64,000 bases of DNA from Acidaminococcus massiliensis (GTDB lineage Bacteria > Bacillota > Negativicutes > Acidaminococcales > Acidaminococcaceae): assembly GCF_900095825.1 (NCBI RefSeq), contig NZ_LT608315.1, positions 1 through 64,000 on the forward strand, given 5' to 3'. Below, piece after piece: positions 1 through 64,000 of the stretch (positions within the stretch are counted from its first letter, which is position 1; every line of letters begins with the position of its first letter). The translations under genes were made by a program, and so were the position numbers. The notes under the pieces are model-generated. The model searched no databases, was not told where the DNA came from, and saw nothing but the letters and a program-made list of their open reading frames with translations.

Positions 1-62
1 ACTTGCATGTGTTAAGCACGCCGCCAGCGTTCGTCCTGAGCCAGGATCAAACTCTCCAAAAT
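1..62 (-). rRNA. 16S rRNA, 5' end only (partial)
   Basis: Read on the minus strand, this begins with the conserved 16S start (GAGTTTGATCCTGGCTCAG) and continues to the GCTTAACACATGCAAGT segment. The 5' end near position 62 is set by alignment to the E. coli 16S start and may be off by a few bases. The rest of the gene lies beyond the left edge of the window, so whether 23S and 5S follow cannot be seen. Confidence 0.97.
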
Positions 63-226
63 AGATATTTTGAAGAGCCGCTTGGCTCTTGAAAAACTAG
101 CTTTGATTTTTTAACCTGGTTGTCATCCAGGTGACTCGATCTCATCACTTAAAGTGACTTGACCCGCACATCTGTCAACAATATTCAGTTCTCAGGGTTC
201 CAACCTTGTCGCTCATCGGCGACTTG
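63..226 (-). other. pre-16S rRNA leader
   Basis: This untranslated stretch lies between the rRNA promoter and the mature 16S 5' end. It contains several short hairpins, for example AGAGCC...GGCTCT around 73-90, ACCTGG...CCAGGT around 113-132 and GTCGC...GCGAC around 209-224. It also has a CTGAGAACTGAA segment of the kind seen in Firmicutes rRNA leaders. I see no open reading frame with a ribosome binding site. It probably carries antitermination and processing signals (inference). Confidence 0.6.
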
Positions 227-229
227 ATT

Positions 230-258
230 ATAATATCACGGGATCGTGTTTTTGTCAA
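230..258 (-). promoter_or_regulatory. rRNA operon promoter
   Basis: On the minus strand there is a perfect -35 (TTGACA, 258-253), a 17-base spacer and TATTAT (235-230). An overlapping TATAAT (232-227) would need a 20-base spacer, so the 17-base arrangement is preferred. Transcription would run leftwards into the 16S leader. Confidence 0.8.
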
Positions 259-267
259 CAGTATTCC

Positions 268-313
268 TAAAAAAGTTAAAAGGGATTGGCAGAATATACT
301 CTGCCAATCCCTT
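268..313 (-). terminator. Rho-independent terminator after scfB
   Basis: A perfect 14-bp stem (280-293 with 300-313, loop of 6) is followed on the minus strand by a T-rich tract (279-268). It ends the scfA-scfB transcript just upstream of the rRNA promoter. Confidence 0.9.
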
Positions 314-318
314 CCATC

Positions 319-353
319 GGCCGCTGACCATTGACAGCTGACCGCCGACAATC
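319..353. repeat. dispersed intergenic repeat, copy 1
   Basis: A segment of about 35 bp built from CTGACC/TTGACAGCTGACC units sits between the scfB stop codon and its terminator. A close copy lies at 43211-43243, in the same place relative to the Na/Pi symporter gene. See findings. Confidence 0.55.
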
Positions 354-356
354 CAG

Positions 357-1766
357 TTACTTCTTCTCCACTTGGAACTTGAAGTTGTCGATCACCGGCC
401 GGTGGTCAGCACCGCCTTCTTTCACATCTTCTGTCAGGAGGGCCTGGACGATGATGGCCATTTCCAGACGTTTCTTCTGGATCCGGCAGCCGTAAGCATA
501 GGGTTTTTCAATGGTGCCATTGGCCAAGTCTGCATTGGCGTGGCAGCCGCCGCTGCAGAAGAACCGTGCCCAGCAGGTCCGGCAGTCTTCTTTTTTCATT
601 ACATGCATATGCCGGAAATACTGGACCATATCTTTCTTCACGATTCCTGTATCCAGTGTTCCCATTTTGTATTTTTCCCGTCCCACGAACTGATGGCAGG
701 GATAAATGTCCCCTTCCGGGGTGATGGCGAAATATTCATGGCCTGCCCCGCAGCCTGCCAGCCGTTTGGCCACACAGGGGCCGTTGTCCAAAGCCACGTT
801 GAAATGGAAGAAGTCAAAAGGCACCCCGGCCCGCTTCTTTTCCAAATAAGCACGAGCCAGCTTTTCGTATTCCTTGTCCAAGGTCGGCCAGTCTTCTTCC
901 GTCAGCACCCAGGATTCCGTAGTCCCCACCACCGGTTCCATAGAGATTTCAGATCCCACATCCAGCATGGCCAGCACGTCATCACAGAAATGGGTGTTGT
1001 AATGGGTATAAGTTCCCCGCAGGTAGTAGTTCTTCCCGTGGCGGGATTCGATGACTTTTTTGAAACCCTTCACCGCCGCATCATAGGACCCCACATGGCC
1101 GGGATAAGGACGCATGTGGTCATGGGTCTTCTTGCTGCCGTCCAGGGACAGGACCAGCATCACCCGGTTGTCGTTGAGATACTTGACGATCTCATCGGTA
1201 AGCAGGGTGCCATTGGTGGTCAGGGTCAGTTTGATGTTCTTCCCGGTTTCCTGTTCCCGCTGGCGCACATAGTCCACAATGTATTTCACCACGGGCATGT
1301 TCATCAGAGGTTCCCCGCCGAACAGGTCCAATTCCAGGTTATGGCGCTGTTTGCTGCCCTTGATGGCAAATTCAATGGCTTTCTGGGCCACTTCTTTGCT
1401 CATGAGCGCCCGATGGCCGCCAAAATCTCCTGTATCCGCGAAACAGTAGCCGCAGCGCAGGTTGCAGTCGTGGGCCACATGGAGGCACAGGGATTTCAGC
1501 ACCGGTTCATCGGAAAAGGTATCCGGCACCGGGAAATCCGGGGAAAAGAGCAGCCCGGCCTTTTGCAGTTCCTGGAGTTCTTCCAGGGCTTCGTCGATGT
1601 CTTCTGCCGGATATTTTCCGGCGAAATGGGCTTTCGTTTCTTCCGGGTTGGTCCCGTCGTAAAAGCCCAGCAGGTCATAAATCATGGCGTCAATGATATG
1701 CACGGCGCCGCTGTTCACGTCCAGGACCACGTAATTGTCGTCCAGATGCATTCTATGGATCAGCAA
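357..1766 (-). CDS. scfB: SCIFF peptide maturase, radical SAM/SPASM thioether-forming enzyme
   Basis: A 469-residue radical SAM enzyme that, by family, installs Cys-to-Thr thioether cross-links in the SCIFF peptide encoded just upstream. The N-terminal VLDVNSGAVHIID segment is typical of SCIFF maturases. The radical SAM cluster motif CNLRCGYC gives C101, C105 and C108. The C-terminal third has the SPASM/twitch cysteine set (GPC..., AGCGAG, YPCHQF, CRTCWARFFCSGGC, YGC) for auxiliary Fe-S clusters. I chose a TTG start at 1766 because AAGGGCGG sits 8 bases upstream and the protein then begins MLIHRMHL, like family members; an ATG at 1751 is the alternative. An in-frame extension to 1919 would overlap scfA and a strong hairpin, so it is rejected. 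Confidence 0.93.
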   Translation of the reverse strand: MLIHRMHLDDNYVVLDVNSGAVHIIDAMIYDLLGFYDGTNPEETKAHFAGKYPAEDIDEALEELQELQKAGLLFSPDFPVPDTFSDEPVLKSLCLHVAHDCNLRCGYCFADTGDFGGHRALMSKEVAQKAIEFAIKGSKQRHNLELDLFGGEPLMNMPVVKYIVDYVRQREQETGKNIKLTLTTNGTLLTDEIVKYLNDNRVMLVLSLDGSKKTHDHMRPYPGHVGSYDAAVKGFKKVIESRHGKNYYLRGTYTHYNTHFCDDVLAMLDVGSEISMEPVVGTTESWVLTEEDWPTLDKEYEKLARAYLEKKRAGVPFDFFHFNVALDNGPCVAKRLAGCGAGHEYFAITPEGDIYPCHQFVGREKYKMGTLDTGIVKKDMVQYFRHMHVMKKEDCRTCWARFFCSGGCHANADLANGTIEKPYAYGCRIQKKRLEMAIIVQALLTEDVKEGGADHRPVIDNFKFQVEKK

Positions 1767-1797
1767 GTTTCTATCCGCCCTTCTTATACAAGAAAAT

Positions 1798-1821
1798 AGC
1801 TCCCTGCGCATGCAGGGAGCT
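1798..1821 (-). promoter_or_regulatory. scfA-scfB intercistronic hairpin (attenuator or mRNA stabiliser)
   Basis: A perfect 10-bp inverted repeat (1798-1807 with 1812-1821, loop of 4) begins 17 bases past the scfA stop. It is followed on the minus strand by TATTTTCTT, a weak T-tract. It could act as a leaky terminator or protect the scfA mRNA 3' end, giving more peptide than enzyme. Confidence 0.6.
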
Positions 1822-1837
1822 TCCGCGCATAACTCAA

Positions 1838-1981
1838 TTATGCCTTTTCGCAAACCTGGTTGCCTACCGTGCAGGAAGTCTTGCAGGCAGATTGGCAGGA
1901 TGCCGGGCATTCGCCGCAACCGCCGGTTCTCAGGGTTTTCTTCAGCATTTCTTTATTCACAGTCTTGATTCTCTTTGCCAT
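1838..1981 (-). CDS. scfA: SCIFF ranthipeptide precursor (six Cys in forty-five residues)
   Basis: A 47-residue peptide starting MAKRIKTVNK and ending VCEKA. It has exactly six cysteines, C22, C25, C29, C33, C37 and C44, in the GGCGECPASCQSACKTSC core typical of the SCIFF family. It is the substrate of the radical SAM maturase encoded next. The start is fixed by GGGAGGAAACG directly before the ATG, and a sigma-70 promoter lies at 2016-2044. No protease or exporter is adjacent, as is usual for SCIFF loci. The biological role of the product is not established. Confidence 0.95.
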   Translation of the reverse strand: MAKRIKTVNKEMLKKTLRTGGCGECPASCQSACKTSCTVGNQVCEKA

Positions 1982-2015
1982 CATCGTTTCCTCCCTATCT
2001 TCAAGTCTATACTTT

Positions 2016-2044
2016 ATTCTATATGTTTTTCAGAGAGAACGCAA
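2016..2044 (-). promoter_or_regulatory. scfA promoter
   Basis: Minus strand: TTGCGT (2044-2039), a 17-base spacer, TAGAAT (2021-2016). The predicted start site lies about 30 bases before the scfA ATG. Confidence 0.6.
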
Positions 2045-2068
2045 GTCCCTCAACCGTTCCTATCTTTC

Positions 2069-2920
2069 TTACAGATGAAGTTTCGCCCGGATTGCATAAT
2101 ACTGGCGGATGACCCAGTCCGTATTGATTCCTGTCTGATCGATGTAGCTCTGGATCTGGGCCCGTTTCAGATCATACTGGAAGCAGCCCAAGTTTTCCGG
2201 CTTATTCTGGAACACGTTCACCCGGCGCAGCCGCATAAGATCTGTCTTGTCCGTATTCACTCCCACACGGCCGTCCACCCCGGCAATATAGCCGGCCTTC
2301 CTCACCTGGGCGGCAATGGCATCACTGGCGGATCCGTTGGGATAGGAGAAGGTGAGCCCTTCCGGCGGATTGTAGATGCCCCGCATATGCTGCATGGAAC
2401 TGGTCAGTTCGTATTCCACTTGTTCCGGCGTCATGGACTGGAGGGGCTTGTGATTGAAAGTATGGGAACCCAGAGCCCACCCGTATTTCAGCAGTTCATG
2501 TTCTTGGTGCCAGTCCAGATAGCCCGGCCAGCCTTCATATTTCACGGCCATGTACATGTTCCCTACAAAACCGTATTTCTTCAGGATGGGGGCTGCATAG
2601 GTCAGGTTGTCCAAATAACCATCATCAAAGATCAGCACACATTCCTTGTGGAACTTCCGCCCTTCTTTCCGGCCCTTCACATAATCTGCCAGAGTAATGG
2701 TCTTCCACCCTTCCTGCTTCAAGTATTTCATCTGCTCATCGAACTGTGCCGGAGGCATGGTATAAGGATCATCATGGCCCGGTTCCACCCGGTGATACGC
2801 AAAGATGGGTACGGTTTCCTCACAGAACCGCGGAAAATCCTGCTTCACATATTCATATCCCCCATAGGCAAATCCACACAACGCCGCTACAATCGCCAAA
2901 AAAATGATCAGTTTTTTCAT
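2069..2920 (-). CDS. membrane-anchored polysaccharide deacetylase (CE4/NodB family)
   Basis: A 283-residue protein with one N-terminal hydrophobic helix (about residues 4-21) and no obvious cleavage site, so probably an anchored periplasmic enzyme. The NodB fold shows FDDGY at 98-102 (D99, D100) and SHTFNH at 152-157 (metal ligands H153 and H157). It should remove N-acetyl groups from a cell-surface polysaccharide or peptidoglycan; the substrate cannot be told from sequence. Its ATG overlaps the whiA stop codon by 4 bases, so it is the last gene of the rapZ-yvcK-whiA operon. No clear terminator lies between its stop and the scfA promoter. Confidence 0.88.
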   Translation of the reverse strand: MKKLIIFLAIVAALCGFAYGGYEYVKQDFPRFCEETVPIFAYHRVEPGHDDPYTMPPAQFDEQMKYLKQEGWKTITLADYVKGRKEGRKFHKECVLIFDDGYLDNLTYAAPILKKYGFVGNMYMAVKYEGWPGYLDWHQEHELLKYGWALGSHTFNHKPLQSMTPEQVEYELTSSMQHMRGIYNPPEGLTFSYPNGSASDAIAAQVRKAGYIAGVDGRVGVNTDKTDLMRLRRVNVFQNKPENLGCFQYDLKRAQIQSYIDQTGINTDWVIRQYYAIRAKLHL

Positions 2921-3846
2921 TGCTCCCCATCCTTCAATTTTTCTGCTAACTGTTCCAGCTTCTTCAGCCGGTGATTAAATCCGGATTTTCCCACACTGTC
3001 TTCCGTCAGGGCTGCCAGTTCCCCCACTGACAGATCCTGATGCTCCCTGCGGAGCCGGGCCGCTTCCTGCAGGGGTTCTGGGAGAGTGCTCAGCCCTACC
3101 GTATCTTCAATGATCCGGATGGCATTCAGCTGCCGGACTGCCGCCTGGACCACCTTGTTCAGATTGGCGGTCTCACAGTTCACCTGCCGGTTCACCTTGT
3201 TGCGCATATCCTTCAGGACCCGGATGTTTTCAAACTCCAAATAGGAATGGGGTGCCCCGATCAGGGATAGAAACGAGGCAATGGCATTCCCCTCCTTCAG
3301 ATATACGATATAGGAATTCTTCCGGTCCACGATCCGGGCTGGCAGGCTGAATCCCTTCATGATTTTCTGGATGAACTGCCCCATATCCAGATTATCACAA
3401 ATCAGTTCCAAATGATAATCACTGATGGGTTTGTTCACAGAGCCTCCTGCCAAAAAGACCCCCCGCAGGAAGGCCCTCCGCTCTCCTTCTTTTTTCAAAA
3501 GTACACTGCCTGCTTCCTCTAAAGGGGACAGCAGATGGAGCCGGCTAAGAGCCGCTCTTGCCTCATCGGAAGGAAGCACATGGACCTGGTACCGGTTATT
3601 TTTTTTCAGTCTCCGGCTCCGGGTCACGATCACTTCTGTCTGCACTGGGAAATTATTTTTCAGCAGCCGCAGCACACGTCGGGCCAAAGCTGCATTTTCC
3701 GTAGTGAAATGGATTCCCACCTTCCGCCCGCTGAGAGAAACGGAACCGCTGATCCGCAGCAGGCCGAATAGTTCAGCCTGTTCACAATTGTGCTCTTCGC
3801 CTTCTGACCGTGCAATTTCATTTTTTACATCGTGAGAAAAAGACAT
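2917..3846 (-). CDS. whiA: WhiA-type DNA-binding regulator
   Basis: A 309-residue protein matching WhiA: an N-terminal pair of LAGLIDADG-homing-endonuclease-like domains (about residues 1-190) and a C-terminal helix-turn-helix (about 220-305, including LSVGELAALTEDSVGKSGFNHR). In Actinobacteria WhiA controls sporulation. In non-sporulating and low-GC Firmicutes it affects cell division and chromosome segregation, and its exact role is unsettled. It starts 3 bases after the yvcK stop and overlaps the deacetylase gene, in the conserved rapZ-yvcK-whiA order. Confidence 0.95.
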   Translation of the reverse strand: MSFSHDVKNEIARSEGEEHNCEQAELFGLLRISGSVSLSGRKVGIHFTTENAALARRVLRLLKNNFPVQTEVIVTRSRRLKKNNRYQVHVLPSDEARAALSRLHLLSPLEEAGSVLLKKEGERRAFLRGVFLAGGSVNKPISDYHLELICDNLDMGQFIQKIMKGFSLPARIVDRKNSYIVYLKEGNAIASFLSLIGAPHSYLEFENIRVLKDMRNKVNRQVNCETANLNKVVQAAVRQLNAIRIIEDTVGLSTLPEPLQEAARLRREHQDLSVGELAALTEDSVGKSGFNHRLKKLEQLAEKLKDGEQ

Positions 3847-3849
3847 GGG

Positions 3850-5229
3850 TCAGGACTCCTTTTTCGTATGTTTCCGCAGCTCCTGCATGGTCTGCCGGGC
3901 AAAGAAATAATCGAAGAACCGGATACCCTTGCCAAACAGTTTCAGCCGGTAAATCAAGGCAATGATGGTCTTGGCCAGCTTCAGGGGATTGTGCCGGACC
4001 AGGTCGCTGTCATTCAACAGCTTGGCAGGCACACAATCAATGCCCAGTTTCTCGATTTTCTCCACATCAGGAGAAACAGGCATAGCTCCTTCTTTTTCAT
4101 ACTTGGCCAGGATCTCCGGAGAAGCCTTCTGCTCGTTGACCACCACATAATCCAGGCACTGGCATCCCATGTGCCGGATCAGGGCCTGGACGTGTTCATA
4201 AGCCCCATAGCCATCGGTCTCTCCAGGCTGGGTCATTACATTGCATACATAGATCTTCACGGCCTTGGAGCGGATCACCGCATCCCGGATCCCAGGGACG
4301 ATCAGGCTGGCTAGGACGCTGGTATACAGGCTGCCCGGTCCCAGGATGATGGCGTCTGCCTTCAGGATGGCATCCACAGCCCGCTGGGACGCCCGGGGAT
4401 TTTCCGGTTCCGTCATCAGCCGGAGGATCTTATGGGGAGAAGCAGTAATAGAACTTTCTCCCACCACCGTACTTCCGTCGTCCATCTGAGCCTTCAGCTG
4501 GATATTGTCCGTGGTGTTGGGCCACACATGGCCCCGCACCTTCAGGATCTCGCAGGTAGCGGCAATGCCTTTTTCCATGTCCCCGCCTTCCACATCACTC
4601 ATAGCGGCGATGAACAAGTTCCCCAGGTTGTGGCCGCTGAGAGCACTGCTCTTGAACCGGTACTGCATGACTTTTTCCATCAGCGGTTCCGTATCGGAAA
4701 GCGCCACCAGGCAGTTCCGCATATCACCAGGAGGCAGGATGCCCAGTTCTTTCCGCAGCCGGCCGGAAGATCCCCCATCGTCGGCAGTGGTCACTACCGC
4801 CGTACAGTTGTTGGTGATCAGTTTGATGCCCCGGAGCAGGACGGACAGCCCTGTGCCTCCGCCGATGACCACCACGCTGGGCCCCTTGTCCAGCTTCTGC
4901 TGGGTAAAGATCAGTTCCCGGAGAGATTCCTTCTCTCCGGGCATCACTGCATTGATGATGGTCTTCACCACATGGGTAGCCCCCAAAAGCATGCACAGGA
5001 TCCCCAGTACTACACCGAAGGCCCCCAGTCCGGTAATGGTGGACTGATAGTATTCCCCACCCACGGAATTGATGAACTTCAGTACCAAGGCTTCCAACAG
5101 CCCCACGAACTGATAATTGAAGATTAAAGTGACGCCCACACAGGCCAGAACTGCGCCGAAGGCAAAAAGGAACAGCCATCGTTTCAGATTCAGTCCCGGG
5201 TACAACCACTTAATCCATTTCATACGCAT
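3850..5229 (-). CDS. yvcK: YvcK/CofD-like protein with N-terminal membrane segments
   Basis: A 459-residue protein. Two hydrophobic segments (about 18-38 and 62-90) precede a CofD-like UDP-sugar-binding domain with VVVIGGGTGLS (GGGTG at 123-127), TTADDGGSSGRLR and the GDMRNCL motif. YvcK proteins help morphogenesis and growth on gluconeogenic carbon sources and bind UDP-GlcNAc. The membrane-anchored form is common in Negativicutes and Clostridia. The gene lies 4 bases after rapZ and 3 bases before whiA. A second ATG two codons in is an equally good start. Confidence 0.95.
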   Translation of the reverse strand: MRMKWIKWLYPGLNLKRWLFLFAFGAVLACVGVTLIFNYQFVGLLEALVLKFINSVGGEYYQSTITGLGAFGVVLGILCMLLGATHVVKTIINAVMPGEKESLRELIFTQQKLDKGPSVVVIGGGTGLSVLLRGIKLITNNCTAVVTTADDGGSSGRLRKELGILPPGDMRNCLVALSDTEPLMEKVMQYRFKSSALSGHNLGNLFIAAMSDVEGGDMEKGIAATCEILKVRGHVWPNTTDNIQLKAQMDDGSTVVGESSITASPHKILRLMTEPENPRASQRAVDAILKADAIILGPGSLYTSVLASLIVPGIRDAVIRSKAVKIYVCNVMTQPGETDGYGAYEHVQALIRHMGCQCLDYVVVNEQKASPEILAKYEKEGAMPVSPDVEKIEKLGIDCVPAKLLNDSDLVRHNPLKLAKTIIALIYRLKLFGKGIRFFDYFFARQTMQELRKHTKKES

Positions 5230-5233
5230 TCAC

Positions 5234-6094
5234 CTATTTCTTTATCAAGTCGCGATGGATGACCTGCACCCCATAGCCGCATTTTTCGATGAAACCGCCC
5301 AGCTGGTTGGCAATGAACACGCTCCGATGCCGGCCGCCTGTACAGCCCACTCCGATCATCAGCTGGCTCTTGCCTTCCTGGACATACTGGGGCAGTAGGA
5401 ACTGGATCAAAGCAAAGAGCTTTTCCTCAAATTCCCGGGTCACCGGTTTTTCTTGGATATAGTCTTTGACAGGCTGATCGTTGCCGCACAGATTCTTCAA
5501 TTCCGAGATATAAAAAGGATTGGGCAGAAAGCGCACATCGAATACCATATCACAATCCAAAGGGATTCCATATTTAAACCCGAAAGATTGGACCACGATG
5601 TTCATAGGAGGCAATTCTCCCCCCTTGCCAAAGAGTTGGATGATTTTCCGCCGCAGCTCCTTGGTCGTGGTCTTGGACGTATCGATGATGGTGGTGGCCC
5701 GTTTCCGGATCTGGCTGAGGATTTCCCGTTCCCGGGCAATATCGGCACTGAGGCCGTTGTGCCCGGCCAGAGGATGGCGGCGCCGTGTCTCTTTGTACCG
5801 CCGGATCAGAGTGGCATCATCCGCATCCAGGAATACCAGTTCATAGGGCATGCTGCTCTGGTTCAGCTGATCCAGGACCTGGTTCAGGTCTTTAAAGAAT
5901 TTTCCGCCCCGGATATCCACCACTAGGGCCAGCTGTGCTCCAGCGTTCTTGTTCTGGAGGCACAGTTCAATGAATTTCGGAATAAAAGTCGGGGGAAGAT
6001 TATCCACGCAAAAATAGCCCAGATCTTCCAGCGTACGCATCACCTGCGTCTTCCCCGCGCCGGACATCCCTGTGATGAGTAAAGTTCTCGCCAT
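5234..6094 (-). CDS. rapZ: RNase adapter protein RapZ (P-loop nucleotide-binding)
   Basis: A 286-residue protein of the YvcJ/RapZ family with a Walker A motif GMSGAGKT (residues 9-16) and the C-terminal signature GCTGGRHRSV. In E. coli RapZ guides RNase E to the GlmZ small RNA; in B. subtilis YvcJ affects competence. The target here is unknown. It is the first gene of rapZ-yvcK-whiA-deacetylase, read from the promoter at 6130-6158, with GGGGGTGGAAGGCAG before the ATG. Confidence 0.95.
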   Translation of the reverse strand: MARTLLITGMSGAGKTQVMRTLEDLGYFCVDNLPPTFIPKFIELCLQNKNAGAQLALVVDIRGGKFFKDLNQVLDQLNQSSMPYELVFLDADDATLIRRYKETRRRHPLAGHNGLSADIAREREILSQIRKRATTIIDTSKTTTKELRRKIIQLFGKGGELPPMNIVVQSFGFKYGIPLDCDMVFDVRFLPNPFYISELKNLCGNDQPVKDYIQEKPVTREFEEKLFALIQFLLPQYVQEGKSQLMIGVGCTGGRHRSVFIANQLGGFIEKCGYGVQVIHRDLIKK

Positions 6095-6129
6095 CTGCCT
6101 TCCACCCCCTGAAAAGTCTTATCATTTTT

Positions 6130-6158
6130 ATTATACAATGGAAAAAAGTCCGTGTAAA
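6130..6158 (-). promoter_or_regulatory. rapZ operon promoter
   Basis: Minus strand: TTTACA (6158-6153), a 17-base spacer and a perfect TATAAT (6135-6130). It starts just past the end of the HAD gene, and no terminator is visible between them. Confidence 0.75.
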
Positions 6159-6174
6159 GTCTTGGACCGGTTCT

Positions 6175-6984
6175 TTATACCGGTACGTCTACTTGTCGGG
6201 TCATGATGCTCCGGATGATCCGAGCGACCCCGTTCCGGGTGTTGGGAGCCGTGACCACTCTGGCAGCCCGGCACACGGCTTCATTGGCATTGCCCATGGC
6301 CACTCCCAGACCCGCATGGGCGATCATATCCAGATCATTGTCTGAATCCCCTACACAGAGGATCTCTCCTTCCGGAATCCCCTCCCGAGCTGCCAGCACC
6401 TGGAGAGCATGCCATTTGTTGGTAGCAGGAGCGGTGATTTCCAGGAATCCTTTGGAAGAACTGACGATTTTGATCTTTCCGGAATACTGCTGTTCCAGTT
6501 CCTGCCGCAGTTCCTTCACCCGATCGGAAATCACCAGCAGTTTGTGAGGGGCTTGGGGCAGCGCATGGATGGCTTCCGGCTCCACTTCATAAGGAACCCT
6601 GGCAAAATGGGAATAGAACCGGACCTCTTCACAATCCCGAGGCGCCCACAGACAGTCATCCACATAGGCCTGGATGTAGATTCCCCGTTCCAGGCAGTCA
6701 TCCAACAAAGGCTGGGCCACTTCCAGCGGGAGAGGCCAGTTCCCAAGGACCTTTCCACTGGCAGGATCTTTGAGGAAAGCTCCATTGTAGACCACAAGAG
6801 GACGAGTCAATCCCAATTCCTGGGCATAGGGCAGCGCCGAACGGTACATCCGTCCTGTAGCCAGGGTTACGTAATACCCAGCCGCCACGGCTTCCCGTAC
6901 AGCGGCCGCATCTTCCGGAGCGATATTCTTTTCCTGATCCAGCAGAGTGCCGTCCAGGTCCATAGCAATCATTTTCAGCGGCAT
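6175..6984 (-). CDS. Cof-type HAD-superfamily sugar-phosphate phosphatase
   Basis: A 269-residue HAD IIB (Cof) hydrolase. Motif I is DLDGTLLD (D9, D11) and motif IV is GDSDNDLDM near residue 215, with a cap domain between. Family members dephosphorylate sugar phosphates, FMN or similar small phosphates; the substrate is not predictable. The ATG follows GGAGGTAGTTT. It lies 28 bases beyond the terminator of the rubredoxin gene, and I found no convincing separate promoter. Confidence 0.9.
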   Translation of the reverse strand: MPLKMIAMDLDGTLLDQEKNIAPEDAAAVREAVAAGYYVTLATGRMYRSALPYAQELGLTRPLVVYNGAFLKDPASGKVLGNWPLPLEVAQPLLDDCLERGIYIQAYVDDCLWAPRDCEEVRFYSHFARVPYEVEPEAIHALPQAPHKLLVISDRVKELRQELEQQYSGKIKIVSSSKGFLEITAPATNKWHALQVLAAREGIPEGEILCVGDSDNDLDMIAHAGLGVAMGNANEAVCRAARVVTAPNTRNGVARIIRSIMTRQVDVPV

Positions 6985-7011
6985 AAACTACCTCCAGATT
7001 CCTGATATAAC

Positions 7012-7042
7012 AAAAAAAGGCTGCCGCTTTCGTGCGACAGCC
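7012..7042 (-). terminator. Rho-independent terminator after rubredoxin
   Basis: Minus strand: GGCTGTCGC, a six-base loop, GCGGCAGCC (one G-U pair), then seven T residues. It begins 11 bases past the rubredoxin stop. Confidence 0.9.
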
Positions 7043-7052
7043 CCTTCCTTTT

Positions 7053-7214
7053 TTAGGCTTCTTCAGAGAACTGATCCTTGCCTACGCCGCAGATGGGGCA
7101 AACCCAATCTTCCGGCAGATCTTCGAATTTGGTACCAGGAGCAATGTTGTGTTCCGGATCACCGGCAGCTTCATCATACACATAACCGCAAACGTCGCAT
7201 ACATATTTTTTCAT
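7053..7214 (-). CDS. rubredoxin
   Basis: A 53-residue protein with the two CxxCG iron-binding knuckles, CDVCGY near residue 6 and CPICGVGK near residue 39, and the aromatic and acidic residues of classical rubredoxins. It binds one iron through four cysteines and carries single electrons in the cytoplasm, often to peroxide- or oxygen-detoxifying enzymes in anaerobes. The gene stands alone between a strong promoter (7255-7283) and its own terminator, with GGGGGATC before the ATG. Nothing adjacent names its partner. Confidence 0.96.
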
Positions 7215-7254
7215 TGTTTGATCCCCCTAAGGATTATTTTTATTTTCGCCATCG

Positions 7255-7283
7255 ATTATACCAAAGGTTCCATCCTGTGGCAA
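7255..7283 (-). promoter_or_regulatory. rubredoxin promoter
   Basis: Minus strand: TTGCCA (7283-7278), a 17-base spacer, TATAAT (7260-7255) with an extended TGG just before it. This predicts strong expression. Confidence 0.8.
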
Positions 7284-7329
7284 TAGGTTTCAGGGAATTT
7301 TTTGATAAAAATTATTGAATAAGAATATT

Positions 7330-9192
7330 TTATATTTTCTTATCCGCTATGCCCATCCCCTTATCCAGAAGTTCGGTTTTTTGGAGTACATTGCCCTGCA
7401 AAAAAGCATGGACCCGTTCTGCCACCACCCGGTTCATGGTTTCCACAGCCGCCAGATCTTCCACCGACGCCTGCCGCATGGCCTCCAGGGAACCGAACCG
7501 CTTCCACAGGGAAGCCCGGCGTTTGGGCCCCATCCCTTCCAGATGGTCCAGGACGGACACCAAGTTTCGCCGAGCCAGCCGTTTCCGATGATAGGTAATG
7601 GCAAACCGATGGGCCTCGTCCCGAATGTGCTGGATCAGGTGAAGGGCAGGGGACATCTTATCCAGCAAGATACTGGTGTGGGCCCCTTCTTTGAAGATTT
7701 CTTCTTCCCGCTTCGCCAGGCCGATGACGGGAACTTCTTCCCCAGAGATACCCAGGCCCCGGATCACTTCGCAGGCAGAGCTCAGCTGTCCTTTGCCTCC
7801 ATCGATGATGATCAGGCTGGGCAGATCTTCCAGGTCCCGATAACGGCGGTAGACCACTTCCTGCATGGATTTGAAATCATCGGGCTTGCCTTCTGTGGAG
7901 CGGAGCTTGTACCGGCGGTAATCCTTCTTGCTGGGTTCCCCATTCCGGAACACCACCATAGAAGCCACCGTTTCCCGGCCCTGGTTGTGGGAAATGTCGA
8001 AGCAGTCCATCCGTTCCAAAGGCTTTACAAGGCCCAATGCTTTTTGCAGCTGTTCTGCCGCATCCAAGCCGGTCTGCCCAGAAGCCTGTCCTCGGCGCAG
8101 CCGTTCTTCCAGGTTCTTTTTCGCATTGTTCACTGCCATGAGCACCAGGTCATGCTTCAGCCCTCGTTGGGGTACCAGCAGATCTACGGTTTTTTCATTC
8201 AGGGTGCTGAGCCATTGGGAGAGCAGTGTCCTGTCGCTGTCTTCCAGTTCTTCGCTGACCAGGATTTCCCGTGGAGGACGGTGATTTTCGTGGTAGTACT
8301 GCTTCAGGAAGTCCGCCAGCACTTCTCCTCCCGGTTCCCCGATTTCCTGATCCAGGAAAAAGCTGTCCCGTCCCAAGATCTTGCCGCTGCGGATGAAGAA
8401 CACCTGGACACAGACTCCGCTGTCATCCATGGCCAACCCCACCACATCCCGGTCCCCGCTTTCTGTGGTGGCTTTCTGTTTTTCTGCCAGTTTCCGGACG
8501 CTCAGGAGGGAATCCCGGTACCGGGCTGCTGCTTCGAACTCCAGTCGGTCCGAAGCCTCCTGCATCTTGGCCGTCAATTCCTTTTCCAGCTGGGCCACTT
8601 TCCCATCTAGGAGCAGCAGCACGGAATCTACCAGCTGCCGATACTCACTCACCGGGACTTTCCCGGTACAAGGGGCCAGACAGCGATGGAGATGGTACTG
8701 GAGACAAGGCCGTTTGGCATTCAGGTTCCGGCAATGCCGGAGAGGAAACATGGTACGGATCAGTTTCATGGTGTCCCGGAGAGCCCCTGCATCGGCGAAG
8801 GGACCGTAATACCGTGCTCCATCCTTCAGGACCCTCCGGGTGAGCACCATCCGGGGATAGGCCTCCCCTACGGTGATCTTCAGATAGGGATAGGTCTTGT
8901 CGTCCTTCAGGTCGATGTTGTACCGGGGCCGGTACTTCTTGATCAGGTTGCATTCCAGGATCAAGGCTTCCATCTCACTGGCAGTGACGATGGTTTCGAT
9001 GGAAGCCACGTGGGCGTTGATGGCCCGGACCTTGGGGGACACCTGGCTGGCCGGGCGGAAATAGCTGCGCACCCGGTTCTTCAGGATCACCGCTTTCCCT
9101 ACGTAGATCACTTTGCCGGAAGCATCGTGCATGATGTAGACGCCCGGCGCATTGGGAAGTACCGCTAAGGTTTCCTTGATGGCATCGTTCAT
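7330..9192 (-). CDS. uvrC: excinuclease ABC subunit C
   Basis: A 620-residue UvrC, the nuclease that makes both incisions in nucleotide excision repair. It has an N-terminal GIY-YIG domain ([18 protein letters not shown] near residues 17-35), a central UvrB-interacting UVR motif around residue 205, an RNase H-like 5'-incision domain and C-terminal helix-hairpin-helix motifs ([18 protein letters not shown]). The start overlaps the uvrA stop by 4 bases, so it is translationally coupled as the last gene of uvrB-uvrA-uvrC. Confidence 0.97.
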
Positions 9193-12008
9193 ACCAAGAC
9201 CTTCTTTACATACTGGCCGGTGTAGGATTCCGGCACTTCCGCCACCTGTTCCGGAGTCCCGGTGGCGATCACCGTACCGCCCCGGTCGCCTCCTTCCGGC
9301 CCCAGGTCGATGAGCCAGTCAGCGCTTTTGATCACATCCAGGTTGTGTTCGATGACCACCACGGTGCTCCCGGCATCCACCAGCCGCTGGAGGACTTCCA
9401 GCAGTTTGTGGACATCCGCCATGTGGAGTCCGGTAGTGGGTTCATCCAGGATGTACAGAGTCCGTCCAGTGTTCACCTTGGCCAGTTCCGTGGCCAGTTT
9501 CACCCGCTGGGCTTCCCCGCCGGAGAGAGTGGTGGCCGCCTGGCCCAGCCGGATGTACCCCAGGCCCACGTCTTCCAGCACCTGGAGCTTCCGGAGGATC
9601 CGCTGCTGGTTGCTGAAATATTGGCAGGCTTCGCTGACGGTCATATCCAGGACTTCTGCGATGTTCTTCCCCTTGTACCGGACTTCCAGGGTATCCCGAT
9701 TGTACCGGGTGCCTTTGCACACTTCGCAGGGCACATACACATCAGGCAGGAAGTTCATCTCGATTTTCAGCATCCCGTCCCCATGACAGGCCTCGCACCG
9801 GCCCCCCTTCACGTTGAAGCTGAACCGGCCTGGCTTGTAGCCCCGGAGCTTGGCATCATTGGTGGTGCTGAACAAGGTCCTGATCAGATCAAAGGTCCCG
9901 GTATACGTAGCCGGATTGGATCGGGGTGTCCGGCCGATGGGGCTCTGGTCGATGTTGATCACCTTGTCGATGTGCTGGGTCCCGGTGATCCGGTCATGGG
10001 CCAGAGGCCGTTCCCGGGCCCCCATCAGTTTCTTGGCCAGGGCCTTGTACAGGATGTCGTTGATCAGGGTACTTTTGCCGCTGCCGCTGACTCCGGTGAC
10101 CACCGTCAGGGTCCCCAGAGGGATGGACACATCGATGTCCTTCAAGTTATTGGCCCGGGCGCCCTTGATGGTCAGCTTCTTCCCATTGCCTTTCCGGCGC
10201 TGGGCGGGCACAGGGATCTTCTTCCGGCCGCTGAGATACTGACCGGTGACGGATTCCGGCACCTGGCTGATTTCTTCCGCAGTCCCCTGGGCCACCACAT
10301 ACCCCCCATTTTCTCCGGCTCCCGGACCGATATCGATGATCTGATCCGCCGCCCGCATGGTGTCCTCATCATGTTCCACCACGATCAGGGTATTTCCCAT
10401 ATCCCGGAGGTTCTTCAGGGTTTCCAGCAGTTTGTCGTTATCCCGCTGGTGGAGCCCGATGCTGGGTTCGTCCAAGATGTAGAGCACGCCCACCAGGCCA
10501 GAACCGATCTGGGTGGCCAGCCGGATCCGCTGGGCTTCCCCTCCGGACAAGGTAGCCGCCGCCCGGTCCAAGGTCAGATAATCCAGCCCCACATTGTTCA
10601 GGAAGCTGAGCCGAGCGCGGATTTCCTTCAGGATCTGTTTGGCAATGAAAGCATCCCGGTCCGACAGATGGAGATCATTGAAAAAGGCCAGGCATTCCCG
10701 CACCGGCAGCTGGCACACCTGCTGGATGTTCTTCCCGTCCACAGTGATCCCCAGGACCTCCGGACGGAGCCGGGCCCCATGGCAGGTGGAACATTCGATG
10801 GCTGTCATGAAAGATTCATAATCCAATCGCTGGCTTTCGCTCATGGCCTCTTTCAGCCGCCGTTTCAGCACCGGGATAATCCCTTCGAAAGGCGTATTGT
10901 GGTCGTTGATCTCCCCCATGAGATTCTGGTAGGAGAAGGTGAAGATTTCGTCCGGGATCCCTTCCAGGAGTTCCTGCTGGAACTTTTTGGGCAGGTCTTT
11001 CCAGCAGTTCTGGAGGGAAAAACCCCGGCTTTTCAGTACGGCAGCCAGCTGACAGAGAAAGTAGGACTTCACATTGGAACTCACCGCTGCAATGGCCCCC
11101 TGATCAAAAGGTTTCGTTTTATCCGGGATGATCAGATCCGGGTCGAATTCCATATGCTGGCCCAGGCCCATACAATCCGGGCAGGCCCCGTAGGGGGCAT
11201 TGAAGGAAAACAGCCGGGGTTCGATTTCCGGCAGGCTGATGCCGCATTCCGCACAGGCGAACTTTTCGCTGTACACATGGGTCTCTCCCCCGATCTCTTC
11301 GATGGCCACGGTGCCTTCCCCCAGCTTCAGGGCTGTCTCCAGGGAATCGGTGAGCCGGCTCCCCAGGCTGGGACGGGCCACCAGCCGGTCCACCACTACG
11401 GAAATATAATGCTTTTTATTTTTGTCCAGCTGGATTGCCTCATCCAGTGTATAGATATGGTCATCCACCTTCACCCGCACATAGCCGGCCCGGCGGACGG
11501 TTTCCAGGATGTTTTTGTGTTCCCCTTTCCGTCCCCATACCACCGGGGCCAGGATCATGAACTTGGTCCCTTCCGGCAGTTCCAGCACCTTGTCGGCGAT
11601 CTGCTGAGGGGACTGCCGTTCGATCACCTTCCCGCACTTGGGGCAGTGGGGGATCCCGATCCGGGCAAACAGCAGCCGGAGATAGTCGTAGATCTCCGTC
11701 ACCGTCCCCACGGTGGACCGGGGGTTCCGGCTGGTGGTCTTCTGGTCGATGGAAATGGCCGGGGACAGCCCTCCGATATAGTCCACATCCGGTTTGTCCA
11801 TCTGTCCCAGGAACTGCCGGGCATAGGCGGACAGGCTTTCCACATACCGGCGCTGCCCCTCCGCATAGATGGTGTCAAAAGCCAGAGAGGATTTTCCGCT
11901 GCCGGACAGGCCGGTGATCACCACCAGCTTGTTCCGGGGAATCTTCAGAGATATATTCTTCAGGTTGTGCTGCCGCGCACCCTGGATCACAATGGCATCT
12001 TCATTCAT
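9189..12008 (-). CDS. uvrA: excinuclease ABC subunit A
   Basis: A 939-residue damage-recognition ATPase with two ABC modules. Walker A motifs are [13 protein letters not shown] near residue 33 and [15 protein letters not shown] near 640. The two signature motifs are [16 protein letters not shown] and [16 protein letters not shown]. Zinc-binding CxxC pairs are present ([29 protein letters not shown]). It overlaps both neighbours, by 8 bases with uvrB and 4 with uvrC. Length and domain order are normal. Confidence 0.98.
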
Positions 12009-13995
12009 GAGCTTTCCGTTGCTCTCCTTTCAGCAATATCAGCTGGTCCCTGTATTCTGCAGCCAGTTCAAAATCCAGCTGCTTGGCCGCTTCCTTCATT
12101 TTCTTCTCCATGGCTCGGATCTGTTTGTCCAGCTCCCTGGGTTTCAATTTCTTCACAGTTTTGGCCGTATATCCTTTGGTGGAAGTATCTTCTTCCTCCA
12201 CCTTGGTCAATTTGATCAATTCCACCACTTTTTTCTGGATGGTCTTGGGTACAATCCCGTGGGCCTTATTAAAGGCCTCCTGCTTTTCCCGGCGCCGGGC
12301 CGTTTCGCCGATGGCCCGTTCCATGGATCCTGTAATGGTATCCGCATACATGATCACCCGGCCGTGGGCATTCCGGGCCGCCCGCCCGATGGTCTGGATC
12401 ATAGCAGTGTCGCTGCGGAGGAACCCTTCCTTGTCGGCATCCAAGATGGCTACCAGGCTCACTTCCGGCATGTCCAGCCCTTCTCGGAGCAGGTTGATAC
12501 CCACCAATACATCGAACTTCCCGGCCCGCAGGTCATGGATGATCTCCGCCCGTTCGATGGTGGCAATGTCCGAATGGAGGTAGCGGACTCGGACCCCGGC
12601 AGTGGTAAGGTATTCCGTCAGGTCTTCTGCCATTTTCTTGGTCAGGGTGGTCACCAGCACCCGCTCCTTCTGACCGGTGACCTTGTGGATCTCGCCCAGC
12701 AGGTCGTCGATTTGTCCCTTGATGGGACGCACTTCGATTTGGGGATCCAGGAGCCCGGTGGGACGGATGATCTGTTCCACCACCTGGTCGGTGGTTTCCA
12801 TTTCGTAGGGCCCGGGAGTGGCAGAAACGTAGATGATCTGCCCCCGCTGGGCCTGGAATTCATCAAAAGTCAGAGGCCGGTTGTCGATGGCCGAAGGCAG
12901 CCGGAACCCGTACTTCACCAGCTGTTCCTTCCGCGCCCTGTCTCCGGCGTACATGGCCCGGAGCTGGGGCAGGGTCACATGGCTCTCGTCGATCACCGTA
13001 AGGAAATCTTTGGGGAAGTAGTTCACCAGGGTAAAAGGCGGTTCCCCGGGCTTCCGTCCTGTGAGATGCCGGGAATAGTTCTCGATGCCGCTGCAGTAAC
13101 CCAATTCCTGCATCATCTCCAGATCATAATTGGTCCGCTGTTCCAGCCGCTGGGCCTCCAGGAGCTTATTTTCTCCCTTCAGCACCTTCAGCCGTTCATT
13201 CAGTTCCCGGCGGATGTCCTTCCGGGCCCGCTCCAGGTTTTCATCACTGGTCACATAGTGGCTGGCCGGGAAGATGGCCACATGGGTCCGTTTGTCCACC
13301 ACCTGGCCGGTGAGCACATCGATTTCTTCCAAGCTGTCCACTTCATCTCCGAACAGTTCGATGCGGATGGCCTTTTCTCCGTAGCTGGCCGGGACCACTT
13401 CGATCACATCCCCCCGGACCCGGAACTTGCCCCGCTCCAGGGACAGGTCGTTCCGTTCATACCGGATCTTCACGAGTTTTTCCAGGATGGCATCCCGTTC
13501 CACCGTCTGGCCGATGCGCAGAGAAAGGACACTGTCGTAATAGTCCTTGGGCCCGCCCAGACCGTAGATGCAGGAAACCGAAGCCACTACGATCACATCC
13601 CGCCGTTCCATCAGGGCAGAAGTGGCCGAGTGCCGCAGCTTATCGATTTCGTCATTCATGGAAGAATCTTTTTCAATATAGGTATCGGTCGCCGGGATAT
13701 AGGCTTCCGGCTGATAATAATCGTAATAGGAAACAAAGTATTCCACCGCATTGTTGGGGAAGAATTCCTTGAATTCACTGCACAGCTGAGCCGCCAAAGT
13801 CTTGTTGTGGGCGATGACCAGAGTGGGTTTCTGGACCTTCTGGATCACCTGGGCGATGGTATACGTTTTCCCAGTACCCGTAGCCCCCAGGAGCACCTGG
13901 GTGCGGAGACCATCCTCCACTCCTTTGGCCAAGGCGTCTATGGCTTCCGGCTGGTCTCCTGCCGGAGCAAAAGGAGCATGGATTTCAAATGGCAT
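12001..13995 (-). CDS. uvrB: excinuclease ABC subunit B
   Basis: A 664-residue DNA helicase-like subunit that verifies damage and recruits UvrC. It has Walker [11 protein letters not shown] near residue 38, the beta-hairpin [12 protein letters not shown], helicase motifs and a C-terminal UVR domain. I placed the start at 13995, giving MPFEIHAPF, because AAGGAG lies 8 bases upstream. An earlier in-frame ATG at 14031 abuts the promoter's TATAAT and is rejected. It is the first gene of the uvrB-uvrA-uvrC operon. I saw no clear LexA box in front of it. Confidence 0.97.
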
Positions 13996-14029
13996 AATGG
14001 TTTCTCCTTGTTCATTCAGATTCTCTTTC

Positions 14030-14038
14030 ATTATATCA
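14030..14038 (-). promoter_or_regulatory. uvrBAC promoter (extended -10)
   Basis: Minus strand TG-A-TATAAT (14038-14030), an extended -10 with no good -35. It lies 35 bases before the uvrB ATG and is back to back with the DUF4127 promoter region. Confidence 0.6.
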
Positions 14039-14096
14039 TACGGAAAAAGTACTGACTGGTGAGTCTGAAGTCTTTCTTTTATCCATACAGATAGTG

Positions 14097-14102
14097 TATA
14101 AT
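14097..14102 (+). promoter_or_regulatory. -10 element of the DUF4127 gene
   Basis: A perfect TATAAT with a weak -35 (TTCTTT at 14074-14079, 17-base spacing). It stands 28 bases before the chosen ATG. Confidence 0.5.
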
Positions 14103-14129
14103 AAAATATACTGTAAAAAGGAGGAAACC

Positions 14130-15686
14130 ATGCAATTTTCGTTCAAAACGGTCCTGGCAGGCGCTATGCTGGTCTTTTCAATGGCTGGCAGTGCGGCAGC
14201 GTCTCCCAAGATTCTCTATGTGCCCCTGGACAACCGGCCTGTCTGCCTGGAATACACCACAGATACAGCCAAGGCTGCCGGTTATCCTCTCACCGTCCCT
14301 CCGGAAAAGGATCTTTCCAACCACCGGAACCCGGGAGACAATGAAGCCTTGTGGGCCTGGCTGGAGCAGGAAGCCCCCCATGCAGAGGCGGCTGTCATTG
14401 CCACGGACAGCCTGAACTATGGGGGCCTGGTGGCATCTCGGAAACACCACCATCTGGAAAAATACCTGAAAGCCAAGGTCCAGAGACTGGAAAAATTAAA
14501 GAAAGACAACCCCGGACTGAAGATTTATGCTTTCAGTACCATTATGCGGACTCCTCAGCAGAGCATCGGCAAAGTGGAACCTGGGTACTACCAGGAATAC
14601 GGACCTAAAATCTTTCGGTTTTCCCAGCTCCAGGACAAAGAAGATCAGGACGGGGCCCTGTCTTATCCGGAAATCCAGGAACGGCAGACCCTGCTGGCCC
14701 AGATCCCCAATTCCGTAATGCAGGACTGGAGGACCCGCCGGCTGATGAATTTCCAGACCAACAAACGGCTGATCCGGCTGTGCCAGAACGGAACCTTCCA
14801 TTACTTTGCCCTAGGCAAGGATGATGACGCACCCTTGTCCCAGACCCATATGGAAGCCCGCCACCTGAAATATGTGGGAGACGGCATTACAGAAAACCGC
14901 TTCCAGATCCTGCCCGGAGTGGACCAGGTAGGTCTCTTGCTGGTGACCCGGGCCATCAACGAAATCCGGGGAGAGAAACCCAGAGTCTATCCCCTGTTTG
15001 CTCCTGGTGCCGGAGGGGAAACCATCCCTCTCTATTCCGATGAACGGGCAGAAGATTCCGTCCGGAACCAAATCCTGGCCAGCGGTTCGGTAGAAACCAA
15101 CCACCTGAAAAAGGCAGATCTGGTGCTGGCGGTGAACACTCCGGAAGACGGCGTCTGCCTGGATTCCACTGCCAACGACAATGCCCCCTATGCCAGCCGG
15201 GCCAACCGGGAATTTGCCAGTGAACTGGCAGACCTGGAAACCCAGAAGCCCGTAGCGCTGGCAGATATTTCTTATGCCAACGGGGCGGACAACGGATTCA
15301 TGCTGGCCATGACCGATGCCAAAGCCCTTTTGGGACTCACCGCTTATTCCGGATGGAATACGGCAGACAACAGCGTCGGCTACGCCCTGAGTCAGGGGAT
15401 CCTCGGGAAGCGGATCAAATCGGCGGAACGGGAACGGCTGCTGAAGACCCGGCTCCTGGACGACTGGATCTACCAGGCCAATGTCCGCTACCGGATCAGC
15501 CTGGGTATCGACCAGCATGATTTCAAGCTGAAATACGACCTAGGCAAATACTACAACCGGATTCTCAGCGGTACCAACCGGCTTTTCCGGCAGTATGTGG
15601 AAGATGAACCCACCCTGAAAGGCACCCATTATACCGTAGAATTCCCCTGGAACCGGATGTTCGAGGTGGATGTGAGGGTAAAATAA
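14130..15686 (+). CDS. exported DUF4127 family protein
   Basis: A 518-residue protein of the DUF4127 family, recognised from [13 protein letters not shown] at the mature N-terminus and conserved blocks such as [14 protein letters not shown] and NGADNGFM. Residues 1-24 form a signal peptide ending SAAAS, so it is probably periplasmic. The function of DUF4127 is unknown. I chose the ATG at 14130 because AAGGAGGAAACC precedes it; a GTG at 14094 would overlap the -10 element. It stands alone, with a hairpin after it. Confidence 0.85.
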
Positions 15687-15730
15687 AGGGCCGGCTGTGG
15701 CCTGGCTGGTCACTGGTCTCTAGCCAATGG

Positions 15731-15763
15731 AAGCCGGCTTCTGCCGGCTTTGAACAAATTTTT
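15731..15763 (+). terminator. possible terminator after the DUF4127 gene
   Basis: An 8-bp stem (15731-15738 with 15743-15750, loop TTCT) is followed after a few bases by AAATTTTT. The T-tract is offset, so termination may be partial and yajQ could also be read from this transcript. Confidence 0.5.
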
Positions 15764-15791
15764 ACTATGTATTTACAGGAGGATTTTATTT

Positions 15792-16283
15792 ATGGCCAAG
15801 AACAGCTCTTTCGACATTGTTTCCCAGATCGACATGCAGGAACTGGACAACGCACTGAACCAGACCCGGAAGGAAATCGAACAGCGGTATGATTTCCGAG
15901 GCTCCAATGCCACCATCGAACTGGCAGATGGGGATTTGAAACTGGCGGCGGAAGATGAATACAAACTGGGAGCCATCCTGGATATCCTGCGGCAGCGGAT
16001 GGCCAAGCGGGGACTTTCTCTCCGGGCCCTTGAACCCGGGAAAGTAGAACTCGCGGCCAAAGGGACCGTCCGGCAGACAGTCAAACTGAAACAGGGTATC
16101 GACAAGGAAACAGCAAAAAAAGTCATCGCCGCCATCAAGGCTTCCAAGATCAAAGTGACCACCCAGCAGCAGGACAACCAGATCCGGGTCTCCGGCCCGA
16201 AAAAAGACGACCTGCAGGCCGTGATCCAGCTGGTCAGGGGCCAGGATTTCGGGATCGATATGCAGTTCATCAATATGAGATAA
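15792..16283 (+). CDS. yajQ: YajQ/UPF0234 family nucleotide-binding protein
   Basis: A 163-residue member of the YajQ (DUF520) family, starting MAKNSSFDIVSQIDMQELDNA and ending FGIDMQFINMR, both typical. Family members have two ferredoxin-like folds and bind nucleotides; a Xanthomonas homologue binds cyclic di-GMP. The role here is unknown. AGGAGG lies 9 bases before the ATG. A double terminator follows. Confidence 0.94.
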   Translation: MAKNSSFDIVSQIDMQELDNALNQTRKEIEQRYDFRGSNATIELADGDLKLAAEDEYKLGAILDILRQRMAKRGLSLRALEPGKVELAAKGTVRQTVKLKQGIDKETAKKVIAAIKASKIKVTTQQQDNQIRVSGPKKDDLQAVIQLVRGQDFGIDMQFINMR

Positions 16284-16284
16284 G

Positions 16285-16332
16285 AAAAGGGGCTGTGAAG
16301 AAATGAAAATCCATTTCTTCACAGCCCCTTTG
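16285..16332. terminator. bidirectional terminator between yajQ and the TRIC-family gene
   Basis: A perfect 20-bp stem (16286-16305 with 16312-16331, loop of 6). T-tracts flank both sides (CCCCTTTTCTT on the minus strand), so it can stop both converging transcripts. Confidence 0.85.
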
Positions 16333-16337
16333 GCCGC

Positions 16338-16370
16338 GGGGTGAAATTTTTCACCCCCTTTTTCTTTATT
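16338..16370 (+). terminator. second terminator after yajQ
   Basis: A 9-bp stem (16338-16346 with 16349-16357) followed by CTTTTTCTTTATT. The T-tract runs into the stop codon of the converging channel gene. Confidence 0.75.
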
Positions 16371-17019
16371 CCTTCCCCCTCTTTCTCCACTCCATAGGAT
16401 GGATCAGCTGCCAGCGGAAACGGATGGCGAAAAAGCGGAGGGCGATGACCATAAAGGCCCCCAGCCAAGGAGCCAGATCCTGGCTTTCATAATGCCAGCA
16501 CAGACACATGATCAAACTCCCTGCCAGGGAAGCGGTGGCATATACATCCGTATTCAGGACACTGGGCACCCGCTGGGCCATCAGGTCCCGGAGCACCCCG
16601 CCCCCTACCGCTGTCAAAAGTCCCAGCATAATGGGGTAGACAAAGGTATGGGGTTTGCCTTGGGCCAATCCGGTCAGGGTCCCGGTCACCGTAAAGGAAG
16701 CCAGTCCCACCGTATCTGCGGCGATATAGAAAAAGGTCAGGATCTGACGTTTCCGCCCGGCAATCCGGTAGGAAGCAAACAGCCAGGATATGGAAAGAGC
16801 CGTGAGTACCGCCAGCAGCAGGTTCCCTGGATTTTCCAGGGCCATGGGCGGCGTATATCCGGCCAGTACATCCCGGATCATGCCCCCGCCTACGGCAGTC
16901 AAGACCGCCAGGACTATGATCCCGAATACATCCATGTTCTTTACCATACCCACAATGGCGCCGGAAACAGCAAAAGACACCGTTCCTGCGATTTCAAAAA
17001 GATTCCATAAATCCAGCAT
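16366..17019 (-). CDS. TRIC/UPF0126 family cation channel
   Basis: A 217-residue integral membrane protein with about seven hydrophobic segments and the internal duplication of the UPF0126/TRIC family. The glycine-rich motifs TAVGGGMIRDVLAG (about 42-55) and TAVGGGVLRDLMA recur in each half. Prokaryotic TRIC homologues form trimeric potassium-permeable channels; the physiological role is unclear. It lies 9 bases after the GspE-type ATPase gene, so the two are probably co-transcribed, though no functional link is obvious. Confidence 0.88.
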   Translation of the reverse strand: MLDLWNLFEIAGTVSFAVSGAIVGMVKNMDVFGIIVLAVLTAVGGGMIRDVLAGYTPPMALENPGNLLLAVLTALSISWLFASYRIAGRKRQILTFFYIAADTVGLASFTVTGTLTGLAQGKPHTFVYPIMLGLLTAVGGGVLRDLMAQRVPSVLNTDVYATASLAGSLIMCLCWHYESQDLAPWLGAFMVIALRFFAIRFRWQLIHPMEWRKRGKE

Positions 17020-17028
17020 ATTCTCCCC

Positions 17029-18267
17029 CTACCCCAGGACCCGCAGCAGTTCTTTCCCGCTGGTCTGTCCAGACAGGACTTTTTCCCTTCCATCTTCCCA
17101 CAGCGGCCGGAACCCTTCCTGCCGGGCCAGCTTTTCCAGTGCTCCATCCCCTATTCCCTGCAGGATGGCCCGCCGGAGAGTTTCCGTCAATACAAGGACC
17201 TCTTGGAGAGGGATCCTCCCTGCATAACCGGTATGGCCGCAGCTGGGACAGCCCTGATCCCGGTACAAAGTCCGAGGTTCCTTAAGCTGCAGATATTCCC
17301 ACTCCCAGTCCTGTTCCGTAACAGTATACGCCTTTTTGCAGCAGGGACAAAGTCTCCTGACCAGCTGCTGTCCAGCTGCTCCTTCCAGGGCTGCCGCCGC
17401 CAGATAGGGTTCCACCCCCATATCCAAGATTCGGGTCACAGCCCCCACCGCTGTATTGGTATGAAGGGTGCTGAACACCCGATGTCCAGTCAGGGCCGCA
17501 TGGATGCTCATGGCTGCCGTTTCTCCATCCCGGATTTCTCCCACCATGATGCAGTCCGGATCCTGCCGCAGGATGCTCCGGAGACAGCGGGCGAAAGTCA
17601 GTCCGATTTTCGGCTGGACGGCAACCTGGCGGATTCCCTCCAGCTGATATTCCACGGGATCCTCCACCGTGATGATATTCTGTTTCTCCCGGTCCAAGGA
17701 AGCCAGGATCCCGTACAATGTGGTGGATTTCCCACTGCCGGTGGGTCCAGTCACCAAGAACAGTCCATGAGGCCGGCGCAGGCAACGGCGCAGTTTTTCC
17801 AAATTTTCCGCTGTGAACCCCAGCTGTTCCAGCTCCAGCCGGACAGCCTCCTGGTCCAGCAGCCTCAGCACCAGATTTTCTCCAAACAGGGTGGGCAGCG
17901 ACGAGACTCGTACATCTACCTGGTGACCCCGCCACTGTCCCTGGAACCGTCCATCCTGGGGAAGGCGTTTTTCTCCGATATCCATGCCGGAAAGGATCTT
18001 GAACCGGGAGATGAGCGGCTCCTGGAGATTTTTAGGAACCTGGCAAAGGGGTTGGAGCACCCCATCCACCCGGCAGCGGATCTGCATCTGTTTTTTCTCC
18101 GGTTCCAAATGGATGTCACTGGCTCCCCGGTCCAGAGCCCGGTCCAGGATCTCTTGGGCAGCCTGGACGGCAGGGGACAAATCGGCCGCGCCCACTCTCC
18201 CTCTGAAAGGACTGTTCCACTGGAAATGGTCCTGTATCTGGAATTCCTGCTGATCGTAGTCTGCCAT
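17029..18267 (-). CDS. GspE/PilB-type secretion or pilus assembly ATPase
   Basis: A 412-residue hexameric ATPase of the type II secretion / type IV pilus extension family. It has Walker A GPTGSGKST (174-182), Asp box TVEDPVEYQL, Walker B ILRQDPDCIMVGEIRD, a His box (STLHTN) and the zinc-binding CPCC/CPSC pair near residues 315 and 350. It lacks most of the N1 domain of full-length PilB/GspE (usually 500-570 residues), starting close to N2. It faces the PilP-like/secretin pair across a shared promoter region. No pilin, PilC or PilMNO genes are in view. Confidence 0.9.
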   Translation of the reverse strand: MADYDQQEFQIQDHFQWNSPFRGRVGAADLSPAVQAAQEILDRALDRGASDIHLEPEKKQMQIRCRVDGVLQPLCQVPKNLQEPLISRFKILSGMDIGEKRLPQDGRFQGQWRGHQVDVRVSSLPTLFGENLVLRLLDQEAVRLELEQLGFTAENLEKLRRCLRRPHGLFLVTGPTGSGKSTTLYGILASLDREKQNIITVEDPVEYQLEGIRQVAVQPKIGLTFARCLRSILRQDPDCIMVGEIRDGETAAMSIHAALTGHRVFSTLHTNTAVGAVTRILDMGVEPYLAAAALEGAAGQQLVRRLCPCCKKAYTVTEQDWEWEYLQLKEPRTLYRDQGCPSCGHTGYAGRIPLQEVLVLTETLRRAILQGIGDGALEKLARQEGFRPLWEDGREKVLSGQTSGKELLRVLG

Positions 18268-18356
18268 ACCCTTTCGGCTCCCTTCTGTTTTTTCCCGTTA
18301 ATGCCTCTCTTTTTACACTTACTGCCCTAGGGGTAGGAAAGTGAAGGAAAATTGCC

Positions 18357-18362
18357 TATAAT
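18357..18362 (+). promoter_or_regulatory. -10 element for the PilP-like/secretin operon
   Basis: A perfect TATAAT in the 135-bp divergent region, 40 bases before the PilP-like ATG. The -35 is weak. I could not pick a convincing promoter for the ATPase gene on the other strand. Confidence 0.45.
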
Positions 18363-18402
18363 GGGACAAAGAATACACACTCTATCACAAGGAGGTCCAT
18401 CC

Positions 18403-18915
18403 ATGTTCTCAGTCTCATTGCCAAAAACTTTTTCTCTTTCTTTCCCACTCCGCGTCCTGCTCTTTTTTTTCTGCATGGGTACCGGAATGGTCCTGTACCT
18501 GTTCCGCACTCCCGTCCTGCCGATCTTTCCTCCGGTTCCAGAAGAAGAAGTACAATCCGCTCCTTTACCAGCAAGGAACACCGCAAAAAAAAGCAGACCT
18601 CCCCGCAGGGATCCCTTCCGCCCCCTGGACCATCCGCCGGCTCTCCACCCTGGACTGCCGCCGAAACCAGCCGGAGATCCGGCTGCCCCTGCCTCCTGTC
18701 AGCCGCCGGCAGAAGCCGTTTCCTCCCCATCCTTTCGGCTCCTGGGCATCCTTTCCGTCAACGGGAACCGCAAAGCCCTGGTATCCACACCAAAAGGCAC
18801 CTGCCTCCTGGCTCCGGGAGAAACGCTGCCCGGCAAAGGGACCATCACCCATCTCCAGAAAGACGCGCTGTACTGCGGCAGCAACCTGCTTCCCATCGGG
18901 GAGGTGTGGCCATGA
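18403..18915 (+). CDS. PilP/GspC-like inner-membrane protein
   Basis: A 170-residue protein with one membrane helix (about 15-33), a proline-rich linker (about 40-105) and a small C-terminal beta domain (from FRLLGILSVNGNRKALVSTP) resembling the homology region of GspC/PilP. Such proteins link the inner-membrane platform to the secretin. The start follows AAGGAGG. Its stop overlaps the secretin ATG (ATGA), so they are translationally coupled. The assignment rests on the layout, the C-terminal pattern and the neighbour rather than strong identity. Confidence 0.7.
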   Translation: MFSVSLPKTFSLSFPLRVLLFFFCMGTGMVLYLFRTPVLPIFPPVPEEEVQSAPLPARNTAKKSRPPRRDPFRPLDHPPALHPGLPPKPAGDPAAPASCQPPAEAVSSPSFRLLGILSVNGNRKALVSTPKGTCLLAPGETLPGKGTITHLQKDALYCGSNLLPIGEVWP

Positions 18916-20129
18916 AGATACTGCTCTGTTTCTGTATTTTCTGTATTTTTACTCCAGTCCGATGGGTCCTGGCGGAAGATACCGTTTCCCTGTCCGTAAA
19001 GGAAGCTCCCGTCCGGGAAGTCCTCCAAAGCATAGCCCAGCTGGCAGGGCGGAATCTGGTCATGGACGGCCCCATCCCAGGGACCCTTTCCCTGGAACTC
19101 CAGCAGGTCCCCTTCTCCCAAGCCCTGGCCATGGTCACCCGGAGCCAGGGGCTTTTCTGCCGGGAAGAAGGCAGCACTTTGTGGATCGGAACCCCAGAGA
19201 AAAAAGATCCGTTTTTCGGTCAGCTGACCATCCATCCGCTGGAATACATCCCAGCCAAGGAAACGGCAGAAACCCTTAAGCCGCTTTTTTCTTCTCCCCT
19301 TGTCTGGAATCAGGAATCCAATGCCATCCTGTTCCAGGGAGATCCTCTGGAATCCCAAAAGCTGCAGGAAACCTTGGAAACACTGGACCATCCCTCCCGC
19401 CAGATCACCCTGGAAGCCCGGATTCTTTCTCTGGGAGAAACCGCTTCCCGGGAACTGGGCCTGCAGTGGGACTGGAGTCCTCTGCCGAATCCAGAAGACC
19501 GTTCCGGAGACTCCTGGGGCGGCACCCTCCACCTGGGCCACGGCTATGAAGCAGGTTTCCAGGCCAAACTCAATGCTCTTTGTCAGGAAGGGAAGGCCAA
19601 GGTCCTGGCCACCCCCCGGATCATCACTCTGCCCGGCCGGGAAGCCAGCATTTTCATCGGCGACCACATCCCTGTGGTTACCGAAAAAGTGACCAACAGC
19701 ACCACCACCAGCACCACTGAATACGTGGACGCCGGTATCCGGCTTTCCTATACGCCCTACCTGAGCCGAGAAGGACTGATCACTGCCAAAGTCCATACGG
19801 AAGTCAGTACCCCCACCCTCATCACAGAACTGAAGAATTACCGGATCACAAGCCGGACAGCGGATACCCATGTACGGCTGCGGGAGCGGGAAACCCTGGT
19901 CATCGGAGGCCTGATCAGTGAACAGGAACAGCAGCGCTTGGAAGAAATCCCGCTTCTGTCAAAACTCCCCCTGTTGGGAGAACTTTTCAAATTCCGGAGT
20001 ACGGCCCGGAACAAGACCGAAGTCTGCATGTTCCTGACCCCCTATCTCAGCGATCCCGCTCGGCTTCCTTTGGACTCATCCCCTCCTGACGCACCCGTTC
20101 CAGGAACTGATGGAGGACCCGTGCCGTGA
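18912..20129 (+). CDS. secretin (GspD/PilQ family outer-membrane channel)
   Basis: A 405-residue secretin with an N-terminal signal peptide (1-21), a short STN/N-type region (about 25-115) and a C-terminal secretin domain (from about 165) with VLATPRIITLPGREASIFIGDHIPV, a serine/threonine-rich gate loop and TLVIGGLISEQEQQ. It should form the ring through which a pilus or secreted protein, or DNA for uptake, passes the outer membrane. It is short for the family, with few N domains. The ATG at 18912 has GGAGG 7 bases before it. Its last 83 bases overlap the 3' end of the converging NUDIX gene. Confidence 0.9.
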   Translation: MKILLCFCIFCIFTPVRWVLAEDTVSLSVKEAPVREVLQSIAQLAGRNLVMDGPIPGTLSLELQQVPFSQALAMVTRSQGLFCREEGSTLWIGTPEKKDPFFGQLTIHPLEYIPAKETAETLKPLFSSPLVWNQESNAILFQGDPLESQKLQETLETLDHPSRQITLEARILSLGETASRELGLQWDWSPLPNPEDRSGDSWGGTLHLGHGYEAGFQAKLNALCQEGKAKVLATPRIITLPGREASIFIGDHIPVVTEKVTNSTTTSTTEYVDAGIRLSYTPYLSREGLITAKVHTEVSTPTLITELKNYRITSRTADTHVRLRERETLVIGGLISEQEQQRLEEIPLLSKLPLLGELFKFRSTARNKTEVCMFLTPYLSDPARLPLDSSPPDAPVPGTDGGPVP

Positions 20130-20715
20130 TTCCCCAGATGATCCGGTTCTTCCAAGGATAAAAGAACACTTCATAACCGCCCCGGATGTTCCATCCCTCC
20201 TGGAATCCATACGCCCACTGGGCCGGAAATCCCGGTTCCTGACGGCTGGCCAGGGACAGTTTTCCCACCACCGGATGGATGGCCAGAAGGTCCTTCAGGG
20301 GTACGGAAAAGACTTCTCCCACTTCCTCTCGGTCCAGCTGCAGGGGCATCCGTGCCGGCAGGATTCCCGCAAACGGATAAATCAGCGGCCCAGAATAGCC
20401 GTAGAAATAATCCAAAGGCCCCAGGATCTGGATTTCCTTTTCCGGAATGCCCAGTTCTTCCCAGGTTTCACGGAGAGCCGTGGCGCAGAGAGAAGGATCC
20501 GTTTCTTCCCGATGGCCTCCCGGGAAACAAATGTCACCAGGCTGCCAGCTCATATTGGCGGCCCGGACTTCAAAAAGGATCTCCCAACCGTGCTTGGTCC
20601 AGCGCAGGGGCAGGAGGACTGCACTTTCCCACAGCCGGAGGGACCGATCCACCCGCTGGCGCTGGTCTTTCCAGAGCCCGGCCAGCTGCCGCCGTTGTTC
20701 CAATTCCTGACTCAT
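20047..20715 (-). CDS. NUDIX hydrolase, probable CoA pyrophosphatase
   Basis: A 222-residue protein with a complete Nudix box from GGHREE through RETWEELGI (about residues 69-93). The region after it (LGPLDYFYGYSGPLIYPFAG) matches the NudL/YeaB CoA-diphosphatase subgroup. These enzymes split coenzyme A or acyl-CoA into phosphopantetheine and ADP. The 3' end overlaps the secretin gene on the other strand by 83 bases. It is separated from engB by a terminator. Confidence 0.88.
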   Translation of the reverse strand: MSQELEQRRQLAGLWKDQRQRVDRSLRLWESAVLLPLRWTKHGWEILFEVRAANMSWQPGDICFPGGHREETDPSLCATALRETWEELGIPEKEIQILGPLDYFYGYSGPLIYPFAGILPARMPLQLDREEVGEVFSVPLKDLLAIHPVVGKLSLASRQEPGFPAQWAYGFQEGWNIRGGYEVFFYPWKNRIIWGITARVLHQFLERVRQEGMSPKEAERDR

Positions 20716-20765
20716 AGGGATTCTCCCTTCTATTTTGTGTCGAACATAACAGAATTGTACAATAT

Positions 20766-20816
20766 TTTAAGAAAATGGTAAAGAGGGGGTGCTGCACATC
20801 TGCAGTACCCCCTCTT
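20766..20816 (-). terminator. Rho-independent terminator after engB
   Basis: A 16-bp stem with one G-U pair (20781-20796 with 20801-20816) begins right at the engB stop. On the minus strand it is followed by TTTACCATTTTCTT. It closes the tig-clpP-clpX-lon-engB cluster. Confidence 0.8.
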
Positions 20817-20817
20817 G

Positions 20818-21465
20818 TCAGTTGTTTTTCTCTGAAGGAGAAAGATATTCCATGATCCGATTGATCAGTTCTTTCCGTGTGGTGTGGCTGGTAGAGCTGT
20901 AAGTCAAGATCTGTTCATCCCGCAGACCGAATGTCTTCTGGTACAATGCCTTCTGGCTGGCCACAGCCCCTTTGCTCAGTTTGTCACTCTTGGTCAGGAT
21001 CACCATGATGGGCAGTCCCAGATTCAGCAGCCACTGATAGCAGTCGATATCGCTTTCCATAGGTGCATGGCGGATATCCATGAGCACACAGACCAGTTTC
21101 AGATACTGGGAATTTTCCATGTACTTGCAGATAAAAGCAGACCACTGTTCCTTGTTGCCCTTGCTGGTCCGGGCAAAACCATACCCTGGCAGGTCCACTG
21201 CATAATAAGTATGCCGTTCCACCTTTTCTTCCTGCTGCCGTTTGGCCTGGAAGGAATAAAAGTTGATGGTCTGGGTCTTGCCGGGAGAGCTGCTGACCCT
21301 GGCCAGCCCTTTCCGTCTAGCCAGGGAATTCAGCAGGGAAGATTTCCCCACATTGCTCCGCCCGATAAAAGCCACTTCATCAATGGTATCCTGGGGATAC
21401 TGGGTCGCTTTTACTGCTGAAGCCACATAGGATGCTCCAATGATATCCCACTGATTCGCTCCCAT
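20818..21465 (-). CDS. engB: ribosome-biogenesis GTPase YsxC/EngB
   Basis: A 215-residue TRAFAC GTPase with G1 GRSNVGKSSLL (35-45), G3 DLPGYG and G4 TKSDK. EngB is needed for maturation of the large ribosomal subunit. It starts one base after the lon stop codon, in the conserved clpX-lon-engB order. Confidence 0.96.
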   Translation of the reverse strand: MGANQWDIIGASYVASAVKATQYPQDTIDEVAFIGRSNVGKSSLLNSLARRKGLARVSSSPGKTQTINFYSFQAKRQQEEKVERHTYYAVDLPGYGFARTSKGNKEQWSAFICKYMENSQYLKLVCVLMDIRHAPMESDIDCYQWLLNLGLPIMVILTKSDKLSKGAVASQKALYQKTFGLRDEQILTYSSTSHTTRKELINRIMEYLSPSEKNN

Positions 21466-21466
21466 G

Positions 21467-23785
21467 TTACGCCTCCAGGGCCAGTTTGGTCACCTGGTCC
21501 ATGCTGTCCACCGGGATAAAGGTCATGTCGTTCCGGACCTTTTCCGGGATTTCCTCCAGATCCTGCTGGTTCTGACGAGGGATCAGCACGGTTTTCACCC
21601 GGTAGCGGTGGGCTGCCAGGACTTTTTCCTTCAGGCCTCCGATGGGCAGCACATGGCCGGTAATGGTAATCTCTCCGGTCATGGCCAGATCCGCTTTGAC
21701 TTTTCTCTTGGTCAGGGCGCTTTCCATGGCTGTCGCCATAGTGATCCCGGCAGAAGGACCATCCTTGGGGATGGCACCTTCCGGCACATGGATATGGATA
21801 TCCACTTTTTCATTGAAGTCCGGATCCAGTCCCAGTTCCTTGGACCGGGAACGGATGTAGGTAAAGGCCGCCTGAGCACTTTCCTTCATTACGTCCCCCA
21901 ATTGGCCGGTGAGGACCAGTTTGCCCTTGCCTTCACAGACCACCACTTCGATCTTCAGCAGTTCACCGCCCACACTGGTCCAAGCCAGCCCAGTGCAGAC
22001 CCCTACTTCCGATTTGGCCCGCATATCGCTTTCCAGGAAAATGGCCGGCCCCAGGTAATCCTTCAGATGGGCTGGCGTCACACTGACCTTAGCCACTCCG
22101 TCTTCTACAATTTTCCGCGCCGCTTTCCGGCAGATGGTAGCGATTTTCCGTTCCAGGTTCCGCACACCGGCTTCCCGAGTATAATCCCGGATGATATGCT
22201 GGATGGAGGCCGCTCCCAGGCTCAGCTGTTTCCCGGTCAGACCGTTGGCTTTCCGTTCCTTGGGCAGCAAGTGGAGCTGGGCAATCTTCAATTTTTCCTC
22301 ATCAGTATAACTGGAAAGCTCGATCACTTCCAACCGGTCTAAGAGAGCCGGCGGGATGGTCTCCACCGTATTGGCCGTAACGATCCAGAACACATTGCTC
22401 ATATCATAGGGAAACTCGATGTAATGGTCGCTGAAATGGCTGTTCTGTTCTGGGTCCAGCACTTCCAGCAGCGCCGAAGCCGGATCTCCCCGGAAATCAG
22501 CCCCCATCTTGTCCACTTCATCCAGCAGGAATACCGGGTTGTCACTGCCGCAGTCGATCATCCCATTGATGAGCCGGCCGGGCATAGCACCGATATAAGT
22601 CCGGCGGTGGCCCCGGATTTCCGCTTCATCCCGGATACCCCCCAGACTGATCCGGGTGAATTTCCGATTCACAGCCCGGGCAATGCTCTGTGCCAGGCTG
22701 GTCTTGCCCACGCCGGGAGGTCCCACCAGGCAGATGATGGGTCCCCGGTTGCTGTGGGTCAGTGCCCGCACCGCCAGATAATCCAGGATTCTCTCCTTGA
22801 CTTTTTTCAGGCCGTAATGGTCTTTGTCCAATACCGCAGCTGCCTTCTTCAAATCATAGTTGTCCTGGGTCATCTTTCCCCAGGGAAGGCTCAGCACCGT
22901 ATCCAGGTAATTCCGGATCACTGCACTTTCTGCCATCATGGGCGGCATTTTATACAGCCGGTCCAGCTCCTTGTCCATTTTTTCCTGGACATCTTTAGGG
23001 AGCTTGAGCTTCTTCATCTTTTCCTGGTATTCTTTGACTTCAGAGCCTTTTTCTCCCCCTTCGTCCAGCTCCTTATTGATGGCCTTCAGCTGTTCCCGCA
23101 GATAGTATTCCCGCTGATTCTGCTCGATCTGTTTCCGGACCTGCTGGGAAATATCCTTTTCCAAATTGACGATTTCCAATTCCTTGCACAGATCCCCATA
23201 AAGCAGATGCATCCGTTCCTTCACATCCACGGCTTCCAGGAGTTTTTCCTTATCTGCAATATCGATGGTCAGATAGCCGGCGATCATATCGGCGATCTTG
23301 CCCGGATCCGGCTGGTCCTTGAAGGTGAGCAGCACCTCCGTATTCACCTTTTTGCTGGCCAGGACCCACTGTTCGAAGGTTTCCACCAGCATCCGCTTCA
23401 GAGCTTCCACTTCATTGGAATGATCGTTGACATCCTCCCGCTCAGCCACATAGGCTTCCAGGTTCATGCCCACGACATCCACCACAGAAATCACTTCCAC
23501 CCGGCTCAAGCCTTCCACCAGGATCCGCATGGCCCCGTTGGGAAGCTTCAGCAGCTGTTTGATTTCCGCAATGACTCCAAAATTGTACAGGCTCTTAGCC
23601 GTAGGATCATTTTCTTCTGCGGACCGCTGGGTCACCAGCAGGATCCGCTTTCCCATATTCATGGCACTTTCCACTGCCTTGATGGAACGGTCTCTCCCCA
23701 CATCCAGGTTGATGATCATCCCGGGAAAAACGAGGATTCCCCGCAGAGGCAGTAAGGGCAGTCTCATGGTATTTGCTTCCAACAT
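21467..23785 (-). CDS. lon: ATP-dependent protease Lon
   Basis: A 772-residue Lon: an N-terminal substrate-binding domain ([15 protein letters not shown] near the start), AAA+ module with Walker [10 protein letters not shown], and a C-terminal Ser-Lys protease domain with catalytic Ser in PKDGPSAG and Lys in [12 protein letters not shown]. It degrades damaged and regulatory proteins in the cytoplasm. I chose the ATG at 23785 (MLEANTMRL); an in-frame extension to 23860 would code through the clpX terminator. Confidence 0.97.
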
Positions 23786-23807
23786 CTTTCTCACCGTCCT
23801 TAATTGA

Positions 23808-23850
23808 ATAGAGAAAAAGGGAAAAGGGATGCCAGCACCCCTTTTCCTTT
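23808..23850 (-). terminator. terminator between clpX and lon
   Basis: Minus strand: GGAAAAGGGG...CCCTTTTCC followed by CTTTTTCTC. It begins a few bases past the clpX stop, so lon probably has its own start site or depends on readthrough. Confidence 0.7.
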
Positions 23851-23852
23851 TT

Positions 23853-25124
23853 CTAGGCATTCTTTCTTGTATCGTTATTTTCCTGCTTCAGCAGCAGCTT
23901 GGGGTCTTTGTGCTTCGTTACCACATCTGCTGTCACAATGCATTTTTCCACATTATCCCGGCTGGGGACTTCGTACATCACGTTCTTCATGATGCCTTCG
24001 ATGATGGCCCGCAGTCCTCTGGCGCCGGCGTTCCGTGCCAGGGCTTCATGAGCGATGGCTTTCAGGGCATCGTCTTCGAAGTCCAGTTCCACATGGTCCA
24101 TGGCCAGGAGATGTTCATACTGTTTGGTCAGTGCATTCTTCGGTTCCGTCAAGATCCGGATCAGCGCCTTCTCATCCAGATTATCCAAGGTGACCACCAC
24201 CGGCAGCCGGCCCACGAATTCAGGGATCAGCCCATACTTCACGAAGTCTTCCGGCAGAACATGGCGGAAAGGATTCTCGCTTTTCTTTTCCGCTTGGGTA
24301 GGGATATCCGCCCCAAAGCCCATGCTCTTTTTCCCGGTACGGGCATTGATCACGTTCTCAAGTCCAGCAAAAGCTCCCCCGCAAATAAAGAGGATATTGG
24401 TGGTGTCGATCTGGATCAGTTCCTGGTGGGGATGTTTCCGTCCTCCCTGGGGCGGCACATTGGCCACCGTCCCTTCCAGGATCTTCAGCAGAGCCTGCTG
24501 GACCCCTTCCCCGGATACATCCCGGGTAATGGAAGGATTCTCGGACTTCCGGGAGATCTTGTCGATTTCATCGATATAAACGATGCCCCGTTCGGCCCGT
24601 TCAATGTCATAATCTGCATTCTGGATCAGCCGGAGCAGGATGTTCTCCACATCTTCCCCTACATAACCGGCCTCTGTGAGGCTGGTGGCATCCGCAATGG
24701 CGAAGGGGACTTTCAGGATCTTGGCCAGGGTCTGGGCCAGAAGGGTCTTGCCGCTGCCTGTAGGTCCCAGCATCAGGATATTGGATTTCTGCAGTTCCAC
24801 ATCCTGGTGATGCCCCTGTTCATAGTTGATCCGTTTGTAGTGGTTGTAGACTGCCACCGCCAAGGTCCTTTTGGCGTCTTCCTGTCCGATGACATATTCG
24901 TCCAAGATAGCCTTGATTTCCTTGGGTTTGGGCAACTCTGTGAGAGCTTCTTCCGCCGGCCCCTTCAGGTCTTTTTCCAGCATTTCATTGCACAGGGCAA
25001 TACACTCATCACAGATGAACACATTATGTCCGGCGATCAGTTTCTTTACCTGGCTCTGCTTTTTCCCGCAGAAAGAACAGGTATAGTCCGGTCCCTCCAG
25101 ACCATTTTTATCATCGTAACCCAT
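23853..25124 (-). CDS. clpX: ATP-dependent Clp protease ATP-binding subunit ClpX
   Basis: A 423-residue AAA+ unfoldase with an N-terminal C4 zinc-binding domain (CSFCGKK...CDECIALC, about residues 15-42), Walker A GPTGSGKT, Walker [11 protein letters not shown], pore loop GYVGED and sensor motifs. It feeds tagged proteins to ClpP. It lies about 40 bases after clpP in the tig-clpP-clpX order. Confidence 0.98.
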
Positions 25125-25165
25125 CTGAAACCCTCCTTACAGCCAGGGCAAGATGGTCTTACCCC

Positions 25166-25759
25166 TTATTTCTGGGTCTTGATCTGATGGACCACCTGGT
25201 CGATCAGACCGTATTGCTCGGCTTCCACAGCCGTCATAAAATGATCCCGTTCCGTATCCAGCCGGATCTGTTCCGGGGTCTGACCGGTGTGGTGGGCCAG
25301 GATTTCGTTCATCTCTTCCCGGATCCGCAGGATCTCACGGGCATGGATCTCAATGTCCGTGGCCTGTCCCTGAGCGCCTCCCAAAGGCTGATGGATCATC
25401 ACTCTGGAATGAGGCAGGGCATAGCGTTTTCCCTTGGTCCCGGCCGCCAGCAGTACAGAAGCCATGGATGCCGCCATCCCTACACAGATGGTGGAAACAT
25501 CCGGGCGGATGTACTGCATGGTGTCATAAATCGCCAGCCCAGCACTGACACTGCCGCCCGGGCTGTTGATGTAGAGATGGACATCCTTATCCGGATTCTC
25601 GGATTCCAGGAACAGCAGCTGGGCGATGATCAGGTTGGCCATATGATCTTCGATTTCTCCGGTGACGAAGATGATGCGATCTTTCAGCAGCCGGGAATAG
25701 ATATCATAGCTCCGTTCGCCCTTACTGGTCTGTTCCACCACAATAGGCACATAGCTCAT
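25166..25759 (-). CDS. clpP: ATP-dependent Clp protease proteolytic subunit
   Basis: A 197-residue serine protease whose catalytic triad fits exactly: S98 (GMAASMAS), H123 (MIHQP) and D172 (TERDHF). It forms a two-ring tetradecamer with ClpX or ClpC. I placed the start at 25759 ([10 protein letters not shown]), with GGAGG 8 bases upstream; a GTG three codons earlier lies inside the ribosome binding site. Confidence 0.98.
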
Positions 25760-25779
25760 GCCGTCCACCTCCTGCGGTT

Positions 25780-27108
25780 TTATTTTTCTTCTTTGGCTTC
25801 TTCAGCAGCTTCAGCCTTGGGAGCATTCTTGGCACTGTCGATGACCAGGCGGGCAGCCTTCCGGCGGGCAATGTTACTCACCAGAACGGCCAAGGAACCA
25901 TTTTCTTTGACGATCTTTTCCACCTGTTTCAGGGTAGCGCCGTGCATAGCAGCCAGCTGTTCCATTTCAGCCTTGATTTCTTCTTCGCTGACCTTGATTC
26001 CTTCCTTCAGGGCAATGGCATCCAGCACCAGATCAGTCTTGATGTTTTCCAGCGCTACGGGTTTCTGTTCATCCCGGTAGGTCTTCACATCTTTGCCCAG
26101 GTACTGCAGGTACAGGGGCAGGCTCATCTTATGGGCTTGGAGATTCATAGCCAGTTCATCCATCATCTGGTTGGCCCGTTGGGTCACCATCACATCAGGC
26201 ACTTCGAATTTGGCATTTTCCACAGCCTTTTTGATCAAGCTGGTTTCATAATCGGACTGTGCCCGGTCAGCTTCTGCCTTCTTCAGCCGATCCATGGTCT
26301 TCTGGCGGAATTCAGCCACGGTCTTGCTGTCGCTGTTGGCCGCAATCAGTTCATCGGTGACTTCCGGGACTTCCTTGACTTTCACATCCTGGACATTGAC
26401 TTTGAATACAGCCGCCTTGCCAGCCAGTTCCTTGGAGAAATAGTCTTCCGGGAAAGTCACGTTCACATCGGTAGAGTCGCCTTTTTTCAGACCCACCAGC
26501 TGATCTTCGAAGCCGGGGATGAAGCTGCCGCTGCCCACTTCCAGAGGATAGCCCTTGCCTTCACCGCCTTCGAAAGCTTCGCCGTCAACGGTGCCGGCAA
26601 AGTCGATGATAGCCAGGTCGCCTTTTTCCAGAGCCTTGCCTTCCGGAGCTTCCACCATTTTGGAAGCCCGTTTCTGCAGGTTTTCCACTTCCTTGTCCAC
26701 ATCAGCGTCGGTGATTTCCTTTTCTTCCTTCACCACATCCAGGTCTTTATACTGGCCCAGTTCCGGTTCCGGACGCAGGGTGACCACCAAGGTCATTTCC
26801 ATGGGCTGGCCTTCTTCGAACTTGGAATCTTTGATTTCAGGATCGGAAACAGGCACCCATTTGTTTTCTTTCAGGGTTTCTCTATATTCACTGTTGGCAG
26901 CGATTTCAAAAGCTTCTTCTTTGATGGCATCTTTGCCTACGTGCAGTTCCAGCACACGACGGGGAGCTTTGCCCTTACGGAAGCCAGGGATCGTGACCTG
27001 CTTGTTGATCTTGGCAACTGCTTTTTCGAAGGCCTTGGCTACATCTTCTACCGGCAAAGTGACTTTCAGAGTTGCTTCATTACCTTTTCTTTCTACGGAA
27101 ACGCTCAT
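25780..27108 (-). CDS. tig: trigger factor (ribosome-bound chaperone, peptidyl-prolyl isomerase)
   Basis: A 442-residue trigger factor: N-terminal ribosome-binding domain with the GFRKGKAPR signature (about 42-50), a central FKBP-type isomerase domain (about 150-245) and the C-terminal chaperone arms. It meets nascent chains at the ribosome exit. GAGGAGG precedes the ATG. First gene of tig-clpP-clpX(-lon-engB), read from the promoter at 27197-27225. Confidence 0.98.
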
Positions 27109-27196
27109 TTAAAAAAATCCTCCTCACATGCTGTCAGCCATTCTCTTGTATCATGCTTAACAGTCTGTCTGTAATTGCTTAAAAAACCGCTCATAT

Positions 27197-27225
27197 AGCA
27201 TAGCACAAAAGGTGGAAATAAGCAA
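27197..27225 (-). promoter_or_regulatory. tig promoter
   Basis: Minus strand: TTGCTT (27225-27220), a 17-base spacer, TATGCT (27202-27197) with an extended TGC before it. No CIRCE or CtsR-like operator was noticed here. Confidence 0.65.
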
Positions 27226-27244
27226 CCAAAAGGCAGACATTTGC

Positions 27245-27283
27245 CAGAAAAGAAAAGCCATCCCTGTGAGGAACAGGGATGGC
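27245..27283 (-). terminator. terminator after the amino-acid symporter gene
   Basis: Minus strand: GCCATCCCTG...CAGGGATGGC, a 10-bp perfect stem, followed by TTTTCTTTTCT. Confidence 0.9.
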
Positions 27284-27300
27284 AGAAACAGATCCAAAAA

Positions 27301-28713
27301 TTATTTCCAATATTCCAAGTCAGATTCATCCAAGCCGATATCAGAGGCTTTGAACACAGGGTTCTCAATCCCAGCATCCAGCTGCCGGCCATAGTCATCC
27401 ATCACAGCGATGGCGGTCCCGTTCAGGGCCAGGATGGACGGGATGTTGATCAAGCACATGAAGGCCATGCAGATATCCGCCACAGCCCAAGCGTTATCCA
27501 TGGACATCCCAGCACCTACGAAGATCACCAGCACAGCCAAGAGCCGGAAGCCCTTCATGAAACCCTTGCTGGGAGTCTTCTTCCCGTTCAGGTAAGCCAA
27601 GCAGTTGTCCACATAGAACAGGTTCCCAATCAGAGTGGTGAAGGCGAACAGCACCATGGCCACCGTAATCATGATGGGCCCAAAAGCGCCGAAGTCCGTC
27701 TGGGTGGCCGCCTGTACATAGGGAGCCCCAGCCATGGCTTTGGTGGGAGTCACTCCGGAGAACATGCACATCAGTGCTGTTGCCGTACAGAGCACCGTAT
27801 CGATGAACACGGACAGCATCTGCACCAAGCCCTGCTGAGCAGGATGGGAAACATCCGCTGCTGCCGCAGCATTGGGAGCGGAACCCACACCGGCTTCATT
27901 GGAATACAGCCCCCGTTTGATGCCGTACATCATGCAGGATCCGCTGATGCCCCCCAGGATTTTCTGGAAGTCAAAGGCATCGGCCAGCACAGCAGAAAGC
28001 ACAGAAGGGATCATCCCGATGTGCATGACGATGATCACCAGAGCCAGGATCACATACAGGACCCCCATGAAAGGCACCAGCACTTCCGTCACCCGCATGA
28101 TCCGTTTGCCGCCGCCCATAAGGCAGTAGCCTACCAGCACGGCCAAAATGCCTCCGATGACCCAAGAGGTGACACCTTTCTCATAGAAACCGTACACGCT
28201 AAAGGTGGATTGGAGGTTATAGGAAGCCAGTGCATTGAAACCGCCCGCGTAGGTGATGATCAGGAAGAAAGCAAAAGCCCCTGCCAAAAGTTTGTTGTGG
28301 AGAGCGATTTCAATGTAGTAGGCCGGACCGCCGTAGCTGTCTCCGTTGGCATCCCGCCGTTTGTACACCTGGGCCAAGGTGCTTTCGATAAAAGCCGTGG
28401 CCCCTCCGATGATGGCGATGGCCCACATCCAGAACACGGAACCGAAACCACCCAGGCACAGTGCAGTGGAAATCCCGATGATGTTGCCGGTCCCCACCCG
28501 GGACGCCGTAGAAACCATCAGGGCCTGGAACGAAGATACGGACCCCTCTTTGCTGGGTTTTTGCATGACCACACGGATACACTCCCTGAACCAGCGGAAC
28601 TGGATCAATCGGGTCCTGACGGTAAAGAAGAGCCCTGCTGCCAGTAAGACAATGATCAGGATGGGATAATACAGGACGTCGTCCATGGTGGTGAGTATTT
28701 GTGACATTGACAT
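27301..28713 (-). CDS. sodium:alanine/glycine symporter (AGCS family)
   Basis: A 470-residue integral membrane protein with about ten to eleven membrane helices. It carries the family hallmarks ASRVGTGNIIGIS (about 70-82) and the GLYSNEAGVGSAPNAAAAAD block (about 263-282). It should import alanine, glycine or a related small amino acid with sodium. GGGAGGACAA precedes the ATG. The gene stands alone between its own promoter and terminator. Confidence 0.94.
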   Translation of the reverse strand: MSMSQILTTMDDVLYYPILIIVLLAAGLFFTVRTRLIQFRWFRECIRVVMQKPSKEGSVSSFQALMVSTASRVGTGNIIGISTALCLGGFGSVFWMWAIAIIGGATAFIESTLAQVYKRRDANGDSYGGPAYYIEIALHNKLLAGAFAFFLIITYAGGFNALASYNLQSTFSVYGFYEKGVTSWVIGGILAVLVGYCLMGGGKRIMRVTEVLVPFMGVLYVILALVIIVMHIGMIPSVLSAVLADAFDFQKILGGISGSCMMYGIKRGLYSNEAGVGSAPNAAAAADVSHPAQQGLVQMLSVFIDTVLCTATALMCMFSGVTPTKAMAGAPYVQAATQTDFGAFGPIMITVAMVLFAFTTLIGNLFYVDNCLAYLNGKKTPSKGFMKGFRLLAVLVIFVGAGMSMDNAWAVADICMAFMCLINIPSILALNGTAIAVMDDYGRQLDAGIENPVFKASDIGLDESDLEYWK

Positions 28714-28778
28714 TTGTCCTCCCTTTCGTGTATCTTTCTCCTATCCTCGTCAGAGAAAAATACAAAGTAATTATATAC

Positions 28779-28784
28779 ATTATA
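28779..28784 (-). promoter_or_regulatory. -10 element for the AGCS symporter gene
   Basis: A perfect TATAAT on the minus strand with a weak -35 (GTGTCA at 17-base spacing). A second TATAAT (28775-28770) sits just downstream, so the start site is uncertain. Confidence 0.5.
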
Positions 28785-28841
28785 CACGATAGAGAAGAGA
28801 TTGACACGAATTCAGAAAAATAAATCACGTTGTGCGTACAA

Positions 28842-28882
28842 AAAACGGACTGCTGCAGATCCAGCAGTCCGTTTTTTGTCAA
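28842..28882. terminator. terminator after the nitrilase-family gene
   Basis: A long perfect stem (ACGGACTGCTG...CAGCAGTCCGT) is flanked by A6/T6 tracts on both sides, so it works in either direction. It lies 25 bases past the nitrilase-family stop codon. Confidence 0.9.
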
Positions 28883-28906
28883 CATCCGCCAGGCAAACGC
28901 CAGTTT

Positions 28907-29734
28907 TTACCGTTTTTCCAGCCGATACACATCCGGCCGGCGGTTATCCAGGGTAAAAGTGCTCTGTCGGACTTTGGTCACATACTCCAAGTCGATTTCA
29001 GCGGTGATCACACCAGGTTTTTCCGAGGCCCTGGCAATCACCGTCCCCCAAGGATCCACAATCAGGGAATTTCCATAGGCCGTGAACCGAGGTTTCTTCC
29101 CCATCTGGTTGGGAGCGATCACATAACATTCGTTTTCGATGGCCCGGGCCCGTACCAGTGTCTCCCAATGATCTTTTCCGGTATTGACGGTGAAGTTGGC
29201 GGGCACCGCAAAAATCTTCGCCCCATCCAGTGCCATCAGTCGGAAGATCTCTCCGAAGCGGACATCATAGCAGATGGCAAGGCCCAGTTTCCCCAGTTCC
29301 GTATCCGCAGACGCCAGAGCATTTCCCGGACACACCCGGTCGCTTTCCCGGCTGGTGACCCCGTTGGGCAGCACTACATCAAAGGGATGGAGCTTGGCAT
29401 ATTTGGCGGCCAGAGTGCCGTCCGGCCGGATCAGGAACGTAGTGTTGAAGGGACGGGACGGATCTTCCGGATTGCTTTCGTAGATGCTGCCGGCTTCCAG
29501 CCAGATGTCCAGTTCCCGGGCCAGTCCCGCCATTTTCTGGAAGGTAGGGCCAAGAGGAATAGGTTCCGCTTCCCCAGCAATATCTCTTCCAATATAATTC
29601 ATGGTCTCCGGCAGCACTACCAGTCTAGCTCCCCTGGCAGCGGCTTCCCGGATATACCCTTCAGCCACAGCCAGGTTGGCACTTTTGTCGTCTTGGGAAT
29701 CCATCTGGATGGCAGCAGCAATGAATTTGGTCAT
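28907..29734 (-). CDS. carbon-nitrogen hydrolase (nitrilase superfamily, Nit/omega-amidase-like)
   Basis: A 275-residue amidase with the catalytic Glu-Lys-Cys set: E in VVLPETMNYIG, K in KYAKLHPFD and C in LAICYDVRFGE. The pattern is closest to the Nit1/Nit2 branch (deaminated-glutathione amidase, omega-amidase), but the exact substrate is not certain. I chose the ATG at 29734, which follows AAAGGAG; the in-frame codons upstream have no binding site and run through GAGTGAA repeats. The UDP-sugar epimerase gene lies about 100 bases upstream on the same strand. Confidence 0.88.
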   Translation of the reverse strand: MTKFIAAAIQMDSQDDKSANLAVAEGYIREAAARGARLVVLPETMNYIGRDIAGEAEPIPLGPTFQKMAGLARELDIWLEAGSIYESNPEDPSRPFNTTFLIRPDGTLAAKYAKLHPFDVVLPNGVTSRESDRVCPGNALASADTELGKLGLAICYDVRFGEIFRLMALDGAKIFAVPANFTVNTGKDHWETLVRARAIENECYVIAPNQMGKKPRFTAYGNSLIVDPWGTVIARASEKPGVITAEIDLEYVTKVRQSTFTLDNRRPDVYRLEKR

Positions 29735-29838
29735 GTGGTTCTCCTTTCGGCGTGGCAATCGGCCTGCGCCCCCCTGTATATCCGCCCTTTCCAAGGACGG
29801 GGGACCAGCCCTGAGGCTGGTGGTGGGTTCTTCACTCT
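29735..29838. other. intergenic spacer with short direct repeats and a hairpin
   Basis: Between the epimerase and nitrilase-family genes lie a tandem TTCACTC pair next to the epimerase stop and a small hairpin (CCAGCC...GGCTGG, about 29804-29821) with no T-tract. I see no gene here. Confidence 0.4.
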
Positions 29839-30837
29839 TCACTCAATATGATAATACTCCCGGTACCAGCGGGCGAACTTCCCCAGCCCGTCGGCAATGG
29901 TGGTGCTGGGCCGGAATCCGAAATCCCGTTCCAGTTCACTTACATCCGCATAGGTCTGGTACACATCCCCCGGCTGCATAGGCAGATATTCCTTTTCCGC
30001 CTTTTTCCCCAAGGCCTTTTCCAGGGTCTCGATGAAGGTCATGAGCTTTTCCGGATGGTTGTTCCCGATGTTGTAGATCTTGTACCGGTCTCCTTCTCCA
30101 TTGGGCCGGGGCGGGTTGCACAGCATATTCTGGATGCCGGTGACGATATCGTCCACATAGGTGAAATCCCGGTACATATCCCCCTGGTTGAAGATGGTGA
30201 TGGGTTCTCCCTTCATGATCTTGTTGGTGAACTTGAAATAGGCCATGTCCGGCCGGCCAAAAGGTCCATACACCGTAAAGAACCGGAGGCCTGTGGAAGG
30301 GATCCCATACAAGTGGCAATAGGTATAGGCCATCAGTTCGTCGGATTTCTTGGTAGCCGCATACAGACTGATGGGATGGTCCACATTGTCCGTGGTGGAA
30401 AAGGGGGTTTTCTTCTGGTTCCCGTACACGGAAGAGCTGGATGCGAACAGCAGATGCTCCGGCTGGAAATGCCGGCAGGCTTCCAGGATATTGAAGAACC
30501 CTACAATGTTGGAGTCGATGTATTCCCGGGGATGGTCGATGCTGTAGCGGACCCCGGCCTGGGCAGCCAGGTTCACCACGATGTCCGGCTGGAACTCTTT
30601 AAAGATTCGCTCCACCGTTTCTTTTTCTGCCAGATCTCCCTGGGTGAAAGAAAAAGCCGGGTACAGTTCCAGTTGGGCCAGCCGGTCCCTCTTCAGCTGC
30701 ACTTCGTAGTAGGCATTCATGTTGTCCAGTCCGGCCACCCGGGCCCCCAGGGACAGCAGCCGCTTGGCCAGATGGTAGCCGATGAACCCGGCTGCCCCGG
30801 TGATCAGGATTTTTTTGTTGGCGTCAAAAGGTTCCAT
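29839..30837 (-). CDS. NAD-dependent UDP-sugar epimerase, probable UDP-glucuronate 4-epimerase
   Basis: A 332-residue short-chain dehydrogenase of the extended type. It has the NAD-binding GAAGFIGYHLAKRL (about 14-27), catalytic SSSSVYG and YAATKKS (the YxxxK pair) and GLRFFTVYGPFGRPDMA, typical of CapI/GalE-like UDP-glucuronate epimerases. It would convert UDP-glucuronate to UDP-galacturonate. This fits the UDP-glucose dehydrogenase gene 9 bases upstream, which makes UDP-glucuronate. It probably supplies uronic acids for LPS or capsule. Confidence 0.88.
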   Translation of the reverse strand: MEPFDANKKILITGAAGFIGYHLAKRLLSLGARVAGLDNMNAYYEVQLKRDRLAQLELYPAFSFTQGDLAEKETVERIFKEFQPDIVVNLAAQAGVRYSIDHPREYIDSNIVGFFNILEACRHFQPEHLLFASSSSVYGNQKKTPFSTTDNVDHPISLYAATKKSDELMAYTYCHLYGIPSTGLRFFTVYGPFGRPDMAYFKFTNKIMKGEPITIFNQGDMYRDFTYVDDIVTGIQNMLCNPPRPNGEGDRYKIYNIGNNHPEKLMTFIETLEKALGKKAEKEYLPMQPGDVYQTYADVSELERDFGFRPSTTIADGLGKFARWYREYYHIE

Positions 30838-30846
30838 AACTGCTCC

Positions 30847-32013
30847 TTAGTCCCGGTCGAACAGATCCCGGGTATAGACTTTTTCTTTCACATCCGCCAA
30901 GTCGTCCGACCAGCGGTTGGCCACGATCAGGTCACATTCCTTCTTGAACTGGGCCAAGTCCCTGCACACTGGAGAACGGAAAAACTCCTTGTCCTGCAGG
31001 GTGGGTTCATAGACCACAACAGGGATCCCTTTGGCTTTGATCCGTTTCATCACACCCTGGATGGCAGAAGACCGGAAATTATCCGAGGCACTCTTCATCG
31101 TCAGCCGGTAGATGCCTACGGTTTTAGGGTTACGGGCAATGATTTCGTCAGCAATATGGTCCTTCCGGGTCCGGTTGGCCGCCACGATGGCAGAAATCAA
31201 GTTCTGGGGCACATCCTGGTAGTTGGCCAGCAATTGTTTGGTATCCTTGGGCAAGCAGTAGCCCCCGTATCCAAAGGATGGATTGTTGTAGAAGTCCCCG
31301 ATCCTGGGATCCAGGGAGACCCCTTTGATGATCTGGGCTGTGGAAAGGCCCCGCATTTCTGCATAAGAATCCAGTTCGTTGAAATAAGCCACCCGGAGAG
31401 CCAGGTAGGTATTGGCAAAGAGTTTGATGGCCTCAGCTTCCGTAGAGCCCGTGAACAGCATGGGGATCTCCTTTTTCTCCGCACCTGCTGCCAGGAGCGC
31501 CGCAAACTGCCGGGCCCGGGGAGAATCTTCCCCTACCACGATCCGGGAGGGATGGAGGTTATCGTACAGAGCCTTCCCTTCCCGCAGGAATTCCGGAGAA
31601 AAGATGATGTTTTCCGTATGGTACCGTTTCCGGATTTCCGCCGTATAGCCCACCGGCACTGTGGATTTGATGACCATCACAGCAGAGGGGTTGATCTCCA
31701 AGACTTCTTCGATGACATTTTCCACTGAAGAAGTGTCAAAGAAATTTTTCTGGGGGTCATAGTTGGTGGGAGTGGAGATGATGATATAAGCCGCGCCTTC
31801 GAAAGCATCCCGGGGATCCAGGGTGGCCCTGAACCGGATATCCTTCCGTTCCAGGAAACGGGAAATATCTTCATCCACCAGAGGAGATCGGCCTTCGTTG
31901 AGCATCCGTACTTTTTCCGGCACAATGTCCAGCGCCACCACTTCCTGGTGCTGGGCCAGCAGGAGCCCATTGGAAAGGCCCACATAGCCGGTGCCTGCAA
32001 TTGCGATTTTCAT
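30847..32013 (-). CDS. ugd: UDP-glucose 6-dehydrogenase
   Basis: A 388-residue enzyme oxidising UDP-glucose to UDP-glucuronate with two NAD. It has [10 protein letters not shown] at the N-terminus (about 7-16), [16 protein letters not shown], the central [17 protein letters not shown] helix and the catalytic cysteine in [12 protein letters not shown]. The C-terminal UDP-binding domain is complete. First gene of ugd-epimerase, with an extended -10 promoter at 32043-32051. Confidence 0.94.
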
Positions 32014-32042
32014 AAGAACGGCTCCTTTCCTGCAATAGGAAT

Positions 32043-32051
32043 ATTATACCA
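32043..32051 (-). promoter_or_regulatory. ugd promoter (extended -10)
   Basis: Minus strand TG-G-TATAAT with no -35 visible. It lies immediately behind the T-tract of the preceding terminator. Confidence 0.6.
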
Positions 32052-32090
32052 TAAAAAAAGGGGGTGCCGCACGCAATGTGCGGCACCCCC
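32050..32090 (-). terminator. terminator after the LTA-synthase-like gene
   Basis: Minus strand: GGGGGTGCCGCAC, loop, GTGCGGCACCCCC, a 13-bp perfect stem, then seven T residues. The stem lies about 145 bases past the stop codon, and the spacer carries degenerate GTGAC/GGTCA repeats but no visible gene. Confidence 0.85.
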
Positions 32091-32233
32091 AGTCACGGGC
32101 CGCGGGTCATGGGTCGTGAGCCTGGACGTACAAACCATTTGTTTTTTTCTTTATAATGATCCAGCAAAATCGACTGAATGCTGTAAAACCGAATCTCCGT
32201 TCTGCACCAACAAGCCCTCGACTCGTGACCTCC

Positions 32234-34261
32234 TTATTTTTTCAGCACCTCCGGATGCCGGACCAGATACCCGGTCAGGTCCATCCAAGCTTCCCGTTCT
32301 TCTAGGTAGGGTTTGGGACCTTCTTTCAGGTCTTCAGGTCCATACTGCTGTCCCAGGGGCTGGTAGAAGTCCTGGCTGTAGCTGCCATAGGCATCCTTCC
32401 GCAGCCAGTGGTAAGGCGAAACCACATGGTCGATGGGTTCCAGCAGGGACGGGTACAGGGAATAATAGGTGAAACCAGCTGGGGCGATCAACTCGAAGAG
32501 GGTGGGCGCAATGTTCATATGGCTCCCGATGGTATTGCCGGCCAGGCTGTGGGGACCCAGTTCCCGATGGTTCATCAAAAGCACCGGGCTGTGCCGTTCC
32601 CGGAGATTGCAGTCCCGTCCCATCAGAGAAGTCTTGCTGAGCACCGGACTCATATCGATGGAATGGTCTCCGGTCAAGATGAACAGGCAGTCCGGATAGG
32701 CCTCCCGCATGGTCCGGATGAATTTTCCCAGAGCCTGGTCCGAGAACCAGAAGGTCCCCAGGTTTTTCTGGATTTCCTTGTTCCGCCGGATGTCCCGGGG
32801 AGCTTCCGGCATCACCTTCTCCGGATCATACCCGTAGTCTTTCAGGGGAATCTTGAAGGGGCCGTGGTAACTGGTGGTATACAGGAAGTGGAACTGATAA
32901 GGCCCATTGGCTTCCTCCTGCTGCTGGATCAATTCTGCCGCTTTTTCCAGGAATACATTGTCATAGACCCCCACCCATGTTTTCGGTGCATCGGGGCCGC
33001 AGAAATCCGTGGCCGTCATCACCTGGTCGAACCCGCAAGCCGGGGCAAACTGGTTGAAGTTCCCGTAGGTCACATTTCCCCCGTACCAATAGGTGGAATG
33101 GTAGCCCAGCTTTTTCAGCTGCCGAGGCAGAGCCGTCGGCAGATTGTTCTTCCAGAAGCTTTCCTTTTCATTCAGTTCCAGCCCCGCATCGAAGATCCCG
33201 CTCATCAAACTCACAATGGAAGGCCGGGAAATGATGCCGGCAGAAAGAGCACTGGTCAGGGAAGCGGTATGGGGATCCTCCATCAGCTGTTTTCCCCCCT
33301 CCACCAAGTTCAGACAGGCAAACTGGGGATCAAAGAACTGCTGGAGATAGGTTTCTCCCACAAAAAGGAAAATATGGGTGGGTTTGGTGATCCGGGCCCC
33401 CTGGGCCGTCCGCCTGAATCCATAGGCCGGGTTGGGCAGCTGGTCTGCCAAGACTTTTTCCGTAAAGAAAGGCTGGACGGCCGCCAGATCCTGGGCATCC
33501 GTGTGCTCATAGGAGGGATTCAGCTTGTGCTTCATCACCTGTTCCAGAGCCACCAGATCGTCCACCGTGGCCTTGGCAAAGAAAATGTCCTTTTTCACCA
33601 CGCTGGGGATGGTGTCCCATTCCGGCTTATCGTCATGCCAGAAAGTCCCTCCGTAGCGGAACCAGTAAAAAGCGGCAATGGCCCCCAGGAAAATCACCGT
33701 GTTGTATCCGTAATGGAGGATGGGATTGAAAAAGTCCAGGTACTGGAAGCTGGGCAGCTGGAGCAGACCCTGGATACAGGCCCCGCACAAAGCCAGGTAG
33801 GGCAGGATGCCCAAAAGGATCCAGGCCCCGTGGTCCTGATGGAAGAAAATGTCCACCAGGTTGTGCTTTTCCGCTTTGGCCCCCAGCTTCAAAGTCTGGT
33901 TAAAGATATCATGGAAATGCTTGTAGAACAGCATCTTTCCCGCAAAGGCCAGGTAAAGCACCAGGCTGTAGACCAGCCCTCCTGTCAGCCGCAGGGTATC
34001 CCCCCAATGGTGCCACACCGGGAAAAAAGCCCCGGGCAGGCTCAGGAGGACCATCGGGATCAAAAAGACATAGGCGTTGAAATCCATCCCCCACCAGAAA
34101 CCATACCGGAAACAGTGCCAGATCACCGGCCCCTTGCCCTTCAGGCTCCGATAGGGATTGTACACTGCAATGAAAAGCAGACGAAAGACCGCACACAGGA
34201 TGGGAAAGAACAAAAACAGCTTTCCATCCTGCTGCAGCGATGCGTAGAATAGACTGAACAA
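32234..34261 (-). CDS. LTA-synthase/MdoB-like phosphoglycerol transferase (sulfatase superfamily)
   Basis: A 675-residue protein with about five N-terminal membrane helices (to about residue 215) and a periplasmic alkaline-phosphatase-superfamily domain (about 290-640). Metal-site motifs include FLFVGETY near 300 and FILTGDHSIDM near 545. The nucleophile region SRPSIVSLMSG has Ser where LtaS uses Thr. Such enzymes transfer phosphoglycerol or phosphoethanolamine to surface glycans. In a diderm with LPS, decoration of LPS or a periplasmic glucan is more likely than true lipoteichoic acid. The start is TTG, with AGGAGG 6-7 bases before. It lies 18 bases after the AlbA-type regulator gene. Confidence 0.82.
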   Translation of the reverse strand: MFSLFYASLQQDGKLFLFFPILCAVFRLLFIAVYNPYRSLKGKGPVIWHCFRYGFWWGMDFNAYVFLIPMVLLSLPGAFFPVWHHWGDTLRLTGGLVYSLVLYLAFAGKMLFYKHFHDIFNQTLKLGAKAEKHNLVDIFFHQDHGAWILLGILPYLALCGACIQGLLQLPSFQYLDFFNPILHYGYNTVIFLGAIAAFYWFRYGGTFWHDDKPEWDTIPSVVKKDIFFAKATVDDLVALEQVMKHKLNPSYEHTDAQDLAAVQPFFTEKVLADQLPNPAYGFRRTAQGARITKPTHIFLFVGETYLQQFFDPQFACLNLVEGGKQLMEDPHTASLTSALSAGIISRPSIVSLMSGIFDAGLELNEKESFWKNNLPTALPRQLKKLGYHSTYWYGGNVTYGNFNQFAPACGFDQVMTATDFCGPDAPKTWVGVYDNVFLEKAAELIQQQEEANGPYQFHFLYTTSYHGPFKIPLKDYGYDPEKVMPEAPRDIRRNKEIQKNLGTFWFSDQALGKFIRTMREAYPDCLFILTGDHSIDMSPVLSKTSLMGRDCNLRERHSPVLLMNHRELGPHSLAGNTIGSHMNIAPTLFELIAPAGFTYYSLYPSLLEPIDHVVSPYHWLRKDAYGSYSQDFYQPLGQQYGPEDLKEGPKPYLEEREAWMDLTGYLVRHPEVLKK

Positions 34262-34279
34262 AATTTCCCTCCTTTTGGA

Positions 34280-35536
34280 TTACTGCCGCTGGTAACGGGT
34301 ACCCCGGCCTTTGCCCACTTTCAGCACGGCCTTTTTCCCCACCAGCCGGTTCAGCAGACGGATGACTTTGGTCTTTTCAAAACCGGTGGCCTGTTCGATT
34401 TCCTGCCGGCTCAGCAGGCCATTTTCCGGAAATACGGCACAGATTCTTTGCTCCTCCTGGTCCAAGGGCGGCATGGCATCCACCAGAGGCAGGGTCACCT
34501 GGATAATATGATCCGTTACCTGAAAATCCGGTTTGATCCGGCTTTGGCGGTAGGCATAAAGGATCCGCTGGATGCCCGTTCCAAAGGCTTCAATATACCC
34601 CAGCCGATAGAACACATTGGCCAGTTTGGGATTCCGCAGAATGGAAATCTGATGATGGAGATATTCTTCCTGGCTGATGCCTGCCGGCAGTCCTCCCGGC
34701 GAGGTAATTTCCACCTTGTCCGGATACATGGCCACCCGTATAGCAGTGGGAATATCCCAGGTACGATGGACCAGAGCGTTGGCCATGGCTTCTCTGATGG
34801 CCTGACCGGGAATCTTCTCCACCATCCGCCGTTCCACTCCGTCGATTTTCTCCACCTGGTATTCCCGGGCAATCCGTTCCACAGCCTGGTGGAACAGGGA
34901 CAATACGGAACATCCATGGATTTTGATCCGTTCCCGGATTTCATTGATGGACCGGCCAAAGGCCATCATATCCACCCCCGGAAAGGTATTCTGATCAGAA
35001 AAAAGTTCCGCCACATGGGAGAACTTGCCTTCTGCCGTATAAAATCCCAATGTTTTCAATACATCCGTATCCACCTGAGAAACCCCCAGTTGTTTTTCCA
35101 TTTCCCGGGACAGGACGGAAAAGGTTAAAGAAGAATCCTCCGCCGGCAAATCTTCAAAATACCGGTGGGACCCTTCTAGGATCAACCGGTTTAAAGCCAG
35201 GCGGTCCACTTCAAGAGAAGCGGAATCACTCCTTCTATACGCTTTATTTTTGTACAGATATGGTGGATTGTCTCCTTTTCTCACCGTCAAGATAATAGTC
35301 TGGTTTTTTTCATTGATTTTCAGCGTATAATCAGGCTGCGGTGAAATACTGTCATTGATTTTATTTTCTATATCCAGACATTTTTGCACGGCTTGGGGAA
35401 TGCCCTTGACCGTACCATCATCCCGGACGCCAAAAATGATTTTTCCATCCTGATAATTGGCAAAAGCACTGACAGTCTTCAAAAAGGTGTTTGTAATATC
35501 TTCCTTATATTCCAATATATTGCTTTCCCGTTCCAC
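34280..35536 (-). CDS. AlbA_2/Schlafen-type ATP-binding transcriptional regulator
   Basis: A 418-residue protein. The N-terminal AlbA_2 domain (about 5-110) begins with ESNILEYKEDITN and contains GGKIIFGV-like FANYQDGKIIFGVRDDG. The middle has a degenerate GHKL-type ATPase region (REAMANALVHRTWD, about 250-330), and the C-terminus a winged helix (about 360-415, LLSRQEIEQATGFEKTKVIRLL). Family members act as DNA-binding regulators, sometimes beside mobile or defence genes. The start is GTG, with AGGAGG 9 bases before. Its promoter is enclosed by a 13-bp perfect inverted repeat, which suggests autoregulation. The LTA-synthase-like gene follows closely. Confidence 0.85.
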   Translation of the reverse strand: MERESNILEYKEDITNTFLKTVSAFANYQDGKIIFGVRDDGTVKGIPQAVQKCLDIENKINDSISPQPDYTLKINEKNQTIILTVRKGDNPPYLYKNKAYRRSDSASLEVDRLALNRLILEGSHRYFEDLPAEDSSLTFSVLSREMEKQLGVSQVDTDVLKTLGFYTAEGKFSHVAELFSDQNTFPGVDMMAFGRSINEIRERIKIHGCSVLSLFHQAVERIAREYQVEKIDGVERRMVEKIPGQAIREAMANALVHRTWDIPTAIRVAMYPDKVEITSPGGLPAGISQEEYLHHQISILRNPKLANVFYRLGYIEAFGTGIQRILYAYRQSRIKPDFQVTDHIIQVTLPLVDAMPPLDQEEQRICAVFPENGLLSRQEIEQATGFEKTKVIRLLNRLVGKKAVLKVGKGRGTRYQRQ

Positions 35537-35564
35537 AAAATTCCGCCTCCTTTTCTTTTCGATT

Positions 35565-35607
35565 CATTTGCGTTGCATTAATTATAGCAATGGTTGCAAC
35601 GCAAATG
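35565..35607. promoter_or_regulatory. operator pair enclosing the AlbA-regulator promoter
   Basis: A perfect 13-bp inverted repeat (CATTTGCGTTGCA at 35565-35577 and its complement at 35595-35607) surrounds a 17-base spacer. The spacer holds the extended -10 TGCTATAAT (minus, 35589-35581). A protein bound here would cover the promoter. Confidence 0.75.
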
Positions 35608-35633
35608 CAACGTAAATTTTGCGTTGCATTTGC
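35601..35633. repeat. second inverted repeat of the same motif
   Basis: GCAAATGCAACG (35601-35612) and its complement CGTTGCATTTGC (35622-35633) are separated by 9 bases. The left arm overlaps the right arm of the first operator pair, giving an array of half-sites upstream of the promoter. Confidence 0.7.
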
Positions 35634-35646
35634 GTTTGCAACGAAA
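35622..35646. repeat. 25-bp direct repeat, copy 1 (AlbA-regulator side)
   Basis: Identical over 25 bases to 36514-36538. It contains CGTTGCATTTGCG followed by TTTGCAACGAAA. The two copies bracket the MNT-HEPN gene pair. The rest of the stretch to 35758 holds no recognisable gene. Confidence 0.8.
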
Positions 35647-35758
35647 GAAAACCGCAGGGACTGTACAGCCGGCGGCCCGCAGAACACATGAACAGACGAT
35701 GTATCTGCGGGTGGCCGGACCTGCCGCCCCTACGGTTCCGATTTATACGCTTCTTTTT

Positions 35759-36151
35759 CTACCTGGCACCGCCTATTTTATCCAGCCAGAACTGGAGCAG
35801 CGGATCATACTGGCGGATCCGTTCCACCACCGCTTGGGCAAAAGTTTCATCATAGGTATGAGAGGTCAGATTCCGGTCATCTGCCATCTGCAGGGCCTCC
35901 TGGGTCTGCCTCTCATCCAGCAACCCCAGCTCCCGACAGCACCGGATGACTTTTTTAGGCGATGCCGCATCAATGCCTTCCTCTACATAAAGATACTCTT
36001 TGACACATTTCCACAGCAATTCAAAAGAAAATTCGAACCGCTGGATCAGGGCATCCCGTTCCACCTCGGATAGGTCCGGTTTAACTGCCAGTTCGTGGAG
36101 TTTGGCTAGTGCTCTTTGTGCTGTTTTTATGCGTTCTTGTACTTTTTCCAT
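35759..36151 (-). CDS. HEPN-domain toxin / nucleotidyltransferase substrate-binding protein (HI0074 type)
   Basis: A 130-residue all-alpha HEPN protein. The catalytic RX4HXY motif is intact (R93, H98, Y100 in RNLTSHTY). In the characterised Shewanella pair this motif is the RNase active site, and the partner MNT protein silences it by AMPylating the tyrosine. The start at 36151 (MEKVQERIKTAQ) overlaps the end of the MNT gene by 25 bases; an in-frame extension upstream has no homology. Order is MNT (antitoxin) then HEPN (toxin). Confidence 0.87.
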   Translation of the reverse strand: MEKVQERIKTAQRALAKLHELAVKPDLSEVERDALIQRFEFSFELLWKCVKEYLYVEEGIDAASPKKVIRCCRELGLLDERQTQEALQMADDRNLTSHTYDETFAQAVVERIRQYDPLLQFWLDKIGGAR

Positions 36152-36432
36152 AAAATACCCTCCTGACGAATTTTCTGCAGCAGTATTTTGCTGGCAAATT
36201 GCATATCCACCAAATCTATCCGATACGGAATACTGGACTCTTCTAGTTTTTCCCGCAATGAACAAATACTGGAGGCTATATTCTCTTTGCTTTCTATGGC
36301 TATATCTACATCTGAGCTTTGTTTCTGTTCACCCCGTGCCCAGGAACCAAACAGATAAATCTGGACATCCTGCGATGCCATTGAAGACAAAACAAGGTCT
36401 TTAATTTGTTCCAAAGCCTTCTGGGATTTCAT
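36127..36432 (-). CDS. minimal nucleotidyltransferase antitoxin (MNT, HI0073 type)
   Basis: A 101-residue DNA polymerase beta-like nucleotidyltransferase. It has the complete GSX10DXD motif (G29, S30, D41, D43) and a probable third metal-binding Asp in YRIDLVD (D76). MNT antitoxins transfer AMP to the HEPN partner. AAAAGGAG precedes the ATG, and the HEPN gene overlaps its 3' end by 25 bases. The promoter region carries a copy of the repeat found in front of the AlbA-type regulator. Confidence 0.9.
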   Translation of the reverse strand: MKSQKALEQIKDLVLSSMASQDVQIYLFGSWARGEQKQSSDVDIAIESKENIASSICSLREKLEESSIPYRIDLVDMQFASKILLQKIRQEGILWKKYKNA

Positions 36433-36471
36433 TTTTCGCTCCTTTTGTTTCTTCTAAATAGCTTTTCTTTT

Positions 36472-36480
36472 ATTATAGCA
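36472..36480 (-). promoter_or_regulatory. MNT-HEPN promoter (extended -10)
   Basis: Minus strand TG-C-TATAAT, without a good -35. It has the same extended -10 sequence as the AlbA-regulator promoter. The 25-bp repeat copy at 36514-36538 lies about 34 bases upstream. Confidence 0.6.
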
Positions 36481-36513
36481 TGGAATAGAAGGACCTTTCG
36501 AGTTTCTGTTACA

Positions 36514-36538
36514 CGTTGCATTTGCGTTTGCAACGAAA
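36514..36538. repeat. 25-bp direct repeat, copy 2 (MNT-HEPN side)
   Basis: Identical to 35622-35646. Within it, GTTGCATTTGCGTTTGCAAC forms an imperfect palindrome. It lies between the terminator of the LPS cluster and the MNT promoter. Confidence 0.8.
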
Positions 36539-36567
36539 AAGGGGCTGCCCATATGATAGCCCCTCAT
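36535..36567 (-). terminator. terminator of the LPS glycosyltransferase operon
   Basis: Minus strand: GGGGCTAT, loop, GGCAGCCCC, then five T residues. It lies 27 bases past the stop of the last glycosyltransferase gene, and its T-tract overlaps the end of the 25-bp repeat. Confidence 0.7.
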
Positions 36568-36593
36568 TGTACCAATCTATTCTATTGTAACTC

Positions 36594-37592
36594 TTATCCT
36601 ATTTTATACCGCATCTTCAAAATCGCATACCAACCCATGCCCCACAGATAATCCATCAGGCTGTCTTTTTTCCGGTACTTGGCCCACTGTTTGAAGTCAT
36701 GGTAATTTTCCGGTTTTTTGATGGGCAGGGTATTGGTAATGGTCTCCCAGGGAGACAGGGCATTGTACTGCCGCCATTGGGCATCAAAGGGAGCCAGGAC
36801 CATTTGCCAGGGTTTCCGGCGCCCAGTCCAGTGGATGATCACTCCATCCCCCTTGTCGTCTTCGCCACCCCCGAATTCATTGTACACCGGAGGCAGGAAC
36901 AGGTTGGTCCCATCGAATGTCAGGTTCAGTACATCCTGGCTCTGGCCCAGGAACCGTTCCCGTGGTTCCTTCTGGAAAGAAAAAGCCTTTTCTGTAATCC
37001 CCTGCTTTTCCCATTCCGGGATATTGATCAGCATGATGCCGTCGTTGAAATACTTCCCATTCTTCAATTTCAGGTAGCCGCCTCGATAGGCTGCGTCCTT
37101 CGGGCGCTCCGAAACGGCGCCCATGGCCTTGCCTTCCATGGAAAGATCGAACAGATCCTCCAAGGACCGGATCACCATGGTATCCGCATCCAGATACAGG
37201 AACCGGTCCGTTTCCGCCTTCAGCACCTTGGCCATGTAGAGCCTGCCGTAGGTGATCCGGGAAAACCGGGCCACTTTCACATGGAAATCCTGGAAAGGTT
37301 CCATATCCAGTTCGTACAGAGTGCACCGGCAATGCCATTTTTCTGCCAGCTGTCGGATTTTTTCCCTGTTTTCCCGGCTATATCCATCCGTAAACAGGTG
37401 AAACGCAAAAGGATGATCCGGATTGTTTTCCAGCACGGATACTATGGATGCCCCCATGATCTGGAAAAAAGGATCATTCACATTGTAGGCCACATGCCAG
37501 GGTTCCCCAGTGTGAAGATCCAGAAAGTCAAAAGTTTCCTGCTGCTGAATAAAATTTTCCAGGGCGAAGAAGCCCGGTTCAAATGTTTTCAT
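36594..37592 (-). CDS. GT8-family glycosyltransferase
   Basis: A 332-residue GT8 enzyme (LPS glucosyl/galactosyltransferase type). It has VNDPFFQIMGASIVSVLEN near the N-terminus, the metal-binding DxD in FLYLDADTMV (about residue 133), FNDGIMLINI and the C-terminal IIHWTG. It uses a nucleotide sugar, probably to extend the LPS core. Its ATG overlaps the GT9 stop by 4 bases. Last gene of the LPS operon. Confidence 0.88.
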   Translation of the reverse strand: MKTFEPGFFALENFIQQQETFDFLDLHTGEPWHVAYNVNDPFFQIMGASIVSVLENNPDHPFAFHLFTDGYSRENREKIRQLAEKWHCRCTLYELDMEPFQDFHVKVARFSRITYGRLYMAKVLKAETDRFLYLDADTMVIRSLEDLFDLSMEGKAMGAVSERPKDAAYRGGYLKLKNGKYFNDGIMLINIPEWEKQGITEKAFSFQKEPRERFLGQSQDVLNLTFDGTNLFLPPVYNEFGGGEDDKGDGVIIHWTGRRKPWQMVLAPFDAQWRQYNALSPWETITNTLPIKKPENYHDFKQWAKYRKKDSLMDYLWGMGWYAILKMRYKIG

Positions 37593-38656
37593 GCTGTCTC
37601 CTGAAATAATTTTTCTATGGCCGTTTCCACCATGGGAACGGTCACTGCATCCACACAGTCAGATTTGGGACACCGGCTGGGTCCGATGCAGATGTGTTTG
37701 CCGGAACAGGGCAGATGACCGCTGACTCCGGCACAGTTTTTTCCCGGTGCCCGATAGATGACTGGGGAATTGAAGGTAAAGATCGTCACCACCGGACAGC
37801 CGGCCGCTGCAGCAATATGAGCAGTCCCGGTATCCAAGGTCAGCAGCAAATCCATGCGGCTCAGAAGAGCCGTCAATTCCAGAAAGCTGGTTTTCCCAAT
37901 CAGATCCACCACGGCCTCCCGGTGTTCCATTCCCTGAAGGATGGCTTTTCCCCGTTCCCGATGGGCCGGGATCCCCGTTAAATACAGGGTGGCCCCATAG
38001 GTTTCCGCCAGCCAGTCACAGACCTGGCAGAACTTTTCCACCGGCCAGTCCTTGGTCCGGGAGGTGGTCTGGATGCAAAGGGCAATCTTTTTCCCCGGTA
38101 CAGGCGCTTTTCCCAACAGCGCCTCCACCCACTGTTCCTGGTCTGGCGCCACGGGTTTCAGACGGGGCGGGACAAATTCTTGGGAAGGATCCTCGAAAAA
38201 TCCCCGCATCATCTGCTGAAAGCTGGCCGCCATGGAATGTTCCTGATAAGACCAACCTGCTGGCAGCGCCAGGTCCTGGGTATAGAACCATTTTTCCCAG
38301 CCCAATTCCCATCCCAGGGCCTGTTCCATGCTGACCCGTTCCGGGATCTGGGCGATCCATTTCATCAGCGTCACCCGTTCCCGTGGATCCAGAGAAATCC
38401 CCAGGTCAAAATGGCGCTTGGCCAACTGCCGACCAATCTTCCACACATCCCCATACCCGCCCCCGCTGGTATAGCTGTAGGGAATCACTTCATCCACTCC
38501 CTCCAGCAGTTCCGCCACAAAAGCCAGGTTGGCACTGCAGAGATAAGTGATCCTGGCCTCCGGACAGTGTTTTCGGAGCACCGGAAACACCGCGGCAGTC
38601 ATGATCATATCTCCCATATGCATGATACCGTCAACAAAAATGTTTTTATAGATCAT
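37589..38656 (-). CDS. GT9-family glycosyltransferase (heptosyltransferase-like)
   Basis: A 355-residue GT-B enzyme of family 9. It has an N-terminal GDMIMTAAVFPVLRKHCPEARI, central CIQTTSRTKDWPVEKFCQV and the nucleotide-sugar site LLLTLDTGTAHIAAAAGCPVVTIF (given here in two parts: LLLTLDTGTAHIA and AAGCPVVTIF). It probably adds heptose or another sugar to the LPS inner core. It overlaps both neighbours by 4 bases (ATGA), which implies translational coupling. Confidence 0.9.
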   Translation of the reverse strand: MIYKNIFVDGIMHMGDMIMTAAVFPVLRKHCPEARITYLCSANLAFVAELLEGVDEVIPYSYTSGGGYGDVWKIGRQLAKRHFDLGISLDPRERVTLMKWIAQIPERVSMEQALGWELGWEKWFYTQDLALPAGWSYQEHSMAASFQQMMRGFFEDPSQEFVPPRLKPVAPDQEQWVEALLGKAPVPGKKIALCIQTTSRTKDWPVEKFCQVCDWLAETYGATLYLTGIPAHRERGKAILQGMEHREAVVDLIGKTSFLELTALLSRMDLLLTLDTGTAHIAAAAGCPVVTIFTFNSPVIYRAPGKNCAGVSGHLPCSGKHICIGPSRCPKSDCVDAVTVPMVETAIEKLFQETA

Positions 38657-39438
38657 TTCTCATTATCGTCGTAATACAATTCTTGAACATGGCGTTGTAA
38701 ACGCTTCAGTTGAACCATCATTTTTTCTTTCCTTGATAATCCATTATAAATCTTTTCCACATGTCTGTCTTTTATTTTCTTTACAAACGATGGAGAACGA
38801 TCCTTGCGGGTCGATATCTGATCAATGACTGATTTTTTAGCCTGTTCTTCATCCAAATAAACCAGCTCGCAATCCGTACAATAGATACGCAGCAGGTTCA
38901 ACTTCTGATAAATCGCCCATGCGTCAATTTCGAATTTTAAAGGGGTCTGCACGTTAAGGATATTTTCTGCAGCCTTGCGATTGATTACATATCCATGAGC
39001 TGCAGACCCTGCCGTAGCTCGCAAGATTGCATCCGTTTCATTCAGTGGATGATATTGTTTTGTATGGGCTTTCACCTTATATAAAATAAGTACGGCTGGA
39101 TGCTGCTCCTCTTCCATAAAGTTCTTTATGGCCGGCATTAGAGCAAAAAATTTCTGATTCAGGCGAGCATCATCTTCAAAGATGAAAACACATTTTTCTT
39201 GGCTCTCCAGCAATTTTCTGTACACTCCCAAGTGGGACAACGCACAGCCAATCTCCCCTTTAGTCAACAAACCTTCATCATTGGTCAATTGTTGCAGCTG
39301 CTTTTCTGACAGCTTATTTCCCATAATGGCCTGAAAAAAATTCGGTTCGATTCCCCATTGTTTAAAATGTTCTATGATTTTATTCCGTCTTTCAGTGGCT
39401 TGTTCTGCACTGATGACATAATGAAAAAAATCCATCAT
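38653..39438 (-). CDS. GT25-family LPS glycosyltransferase
   Basis: A 261-residue member of glycosyltransferase family 25 (LOS biosynthesis, LgtB/LpsA-like). It has a start-proximal HYVISAEQATERR, GEIGCALSHLGVYRKLL (about 60-76), FIFEDDARL with the acidic motif (about 84-92) and GSAAHGYVINRKAA. It probably adds galactose or glucose to the outer core. The ATG at 39438 overlaps the O-antigen ligase stop (ATGA). Visibly more AT-rich than the flanking genes. Confidence 0.88.
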   Translation of the reverse strand: MMDFFHYVISAEQATERRNKIIEHFKQWGIEPNFFQAIMGNKLSEKQLQQLTNDEGLLTKGEIGCALSHLGVYRKLLESQEKCVFIFEDDARLNQKFFALMPAIKNFMEEEQHPAVLILYKVKAHTKQYHPLNETDAILRATAGSAAHGYVINRKAAENILNVQTPLKFEIDAWAIYQKLNLLRIYCTDCELVYLDEEQAKKSVIDQISTRKDRSPSFVKKIKDRHVEKIYNGLSRKEKMMVQLKRLQRHVQELYYDDNEK

Positions 39439-40631
39439 TGACGAAAACCTTCCTCCCAGGATTTTATACTGGACGCTAAAAAAATTCCCCACATGGCGAA
39501 ATAAATTCTCATGGTTGACTTGGAATACAATGTATTGTCAACCATTCCATGGATAAAATCAGCCAGACAAAGCCACAATACCGCATAAGCAATATAATTC
39601 TCAGGTTCTTTTTGAAGCATCCCCAAAAGCAGCATTATGGTTCCGACAGCAAAGCAAAGATATCCTATTCCACCCAAGAACCCAGCCGTAGAAAAAAATG
39701 TAATAATATTATTATGAGGGTTGGGCAAATCCGGTTCTTTAGCCTGGGGTAGAATATAATGTGCCTTGTATTCTTTACTCCATTGCCCAAATCCCACTCC
39801 AATTACCGGGTGGTCCATCCACATGGCATAAGAGGCTTTCCAAAGCAGCAGCCGTTCAGCATCGTATTTTCTGCGTGCCAGATTTATGGTACTGAATGCC
39901 GTTCCTGCTCCCACAACGCAAAGCAAAACTAAAAAAACAGCTACCAGCCGTTTTCTATTCCAATCTCGCTGCAGCATCCAATAATACGCAGACACCATGA
40001 CCCAACCGATCAAAGCTCCTGCCATACCCCCTCTGGAGCGAGTCATCCACAAGCATAAACCTGCACAGGCAAAAGGAATTACACCCAGCCATTGCCATTT
40101 GGCAGATGACTTTTTCCAAGTATCCCAAAGGAGCCAGCCCAGAAAAGGAAGAAGGCATTCCAGAGCCAGTGCGAAATTATTGGGGCTGGGAAAAGGGCCT
40201 TGGAGCCGGACCGGAAAATTTTGGAGAACATGCTGATGAAAAGCAGCCCCACACAGAACCAGAGTCCCACCCCAAAGGCCCCACTGCATATATGCTCTGA
40301 TGGGCTTTCGCTTGTACTGGAGAGCCATCACCAAAACCCAAAAAGGAATCGAATAAGAAATGAAATTCACTGCACTTTTCATGACGACGGTCTTTCCAGA
40401 CGCTGCAGCCGCCAGAAAGATAAGTCCCATAAATAAACCATAACACCAAAGCCATACTTTGTGGACAGGTATTGCGATTTTTCTTTTCCGTTTCCAATAA
40501 ATCAATATAGCAGCAACAACCAATCCCAGACTGATACTGTACCCAGCATTCCATTTTGTACTGCATAAAAAAAATAGATACAGATTGGTAGCTGCCATCA
40601 GCAGCCACTGCAGCCGATTTTCTGAACTCAT
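39435..40631 (-). CDS. O-antigen ligase / Wzy-type family protein (WaaL-like)
   Basis: A 398-residue membrane protein with about 10-11 helices and a large periplasmic loop between about residues 260 and 310 containing GVGFGQWSKEYKAHY and LPNPHNNIITFFSTAGFLGG, the Wzy_C signature. It would join O-antigen to lipid A-core in the periplasm, or act as a polymerase. The ATG at 40631 (MSSENRLQW) has GGGGAG about 10 bases upstream; an in-frame GTG further up overlaps the preceding gene. AT-rich relative to the window. Confidence 0.85.
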   Translation of the reverse strand: MSSENRLQWLLMAATNLYLFFLCSTKWNAGYSISLGLVVAAILIYWKRKRKIAIPVHKVWLWCYGLFMGLIFLAAAASGKTVVMKSAVNFISYSIPFWVLVMALQYKRKPIRAYMQWGLWGGTLVLCGAAFHQHVLQNFPVRLQGPFPSPNNFALALECLLPFLGWLLWDTWKKSSAKWQWLGVIPFACAGLCLWMTRSRGGMAGALIGWVMVSAYYWMLQRDWNRKRLVAVFLVLLCVVGAGTAFSTINLARRKYDAERLLLWKASYAMWMDHPVIGVGFGQWSKEYKAHYILPQAKEPDLPNPHNNIITFFSTAGFLGGIGYLCFAVGTIMLLLGMLQKEPENYIAYAVLWLCLADFIHGMVDNTLYSKSTMRIYFAMWGIFLASSIKSWEEGFRQ

Positions 40632-40654
40632 TTTTCTTAAACTCCCCAACTTCC

Positions 40655-41584
40655 CTAAAACAGTTTCTTCCACAATTCAGCCAGTTTCAGCCGCAGTTCC
40701 TGCCGTGTTACAGATTTTCCCCGCATATCCGTTCCTGGCTGGGGCATTCGTGCCCCGGCGAACGCTGTCTGTGCCAGATAGGTATAGTATTTTTCATTGA
40801 AATGGCCTTTGGGCGCAAACTCCCAGGGTTTGTACCGGCCTGCCCAATGGAATACGGCTGGGTGTTCCAGGGCTTCCAGTGCCAGGTTCCGCCAGCGGGA
40901 TTTCTTCAATACTTTCACCGGCAGGGTGAATACCGGCGGGATTACATTCCACCGAAGAGGCAGAGGCTGCCAGTTGTCTTGGAATACCTTGTTCAGCCCG
41001 TCCTGATCGTGGTGACGGAAATTCCCCTCTTCTACACACCGGATCACTTGGGGACCATACTGGTTTTCCCGCCAGGCCTTCAGATCCATCACCATCACCC
41101 CAGAATTGAAGTACAGCTTTCCCTCTTTGATTCCCAGGGTTTCTTCCTTTTGCCGGCGCATCCGGGAGGAAGCCAGGATTCCCAAGTCGGGTACTGCCCC
41201 TAATGGTTTCCCTCCCAGATCCATGTCCCACAATTCCTGGATATCGTCTAGGACCACTAGGTCTGTATCCAGATAAATCACGCGATCCACGTTTCCAGGT
41301 ACCAGTTCCGGGATCAGCAGCCGGAGATAGGCTGCCCGGTTCACATGGCCGCTGGTATGGGCCTGGATTTCTCTCTGTACCGTTGGGATAAAAGTGATGG
41401 ACCCTTTCCGTTCAGTCACAGTGGCCGCAATCTCTGCCTGTTTTTCTTCGCTGATTCCATCATCAAAATAGTAAAAATGAATGGGCAGCTTCCCTTTATG
41501 GTTTACCAGGATGGATGCACAGGCCACGGCCCCATGCTGGGCATAATTGTCATCAGAAGCCAGTACAATGGAAATTTTCTCCAT
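40655..41584 (-). CDS. GT8-family glycosyltransferase
   Basis: A 309-residue GT8 enzyme with SIVLASDDNYAQHGAVACAS at the N-terminus, the DxD metal site in RVIYLDTDLVVLDD (about 101-114), FNSGVMVMDL and the C-terminal VFHWAGRYKPW. It is related to, but clearly different from, the GT8 at the end of the operon. The ATG at 41584 was chosen over a GTG three codons upstream because GAGGTG lies 6 bases before it. Confidence 0.88.
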   Translation of the reverse strand: MEKISIVLASDDNYAQHGAVACASILVNHKGKLPIHFYYFDDGISEEKQAEIAATVTERKGSITFIPTVQREIQAHTSGHVNRAAYLRLLIPELVPGNVDRVIYLDTDLVVLDDIQELWDMDLGGKPLGAVPDLGILASSRMRRQKEETLGIKEGKLYFNSGVMVMDLKAWRENQYGPQVIRCVEEGNFRHHDQDGLNKVFQDNWQPLPLRWNVIPPVFTLPVKVLKKSRWRNLALEALEHPAVFHWAGRYKPWEFAPKGHFNEKYYTYLAQTAFAGARMPQPGTDMRGKSVTRQELRLKLAELWKKLF

Positions 41585-41617
41585 TTCTGTCACCTCTTTT
41601 GCTTGATTTCTATCTTG

Positions 41618-42367
41618 TCACTTCTTCCTGCAAATTTCCGCCAATTTCATGTATTTCATGGCTGTATAAATACCGTGTTGAAGCGCAGCCACAAAACCCA
41701 TGCTCCCTTCTAGGAAGCCCCCTTCCAGCACATAGGCCTTTACCATCCCCATCAAGGCATGGCTGGCAGCGGTCCCTGCCGTGGCCACTTTCCCACGCCC
41801 ATAGGCTTCCTCCGCCCACAGGGTGGTATAGTGCCCGGCTTTGTTCCACCACTGGGCAAAGGTATCGTAGGTATAATGCTCCAGTGGCTCTTTTAGCTTT
41901 GTCTCTGGTAAGAGACATTCCGGCCGTTCATGGACCTTACCCACCCAGCAGACCTTTTCCCGGGGAAACAGCCGCTTTACCCGGTCGGGGCTGAAAGCCC
42001 CATGGTGGAATTCATGGCCGAAAGCGATGTTGATCCGCCGGAAGGAATACTGATGGTCCAGGCTGCCGGCTTTGATGGTGTTGATTTTTTCCGCCAGTTC
42101 CGGTGTCAGCCTTTCATCCGCATCTAAAAATAAGATCCAGTCTCCCTTGGCCTGGGATAGGGCGAAATTCCGCTGGGCTGCAAAATCATTGTCCCATTCC
42201 CGGAAGGCGATAGCTGCACCGGCTTCCCGCGCCAGGGACACAGTATGATCCGTGCTCCCGGAATCCACCACCAAAAGCTGATCGGCACAGGGACGGGCAG
42301 AAGCCAGGGCATCCAGGATATGACGTTCTTCATTTTTGGTCAGTATGGCTACGGTACAGGTTCCCAT
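41618..42367 (-). CDS. GT2-family glycosyltransferase (LPS core WaaE/KdtX-like)
   Basis: A 249-residue GT-A enzyme of family 2. It has VAILTKNEERHILDALAS at the N-terminus, VVDSGSTDHT and the metal site ILFLDADERL (about 77-86). The pattern resembles WaaE/KdtX, which add glucose to the LPS inner core. First gene of the LPS cluster, read from the promoter at 42395-42423, with AAAAGGAG before the ATG. Confidence 0.9.
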   Translation of the reverse strand: MGTCTVAILTKNEERHILDALASARPCADQLLVVDSGSTDHTVSLAREAGAAIAFREWDNDFAAQRNFALSQAKGDWILFLDADERLTPELAEKINTIKAGSLDHQYSFRRINIAFGHEFHHGAFSPDRVKRLFPREKVCWVGKVHERPECLLPETKLKEPLEHYTYDTFAQWWNKAGHYTTLWAEEAYGRGKVATAGTAASHALMGMVKAYVLEGGFLEGSMGFVAALQHGIYTAMKYMKLAEICRKK

Positions 42368-42394
42368 GATATTCTCCTTTTTTCTTTACATTTT

Positions 42395-42423
42395 AGTTTA
42401 CCGTAAAGGAGGGAGGAAGGCAA
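42395..42423 (-). promoter_or_regulatory. LPS cluster promoter
   Basis: Minus strand: TTGCCT (42423-42418), a 17-base spacer, TAAACT (42400-42395). It lies about 28 bases before the GT2 start codon. Confidence 0.5.
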
Positions 42424-42454
42424 GCCAGGAGGGAGATTTTTTGTTCAATATGAC

Positions 42455-42500
42455 AAAAGGGTCATTGCATGTGCGATTTACACACGTGCAACAACCCCTT
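42455..42500 (-). terminator. terminator after tRNA-Gly
   Basis: Minus strand: GGGTTGTTGCA pairs with TGCAATGACCC (two G-U pairs), then TTTTGTC. It starts just past the CCA end of the tRNA. Confidence 0.7.
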
Positions 42501-42510
42501 AAAATTCTTA

Positions 42511-42585
42511 TGGAGCGGAAAACGAGATTCGAACTCGCGACCCCCACCTTGGCAAGGTGATGCTCTACCACTGAGCTACTTCCGC
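42511..42585 (-). tRNA. tRNA-Gly (anticodon GCC)
   Basis: A 75-base tRNA on the minus strand with encoded CCA (42513-42511). The acceptor stem GCGGAAG pairs with TTTTCCGC. The D arm is AGCTCAGTGGTAGAGC, the anticodon loop TTGCCAA carries GCC between CACCT and AGGTG, and the T arm contains GTTCGAATC. It has its own promoter and terminator. Confidence 0.97.
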
Positions 42586-42602
42586 AATTGAATTACTTGT
42601 AC

Positions 42603-42631
42603 AGTATATTACAGTTTTGAAAGACTGTCAA
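42603..42631 (-). promoter_or_regulatory. tRNA-Gly promoter inside the 3' end of the LOG gene
   Basis: Minus strand: perfect TTGACA (42631-42626), a 17-base spacer, TATACT (42608-42603). The predicted start lies about 10 bases before the tRNA. The -35 and spacer are within coding sequence of the LOG-family gene. Confidence 0.8.
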
Positions 42632-43154
42632 TATATTTTCCCAACCCATCCAGGTCTTTCAGGAACGGGACTTGGTCCGCCCAGTCTTTCCACAGGAAGC
42701 CCTCCCCTGCCATTTCCTGCAGCAGGGTCCTCATGGGCTGCCAGTAGCTTTCATAGTCCAGGAAGGCAAAAGGTTTGGGCACCATGTCCAGCTTATTCAG
42801 GCTCATGACTTCTGAAATTTCTTCCAAAGTGCCGATACCTCCGGGAAAAGCCAGAAACAAGTCTCCCAATTCCAGCATCTTCTTTTTCCGATCCGTCATA
42901 TTTTCGGTGACGATCAATTCGCTGAGGCCCTCATGCTGGAGTTCTTTTTCCATGAAGAACCGAGGTTCCACTCCTACGACCCGGCCGCCCTGTCCCAGAG
43001 CTCCGTCAGCCAGTTCTCCCATAAGCCCGGTGCGGCTGCCTCCATAGACCAGGGTATGGCCATGAACGGCGACCCATTGTCCCAGTTCATAAGCATAACG
43101 GGCGTATTCCGGACGGTTCCCCGGATTGGCTCCCAGATAAACAGTGATGTTCAT
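42609..43154 (-). CDS. LOG-family protein (TIGR00730; nucleoside-5'-monophosphate phosphoribohydrolase type)
   Basis: A 181-residue Rossmann-fold protein with the LOG signature PGGIGTLEE (about 105-113) and an N-terminal YGGSRTGLMGELAD. Plant and bacterial homologues release cytokinin bases or free purine bases from nucleoside monophosphates. Bacterial function is often unclear. The ATG at 43154 (MNITVYLGAN) follows AAGGAG; an in-frame start upstream lies within the terminator of the neighbouring gene. Confidence 0.88.
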   Translation of the reverse strand: MNITVYLGANPGNRPEYARYAYELGQWVAVHGHTLVYGGSRTGLMGELADGALGQGGRVVGVEPRFFMEKELQHEGLSELIVTENMTDRKKKMLELGDLFLAFPGGIGTLEEISEVMSLNKLDMVPKPFAFLDYESYWQPMRTLLQEMAGEGFLWKDWADQVPFLKDLDGLGKYIDSLSKL

Positions 43155-43169
43155 ATTTTCTCCTTCTTT

Positions 43170-43205
43170 ATTAAAAAGGGACTGTTGCGCTTGCAACAGC
43201 CCCTT
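43170..43205 (-). terminator. terminator after the Na/Pi symporter gene
   Basis: Minus strand: GGGGCTGTTGCA...GCAACAGTCCC then TTTTTAATAAAG. It follows dispersed repeat copy 2 and closely precedes the LOG start codon. Confidence 0.85.
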
Positions 43206-43210
43206 CCGCC

Positions 43211-43243
43211 GGCCGCTGACCGTTGCCAGCTGACCGTTGACAA
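43211..43243. repeat. dispersed intergenic repeat, copy 2
   Basis: Close copy of 319-353: the same GGCCGCTGACC, TTG, CAGCTGACC, GACAA blocks in the same order, with a few substitutions. It again lies between a stop codon and a terminator. Confidence 0.55.
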
Positions 43244-43248
43244 ATTTT

Positions 43249-44853
43249 TTAAAAATCCCCCAGCACCAGCTGAGAAATGTTCTTGCTGTGGTCGCTGACC
43301 CGTTTCATGTTGATCAGCAGTTCCAGCATCACAAAACCGGTTTCCGGCGTACAGATGCCTTCGTTCAGCCGTTCCACATGACTCTTCCGCATGGCCTTCT
43401 GCTTCAGTTTCACCTGATGGGAGAAGTCCAGGGATTCCCGGGCCAAATCCTTATCCATGGTTTCCAGGGCCTTGATGGCTTTGGTGACAGCAGAAATCAC
43501 CAGCACTTCCAATTCCTTCATTTCCCGGTTGGCTTCCGGGGAGAAGGTGGTCCCATCTTCCCGCATGCTCCGGACCCGTTTGGCGATGATTTCTGCATGA
43601 TCCCCGATCCGTTCGATGTCGTTGCAGGCATGGATCAGTCCTGTATGCAGGTTGGACATGTCTTTGGTCATGTTCTTTTCGCTCATCTTGGTGAGATACA
43701 CGGTGATGGCTTCTTCCAAGCTGTCGATCACCGGTTCATGCTCCAGGACGAATTCCACATCTTTTTTATTGTAATTGTCGACGCAGTTGAAGGATTTCCG
43801 AATGTTCTCCAGCGCCAAATCCCCCATCCGGACCACTTCCTTAGTGGCCAGTCCCAGTGCCACAGCCGGAGTATTCAGTACGTTCTTATCCAAGTACTTG
43901 GGCTGGTAGGAAATGTCATTGTCTTCCCCTGGCATGATTTTCTTGATGAACCGGGTAAAGTAAGGCGCCAAAGGCAGGAAAATGCACGTATTCACCACAT
44001 TGAAAGTGGTATGGGCATTGGCAATCTGCCGTCCGATATCCCCAGCCGGGGAAATATCCTTCACAAAAGTGATGAACAGGGGCAGCAGGCTCATGGCAAT
44101 GATGGATCCGATCAGGTTGAACATCACGTGAGAACAGGCCACCCGTTTGGCGTTCAAGCCACTCTGCAGGGTCGCGATGACGGCTGTGATACAGGTCCCG
44201 ATGTTATCCCCCAAGATGACAGGGATGGCCCCCTCCAAGGGAATCAGCTCCTGGCTGGCCATGGCCATCAGGATCCCGATGGTGGCGGAGGAAGACTGGA
44301 TCACCAGGGTCATGCAGAGACCGGTGAGCAGCCCCATGAGCGGATGGGTGGAGAATTTTCCCAGGATCTCAACGATGCGGGGATCCTGCCGCAGAGGAAC
44401 CACGGAATTGCTCATCATGCTCATGCCCAGCATCAGGATACCGAATCCCAGGAGTACGGAGCCCAGATTCTTCAAGGTTCGCTTCCGGCACACAATCTGC
44501 ATCACAAAGCCGATGGCGATGATCAGGGTAATGTAATCGGTCAGGTTGAAAGCGATGAGCTGTGCGGTCATGGTGGTTCCGATATTGGCCCCCATGACGA
44601 TTCCAAAGGCCTGTTCCAGGTTCATCAGCCCGGCGTTGACCAGACCGACAGTCATGACTGTGGTAGCACTGGAAGACTGGAGCACAGCCGTGACGCCGGC
44701 GCCCAAAGCCACCCCATAGATGGTCTTTTTCGTCAGCTGCCCCAGGATCTTCTGGAGTTTCGCTCCGGCTGCCTGCTGCAGGCCGTCCCCCATCAGCTGC
44801 ATGCCGTACAGAAAAAGAGAAATGCCGCCCAAGAATAAGAAAAGCTGAACCAA
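43249..44853 (-). CDS. Na+/phosphate cotransporter family protein with PhoU-like domain (NptA/YjbB type)
   Basis: A 534-residue protein. The membrane half (about 1-310) holds two Na/Pi repeats with the QSSSATT motif (VLQSSSATTVMTVG near 60 and VIQSSSATIGIL near 185). A cytoplasmic PhoU-like helical domain follows (about 335-530). It may import or export phosphate with sodium. The start is TTG, with GGAGG 8 bases upstream; no nearby ATG has a binding site. Confidence 0.92.
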   Translation of the reverse strand: MVQLFLFLGGISLFLYGMQLMGDGLQQAAGAKLQKILGQLTKKTIYGVALGAGVTAVLQSSSATTVMTVGLVNAGLMNLEQAFGIVMGANIGTTMTAQLIAFNLTDYITLIIAIGFVMQIVCRKRTLKNLGSVLLGFGILMLGMSMMSNSVVPLRQDPRIVEILGKFSTHPLMGLLTGLCMTLVIQSSSATIGILMAMASQELIPLEGAIPVILGDNIGTCITAVIATLQSGLNAKRVACSHVMFNLIGSIIAMSLLPLFITFVKDISPAGDIGRQIANAHTTFNVVNTCIFLPLAPYFTRFIKKIMPGEDNDISYQPKYLDKNVLNTPAVALGLATKEVVRMGDLALENIRKSFNCVDNYNKKDVEFVLEHEPVIDSLEEAITVYLTKMSEKNMTKDMSNLHTGLIHACNDIERIGDHAEIIAKRVRSMREDGTTFSPEANREMKELEVLVISAVTKAIKALETMDKDLARESLDFSHQVKLKQKAMRKSHVERLNEGICTPETGFVMLELLINMKRVSDHSKNISQLVLGDF

Positions 44854-44922
44854 GATGATCTCCTCCGCAGTTTTTGCGTTTTCAATTGTTCCTATAGATT
44901 GAATGAATGGTGATACGAGTAG

Positions 44923-44931
44923 ATTCTACCA
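44923..44931 (-). promoter_or_regulatory. Na/Pi symporter gene promoter (extended -10)
   Basis: Minus strand TG-G-TAGAAT with only a poor -35. It is the best candidate in the 140 bases before the gene. Confidence 0.4.
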
Positions 44932-44991
44932 CATCTCAGAGATTTACACCAGTTCTAAAGTGAAATATGCAACATTCTGAACATTTTTGTG

Positions 44992-45032
44992 TAAAAAAAC
45001 TCCTGTCACTTTCGTGACAGGAGTTTTTTTAA
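44992..45032 (-). terminator. terminator after nifJ
   Basis: An 11-bp perfect stem (44999-45009 with 45014-45024, loop TTTC) flanked by A7 and T7 tracts. It follows the nifJ stop by about 20 bases. Confidence 0.92.
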
Positions 45033-45044
45033 GAACCGAAGTGC

Positions 45045-48000
45045 TTATTCAGCGTCCAGTTTTACATAGCCAGCCAGACGTTCTTCAGCATCTTTCTTGG
45101 TCTTGGCATACAGGTCTTCTGCAATGTCAGGGAACCCTTTAGCCAGGGAAGCATACCGTACTTCGCCCTTCAGGAAGTTTTCGAATTCATCGAAGTTCGG
45201 AGTCTTGGTGCTATCCAGGAAGAAGGACTTCTTGCCTTCTGCCTTCAGGGTCGGGTTGTACCGGAAGCAGCTCCAGTAACCGCAGTCAACAGCAGCCTTG
45301 GCTTCCAGGAAGGAGTGGTTCATGCCTCTCTTGATACCATGGTTGATGCAGGGGCTGTAGCAGATGATCAGGGAAGGACCATGGTAAGCTTCAGCTTCCC
45401 GGATGGCCTTCAGAGCCTGGTTCTTATCAGCACCCAGGTTGATCTGAGCTACATAGACATAACCATAGGTCATGGCCATCATGCCCAGGTCCTTCTTCTT
45501 GGTGCGCTTACCGGAAGCAGCGAACTGAGCAACAGCTGCTTCAGGAGTGGACTTGGAGGATTGTCCGCCGGTGTTGGAGTAAACTTCGGTATCGAATACC
45601 ATGACGTTTACATCATCGCCGGAGGCCAGTACGTGATCCAATCCGCCGTAACCGATATCATAGGACCAGCCGTCGCCGCCGAAGATCCACTGAGAACGTT
45701 TCACGAAGAACTGTTTGGATTCATACAGTTTTTCCAGTTCAGGTTTGCCGGCTTTTTCAGCTTCCAGCAGTTCAACCAGTTTTTCAGCACGGGCACGAGA
45801 GCCTTCGCCTTCGTCCTTGTTGGCGATCCAGTCTTCCATGGCAGCCTTCAGGTCAGCGGAAGCAACCGCTTCAGCAGCCTTCATTTCGTCTACCAGACGA
45901 TCCCGGACAGCCTTTACGCCCAGATACATGCCCAGACCGAATTCAGCGTTGTCTTCGAACAGGGAGTTGGACCAAGCAGGGCCATGGCCTTTGTGGTTGG
46001 TGGTGTACGGCATGGAAGGAGCAGCAGCAGCCCAAATGGAGGAGCAGCCGGTAGCATTGGCGATCATCATACGGTCACCAACCAGCTGGGTAACCAGTTT
46101 GGCATACGGAGTTTCGCCGCAGCCTGCGCAGGCACCGGAGAATTCCAGCAGGGGCTGTTCGAACTGAGAGCCCTTGACAGTAGCAGTGGACATGGGGTTG
46201 GCTTTCGGAGCGACCTTGTTCACTACATAATCCCAGATAGGAGCGCGGCCTTCCTGAGTAGCGAAAGGTTTCATGGCCAGAGCCTTGTTGCCTTTCATGC
46301 CCGGGCAGGCATCCACGCAGTTGGAGCAGCCTTGGCAGTCCATCGGGCTCACGGTGATGCAGAAGTTCAGGCCTTTTGCACCCAGAGCCGGTTTGGTCTT
46401 CAGGCCTTCCGGAGCGTTCTTGACTTCTTCATCAGTCAGCAGGAACGGACGGATGGCAGCGTGCGGGCACATGATGGCGCACTGGTTGCACTGGATGCAG
46501 TTTTCAATGTTCCATTCAGGAACGTTGATGGCAATACCGCGTTTTTCCAGAGCAGCAGTACCGGACGGGAAGGTACCATTGGCCTGGCCCATCAGGGTGC
46601 TGACCGGCAGGCTGTCGCCTTCTTGTTCCGTCATGGGGATCATGATATTGTCATAGAAGTCGTTGCCGATCTTCTTGTACAGCGGTTCATCCTGAGCGTT
46701 AGCCCATTCAGCAGGGATGTCGATCTTCTTGATGGCATTGACGCCCTGATCCACAGCAGCGTTGTTCATGTCAACGACCTTCTGGCCTTTCTTGCCATAG
46801 GAAGCGACGATGGATTCCTTCAGGTACTTCACAGCATCTTCCACGGGGATGACGTTGGCCAGTTTGAAGAATGCGGACTGCATGATCATGTTGATACGGC
46901 CGCCCAGACCGATGTCGGAAGCAATCTTCACAGCATCGATGGTGTAGAATTGGATGTTGTTCACAGCCAGGTAGCGTTTCAGCTGGCCAGGCAGTTCCTT
47001 ATCCAGTTCTTCAACGGTCCAAGGGCAGTTCAGCAGGAATACGCCGCCTTTTTTCAGGCCGTTGGCTACATTGTAACGATGTACATAAGAAGGATTGTGT
47101 ACAGCTACATAGTCAGCGAAGTTGATCAGGAACGGCATATGGATCGGGGTATGGCCGAAACGCAGGTGAGATACGGTGATACCGCCGGACTTCTTGGAGT
47201 CGTAAGCGAAGTAGCCCTGTGCGTACATATCGGTCTTGTCGCCGATGATCTTGATGGCCATCTTGTTGGCACCGACGGTACCATCGGAACCCAGGCCCCA
47301 GAACTTGCAGGATACAGTCCCTTTCGGGGTGATATCCAGGGTCTTTTCTTTCGGCAGGGAGGTGTTGGTCACATCATCCACAATGCCTACGGTGAAGTGG
47401 TCTTTGGGTTCAGCAGCCTTCAGGTTGTCGAATACAGCCAGGACATCGCCAGGATAGAATTCCTTGGAGCCCAGGCCATAGCGGCCGCCAACGATCAGAG
47501 GCCGTTCAGCCTTGTTGTAGAACATGTCACGGACATCCAGGTACAGAGGTTCGCCGTTGGAACCAGGTTCCTTGGTCCGATCCAGGACAGCAATCCGTTT
47601 CACAGTCTTCGGCATAGCTTCGAAGAAGTGTTTTTCGGAGAACGGACGATACAGGTGAACGTTCACAACGCCGACCTTTTCGCCTTCAGCAACCAGCAGT
47701 TTGACTACTTCTTCAACGGTCTGAGCGCCGCTGCCCATGATGACAACAACGTTTTCAGCATCGGGAGCACCGGTGTAGTTGAACAGTTTGTAGTCACGGC
47801 CGGTCAGTTTGCTGATTTCATTCATATAGCCTTCAACGATTTCCGGCAGAGCCAGATAGTATTTGTTGACGGCTTCACGGGTCTGGAAGTCGATATCCGG
47901 GTTTTGGTTGGTGCCGCGGATCACAGGATGATCCGGGTTCAGCGCATTTTCACGGAATTTCTTCAGTTCATCGTAGTCGACCAGTTTTTTCAGGTCTTCA

Positions 48001-48560
48001 TAGTCCAGCAGTTCGATCTTCTGGATTTCGTGAGAAGTACGGAACCCATCGAAGAAGTTCAGGAAAGGAACATGGCCTTTGATAGCGGACAGATGAGCAA
48101 CTGCAGTCAGGTCCATAACTTCCTGGACGCCGCTTTCAGCCAGCATAGCGAAACCGGTCTGACGTGCAGCCATGACGTCACTGTGGTCACCGAAGATGTT
48201 CAGAGAGCTGGTGGCAACGCAGCGGGCAGCTACATCGAATACTGCAGGCAGCAGTTCACCGGCGATTTTGTACATGTTCGGGATCATCAGCAGCAAGCCC
48301 TGGGATGCGGTATAAGTCGTGGTCAGAGCACCGGAAGACAGAGAGCCGTGCACAGCACCGGCAGCACCTGCTTCAGACTGCATTTCCATGATTTGTACCG
48401 GGCGATCGAAAATGTTCTTCTTGCCATGAGAAGCCCATTCATCACTTGCTTCTGCCATCGGAGAAGAAGGAGTGATCGGGTAGATCGCTGCAACTTCCGT
48501 AAACGCATAAGAAGCATATGCGGCTGCGGTGTTGCCATCCATTGTCTTCATTTTTTTCAT
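45045..48560 (-). CDS. nifJ: pyruvate:ferredoxin (flavodoxin) oxidoreductase
   Basis: A 1171-residue single-chain PFOR, full length. Domain order is the N-terminal pyrimidine-binding domain (AAYASYAFTEVAAIYPITPSSPMAE, given as AYASYAFTEVA and IYPITPSSP), transketolase C-like and gamma domains, two 4Fe-4S motifs (CIQCNQCAIMCP and CQGCSNCVDACP, about 690-760), then the TPP-binding domain (GDGWSYDIGYGGLDH, YSNTGGQ). It oxidises pyruvate and CoA to acetyl-CoA and CO2, reducing ferredoxin, a central reaction in anaerobic metabolism. The ATG follows AGGGG by 9 bases. It is divergent from thiC, which makes the precursor of its TPP cofactor. Confidence 0.98.
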   Translation of the reverse strand: MKKMKTMDGNTAAAYASYAFTEVAAIYPITPSSPMAEASDEWASHGKKNIFDRPVQIMEMQSEAGAAGAVHGSLSSGALTTTYTASQGLLLMIPNMYKIAGELLPAVFDVAARCVATSSLNIFGDHSDVMAARQTGFAMLAESGVQEVMDLTAVAHLSAIKGHVPFLNFFDGFRTSHEIQKIELLDYEDLKKLVDYDELKKFRENALNPDHPVIRGTNQNPDIDFQTREAVNKYYLALPEIVEGYMNEISKLTGRDYKLFNYTGAPDAENVVVIMGSGAQTVEEVVKLLVAEGEKVGVVNVHLYRPFSEKHFFEAMPKTVKRIAVLDRTKEPGSNGEPLYLDVRDMFYNKAERPLIVGGRYGLGSKEFYPGDVLAVFDNLKAAEPKDHFTVGIVDDVTNTSLPKEKTLDITPKGTVSCKFWGLGSDGTVGANKMAIKIIGDKTDMYAQGYFAYDSKKSGGITVSHLRFGHTPIHMPFLINFADYVAVHNPSYVHRYNVANGLKKGGVFLLNCPWTVEELDKELPGQLKRYLAVNNIQFYTIDAVKIASDIGLGGRINMIMQSAFFKLANVIPVEDAVKYLKESIVASYGKKGQKVVDMNNAAVDQGVNAIKKIDIPAEWANAQDEPLYKKIGNDFYDNIMIPMTEQEGDSLPVSTLMGQANGTFPSGTAALEKRGIAINVPEWNIENCIQCNQCAIMCPHAAIRPFLLTDEEVKNAPEGLKTKPALGAKGLNFCITVSPMDCQGCSNCVDACPGMKGNKALAMKPFATQEGRAPIWDYVVNKVAPKANPMSTATVKGSQFEQPLLEFSGACAGCGETPYAKLVTQLVGDRMMIANATGCSSIWAAAAPSMPYTTNHKGHGPAWSNSLFEDNAEFGLGMYLGVKAVRDRLVDEMKAAEAVASADLKAAMEDWIANKDEGEGSRARAEKLVELLEAEKAGKPELEKLYESKQFFVKRSQWIFGGDGWSYDIGYGGLDHVLASGDDVNVMVFDTEVYSNTGGQSSKSTPEAAVAQFAASGKRTKKKDLGMMAMTYGYVYVAQINLGADKNQALKAIREAEAYHGPSLIICYSPCINHGIKRGMNHSFLEAKAAVDCGYWSCFRYNPTLKAEGKKSFFLDSTKTPNFDEFENFLKGEVRYASLAKGFPDIAEDLYAKTKKDAEERLAGYVKLDAE

Positions 48561-48633
48561 TTTTAATAGCCCCTCTTTCTAAGAGATACTGACTACGATA
48601 GTAAGACTTCCATAGTCCCCCTAGTCGTCTATC

Positions 48634-48662
48634 ATTATATATCAAAATGAACAGAATCTCAA
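48634..48662 (-). promoter_or_regulatory. nifJ promoter
   Basis: Minus strand: TTGAGA (48662-48657), a 17-base spacer, perfect TATAAT (48639-48634). The leader is about 68 bases long. Confidence 0.8.
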
Positions 48663-48681
48663 ATAAATTTTTTGTTATTTG

Positions 48682-48706
48682 TAGACAATTTATTGCGAAT
48701 TGTCTA
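48682..48706. promoter_or_regulatory. inverted repeat between nifJ and thiC (operator candidate)
   Basis: A perfect 9-bp inverted repeat TAGACAATT / AATTGTCTA with a 7-base spacer. It lies about 20 bases upstream of the nifJ -35 and 33 bases upstream of the thiC -35. The binding protein is unknown; it does not match the Rex consensus. Confidence 0.5.
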
Positions 48707-48738
48707 ACTACTTGTAACTCTTCTTTTAAAATTTCTGG

Positions 48739-48767
48739 TTGCATTCTTTCTGTTTTTTTGTTAAAGT
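48739..48767 (+). promoter_or_regulatory. thiC promoter
   Basis: TTGCAT (48739-48744), a 17-base spacer, TAAAGT (48762-48767) with an extended TGT before it. Transcription would start right at the riboswitch. Confidence 0.65.
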
Positions 48768-48772
48768 GGAAA

Positions 48773-48857
48773 CATCACTAGGGGCGCTATCGCTGAGAGA
48801 CCTGACGGTCGACCCTTTGAACCTGATGCGGTTAATACCGCCGAAGGAAAGTGGTGA
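48773..48857 (+). ncRNA. TPP riboswitch aptamer (THI element)
   Basis: The conserved THI-box segments are all present in order: GGGGCGC, GCTGAGA, GACCCTTTGAACCTGAT, GCGGTTAATACCGCCG and AAGGAAAGTGG. The closing stem pairs CATCACT with the GTGGTG side. It lies directly in front of thiC. Confidence 0.96.
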
Positions 48858-48870
48858 GGCTGTTTTGTCG

Positions 48871-48905
48871 GGCCGCTTTCCATCCCAGGGAAGCGGCCTT
48901 TTTGT
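48871..48905 (+). terminator. expression-platform terminator of the TPP riboswitch
   Basis: GGCCGCTTTCC...GGAAGCGGCC then TTTTTG. The aptamer's 3' strand GGAAAGTGG (48846-48854) can pair with CCGCTTTCC (48873-48881) to form an antiterminator. TPP binding would release the terminator, so control is by transcription attenuation. Confidence 0.85.
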
Positions 48906-48931
48906 TCTATCCATGAAGGAGGATTTGTTTT

Positions 48932-50239
48932 ATGCTGACCCAAAGACAAGCTGCACTGCAGGGAAAAATCACTGACCAGATGGCGGAAGTAGCCCGCCAG
49001 GAAGGGGTAACTCCTGAATTCATCCGGGATGGAGTGGCCAAAGGCACCATCTGCATCCCCGCCAACATCAACCACAAGAACCTGATTCCCCGCGGAGTGG
49101 GCGAAGGCCTTTCCACCAAGGTGAACGCCAACATCGGGACTTCTTCTGCTTTCCCGGATCCCGCTCCGGAACTGGACAAACTGAAAGCCGCCATCGATGC
49201 CGGTGCTGATGCGATGATGGACCTTTCCACCGGCAACAACATCGATGCGTCCCGGAAGGCCATCATCGAACACTCCACCGTCATGGTGGGTACCGTCCCC
49301 ATTTATCAGGCTACGGTCCAGGCCATCAAAGCCCACGGCAAAGTGACAGAAATGGATAAAAACGATATCTTCACCGTGGTAGAACGGCAGGCCAAGGACG
49401 GAGCCGACTTCATGACCATGCACTGCGGCCTCACCCGCCAGTGCCTCCACAACCTGATCAGTGAGGGACGGGAAATGGATATCGTCAGCCGGGGCGGCTC
49501 CTTCCTTTCCGGCTGGATGCTCCACAACGGCAAAGAAAATCCCTTCTATGAATTTTATGACGAAATCCTGGACATCTGCGCCAAGTATGATGTGACCATC
49601 AGCCTGGGAGACGGCTGCCGTCCCGGATGCCTGGCAGATGCCACTGACCGGACCCAGATCCAGGAACTGCTGAATCTGGGCGAGCTGACCCAGCGGGCTT
49701 GGGCCAAAGGAGTACAGGTCATGGTGGAAGGCCCTGGGCATGTTCCCTACAACCAGATTGCTACCAACATGCAGCTCCAGAAACGGATCTGCCATGGCGC
49801 TCCCTTCTATGTGCTGGGGCCCCTGGTCACCGATATCGCTCCCGGTTACGACCACATCACTTCCGCCATCGGAGGCACCCTGGCCGCCTTCACCGGAGCC
49901 AACTTCCTGTGCTACGTGACTCCTGCGGAACATCTGGGGCTGCCGGATATCAATGACGTCCGGGAGGGGGTGGTCGCTGCCCGGATCGCCGGTCATGCCG
50001 CTGACGTGGCCAAAGGGCTGCCTTCCGCCGTAGCCCAAGACCTGGCCATGGCCAAAGCCCGGAAAGTACTGGATTGGGATAAGCAGCTGAGCCTGGCCAT
50101 CGATCCGGTCAAAGCCAAAGCCATCCGGTCCGCCAAGAACAAGAGCAGTGAAGAATACTGCTCCATGTGCGGCGACTACTGTGCTGTCAAAATCATGAAC
50201 GAATACATGGATGAAGTGAAAGCGAAGAAGAATCAATAA
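48932..50239 (+). CDS. thiC: phosphomethylpyrimidine synthase ThiC
   Basis: A 435-residue radical SAM enzyme that rearranges aminoimidazole ribotide to hydroxymethylpyrimidine phosphate, the pyrimidine half of thiamine. The C-terminal cluster motif CSMCGDYCAVK (CX2CX4C) is intact, and the FMTMHCGL, SRGGSF and MVEGPGHVP blocks are typical. It is the short bacterial form without the N-terminal extension of the E. coli enzyme. GAAGGAGG precedes the ATG. It is the only thiamine biosynthesis gene in view. Confidence 0.98.
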   Translation: MLTQRQAALQGKITDQMAEVARQEGVTPEFIRDGVAKGTICIPANINHKNLIPRGVGEGLSTKVNANIGTSSAFPDPAPELDKLKAAIDAGADAMMDLSTGNNIDASRKAIIEHSTVMVGTVPIYQATVQAIKAHGKVTEMDKNDIFTVVERQAKDGADFMTMHCGLTRQCLHNLISEGREMDIVSRGGSFLSGWMLHNGKENPFYEFYDEILDICAKYDVTISLGDGCRPGCLADATDRTQIQELLNLGELTQRAWAKGVQVMVEGPGHVPYNQIATNMQLQKRICHGAPFYVLGPLVTDIAPGYDHITSAIGGTLAAFTGANFLCYVTPAEHLGLPDINDVREGVVAARIAGHAADVAKGLPSAVAQDLAMAKARKVLDWDKQLSLAIDPVKAKAIRSAKNKSSEEYCSMCGDYCAVKIMNEYMDEVKAKKNQ

Positions 50240-50292
50240 AGGACAAAAAATGGGCTGTTGCACCATGCAGCAGCCCATTTTTTGTCCTTTTA
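50238..50292. terminator. bidirectional terminator between thiC and the DUF3100 operon
   Basis: A long near-perfect inverted repeat (AAAGGACAAAAAATGGGCTG...CAGCCCATTTTTTGTCC) flanked by A- and T-tracts. It includes the thiC stop codon and reaches the stop codon of the converging gene. Confidence 0.9.
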
Positions 50293-50745
50293 AATCTGTC
50301 CCAGTGCCTTCAGGATCACTTCGGCGATGACGGCCGAACCCAGATAGGTACCGATGAAGATCACACAGGCCAGGACCACGATCCGCCAGCCCGTTTTCTT
50401 AAAGGCATCCATATCCTTCCCGATGGAAATCCCTGCATAAGCCAGGATCGGCGTACACAAGGCCAGGAAGCCTACTTCCTTCATATACATATTGACGATT
50501 TCCGAACCTGGGAACCCAGGATAAGTCAGGATGCAGCCCAGGGTGGTGATATAAGCCACTGCCGGGATGCCGCCGGGGAGCACCCGGGCGGCAATGATGC
50601 CCGCCAGAGAGATGGCGATCAGGATCACCATGCCGGGCACAGCGTCCAAAAAAGGAATGTTGCTGGAAAGAGCATTGGCCACCAGAGAAAGGAAAGCCGT
50701 GATGATGAGGACCAGCGTGGTTTCAGGCAGGGTAAACGTTCTCAT
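50290..50745 (-). CDS. small membrane protein paired with DUF3100 protein
   Basis: A 151-residue protein with four to five predicted membrane helices and no catalytic motif that I recognise. The start at 50745 (MRTFTLPETTLVLIITAF) overlaps the DUF3100 stop by 4 bases, so the two are translationally coupled and probably form one complex. I infer a two-subunit transporter, but no function is established from sequence. Confidence 0.75.
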   Translation of the reverse strand: MRTFTLPETTLVLIITAFLSLVANALSSNIPFLDAVPGMVILIAISLAGIIAARVLPGGIPAVAYITTLGCILTYPGFPGSEIVNMYMKEVGFLALCTPILAYAGISIGKDMDAFKKTGWRIVVLACVIFIGTYLGSAVIAEVILKALGQI

Positions 50746-51542
50746 TTTCCTTCCTCCTCTTTGGTCAGCACATGACCGTATTTGATGATGCAGCATTTCT
50801 TATAGAGCCATTCCGTCATGGGCAGAGCCAGGAACACAGCCATATACACCCCGTCCAGACCGGAAAGCATATTGGAAGCGGTGGCAAAAGCAGCCAGCTG
50901 GTCAGCCATTTCCGGATACATGACGGTGAGTGTCCCCAGGGAAGCGGACATCATGCTGGCGCTCCCCACCCCGGAAGCCATGGCCAGGGAATAGGGATGG
51001 AAGATCTTCAAGGCAGCCAGGAAAGAAGCCATAATCCCGAAGAACACGGTGCCACAGACAGTCCCTGCAATGTACACGCTCATAACGCCCCGGCCTTCCG
51101 GCGTATCCAGGCCGTACTTTTCACCGATCAGGGCCACATTGGGTTCCCGGGCGATGGAATGGGCGGCTCCGATGGTCTCCCGTTTCAGTCCAAAGGCCAC
51201 TGCCAGAGGCACTCCCAGGAAGACCGTCCCCAGGTTCCCGAATTCCTGGAGGATCAGGGCAGGGCTGGCGCTGATGATCTTCGGCAGGGTGGGCCCCACC
51301 AGGGTCCCATAACGGGCCATGAGCAGCATCAGTGTGATGCCTACCAGGGACCCGGCGTCTTCCATATCCTTTTGTTTGGTCAGTTTGAAAAAGTTGGGAG
51401 TGGTCAGGATCCCCAGAATCAAGGCATACAGCATGGGGACGAACACCACTTTCCCCGGCCCCAGGCTAAAGGACTTGATACCGATCAGTTCAGCGATGAC
51501 CACCAAGGCCATGGCCGTAATGTGCAGTTTCCAATTAATCAT
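50742..51542 (-). CDS. DUF3100 family membrane protein
   Basis: A 266-residue protein with about seven membrane helices, recognised as DUF3100 by its N-terminal HITAMALVVIAELIG and SLGPGKVVFVPMLYAL, and a second-half MASGVGSASMMSASLGTL. The function of DUF3100 is unknown. The start at 51542 (MINWKLH) overlaps the amidohydrolase stop by 8 bases; the small membrane protein follows with a 4-base overlap. This tight coupling suggests transport of the hydrolase's substrate or product. Confidence 0.82.
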   Translation of the reverse strand: MINWKLHITAMALVVIAELIGIKSFSLGPGKVVFVPMLYALILGILTTPNFFKLTKQKDMEDAGSLVGITLMLLMARYGTLVGPTLPKIISASPALILQEFGNLGTVFLGVPLAVAFGLKRETIGAAHSIAREPNVALIGEKYGLDTPEGRGVMSVYIAGTVCGTVFFGIMASFLAALKIFHPYSLAMASGVGSASMMSASLGTLTVMYPEMADQLAAFATASNMLSGLDGVYMAVFLALPMTEWLYKKCCIIKYGHVLTKEEEGK

Positions 51543-52872
51543 GGTCGGGTTCCTCCTCGCTGAAATAGCCATCCAGTTTGGCAATGTATTGTTCTTTGGT
51601 GAGCGCCGGTTTGAAATCGGCCAGGATTTTCTTGGCTTCCTTGGCATCGTCGCTCAGCAGGTCGATGACCATGCCTGCGAAGGCTTTCCCGGGCAGCAGT
51701 GCCGCCGCTTTGAAATCCACCACTTTGAAGTCCGGTCCGTGGAGCAGTCCATCCACCCCACCGATGAAGGGATGGATGGCCGGCATCAGATGGGACACAT
51801 CCCCCATGTCCGTAGAAGCACTGAAATGCCCCGCATTGGTGATTTTCACCGCTGGGAACGCTTCCTGGGCATTGTGGACGAACAGTTCATTCATTTCCTG
51901 GTTGCAGATGAGAGGCAGCTGGCCGGGCAGGGTATCGATGTTCACCTTGGCTCCGATAGCGGCACCTCCTGCCCGGAGGGCTGCATCCACCTTGGCGTTG
52001 GTCCGGTCGATGGCATCCATGGTCTTGGCCCGGACATAGGTCTCGATCCGCACATCGTCGGGCACATTGTTCACCAGGTCCCCGCCTTTGGTGATGATGG
52101 GATGGACCCGGATAGCATCGTCATCCCGGAAAGTCTCCCGCAGGGCATTGATTCCCATGATTCCCAGCATGGCGGCATTCAAGGCATTGATTCCCTGGTC
52201 CGGAGCATCAGCGGCGTGGGCGGCTTTCCCCACATACTGGATGGTCTTGCCGATGAATCCGTTGCTGCTGGTACCGATGGCCACCACCGGCTCCGGAGTC
52301 TTTTTCTGGGAATGGATCATCATGGCCATGTCGATGTCATCGAATTCCCCTTCGTAGATCAATTCCCCTTTCCCATGGAGAAAATGGAGCTTCCCCTCCT
52401 TCCGCAGCTTTTTCCGGTAAGCAATCTGGACGTATTCTTCCGCCGGCACCCCGAAGAATACCACATTGCCGCGCAAGTCCTTCATGGCCCCGGTCTTAGC
52501 CAGCCCGTAGGCAGCTGCCAGCATGGAGGACTGCTGCATATGATGACCGCAGGCATGGGCCGCCCCTGTATCCGGATCCGCTTTGGGATGTTCCGGACAG
52601 CCGATGGCATCCAATTCACCCAGGATGGCGATGGTAGGACCTGGCTTCCCGCCCTTCAGCACCCCTTTGACGGCTGTGATGGCCATTCCCTTCCGATAGG
52701 GGATCCCCAGTTTGTCGAACTGTGCTGCCAGTTTTGCAGAAGTCTTGAATTCCTTGAAGCCAAATTCCGGCTCAGAAGCCACATCCGCTGCATAATCCTG
52801 CAGTTCCTGTGCAGAATCGTCGATCATCTTGAACACTTTTTGTTTCAATACTTCCTTATCCGTGATTTCCAC
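51535..52872 (-). CDS. M20D amidohydrolase, AbgB-like (aminobenzoyl-glutamate hydrolase subunit B type)
   Basis: A 445-residue metallopeptidase-family amidohydrolase. Metal-site motifs are GELDAIGCPEH, AAHACGHHMQ and PAEEYVQ, and the dimerisation domain contains GKAAHAADAPDQG. The overall pattern is closest to AbgB, which with AbgA cleaves p-aminobenzoyl-glutamate. Other M20D members hydrolyse N-acyl amino acids. It leads a three-gene operon with the DUF3100 pair, from the promoter at 52903-52931. Confidence 0.87.
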   Translation of the reverse strand: MEITDKEVLKQKVFKMIDDSAQELQDYAADVASEPEFGFKEFKTSAKLAAQFDKLGIPYRKGMAITAVKGVLKGGKPGPTIAILGELDAIGCPEHPKADPDTGAAHACGHHMQQSSMLAAAYGLAKTGAMKDLRGNVVFFGVPAEEYVQIAYRKKLRKEGKLHFLHGKGELIYEGEFDDIDMAMMIHSQKKTPEPVVAIGTSSNGFIGKTIQYVGKAAHAADAPDQGINALNAAMLGIMGINALRETFRDDDAIRVHPIITKGGDLVNNVPDDVRIETYVRAKTMDAIDRTNAKVDAALRAGGAAIGAKVNIDTLPGQLPLICNQEMNELFVHNAQEAFPAVKITNAGHFSASTDMGDVSHLMPAIHPFIGGVDGLLHGPDFKVVDFKAAALLPGKAFAGMVIDLLSDDAKEAKKILADFKPALTKEQYIAKLDGYFSEEEPDHD

Positions 52873-52902
52873 TCCCCTAATGAAAAATGATTGTACGTCC
52901 TT

Positions 52903-52931
52903 ATAATACTCTTATTTCACATTTTTATCAA
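52903..52931 (-). promoter_or_regulatory. promoter of the AbgB-like/DUF3100 operon
   Basis: Minus strand: TTGATA (52931-52926), a 17-base spacer, TATTAT (52908-52903). The -35 overlaps the perfect palindrome AACAAATTTGTT (52930-52941). Confidence 0.75.
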
Positions 52932-52971
52932 CAAATTTGTTTTATTTTACATAAGTAACTGTTTTTGTTAC
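52930..52971. promoter_or_regulatory. two palindromes upstream of the AbgB-like operon
   Basis: A 12-bp perfect palindrome AACAAATTTGTT (52930-52941) overlaps the -35. GTAAC-N7-GTTAC (52955-52971) lies just upstream. Both could be regulator sites; no regulator gene is adjacent. Confidence 0.4.
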
Positions 52972-52980
52972 GTTTTGGGT

Positions 52981-53015
52981 GTAAAAGAAAGGGCTGTTGC
53001 ACATGCAACAGTCCC
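52981..53015 (-). terminator. terminator after the glycerate kinase gene
   Basis: Minus strand: GGGACTGTTGCA...TGCAACAGCCC then TTTCTTTTAC. Confidence 0.85.
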
Positions 53016-53032
53016 TCTCTGTCAGCAGCCCC

Positions 53033-54262
53033 TCACCCGATCAGCAGCACACTCAGGTCATTCACATTGGTCCCGGTGGCGCCGGTGATCAGGAGGCCTC
53101 CTGTCTTTGCTAAAGCGTGGTAGGCATCGTTCTGGTCCAGTACATCAGAAATGGCTATCCCCTGTTCCGCCAGCTGCTGTTTCGTATGGCCATCTGCAAA
53201 ACCTCCAGCTGCATCTGTAGGTCCGTCCGTCCCATCGCTGCCGAAGGAGAACACTGCCACATTTTCCAGTCCGGCAATGCCTTCCGCCGCTGCCAGCGCC
53301 ATTTCCTGGTTCCGCCCGCCTTTGCCATGGCCATGGAGATAGACCACCGTCTCTCCCCCAGCCAGTACAGCCAGCTTCTTCCCGCTGGAAGCATACTGCC
53401 GTCCGATGGCTGCCAGGAAACTGCCGGCTTCCTTGGCCTGGCAGTTCAGACTGGTGGTCAAGAGGCAGGTTTCATACCCCAGCTTTTCTGCCGCCTGCCG
53501 GCCCGCCGCAGCCAGTTCCGTCACGCTGCCGGTGATGACCGTTTCCACATTGTCCAATGCCTTCGGAGTTTCCTCCCGGAGGGCTTGTTCCGCATCGGCC
53601 GGCAGCTGGATCTTGAACTTCCGGATGGCAGCCAAAGCTTCCTCGCAAGTGGACGAATCCGGATAAGCCGGGCCGGAAGCGATCATATCCAAGGGATCTC
53701 CGATGATGTCGCTGAGGACGATGGCATAGACTTTCGCAGGTGCGCAGAGATGGGCAAATTTCCCGCCCTTCACACTGCTCAGCCGCTTCCGTATGGTATT
53801 CATGGAAACGATGTCCGCCCCGCTGGCCAACAGATCGGAGGTAATGGACTGGAGTTCCTGCAGGGAAATCAGCGGTTTTTCAAAAAGAGCTGACCCGCCG
53901 CCGCTGATCAAGAACAGCACCGTATCTTCCTCCTGGAGGCCCTGGACCAGTTCAATGGCCCGCTGGGTTGCTTTCAGGGAATTCTCATCGGGCACCGGAT
54001 GGCCGGCTTCCCAGATTTCCAGAGGGGGCAGAGCTCCCTTGCTGTGGCCGTATTTGGTGATCACGATCCCGGCAGAGATCCGTCCGTCCAGGATCCCCAC
54101 TGCTGTCTTGGCCATCTGCCAGGCAGCTTTGCCGATGGCTACCAGGATGATTTTCCCTTTGCCGAATCCTTTATGTTCCAAAGCCTTTGCCACAGCCGCA
54201 TCCGGCAAAGAAGCCCGGATGGCCGTCTGCATGATGGTCTCTGCATCTGTACGTAAGCTCAT
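53033..54262 (-). CDS. glycerate 2-kinase (MOFRL/GckA family)
   Basis: A 409-residue class II glycerate kinase. It has an N-terminal DUF4147 domain with LVAIGKAAWQMAK and ISGGGSALFEKP, and a C-terminal MOFRL domain with GRNQEMALAAA and FGSDGTDGPTDAAG. It phosphorylates D-glycerate, usually to 2-phosphoglycerate. The ATG at 54262 (MSLRTDAE) was chosen over one six codons earlier because GGGGAAAAGAGC precedes it. It has its own promoter 40 bases upstream and lies on the same strand as the sigma-54 operon, 280 bases behind the dehydrogenase. Confidence 0.92.
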   Translation of the reverse strand: MSLRTDAETIMQTAIRASLPDAAVAKALEHKGFGKGKIILVAIGKAAWQMAKTAVGILDGRISAGIVITKYGHSKGALPPLEIWEAGHPVPDENSLKATQRAIELVQGLQEEDTVLFLISGGGSALFEKPLISLQELQSITSDLLASGADIVSMNTIRKRLSSVKGGKFAHLCAPAKVYAIVLSDIIGDPLDMIASGPAYPDSSTCEEALAAIRKFKIQLPADAEQALREETPKALDNVETVITGSVTELAAAGRQAAEKLGYETCLLTTSLNCQAKEAGSFLAAIGRQYASSGKKLAVLAGGETVVYLHGHGKGGRNQEMALAAAEGIAGLENVAVFSFGSDGTDGPTDAAGGFADGHTKQQLAEQGIAISDVLDQNDAYHALAKTGGLLITGATGTNVNDLSVLLIG

Positions 54263-54544
54263 GCTCTTTTCCCCTTTCAATGTCGTTGTGAACTGGTTCC
54301 ATTATAGCATATGGAAAAACGTAATACGCAGAAAACCTATCCTCTTCAGAAAGTCATGGTTTCAATGAATCCCTTCTGCTGGAAGCGGTTCGGCAAAAGT
54401 TCTGGAAAGGACAGCTGGCCGTTTGCATATCTCGTTTTCTGGGATGTCGCCAATTGCCGCAGTAAGACTGCCATGGCTGCAATGGATCTTTTTTGCGTAC
54501 ACAGCCATACAGCGGCTCCTGCCTTCCGCTCTTCTCCCTTTCCA
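54263..54544. other. gap between dehydrogenase and glycerate kinase; possible gene remnant
   Basis: Apart from the glycerate kinase promoter, I see no confident gene. On the minus strand a frame of about 65 codons reads through without a good start (it includes AAMAVLLRQLATSQKTRYA) and ends near 54356. A second 63-codon frame starts on the dehydrogenase stop. Neither has a recognisable family, so this may be a decayed gene end. No terminator is visible after the dehydrogenase. Confidence 0.35.
54301..54309 (-). promoter_or_regulatory. glycerate kinase promoter (extended -10)
   Basis: Minus strand TG-C-TATAAT, without a good -35, 38 bases before the ATG. Confidence 0.6.
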
Positions 54545-55513
54545 TTACGCGCCGACCTGGTTCACCGGTTTCCCCTGGAGGAAAGCTTCCAGGTTCCCGA
54601 CAGCGATATCCATGAGCCGCTGCCGGCTCTCTTTGGCGCCCCAGGACATATGCGGGGTGATGATGCAGTTCTTGGCCTTCAGCAGGGGATTGTCACCTCG
54701 GATGGGTTCCGTGGACACCACGTCCACACCGGCAGCATATACTTTGCCGGAATCCAGGGCTTCGGCCAAGTCTTTTTCATTGACCAAGGGCCCCCGGCTG
54801 TTGTTGATGAGGATGACCCCATCCTTCATCTTTGCGATATTATCCCGGCAAATGATATTTTCCGTTTCCGGGAACAAGGGGCAGTGGAGGACGATCACAT
54901 CGGAACGGGCGAACAGTTCCTCTTTGTCCACATAGTCGGCGATTTGTTTTCCCGCATCATTGGGATAAGCATCATTGGCCAGGACTTTCATGCCCAGTGC
55001 TTTGGCGATCCGTCCCGTGGTCTGGCCGATCCGTCCGAAGCCGATGATTCCCATGGTCTTGCCAGCCAGTTCGATCAGCGGATAATCCCAGAAGCACCAG
55101 TCTTTGCAGTTTTCCCAGGCTCCCTGATGGACAGCTTGGTCATGATGGCCCACTCGGTTGCAGATTTCCAGCAGCAGGGCGATGGCAAACTGTCCCACCG
55201 CAGCGGTCCCGTAAGTGGGGATGTTGGTCACCACGATGCCCCGTTCCTTGGCTGCCGCCACATCCACCACATTGTAGCCGGTAGCCAGGACCCCGATGAA
55301 TCCCAGATGAGGGCGGCGGTCGATGACTCCTTTGGACAAGGGTGTCTTGTTGGTGAACACGATTTCTGCATCCCCGATCCGCTGGAGGATCTCTTTTTCA
55401 TCGGTCACAGAAGTCCGATCGTAGACCTGCAGATTACCCAGCGCTGCCATTCCAGCCCAGCTGATGTCTCCAGGATTCAAGGTATACCCATCCAATACGA
55501 CGATTTTCTTCAT
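54545..55513 (-). CDS. D-2-hydroxyacid dehydrogenase (glycerate/hydroxypyruvate reductase-like)
   Basis: A 322-residue NAD(P)-dependent dehydrogenase. The nucleotide-binding motif is GFGRIG (158-163). The catalytic set is R240 (NNSRGPLVN), E269 (STEP) and H288 (TPHMSWG). The pattern is nearest to glycerate dehydrogenase/hydroxypyruvate reductase (HprA). It would reduce a 2-oxo acid such as hydroxypyruvate or glyoxylate. It is the last gene of the sigma-54 operon, 19 bases after the VOC gene; the glycerate kinase downstream fits a hydroxypyruvate-to-glycerate step. Confidence 0.9.
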   Translation of the reverse strand: MKKIVVLDGYTLNPGDISWAGMAALGNLQVYDRTSVTDEKEILQRIGDAEIVFTNKTPLSKGVIDRRPHLGFIGVLATGYNVVDVAAAKERGIVVTNIPTYGTAAVGQFAIALLLEICNRVGHHDQAVHQGAWENCKDWCFWDYPLIELAGKTMGIIGFGRIGQTTGRIAKALGMKVLANDAYPNDAGKQIADYVDKEELFARSDVIVLHCPLFPETENIICRDNIAKMKDGVILINNSRGPLVNEKDLAEALDSGKVYAAGVDVVSTEPIRGDNPLLKAKNCIITPHMSWGAKESRQRLMDIAVGNLEAFLQGKPVNQVGA

Positions 55514-55532
55514 GTTCCATCCTTCTTTCTTT

Positions 55533-55931
55533 TTAACTTTCTATTTCTGCGTCATTTCCATAAACGCTTAATTCCACCAGATTTCCATCCGGATCCCGGA
55601 GATACAGGCTCTCCATGGTCCCGCAGGCTCCATGCCTCCGGCAGGGGCCCGTTTCCACCGGATATCCGGCAGCAAGGACCTCTTTCCGGACCTTTTCCAA
55701 GGGGCCTTTGACAACCAGACAGAAATCCAGGCTCCCAGGAGTAGGGCAGGCAGCTGCCGGCAGGAATTCAGCCTTCCGGGTATGGATATTGATTTTTTCC
55801 CGGCCGAACCGCAGGGCATAGCGGCCATTGGTTTCTTCCACCGTCATGTGCAGGAGGTCCCGATAAAACTCCAGACATTTTTCCAGATTTCCGGTGGTCA
55901 GCACAAAATGGTCCAAGCGTTCGATCTGCAT
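55533..55931 (-). CDS. VOC-superfamily protein (glyoxalase/dioxygenase-like)
   Basis: A 132-residue vicinal-oxygen-chelate protein with candidate metal ligands H8 (LDHFVL), H50 (INIHTRK) and E120 (NLVELSVYG). The C-terminal SLYLRDPDGNLVELS is typical of the YycE/STM3117 virulence-protein subgroup. Possible roles are lyase, epimerase or detoxification of an aldehyde; none is certain. Start at 55931 (MQIERLDHF). It lies between the permease and dehydrogenase genes, 16 and 19 bases from them. Confidence 0.83.
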   Translation of the reverse strand: MQIERLDHFVLTTGNLEKCLEFYRDLLHMTVEETNGRYALRFGREKINIHTRKAEFLPAAACPTPGSLDFCLVVKGPLEKVRKEVLAAGYPVETGPCRRHGACGTMESLYLRDPDGNLVELSVYGNDAEIES

Positions 55932-55947
55932 ACCCTTTCCCTTCCTT

Positions 55948-57213
55948 TTACACAAAGATCCTGAACAAGCCCAAAAACGCCAGCAGAGTCAGCAATCCAA
56001 TAGACCCGATGGCCCACAGGAGCAATTCCAGGAACAATTTTTCCGCTGGATATTTCTTCCCATATTCGGCATCGGTCCCGCAGGCCCCCATGATCACGGC
56101 GCCCCCTGTAGAAGCAGGGCTCAAGCCTGCCACAGAATCAAAGAGAGCCACCACGCTGACCAATTCAGACAAAGGGACAGTTCCGCCCAGGTTCTCTCCT
56201 ACAAGGCCCACAGTTGGGAGCAGCGTGGGGAATACCACCCCTATGGCAGAAGAGAACCAGCTCATGACCCCGGCCAGGAGGCCCATCAGGGCACCGGCGG
56301 TGGAAGGGCTCATAGCTCTGGAAATCATCCGGGCCAAGAGATTGATCCCTCCTGTGGCTATGACCAGATTCATCAGGACTCCCACTCCGCAGACCATGAT
56401 CAGGGTACTCCAGGGAACACTTTTGAAAGCCGTCTTTTCATCTCCGATCCCCAGCAGGATCAAAAGTGCTGTCATCAAGAACGAAGCCAGCCCCACATTC
56501 ATCCCCAGCTTGAGGACCAATAGGATCATCACCGCTACGCTGCCCAGTGCAATCAGCTGTGCAGCCGTATAATGCAGGTCATCCACCGTCCGGGAAATCT
56601 TTTCCGGTGCCTTGACCTGGTATCCCTTATAAAAGAAAAATACCAGTACTGCCAACACCAGTGTACCCAAAAATGTGTCCAAGAGCAAGATGCTATTGGG
56701 AACCACGATTCCCTGTTTGCCAAGGATTTCCTGGATCAGGACCCCTTCCGGAGTGATGGGTGAGAAACGGCCGCAGTAAGTCCCCAGGTTCCCCAACAGC
56801 AGCAGCATGATGGGGTGATAGCCAGTTTCATGGGCCAAGGGAACGGCCACCGCCGCCGCAAAAGCCATGGCCGGCACACAGCCGGGGCCGATGGCCGCAA
56901 ATACGAACCCCACCCCATAAACCAGAGGTGGAACCAGCCACACATGGCGTCCGAAGAGACCGACCAGTTTCCGCATGCTCAATTCGATGCAGCCGTTGCT
57001 TTGGATGATCCCGAAAAACAGGGTGATCCCCAGGAGGATCATAAACAAATTGGCACTGAATCCGGCAATGATCTTCGCCCCTTTGAACAATCCGGTGCCA
57101 TAGCCTAGGATCACTGCCCCGGCAATGGCCAACAGCCCCACATTCAGTTTTTTCACGAATCCCACCAGCACTGTGAAGAGCAGGAGCAAAAGTGCAGCCA
57201 ACCCAATATCCAT
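55948..57213 (-). CDS. MatC-type carboxylate permease (ion transporter superfamily)
   Basis: A 421-residue integral membrane protein with about 11-12 helices. The N-terminal third (MDIGLAALLLLLFTVLVGF, IGPGCVPAMAFAAAVAVPL) resembles the MatC/dicarboxylate-carrier N-terminal family of the ion transporter superfamily. The second-half ATGGINLLARMISR and GLSPASTGGAVIMG blocks fit this. It probably imports the carboxylate handled by the operon. It lies 10 bases after the HMG-CoA-lyase-like gene, with AAGGAG before the ATG. Confidence 0.82.
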   Translation of the reverse strand: MDIGLAALLLLLFTVLVGFVKKLNVGLLAIAGAVILGYGTGLFKGAKIIAGFSANLFMILLGITLFFGIIQSNGCIELSMRKLVGLFGRHVWLVPPLVYGVGFVFAAIGPGCVPAMAFAAAVAVPLAHETGYHPIMLLLLGNLGTYCGRFSPITPEGVLIQEILGKQGIVVPNSILLLDTFLGTLVLAVLVFFFYKGYQVKAPEKISRTVDDLHYTAAQLIALGSVAVMILLVLKLGMNVGLASFLMTALLILLGIGDEKTAFKSVPWSTLIMVCGVGVLMNLVIATGGINLLARMISRAMSPSTAGALMGLLAGVMSWFSSAIGVVFPTLLPTVGLVGENLGGTVPLSELVSVVALFDSVAGLSPASTGGAVIMGACGTDAEYGKKYPAEKLFLELLLWAIGSIGLLTLLAFLGLFRIFV

Positions 57214-57223
57214 TTTCTTCTCC

Positions 57224-58129
57224 TTATACCTGACGGATCACACAGGGTTTCTCCGGAATATTGATCTGATGGCCGCTGAAGTTCCCGTCGATGACAGAGT
57301 GGACATATTTGGCAGTCTTCAGCAGAGACGCAAAATCGATTCCTGTATCATACCCGCATTTGTTCAGCATATAGACAAGATCCTCCGTAGAGGTATTACC
57401 AGAGGCTCCGGGAGCAAAAGGACATCCTCCCAGCCCGCCGACAGCACTCTGGACACTGTCCGCCCCATTCTGCAGAGCCACATAACTGTTCAGGATCCCC
57501 ATATTCCGGGTATCATGGATATGGACATTGAATTCATCGGACGGAAAAGCCTTTTTCACAGTCCGGAATACTTTTTCCACCAAGGTAGGATAAGCCAATC
57601 CTACCGTATCACAAAGGGTAAACGCCCGGATGCCCAAGACATGGAGTTTCCCCACCAATTCCACCAGCGCCTCCACCGGCATCTCGCCTTCGAAGGGGCA
57701 GCCAAAAGCGGTGGCGATATCTTGCGTGATCTTCACATCGGGAAATGCCTGGCGGATCTTTTTCATCTCTTCGATGGATTGGGCTACAGTCCGTTTTACA
57801 TTATTCATATTGTGGGATTCGCTCAGGGACAGGACTGGAGAAATTTCCGTAAGGCCTGCTTCCACAGCCAGCCTGGCCCCGGTGAAATTGGGGACCAGGG
57901 CGAACAGTTTGTTTTTGGGATATTTTGCCAAGCAGTGTTCCACCACCTGACGGCAGTCCCGGAGCTGCGGAATTGCTTTGGGACTGACAAAGGAAGTGAT
58001 CTGGATCTTCTGGAAGCCTGCAGCCACCAGCTGATCGATGATACGCAGTTTTGTTTCCGTAGGAATGAATTCTTTCACATTCTGGAATCCGTCTCTCGGT
58101 CCGATTTCTACCACTTTGACTTTTTTCAT
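57224..58129 (-). CDS. HMG-CoA-lyase-like DRE-TIM acyl-CoA lyase
   Basis: A 301-residue DRE-TIM barrel enzyme with all known HMG-CoA lyase active-site elements. These are GPRDGFQN (R12, D13), VHIHDTRN (H203, H205), the signature GGLGGCPFAPGASGN (C236, N245) and TEDL. HMG-CoA lyase splits 3-hydroxy-3-methylglutaryl-CoA into acetyl-CoA and acetoacetate; relatives cleave other 3-hydroxyacyl-CoA esters. The context, beside a CoA-transferase and an oxo-acid reductase, suggests cleavage to acetyl-CoA plus a 2-oxo acid (inference). I chose the ATG at 58129 over a GTG inside the ribosome binding site. Confidence 0.88.
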   Translation of the reverse strand: MKKVKVVEIGPRDGFQNVKEFIPTETKLRIIDQLVAAGFQKIQITSFVSPKAIPQLRDCRQVVEHCLAKYPKNKLFALVPNFTGARLAVEAGLTEISPVLSLSESHNMNNVKRTVAQSIEEMKKIRQAFPDVKITQDIATAFGCPFEGEMPVEALVELVGKLHVLGIRAFTLCDTVGLAYPTLVEKVFRTVKKAFPSDEFNVHIHDTRNMGILNSYVALQNGADSVQSAVGGLGGCPFAPGASGNTSTEDLVYMLNKCGYDTGIDFASLLKTAKYVHSVIDGNFSGHQINIPEKPCVIRQV

Positions 58130-58141
58130 GATTGCCACCCC

Positions 58142-59335
58142 TTAAAATACGCCTTTTTTCAATGCATCCAAATACTCTTCATGGGTCATCCCCAGTTTTT
58201 TCTGGAGGATCAGTTCCGTGTGCTGGCCCAAAGTAGGCGCCGGGCGGGTAATGGAGACCTTTTCATGGGTGAACTTCAGCTGGCTGCCTGTAACCTTGAT
58301 TTTTCCAGCTACTGGATGTTCCATTTCCACAAACATTTCCCGTGCTCCAGCAATGTGGGGATCTTTGACCACCCGGTCGATGGTATTGACCGGAGAAGAA
58401 GGGATGCCCGCTTTCAGCATGATATCCACAATGTCATCGATGTTCCGTTCCCGGGTCCAGGCTTCGATGATTTCTTTCAGCGGTCCATGGTTTTCCACCC
58501 GCTTGATATTGGTGGCAAACCGTTCTTCTTCCAGCGCCGGGATCTTCAAGACTCCTTTCAGCAGATTGTAGAGTTTGTCATTCCCGCAGGCAATGATGAC
58601 CATGCCGTCTTTGGCATCGAAGGAATCATAAGGATAAATGGCTTCATACCGATTGCCGATCCGGGTAGGGATCCTGCCGGTGCACAGGTAAATCATATTG
58701 ATGATTTCCAGCGAGGAAACCATGGAATCCACCAGGGCCACATCCACTTTGTCCCCCTTGCCCGTTTTCAGCCGATGGGCATAGGCTGCCAGGACGCCCA
58801 CACAGCAGCTGACTCCGCCCATCACATCGGAAATTGCAGTACCAGTCCGGGTGGGTTTTCCTCCCGGCCAACCGGTGGTACTCATCAGTCCGCTCATGGC
58901 CTGTCCCAGGATGTCATAGCCTGGCCGCTGGGAATACGGTCCATAGTCGCCGAAGCCAGAAACAGCTCCGTACACAATGGCCGGATTGATTTTTTGGAGT
59001 TCTTCATACCCCAGCCCCAGTTTTTCCATGACCCCCGGGCGGAAATTTTCCAGGACGATATCACTTTGCTTCACCAGTTCCCGGAAGATTTCCTTCCCCT
59101 TTTCACTTTTCAGGTTCAGGGTCATGCCCCATTTATTGCGGTTCAGATTCATAAAATAGGCACTTTCACCATGGACGATGGGAGCATTTTTCCGGGAGTC
59201 ATCGCCTCTTCCCGGCATTTCGATCTTAATGACTTCTGCCCCCATATCTGCCAGCATCATCCCGCAGTAAGGTCCGGCCAACACCCGTGTCAGATCCAGT
59301 ACTTTCACTCCATCCAGCATGCCTTTTCCGTTCAT
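58142..59335 (-). CDS. class III CoA-transferase (CaiB/BaiF family)
   Basis: A 397-residue family III CoA-transferase. It has VLDLTRVLAGPYCGMMLADMG (split: VLDLTRVLAGPYC, GMMLADMG) near the N-terminus, the ENFRPGVMEKLGLGY block and the catalytic Asp in RPGYD (D141). It moves CoA from a donor such as succinyl- or acetyl-CoA to a carboxylate. The ATG at 59335 has GGAG 8 bases upstream; one two codons earlier is too close. First gene of the operon, 46 bases after a -24/-12 promoter. Confidence 0.92.
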   Translation of the reverse strand: MNGKGMLDGVKVLDLTRVLAGPYCGMMLADMGAEVIKIEMPGRGDDSRKNAPIVHGESAYFMNLNRNKWGMTLNLKSEKGKEIFRELVKQSDIVLENFRPGVMEKLGLGYEELQKINPAIVYGAVSGFGDYGPYSQRPGYDILGQAMSGLMSTTGWPGGKPTRTGTAISDVMGGVSCCVGVLAAYAHRLKTGKGDKVDVALVDSMVSSLEIINMIYLCTGRIPTRIGNRYEAIYPYDSFDAKDGMVIIACGNDKLYNLLKGVLKIPALEEERFATNIKRVENHGPLKEIIEAWTRERNIDDIVDIMLKAGIPSSPVNTIDRVVKDPHIAGAREMFVEMEHPVAGKIKVTGSQLKFTHEKVSITRPAPTLGQHTELILQKKLGMTHEEYLDALKKGVF

Positions 59336-59380
59336 TTTCATTTCTCCTTTCAGAATGGATTCTTGTCTGCCCCGTTTTAT

Positions 59381-59396
59381 TGCAAAATCTATGCCA
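59381..59396 (-). promoter_or_regulatory. sigma-54 (-24/-12) promoter of the CoA-transferase operon
   Basis: Minus strand TGGCAT-AGATT-TTGCA, with GG and GC at exact -24/-12 spacing (consensus TGGCAC-N5-TTGCW, one mismatch). It lies 46 bases before the CoA-transferase ATG, and the sigma-54 activator gene is immediately upstream. Confidence 0.88.
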
Positions 59397-59451
59397 ATTC
59401 GAAATTTTCTTTTCATTCCATAAAAAATATGTTTCTTCCCCGCTTAGAAGG

Positions 59452-59498
59452 CAAAAAAGACTCCTGCAAAACAGAAATTTCTCGTTTTGCAGGAGTCA
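59452..59498 (-). terminator. terminator after the sigma-54 activator gene
   Basis: Minus strand: GACTCCTGCAAAAC...GTTTTGCAGGAGTC, a 14-bp perfect stem, then six T residues. Confidence 0.9.
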
Positions 59499-59508
59499 TC
59501 CATGCTTC

Positions 59509-59529
59509 TTTGAAATTAATTGTTTCAAA
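59509..59529. promoter_or_regulatory. candidate enhancer (upstream activating sequence)
   Basis: Inverted repeat TTTGAAA-N7-TTTCAAA between the activator's stop codon and its terminator. It is about 113 bp upstream of the -24/-12 element, a usual distance for sigma-54 enhancers. The activator probably binds here (inference). Confidence 0.5.
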
Positions 59530-59544
59530 TCATTTCATTTTGTT

Positions 59545-61467
59545 TCATTTACTTTCTGTATCGTATTTTTTCATTTTCCGCCATAAGGTACTGCGGCTGT
59601 ATCCCAAAGCAGCTGCCGTCTTGGCCAGATCAAGATCATTTTCCTTCAGGACCCGAAGGATCCGTTCCCGTTCCCATTCCAGCAGTTCGCCGCCAGAAAC
59701 CCCCTTGCCCATTTCCTGGATCTGCGGCAGAGACTGGAGCAGATAGCGGCGGATAAAATCAGGACCAGCACCCTGCTGGAGGAGCAGGCTGAGCCGTTCC
59801 AGCAAGTTGGACAGTTCCCGCACATTCCCCGGCCAGCTGTAGCCCTGGAGCTTTTCCAAGATTCCGCGGACTGTTTTGCGGCTGTTTCCGTCACTTTCCG
59901 GCCAAAGCCTGTTGAAAAGTTCCATGCCCAGAGGAAGGATGTCTTCCTGCCGTTCCCGCAAAGGCGGCAGATACAAGTTCAGGACATTCAGCCGATAATA
60001 AAGGTCCGCCCGGAACTTTTTCTCCTGGATCTCTTCCAGCAGATTCCGGTTGGTGGCCGCAATGATCCGGATATCCACAGGAGTCACCGTATCGCTGCCC
60101 AATCTCCTGACCTCCTTTTCCTGGAGTACCCGGAGCAGCTGCACCTGGGTGGCTACCGGCATCTCTCCGATTTCATCCAGAAAAATCGTCCCCTGATGGG
60201 CCATTTCGAACAGTCCTTTTTTCCCGCCCCGGCTGGCACCGGTAAAGGCGCCTTCCACATACCCGAAAAGCTCAGATTCCAAGAGATCCCGGGGAAAAGC
60301 ACCGCAGTTGACAGCCACAAAGGGGCCGCTGGCCCGAAGACTGGCATTGTGGATGCTTTGGGCAAACATTTCCTTCCCTGTCCCGGTTTCTCCCTGGATC
60401 AGGATGGTGGCATCCGTCTTGGAAAATTGTTCAGCCAAGGAGACGGTATCCCGGAGCTGTCGGGATCCGCCTTTGATATCCACAAAATGATATTTGGCCG
60501 TCAGTCCTTTTTGGTGGAGCTGGATCCGGATTTTCTGTTCCTGGGCCTGGAGTTTCTTCACATCCTGGAAGATCCCTACGGCACCCAGGGTACGTCCTTC
60601 TACTTTGATAGGAAGCAGATTGGCAGAAACCAGTTTCCCTGCCAAATGGTGGAGTTCTCCCAGCCGGGGCTTGCCTCCCTGCAGCACTTCCAGCATCCGG
60701 ACCTTTCGGATGGCTTCCGTCAAATGCCAAGGATTTTCTCCGGCAGGATTCCCCAAAAGCATCCTGGCCCTTTCGTTCATAAGATCCGGCCGGCCCTGGC
60801 TGTCAATGGACAGCACCGCATCATGGGTATAGTCCAGGATCAGGCCATACCGTTCCAACTGCAGTTTCAGGGCCTGCTGTTTCTTTTCTTCATTTTTCTG
60901 TACTTCCAGCCATTGGACAGCGGTTTCCATGGCCAAAAGCAACGAATCCACTGAACTTTCAATGGTGGTATGTTCCAGTCCTTCCTGTGCAGAAAAACGG
61001 GCGCTGTCCGCACCGCCCACGCCCAGGACCGCTCCGTCCTTTACGGCTTCTGCAACGGCTTCCGCACACTGTTCCAAAGAAGAAAAAGTATAATACAGTG
61101 CCTGGATATGCTGAAGGCTGCAGGCCGTCTTCACATCTGCCGGGATCCTCCCGTAGGAGAACAATGCCACCTTTCCCTGGATGGCGGCTGCTTTTTCCAG
61201 GGCATCTACATAATCAGCCAAGGTCATGCCGATTTCCACGATAGGAACGGCAAACTGTGCTTCCAGCATTTTCTTCGTCCCTCGGCGGCTGATGAACAGC
61301 CTAGCTCCTGCCTTGATCAAATTTTCTCCCACTGACAGGGCATCGCCAAGAGAAGCCTTCACCACCCCGATGGGAAAACGATGCTCCTGCACAAGCTGCC
61401 GGCTCCGCCGCGAAAGTTCTTCCGTAGGGGCGATCAGCCAAATCTGCCTATCTTGAGAAGAATCCAT
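59545..61467 (-). CDS. PrpR-type sigma-54-dependent transcriptional activator
   Basis: A 640-residue activator with an N-terminal PrpR_N sensory domain (about 1-185), PAS domain (about 205-305), AAA+ sigma-54 interaction domain (about 330-565) and C-terminal Fis-type helix-turn-helix (about 595-640). It has Walker A GETGTGKE (359-366) and the sigma-54-contacting GAFTGA (406-411). PrpR_N domains bind small effectors, 2-methylcitrate in classical PrpR. This one probably senses the substrate or an intermediate of the adjacent operon. It is in the same orientation, directly upstream of the -24/-12 promoter. Confidence 0.94.
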   Translation of the reverse strand: MDSSQDRQIWLIAPTEELSRRSRQLVQEHRFPIGVVKASLGDALSVGENLIKAGARLFISRRGTKKMLEAQFAVPIVEIGMTLADYVDALEKAAAIQGKVALFSYGRIPADVKTACSLQHIQALYYTFSSLEQCAEAVAEAVKDGAVLGVGGADSARFSAQEGLEHTTIESSVDSLLLAMETAVQWLEVQKNEEKKQQALKLQLERYGLILDYTHDAVLSIDSQGRPDLMNERARMLLGNPAGENPWHLTEAIRKVRMLEVLQGGKPRLGELHHLAGKLVSANLLPIKVEGRTLGAVGIFQDVKKLQAQEQKIRIQLHQKGLTAKYHFVDIKGGSRQLRDTVSLAEQFSKTDATILIQGETGTGKEMFAQSIHNASLRASGPFVAVNCGAFPRDLLESELFGYVEGAFTGASRGGKKGLFEMAHQGTIFLDEIGEMPVATQVQLLRVLQEKEVRRLGSDTVTPVDIRIIAATNRNLLEEIQEKKFRADLYYRLNVLNLYLPPLRERQEDILPLGMELFNRLWPESDGNSRKTVRGILEKLQGYSWPGNVRELSNLLERLSLLLQQGAGPDFIRRYLLQSLPQIQEMGKGVSGGELLEWERERILRVLKENDLDLAKTAAALGYSRSTLWRKMKKYDTESK

Positions 61468-61607
61468 GATATCCTCCTTTTCCCATTTTCCCTCATTATA
61501 CCCTATTTCTCAACTCCCTGAAAAATACCCGGAAATCCGGCACAGCCTTGCACCAAAGTACGGACGGATGGTACAATGGGGCAAACAGCTGAAAAAGGAG
61601 TCTTTCC

Positions 61608-62660
61608 ATGACTTTCTATCATGATTTTCTTGCCTGGCTGCCGGCCCTCCTGATCTTGGGGGTGACGGTCCTGTTTTACATCGGCTTCCGGATCGTCAGC
61701 ATCCGGGTCATCCGGTTCATCCTGGATAAACTGCCCTTTGCCGCTGATGAAAACATCGCTGCAGCGGTTTATCGGCCCGGCCGGATGGCCATCGGAGTTT
61801 TCGGGACTTACACGGCCCTGGCCAATTCTCCCTGGGAAAGATTGGCCCAGACGGCCTTTGTTTCCAACTCCGTATCTTCTCTGCTGATCATCGCCTTTTA
61901 CTGGAGCCTGTACAATTTCAGTTCCACCACCAATGTGATCTTCAACCACTTTTTCAACAAATCCGGCAAAAAACTGGATCCGGCCATCAGCGGCCTGTTC
62001 TCTTCTTTCTTCCATGCTCTGATCCTGTTTTTTGCCCTGGCCACCGTCCTGAGCACCTGGGGCTTCAACATCAGCGGCTTCATCGCCGGGCTCTCCATCG
62101 GCGGGCTGGCCGTCTCCCTGGCGGCCAAGGATTCCCTGGCCAACATCTTTGCCTGTCTGGTGATCCTGATGGACCAGCCTTTCCATGTAGGAGACTGGAT
62201 CATCTGCAACAATGTGGAAGGAATCGTGGAATCCATTTCCTTCCGCAGCACCAATGTACGGACCTTCACCCAGGCCCTGGTGTACATCCCCAATTCCCTG
62301 ATCATCAGCACCCCCATCCAGAATTTCACCAACCGGCATATGCGCCGGCTGGAAATGACCCTAGGAGTCACCTATGACAGCACCCGGGAGCAGATGGAAG
62401 AGCTGGTCCGGAAAATCACGGAATTCCTCCGGCAGGATCCGGATATCGTGAATGAAGGGATCACCGTGGCTTTTTCCAATATGGGAGCCAGCAGCCTGGA
62501 TATCAGCATCGTCTGCTACTGCTGCCATACGGGTTATGACAAGTACATGAAAAGCAAGGAACGGATCAATCTGGAACTGATGCGGCTGCTGGAAGAAACC
62601 GGCACCAGCGCCGCCTTTCCCAGCACCAGTGTGTATATCGAAAAAGGACCGGCCGCCTGA
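61608..62660 (+). CDS. MscS-family mechanosensitive ion channel
   Basis: A 350-residue protein with about four to five membrane helices. The pore helix and beta domain are clear: GLSIGGLAVSLAAKDSLANI (about 164-183) and FHVGDWIICNNVEGIVESISFRST (split: FHVGDWIICNN, VEGIVESISFRST). A C-terminal cytoplasmic vestibule follows. It releases solutes during osmotic downshock. It faces away from the sigma-54 activator across a 140-bp gap with no other feature noticed. AAAAGGAG precedes the ATG. Confidence 0.94.
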   Translation: MTFYHDFLAWLPALLILGVTVLFYIGFRIVSIRVIRFILDKLPFAADENIAAAVYRPGRMAIGVFGTYTALANSPWERLAQTAFVSNSVSSLLIIAFYWSLYNFSSTTNVIFNHFFNKSGKKLDPAISGLFSSFFHALILFFALATVLSTWGFNISGFIAGLSIGGLAVSLAAKDSLANIFACLVILMDQPFHVGDWIICNNVEGIVESISFRSTNVRTFTQALVYIPNSLIISTPIQNFTNRHMRRLEMTLGVTYDSTREQMEELVRKITEFLRQDPDIVNEGITVAFSNMGASSLDISIVCYCCHTGYDKYMKSKERINLELMRLLEETGTSAAFPSTSVYIEKGPAA

Positions 62661-62676
62661 GCGGCTGGTCCTTTTT
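62641..62676. terminator. bidirectional terminator between the MscS gene and aroK
   Basis: A 16-bp stem with one mismatch or wobble (62641-62656 with 62661-62676) with A5 and T5 ends. It includes the MscS stop codon and lies 8 bases past the aroK stop. Confidence 0.88.
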
Positions 62677-62684
62677 GGTCGGCC

Positions 62685-63185
62685 TTACAGCCCCGCCTTC
62701 CTCACCAGTTCGATGATGTACTCCGTTGTCTTGTCGAAGTCTTCATCCACGGGGATGGTGTAGTCAGCGTATTTCAGATACAGGGGCATCCGCTCCCGGT
62801 ACAGCTGGGTGAGCCGGTCTTCTGCAGAATTCAGCAGGGGCCGGCTTACTTTGTCCACGCAGCCGGCAATGGCTGCCAGGTCCCGGTTCAGGAAAAAGAT
62901 TTTTCCCGTTGCCTGGAGAAAAGCGATATTTTCCGGCCGTTTCACCACCCCGCCTCCGCAGGAAATGATGATGCCGTCCATGGCGGAAAGGGCCTTCACC
63001 GCAGCCGTTTCCGCCTGGCGGAACACGTCTTCCCCTTCCTGGAACAAGTCCTTGATGGTGCGTCCGGTCTGTTCCACCACCTTATCATCCGCATCCAGCA
63101 CCGGCCGTCCCAGTGCCTTGCTCAGCTTCCGTCCGATGGTGGTCTTGCCAGCCCCGGGCATCCCGATGAGTACGATATTAGCCAT
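62685..63185 (-). CDS. aroK: shikimate kinase
   Basis: A 166-residue kinase with Walker A GMPGAGKTTIGRKL (8-21), shikimate-binding DADD (about 32-35) and the GGGVV motif near 78-82. It phosphorylates shikimate at the 3-hydroxyl in the chorismate pathway. Its start overlaps the aroE stop by 8 bases, so the two are coupled. Confidence 0.96.
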   Translation of the reverse strand: MANIVLIGMPGAGKTTIGRKLSKALGRPVLDADDKVVEQTGRTIKDLFQEGEDVFRQAETAAVKALSAMDGIIISCGGGVVKRPENIAFLQATGKIFFLNRDLAAIAGCVDKVSRPLLNSAEDRLTQLYRERMPLYLKYADYTIPVDEDFDKTTEYIIELVRKAGL

Positions 63186-64000
63186 GGAAAGTTGCCTCCA
63201 GTTGTTTCATGATTTCCGGGATCAGTTCCGGATCCATTTTTTTCTGCTGCCAGATTTCTTCAGAGGCCACGGCCTGGGCCACCAGCATGTAAAGGCCGTT
63301 GCAGGTCCGGGCTCCTGTCTCCCGGGCATCGGCCAGGAAGCGGGTTTCCCCTGGATTATAGATGATATCCACAGCCGCAGCGAACCGGGCAGTGAACGCT
63401 GCCGAAACCGGGCTTTCCCCCACTTTGGGGAACATGCCCACTGGGGTGGTATTGATGATCACCTGACCGCCTCTTCCTTCCCGTTCTGCTGATCCATAAG
63501 TCTCCAGCAGGGTGTCCGGCCGCTGTGCCAAGAAACGGGCCAATGCGTCCTCCGCCTTCGCCCGGTCCCGGACCAGGATCCGGATGGAAGCCGCCCTGCG
63601 GTCCGCCAGTACCTGAAGGACCGCTTTGGCTGCCCCGCCGTTGCCCAGGACGGTCACTGCTGCCCCCTCCAGGGAGATCCCAGCCGCCTGGAGCATCCGA
63701 TCAAACCCCAGATAATCCGTATTGTACCCCTTCACTCCCTGGGGAGTAAAAGACAGGGTATTCACCGCTCCGATCTTTGCGGCTTCCGGCGCAATGGCCG
63801 CCAGATACGGCAGCACCGTTTCTTTGTAAGGGATGGTCACATTGCTGCCCCGGAGCCCCTCTGGATTTTCCTGGACAAAAGAAGCGACCTCTTCCGGTTC
63901 CCGTTCCAGGAGCTCATAGGTATCCTCCGTGCCCAGGGCCCGAAAGAGCGCCTGATGGATCTGGGGCGACAGGCTGTGCCCCAGTACCCTTCCCAACAAT
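63178..64000 (-). CDS. aroE: shikimate dehydrogenase (N-terminus beyond the window)
   Basis: At least 273 residues of AroE. It has GHSLSPQIHQALF near the visible N-terminus, NVTIPYKE with the catalytic Lys, VLGNGGAAKAVLQVL (NADP-binding), NTTPVGMFP and the C-terminal GLYMLVAQAVASEE. It reduces 3-dehydroshikimate to shikimate. AroE proteins normally have several residues before the GHSLSP block, and the TTG at 63999 has no visible binding site, so the real start is probably beyond position 64000. It overlaps aroK by 8 bases. Confidence 0.94.
   Translation of the reverse strand, partial: LLGRVLGHSLSPQIHQALFRALGTEDTYELLEREPEEVASFVQENPEGLRGSNVTIPYKETVLPYLAAIAPEAAKIGAVNTLSFTPQGVKGYNTDYLGFDRMLQAAGISLEGAAVTVLGNGGAAKAVLQVLADRRAASIRILVRDRAKAEDALARFLAQRPDTLLETYGSAEREGRGGQVIINTTPVGMFPKVGESPVSAAFTARFAAAVDIIYNPGETRFLADARETGARTCNGLYMLVAQAVASEEIWQQKKMDPELIPEIMKQLEATFHG

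Follow-up and report, generated by a model that had tools for sequence, protein, structure and literature searches.

A conserved inverted repeat over the promoter of a Schlafen-type gene in Acidaminococcus massiliensis is a likely autoregulatory operator

The window analysed here, a 64,000-nucleotide stretch of the Acidaminococcus massiliensis genome, contains a dense array of half-sites at the promoter of a Schlafen-type gene. This array is likely to be the operator of the gene that it precedes: judging from the DNA and its conservation, the encoded protein would bind it through a C-terminal winged helix and shut its own promoter. The gene (34280-35536, minus strand) starts with a GTG preceded by AAGGAGG and encodes a 418 aa-long protein composed of SLFN_AlbA_2, HATPase_c_4 and C-terminal winged-helix parts.

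By consensus reading, the promoter consists of an extended -10, TGCTATAAT (35581-35589, minus strand), and a -35 element, TTGCAT (35605-35610, minus strand), located 18 bp before the -10 (TATAAT). A first-pass annotation had described a perfect inverted repeat of 13 bp, its arms 17 bases apart, around the extended -10, and this repeat is indeed present as CATTTGCGTTGCA (35565-35577) and TGCAACGCAAATG (35595-35607), enclosing TGCTATAAT on the minus strand. It is real but should not be taken for the main repeat, being conserved within Acidaminococcus only, whereas relatives keep a 14-bp dyad. That dyad corresponds to what had been annotated as an overlapping second repeat of 12 bp: the repeat exists and does overlap the 13-bp pair, but its arms are in fact 14 bp long and match perfectly (35599-35612/35622-35635); they flank an AT-rich centre of 9 bp (35613-35621, no strand), and the dyad lies over the -35. 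On the coding (minus) strand it reads ACGCAAATGCAACG (35635-35622, the promoter-distal arm), 9 bp, and CGTTGCATTTGCGT (35612-35599, the promoter-proximal arm); the latter includes the -35 TTGCAT, as seen from the sequence and the homologues. The second arm of the 13-bp repeat (35595-35607, minus strand) overlaps this proximal arm, and the first one (35565-35577, minus strand) provides an additional half-site, TGCAACGCAAATG, where transcription is expected to start; two congeneric genomes retain 12-13 bp of it. The further half-site and the shared motif reported earlier were both recovered, bringing the array to five TTGCGTTGCA-like half-sites, at 35568(+), 35595(-), 35606(-, 1 mismatch), 35619(+) and 35637(-, 1 mismatch), out of seven such matches in the whole window. 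The outermost of these, TTTCGTTGCA (35637-35646, minus strand), retains its core CGTTGCA in the 3 Acidaminococcus genomes compared. The 150 bp upstream of the gene contain 29 repeated 7-mers; shuffled versions average 4.9, and none of 500 reached the observed number. A separate GC-rich inverted repeat (34 nt, 74% complementary) occupies 35650-35737, directly after the neighbouring HEPN gene, and is visible also in A. fermentans (L001); it is likely a terminator or a small repeat element.

Homologues were sought in 84,980 species genomes, which yielded 80 loci, mostly with proteins about 50% identical to that of the window. The best palindrome exceeded all 20 dinucleotide shuffles of its own sequence in 66 of 79 upstream regions. 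When a centre of 9-10 bp was required, dyads with at least 12 of 14 pairs were found in 81% of 77 targets versus 1.8% of 165 other promoters from the same loci. The geometry is nearly fixed among unrelated bacteria of the gut: in 67/72 homologues the centre measures 10 bp, and in 71/72 the right-arm CG precedes the -10 by 25-26 bp; many homologue promoters read TTGATT-17-TATAAT. Examples of sites at the matching place are GACGCAAATGCAACGCAAAAAAATACGTTGCATTTGCGTC (L002), CAGAAAATCAATCGTAAAAAAATACGATTGATTTTCTG (L058) and CCGACGCAAAACCGACGTAAAAATTTGCGTCGGTTTTGCGTCGG (L028), and the dyad is absent upstream in a few relatives (L066, L073, L079, L175 and L176). The arm letters differ by lineage (ACGTTGC, ACGATTG, ACGTCGG, ACGTTTG) and they change symmetrically: at arm positions 2, 4, 5, 6 and 10-13 symmetric change is far above that in re-dealt columns (for example, 0.91 vs 0.56). 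Further homologues of the same class carry TTTG, TTCT and TTCC arms, as well as additional cases of TTGC. Thus, what one would look for in an autoregulatory operator was found here: the gene's own promoter bears a symmetric site, homologues conserve this site, and it is in phase with the promoter elements.

More distant homologues, about 30% identical, were also inspected. Repeated promoter words are present in L092, L095 and L096 (0/500 shuffles as high) and in L091 and L094 (2-3% of shuffles), and L093, L097 and L098 show no repeated-word excess at the promoter. The arrays of L092, L095 and L096 use other words, such as CTATTCA and TAGCGAA, a hint that promoter arrays may be general in the wider family.

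Both Pfam domains of the protein score above their gathering cut-offs (SLFN_AlbA_2, residues 4-108, 67.6 bits against 25.3; HATPase_c_4, residues 265-349, 72.2 bits against 26), which assigns it to the SLFN_AlbA_2/HATPase_c_4/wHTH family (COG2865-like). In the AlphaFold2 model (pLDDT 87.5), residues 360-417 are predicted to form a winged helix, with helices 360-367, 377-384 and 388-400 and strands 404-407 and 414-417, the predicted recognition helix being 388-400; a search for Pfam HTH domains gave no match at 0.001. In 31 homologues, residues E4, E9 and K11 never vary, and D39 is near-invariant. The RNase site of rat SLFN13 consists of E205, E210 and D248 (PMC5862951), and the E4/E9 spacing of 5 residues equals that of E205/E210 in that protein. 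Since E4, E9 and D39 resemble the Schlafen triad, and the SAMD9 tRNase domain and SLFN12 are among the fold matches (Foldseek, 8e-4 to 9e-4), the AlbA_2 domain is predicted to be an RNase and is more likely that than the DNA reader; the latter role probably belongs to the modelled winged helix. The proposal of an operator and of autoregulation is retained, on the grounds that dozens of homologues have a symmetric site, mostly one per genome, whose distance from the -10 is fixed, but the accompanying suggestion that the AlbA_2 domain would define the binding motif is not supported. The closest named homologue is that of A. fermentans, with 98% identity over residues 110-418. In this species (L001 3880-4020; L085 = G004 1380-1530) AlbA_2 (about residues 9-109) has been lost by an in-frame deletion, and the gene still has HATPase_c_4, the winged helix and the operator array.

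The site is close to unique in the genomes searched. The 2,669,996-bp genome has 3 copies of the motif TTTGCGTTGCA, all of them within the array (reversed control, 0), so that the many unrelated genome-wide copies against which the first-pass annotation had cautioned are not seen. Allowing up to 3 mismatches, CGTTGCATTTGCGTTTGCAACG has 2 matches, at 35622 and 36514. A genome-wide regulon was considered and rejected: the exact motif is confined to the array, and an extra exact 14-mer (G000:C4:531253) sits within a dppC-like gene. Among genomes with ATTG arms the site is present in 31/31, as one copy each save for Coprococcus catus with two, leaving aside one-mismatch matches without an AT-rich centre. 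A two-mismatch pattern search of the TTGC-arm genomes returned many chance-like matches, equalling the reversed control in several of them, and the window's genome and the genomes with ATTG arms therefore document near-uniqueness best. Using the array as a query against plasmid DNA retrieved nothing. Additional sites were noted in a few genomes. The second site of Coprococcus catus lies between convergent genes. Butyrivibrio hungatei (G099) carries a second perfect operator copy (L146 3356-3377) some 20 bp in front of a gene for a DUF1016-like nuclease (named by eye); the operator may have been captured there, or a Schlafen-type gene may have been lost and left it behind. In three Macrococcus genomes a conserved hairpin, ACCACAACG...CGTTGTGGT, separates an ahpC-like from an ahpF-like gene (L149 3576-3597, L150 3282-3303, L151 3172-3193); it was considered as a second site and appears to be an unrelated hairpin.

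Around the Schlafen-type gene in the homologue loci no neighbouring gene is found repeatedly in a constant position, and the operator therefore most likely serves this gene alone. In the window, a MntA-like nucleotidyltransferase (36127-36432, minus strand; 58 bits, just below the MntA cut-off of 60) and its HEPN/NTase-substrate-binding partner of the HI0074 family (35759-36151, minus strand), both outside the conserved unit, separate the Schlafen-type gene from a glycosyltransferase. The pair is bracketed by a 22-bp direct repeat: 35622-35643 of the array and an exact copy upstream of the pair (36514-36535, minus strand). In a congener with a 93%-identical protein (G001), the glycosyltransferase directly adjoins the Schlafen-type gene, MNT/HEPN being absent and the whole array present; A. 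fermentans (L001, G004) has the HEPN gene, with no MntA gene visible just before it. The centre of the 36514 copy lies about 47 bp from its -10, versus the canonical 31. Because of this non-canonical spacing and the absence of the flanked cassette from G001, we somewhat favour a relic of cassette insertion over a second operator for this copy; on the same grounds MNT/HEPN was set aside, short of proof, as a second regulated operon. The array was likewise rejected as an operator of a type VII (MntA/HepT) toxin-antitoxin system, given that G001 and distant homologues have a full array without the pair.

Arm class tracks the protein tree, with 8 changes versus 30 under shuffled labels. The arm letters follow this tree across many host families; a Phascolarctobacterium from the window's own family combines an ATTG-clade protein with ATTG arms. 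Such agreement could come from joint inheritance alone, because operator and gene are physically linked. Within the recognition helix, R393 is found in 21/23 TTGC-arm proteins against 2/67 others; the TTGC-arm relatives L172 and L173 lack it, and L036 combines it with ATTG arms. The correlation comprises just 2 well-supported independent changes on the tree (sign test, p 0.5), and E199, outside the helix, correlates with arm class slightly better; for these two reasons it may reflect shared ancestry. Coevolution of helix and arms is thus a suggestive lead in the alignments and is not significant.

The possibility that another, unlinked host regulator binds the dyad, the Schlafen-type protein being merely its regulated product, has to be weighed here. 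It draws on the helix-arm correlation not being phylogenetically independent and on the Schlafen-type protein being a predicted binder. We regard it as unlikely, since the site precedes the Schlafen-type gene alone in most searched genomes, its letters follow the tree of that very protein across many host families, and the protein has a predicted winged helix of its own. Autoregulation of the Schlafen-type gene is accordingly well supported by these comparisons, as far as sequence can indicate. The protein would bind as a symmetric dimer or a pair of dimers, with two half-sites per arm, and would cover the -35, so that its own promoter is shut off. In Acidaminococcus, the flanking extra half-sites would add further subunits, and the multiplicity of half-sites suggests that binding may be cooperative. 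Alternatively, the dyad could be an activation site from which a protein at the -35 recruits polymerase; a fixed phasing to the -10 is also typical of activators. Yet an arm that covers the -35 itself fits repression better, as do well-formed hexamers (TTGCAT-18-TGCTATAAT for the window, TTGATT-17-TATAAT for many homologues), and activation appears quite improbable. Finally, a terminator or RNA hairpin belonging to the upstream gene, which the strong RNA fold (-29.7 kcal/mol, z -7.3) and the short T runs after ATTG arms would suit, is highly improbable for a palindrome that keeps a fixed distance to the downstream -10 in 71/72 cases, lies upstream of the expected transcription start, follows a divergent gene in 23/66 cases, where a terminator would be senseless, has no T run after TTGC arms and has no match in Rfam.

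As a self-repressor, the Schlafen-type protein would have essentially one target, itself. Given an N-terminal domain resembling a Schlafen RNase and a GHKL/HATPase-like middle domain, its likeliest role would be that of a stress- or phage-response effector holding its own level low until released. Related architectures are on record. A 2026 paper describes, from 1017 taxa or more, Schlafen RNases that are joined to a minimal histidine kinase and a wHTH and lie near BREX core loci (PMC12839542); its passages on these fusions make no mention of an operator. The order of Schlafen/AlbA_2, GHKL-like ATPase and C-terminal wHTH is the same as in the window protein; those proteins are described there as BREX-linked, however, whereas no BREX genes were seen beside the window gene. 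TrlG of Photorhabdus, whose mutation or deletion relieves growth restriction at high temperature, combines AlbA_2 (14-128) with HATPase_c_4 (298-365) (PMC7554251). TrlG, which resembles the window protein in its domains, is encoded in an operon of three genes that includes TrlR, a small regulator in its own right. The best match in both fold and sequence is PDB 3lmm (C. diphtheriae DIP2311; Foldseek 1.6e-23, phmmer 1.4e-14), an uncharacterised protein with 18% identity and a whole-chain TM-score of only 0.47. WYL repressors of the BrxR family act on defence islands (PMC9122601) and resemble the proposed system as repressors on inverted DNA repeats at a phage-defence locus. BrxR controls a multi-gene island, in contrast to the window protein, which holds effector-like and predicted DNA-binding parts in one chain and has its own gene as apparent target. 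No published operator for the SLFN_AlbA_2/HATPase_c_4/wHTH family was found in the open-licence literature.

Schlafen/ATPase/winged-helix proteins are widespread and have been discussed as anti-phage effectors, with their mode of silencing left unstated in the literature found; a conserved, near-single-copy operator makes this silencing directly testable. More speculatively, these proteins might make up a large family of Schlafen RNase effectors, each encoded by one self-repressing gene: a single chain would combine repressor, ATP-binding module and RNase, and would have no genomic target other than its own promoter. The operator would then have been re-lettered repeatedly (TTGC, ATTG, TTTG, TCGG and others) with its geometry kept, so that the matched protein-operator pairs, about 90 with more than 8 different arm sequences, could constitute a natural recognition code for the winged helix of this family. 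A gene carrying its own control would also move more easily between unrelated bacteria.

Follow-up and report, generated by a model that had tools for sequence, protein, structure and literature searches.

One of the described systems closest to the operon reported here degrades itaconate in Pseudomonas aeruginosa and is encoded by PA0878-0886 (ich, mcd, rdoPA, mmgE, ict, ccl, TRAP). According to PMC9875883, deletion of PA0880 (RdoPA) showed conversion of 2-hydroxyparaconate to itatartarate, the natural 2-hydroxyparaconate lactone is (S), itatartarate is a dead end for Pseudomonas, and growth on itaconate is blocked by 2-hydroxyparaconate. An engineered P. putida KT2440 (de Witt et al.) converts 2-hydroxyparaconate, which engineered Ustilago cynodontis produces, to itatartarate without being able to use the latter. 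In the open-licence literature searched, we found no mention of itatartarate and hydroxypyruvate together. Single enzymes of the operon and its relatives also resemble those of other systems, namely the HMG-CoA lyases (B. subtilis YngG, 1ydo; P. aeruginosa PA2011), the operons in which allantoin users combine glyoxylate carboligase, hydroxypyruvate isomerase, hydroxypyruvate reductase and glycerate kinase, and the split transketolase of Carboxydothermus hydrogenoformans (6yak).

The operon lies in a 64-kb window, by which we mean the whole stretch of DNA analysed. Open reading frames and domain profiles define a six-gene cluster and a downstream glycerate kinase gene, all on the minus strand, with the following features:

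59545..61467, minus strand: PrpR-type sigma-54-dependent activator, 640 aa; PF06506 (PrpR_N) and PF00158 (Sigma54_activat)
59510..59547, minus strand: candidate activator-binding repeats, TGAAAC at 59547-59542 and 59527-59522, from motif counts
59453..59497, minus strand: intrinsic terminator of the activator gene, a 14-bp perfect stem with a loop of 11, then T6, from sequence and fold
59381..59396 (59396-59381), minus strand: sigma-54 (-24/-12) promoter element TGGCATAGATTTTGCA, which fits TGGCAYRN4TTGCW at all defined positions
58142..59335, minus strand: family III (CaiB/BaiF) CoA-transferase (COAT), 397 aa; PF02515 (CoA_transf_3), 438 bits
57224..58138, minus strand: HMGL-type (TIM-barrel) acyl-CoA lyase, 304 aa, GTG start; PF00682 (HMGL-like)
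55948..57213, minus strand: MatC/CitMHS-type carboxylate permease, 421 aa; PF07158 (MatC_N) and PF03600 (CitMHS)
55533..55931, minus strand: VOC protein, 132 aa, candidate (S)-2-hydroxyparaconate lactonase; Glyoxalase/VOC domain
54545..55513, minus strand: D-2-hydroxyacid dehydrogenase (DHDH), 322 aa, candidate hydroxypyruvate reductase; PF02826 (2-Hacid_dh) and PF00389
53033..54262, minus strand: glycerate kinase (GLYK) of the MOFRL type, 409 aa, a resident gene downstream; PF13660 (DUF4147) and PF05161 (MOFRL)

The original prediction had named a PrpR-type activator, CoA-transferase, HMGL-type lyase, MatC permease, VOC protein and D-2-hydroxyacid dehydrogenase, and the domain profiles agree. 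The gaps it gave as 10-19 bases measure 3, 10, 16 and 19 bases in the five-gene run from CoA-transferase to DHDH, and the -24/-12 element it called near-consensus is exact at every defined position. For COAT we prefer the ATG at 59335, since extending the frame to 59416 would put its start upstream of that element. Like the P. aeruginosa itaconate cluster, the operon combines a CaiB-type CoA-transferase, an acyl-CoA lyase of a kind that would yield acetyl-CoA, carboxylate transport and a VOC protein that may be of the same family as the one there. However, its lyase is HMGL-type (PF00682, not PF03328) rather than CitE-type, it adds a dehydrogenase, and it pairs with PrpR/sigma-54 rather than LysR control. 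Positions 54545-61467 also lack a MaoC hydratase, an acyl-CoA dehydrogenase and MmgE; none of the six inserted genes encodes the itaconyl-CoA hydratase (MaoC) of the ict-ich-ccl pathway.

We propose, with a probability of about 0.52, that the operon degrades 2-hydroxyparaconate and itatartarate via hydroxypyruvate to 2-phosphoglycerate, a reading in which every substrate and reaction is deduced from gene content and chemistry. The MatC permease would import the acid, the VOC protein would open the lactone 2-hydroxyparaconate to itatartarate, and the family III CoA-transferase would make the C4 CoA-thioester, itatartaryl-CoA. Retro-Claisen cleavage of itatartaryl-CoA gives acetyl-CoA and hydroxypyruvate, a step that would fall to the HMGL-type lyase; DHDH would then reduce hydroxypyruvate to D-glycerate, and the resident downstream glycerate kinase would convert this to 2-phosphoglycerate. 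The split transketolase found in three of four Clostridial relatives could take hydroxypyruvate as donor, and the PrpR-type protein would respond to the substrate or to an intermediate of the pathway. In the operons of allantoin users hydroxypyruvate would come from glyoxylate; here it would arise from a C-C lyase. Hydroxypyruvate as the product would explain both the kinship of DHDH to an enzyme of a glyoxylate-carboligase/glycerate-kinase operon (61% identity) and the transketolase in three of the four loci. On these two grounds, the core of the original prediction (CoA activation, retro-Claisen cleavage to acetyl-CoA and a 2-oxo acid, hydroxypyruvate as an option, then DHDH and glycerate kinase) remains the best-supported reading, apart from the glycerate kinase as an operon member.

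The six genes from PrpR through DHDH are an insertion of about 7.25 kb between the glycerate kinase gene and mscS, and the glycerate kinase belongs to the core genes of the genus, outside the acquired unit. It is present in nine of nine genomes of the genus, lies at most about 550 bases from mscS in seven of the eight sibling genomes, which are without the lyase, and has a promoter region (54286-54312) that aligns with the sibling intergenic region; this synteny rejects its membership in the operon. The original prediction had it complete, with DHDH, a possible route to glycolysis. It stands 282 bases beyond DHDH, and no match to it was found in the four orthologous Clostridial loci (L005-L008). 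No terminator was recognised between DHDH and the glycerate kinase by scanning and folding, so read-through is possible. We regard the operon as a horizontally acquired set, most likely one that degrades a fungal itaconate-derived acid to acetyl-CoA and hydroxypyruvate.

A search for lyase loci gave four orthologous Clostridial loci (L005, L006, L007 and L008), and in each of them COAT and DHDH genes lie no more than about 20 kb from the lyase. L007 is carried by the type strain of Faecalicatena orotica. COAT, lyase and DHDH are colinear on one strand in three of them (L005, L006 and L007); in L008, DHDH is on the opposite strand about 9 kb off and the identity of the CoA-transferase drops to 56%. 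L022, a less similar lyase locus (61%) in genome G330, has a CoA-transferase of 74% identity and no DHDH. The association of COAT, lyase and DHDH is more than chance. Of the five families whose conserved neighbourhood the original prediction had proposed to search for, these three are present in 4/4 loci; the VOC protein is present in only two of five loci (window plus orthologous). The lyase itself was found in 1 of 100 relatives, the window genome (E <= 1e-120). It was also found in 2 of 391 genomes of G102's class, G102 among them, and in 1 of 397 and 1 of 300 in two further draws, each time the centre genome (all E <= 1e-118), counts that may include misses since few candidates were scored per genome (mostly up to 5-7), from draws that may share genomes.

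DHDH is 67-81% identical to its counterparts in L005-L008 and 60.6% identical to an Enterococcus gilvus protein encoded beside a glycerate kinase, in a glyoxylate-carboligase/TIM-barrel/glycerate-kinase operon. Its relatives occur in other contexts too, and it scores on glyoxylate/hydroxypyruvate reductase models, under their cut-offs. A split transketolase is encoded in three of the four orthologous loci (3/5 with the window locus) and is absent from the window operon. The closest solved relative of the L005 N subunit is the C. hydrogenoformans enzyme (6yak, E 2.1e-89), and the L005 genes lie in a catabolic cluster. The split transketolase nearest to that of L005 takes hydroxypyruvate, not pyruvate, as donor, according to PMC7661550.

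The probable family of the VOC protein points to 2-hydroxyparaconate/itatartarate, a substrate that would yield hydroxypyruvate by this chemistry. The original prediction listed the VOC protein but not its family, and this substrate was missing from its candidates. The protein is 48.8% identical over 122 aa to a P. aeruginosa VOC protein whose cluster position is that of PA0880, in a locus where the genes are ordered as in PA0878-0886. It is as near to VOC proteins from unrelated contexts (38-51%) as to the P. aeruginosa lactonase (47%); the lactonase-like set shares 49-69% mutual identity, leaving out one Phaeobacter paralogue. Among eight contexts fetched, two are itaconate clusters (P. aeruginosa and Phaeobacter), five are other and one is unjudged. 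The closest solved structure is STM3117 (E 1.2e-31), which has been assayed as a methylglyoxal glyoxalase (PMC7397319). The relative in L008 is 55% identical, as is that locus's match to the permease (55%). L005 instead has a metallo-hydrolase that matches N-acyl-homoserine lactonases and 4-pyridoxolactonase best, with scores under the lactonase-model cut-offs, and L006 and L007 have an alpha/beta hydrolase gene of unassigned specificity; these are possible stand-ins for the VOC protein. None of the VOC protein, the transketolase or the two candidate hydrolases was found in the four COAT-HMGL loci without DHDH (L009, L010, L022 and L023; tblastn, E <= 1e-6).

The lyase shares with HMG-CoA lyases the fold and the residues R15, D16, H206, H208, C239 and N248, invariant in an alignment of eight sequences, which we take to be the catalytic Arg/Asp, the two metal His, the Cys and the Asn. 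Unlike them, it has Gln and Asp at what are presumably positions E72 and Y167 of the human enzyme, the former being, as we assume, the signature Glu. Gln at E72 occurs in 8 of 13 distinct loci aligned there from G000 (the window genome) and the Clostridia, and Glu in five. We dropped these residues as a marker of substrate, because Gln at E72, like Asp at Y167, is shared with paralogues without DHDH. Stereochemical comparison gives (S)-HMG-CoA, (R)-citramalyl-CoA and (S)-itatartaryl-CoA one and the same arrangement in space. TIM-barrel HMG-CoA lyases are specific for (S)-HMG-CoA, whereas the CitE-type PA0883 is specific for (R)-HMG-CoA (PMC6689899). Since the natural lactone is (S), the step suits a lyase of the HMGL type and not the one of the itaconate pathway; the former would have the handedness for (S)-itatartaryl-CoA, and the CitE-type of itaconate clusters the opposite. 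The fullest version of our proposal is tentative, and we rate it somewhat below even odds: a complete, undescribed pathway would take the fungal antimicrobial (S)-2-hydroxyparaconate, and itatartarate, to acetyl-CoA and hydroxypyruvate by using HMGL handedness on what the itaconate pathway cannot cleave, with Clostridial relatives that employ their own sigma-54 factor at promoters with an extra helical turn between the two boxes. If true, the operon would be the missing route for itatartarate, the need for an opposite-handed lyase would be explained, anaerobes would compete with itaconate-making fungi, and enzymes would become available for compounds derived from itaconate that matter to industry and medicine.

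The main rival, which we consider unlikely, is (R)-citramalate or a precursor, cleaved as (R)-citramalyl-CoA to acetyl-CoA and pyruvate, with DHDH making D-lactate and the VOC protein acting as a glyoxalase or in housekeeping. The shared handedness suits it, as do the MatC-type permease and the CoA-transferase, whose closest solved structure is succinate-hydroxymethylglutarate CoA-transferase (SUGCT; 9br6, E 3.9e-87). Two paralogous COAT-HMGL modules in one genome, L009 and L010, also speak for it: they contain neither DHDH nor a VOC protein, as citramalate catabolism would require. Against it, a D-lactate route needs no lactonase-family protein. Citramalate also leaves the transketolase of three relatives unexplained, given that the nearest split transketolase refuses pyruvate, and does not account for a DHDH relative that adjoins glyoxylate carboligase and glycerate kinase.

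Another substrate ending in hydroxypyruvate or D-glycerate, such as hydroxycitrate or its lactone, is less probable still. Cleavage of hydroxycitrate would give acetyl-CoA and oxaloglycolate, and decarboxylation and reduction of the latter would give D-glycerate. This scheme accommodates a lactonase, DHDH and the transketolase, along with citDEF-like genes in L005, but those genes are in only one of the four orthologous loci, the CoA-transferase is closest to C5-C6 dicarboxylate transferases, and the VOC family is tied to 2-hydroxyparaconate in PMC9875883. We give little credence to 3-hydroxy-3-methylglutarate, from which the SUGCT-like transferase would make HMG-CoA for cleavage to acetyl-CoA and acetoacetate. 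The lyase does score 294 bits against the HMG-CoA lyase subfamily (PRK05692), above the curated NCBIfam cut-off of 246, yet the three distinct natural HMG-CoA lyases in the alignment have Glu where it has Gln, neither a D-2-hydroxyacid dehydrogenase nor a transketolase would be expected to act on acetoacetate, and the operon, without leucine-degradation genes, is a context unlike leucine degradation, which we do not favour. A malate-type substrate, giving acetyl-CoA and glyoxylate with DHDH as the glyoxylate reductase on whose models it scores below cut-off, is the least probable, as it leaves the transketolase, VOC protein and glycerate kinase without a role and as HMGL-type lyases, to our knowledge, act on tertiary alcohols.

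The operon that we assign to 2-hydroxyparaconate and itatartarate is predicted to be under sigma-54/PrpR control, from its -24/-12 element, a PrpR protein with a Sigma54_activat domain and the one RpoN encoded in the window genome. TGGCATAGATTTTGCA is the sole exact match to TGGCAYRN4TTGCW on either strand of the 64 kb. Between the regulator gene and this promoter stands the terminator at 59497-59453, which the automated scan overlooked because it allowed loops of 3-8 only. The activator is 61%, 55% and 55% identical to PrpR of L005, L006 and L007, respectively. The second TGAAAC sits within the palindrome TTGAAACAATTAATTTCAA (59528-59510), and the motif occurs in one to three copies in each of nine upstream regions, a total of 18 against about 1.7 expected from mononucleotide shuffles, for regions picked after the motif was spotted by eye. 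In all six cluster upstream regions examined, the spacing between the two sigma-54-like boxes exceeds that of the canonical promoter by exactly 10 bp, an arrangement of which there is no report among the literature matches listed. Three relatives encode their own RpoN next to PrpR.

The operon genes named in the original prediction were all found on the - strand, with profile matches to the expected families. Three of the gaps between them (10, 16 and 19 bases) lie within the 10-19 bases described, but another is 3 bases. The activator gene is followed by a perfect 14-bp stem and T6, as judged from the sequence and by folding, and beyond it lies the sole exact match to the sigma-54 consensus within the 64 kb:

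59545-61467, - strand: activator, first gene of the operon
59396-59381, - strand: sigma-54 element TGGCATAGATTTTGCA, downstream of the activator's stem-T6
54545-55513, - strand: dehydrogenase, last gene of the operon, after the CoA-transferase, lyase, permease and VOC genes

The spacing of this promoter is normal, and the genome has one RpoN. Upstream of the operon and its relatives, TGAAAC repeats, spotted by eye before being counted, occur 18 times in nine regions, against ca. 1.7 expected from mononucleotide shuffling.

The glycerate kinase that follows is a resident gene, because kinase and mscS genes occur in all nine genomes of the genus, this one included, and lie close together in siblings, from which the lyase is absent at E <= 1e-120. 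Their matches are at most ca. 550 bases apart in seven of the eight siblings, six with the divergent orientation of the window and one with mscS and kinase on one strand; the eighth has them on separate contigs. In the window, the two are 7345 bases apart. Because short flanking stretches (54286-54312 on one side, 61568-61605 on the other) align to intergenic regions of ca. 110 bases in two of four siblings aligned (L026 and L027), the inserted piece spans about 54313-61567 and comprises six genes; L028 gave a 12- to 16-base flank match on one side only and L029 nothing clear. Resemblance to the siblings' intergenic region is also seen within the promoter region of the activator itself (61481-61507), which leaves the exact joints uncertain. 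Terminator scanning and folding found no recognised terminator between dehydrogenase and kinase, so read-through from one into the other is possible. Three genes lie in line just downstream of the kinase (50290-52872, - strand), encoding an M20-type amidohydrolase, a DUF3100 protein and a small protein that matches LysO below threshold.

A single scan of 84,980 genomes with short peptide patterns produced four orthologous loci, with lyases 73-81% identical to that of the window:

L005: Mediterraneibacter MAG
L006: Eubacteriales MAG
L007: Faecalicatena orotica isolate
L008: Oscillospiraceae MAG

The neighbourhood is conserved in part: CoA-transferase, lyase and dehydrogenase recur in all four loci and VOC and MatC are matched in L008, but a fifth locus (L022) has only a lyase (61%) and a CoA-transferase (74%) and none of the other operon genes. 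By tblastn, CoA-transferase (82-85%), lyase and dehydrogenase (67-81%) are in line in L005-L007; in L005 and L007, the lyase and dehydrogenase genes flank those for transketolase N and C. L008 has, in line, lyase, transketolase N and C, VOC (55%), MatC (55%) and a 56% CoA-transferase; its dehydrogenase (70%) is encoded on the opposite strand at a distance of ca. 9 kb. Next to that dehydrogenase, L008 has another split transketolase, along with a dehydrogenase-like protein and a TRAP transporter (2230-7847), possibly another branched-sugar-acid pathway. At E <= 1e-6, tblastn found no VOC, transketolase, L005-type metallo-hydrolase or L006/L007-type alpha/beta hydrolase in four CoA-transferase-lyase loci that lack the dehydrogenase (L009, L010, L022 and L023). 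Two of these, L009 (7901-10076) and L010 (8131-10282), are near-identical pairs at distant sites in the window's own genome, a recent duplication; their lyases share 56% identity with that of the window. One pair is accompanied by PrpR, MatC and a canonical sigma-54 site, the other by a different permease and a GntR-type gene. The same genome holds another lyase module (L012, 6223-12125), in which the genes for CoA-transferase, amidohydrolase-like protein, permease and HMGL-type lyase (36%) are in line with one for a remotely similar D-2-hydroxyacid dehydrogenase (26%).

The substrate can now be named as a prediction: the operon likely serves an itatartarate route. Hydroxypyruvate, one product originally considered, is the best supported, by the transketolase genes of the relatives and by a dehydrogenase 60.6% identical to the window's on an Enterococcus gilvus plasmid. 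There, the gene order is thiamine-diphosphate enzyme, xylose-isomerase-like TIM barrel (PF01261), dehydrogenase and glycerate kinase; an allantoinase gene is close by. Glyoxylate carboligase is the best-scoring model for the first enzyme, below its cut-off (636 vs 791 bits), and the kinase passes the glycerate kinase model. This order matches the known glyoxylate-to-phosphoglycerate route, where hydroxypyruvate is the substrate of the dehydrogenase. Three other dehydrogenase contexts comprise one beside an HpcH/HpaI-type aldolase (71% identity), one unannotated and one without a telling neighbour. By simple chemistry, an HMGL-type lyase yields acetyl-CoA and hydroxypyruvate only from itatartaryl-CoA (2-hydroxy-2-(hydroxymethyl)succinyl-CoA), which the window's lyase would thus cleave.

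Itatartaryl-CoA was deduced from transketolase and dehydrogenase; that the VOC family includes an itatartarate-making enzyme was found afterwards. Across 122 residues, the VOC of the window shares 48.8% identity with that of a P. aeruginosa plasmid locus, matched to the cluster of PA0880 by gene order, but VOCs from unrelated places are equally close. Among eight VOC contexts, two are itaconate clusters, five are other and one could not be judged. De Witt et al. (PMC9875883) found that 2-hydroxyparaconate is no longer converted when PA0880, a reported 2-hydroxyparaconate lactonase, is deleted, and that the product of this enzyme, itatartarate, is not used further. The nearest solved relative of the window VOC, STM3117, was assayed as a glyoxalase, according to PMC7397319.

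Lyase residues Arg15, Asp16, His206, His208, Cys239 and Asn248 are invariant among eight aligned sequences. Gln and Asp stand at the positions of Glu72 and Tyr167 of human HMG-CoA lyase; at the former, 13 aligned loci have Gln (8/13) or Glu (5/13). Both changes are common to paralogues without the dehydrogenase and therefore do not mark the substrate.

By priority-rule calculation, the arrangement in space is the same for (S)-HMG-CoA, (R)-citramalyl-CoA and (S)-itatartaryl-CoA. TIM-barrel HMG-CoA lyases use (S)-HMG-CoA, and the CitE-type PA0883 and Rv2498c use the other hand (PMC6689899); the natural lactone, 2-hydroxyparaconate, is reported as the (S) form (PMC9875883). Thus, the itaconate lyase should fail on natural itatartaryl-CoA, as the itatartarate dead end also suggests, and an HMGL-type lyase should fit it, provided that, as we assume, the family's handedness is kept. 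The operon follows the CoA-transferase/lyase logic of itaconate degradation in variant form, with a lyase predicted to be of the other handedness. Between two prpR genes, L005 carries citDEF-like genes and a lactonase-like metallo-hydrolase (3261-6588); because the handedness of a CitE-type lyase would be opposite, we speculate that this set could serve the other enantiomer.

In L005-L007 an rpoN gene adjoins prpR, and sigma-54-like boxes are spaced further apart. Six upstream regions were scanned (gaps of 4-29):

L005: 2961-3261 (citD), 8538-8766 (CoA-transferase)
L006: 5631-5855 (alpha/beta hydrolase), 8547-8793 (CoA-transferase)
L007: 5464-5808 (alpha/beta hydrolase), 8487-8779 (CoA-transferase)

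Each contains exactly one TGGCA...TTGC pair, 40-48 bases before the gene start, and in all six the TGGCAYR-to-TTGC gap is 14 bases rather than the canonical 4 (TGGCAYR-N14-TTGCT), longer by exactly 10 bp, or one helical turn. The three genomes (G100-G102) contain 11 exact N14 matches, 6 of them the cluster regions; that of L008 (G103) has one and the window's (G000) two, against 0-2 per genome for the reversed pattern. The canonical pattern ending in TTGCT has 2, 4, 0, 3 and 1 matches in G000, G100, G101, G102 and G103, and its control 1, 0, 3, 2 and 2. A second RpoN, 33-34% identical, is encoded in G100 and G102; the cluster-linked one is the sole RpoN found in G101. Among 299 genomes of the family, the cluster-linked type was detected at E <= 1e-80 only in G102 itself. 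When six RpoN proteins were aligned, no obvious insertion was seen between their DNA-binding parts. No RpoN was found in G103, a MAG in which a PrpR_N protein whose Sigma54_activat domain is weak (L008, 7907-9832, - strand) may work without sigma-54.
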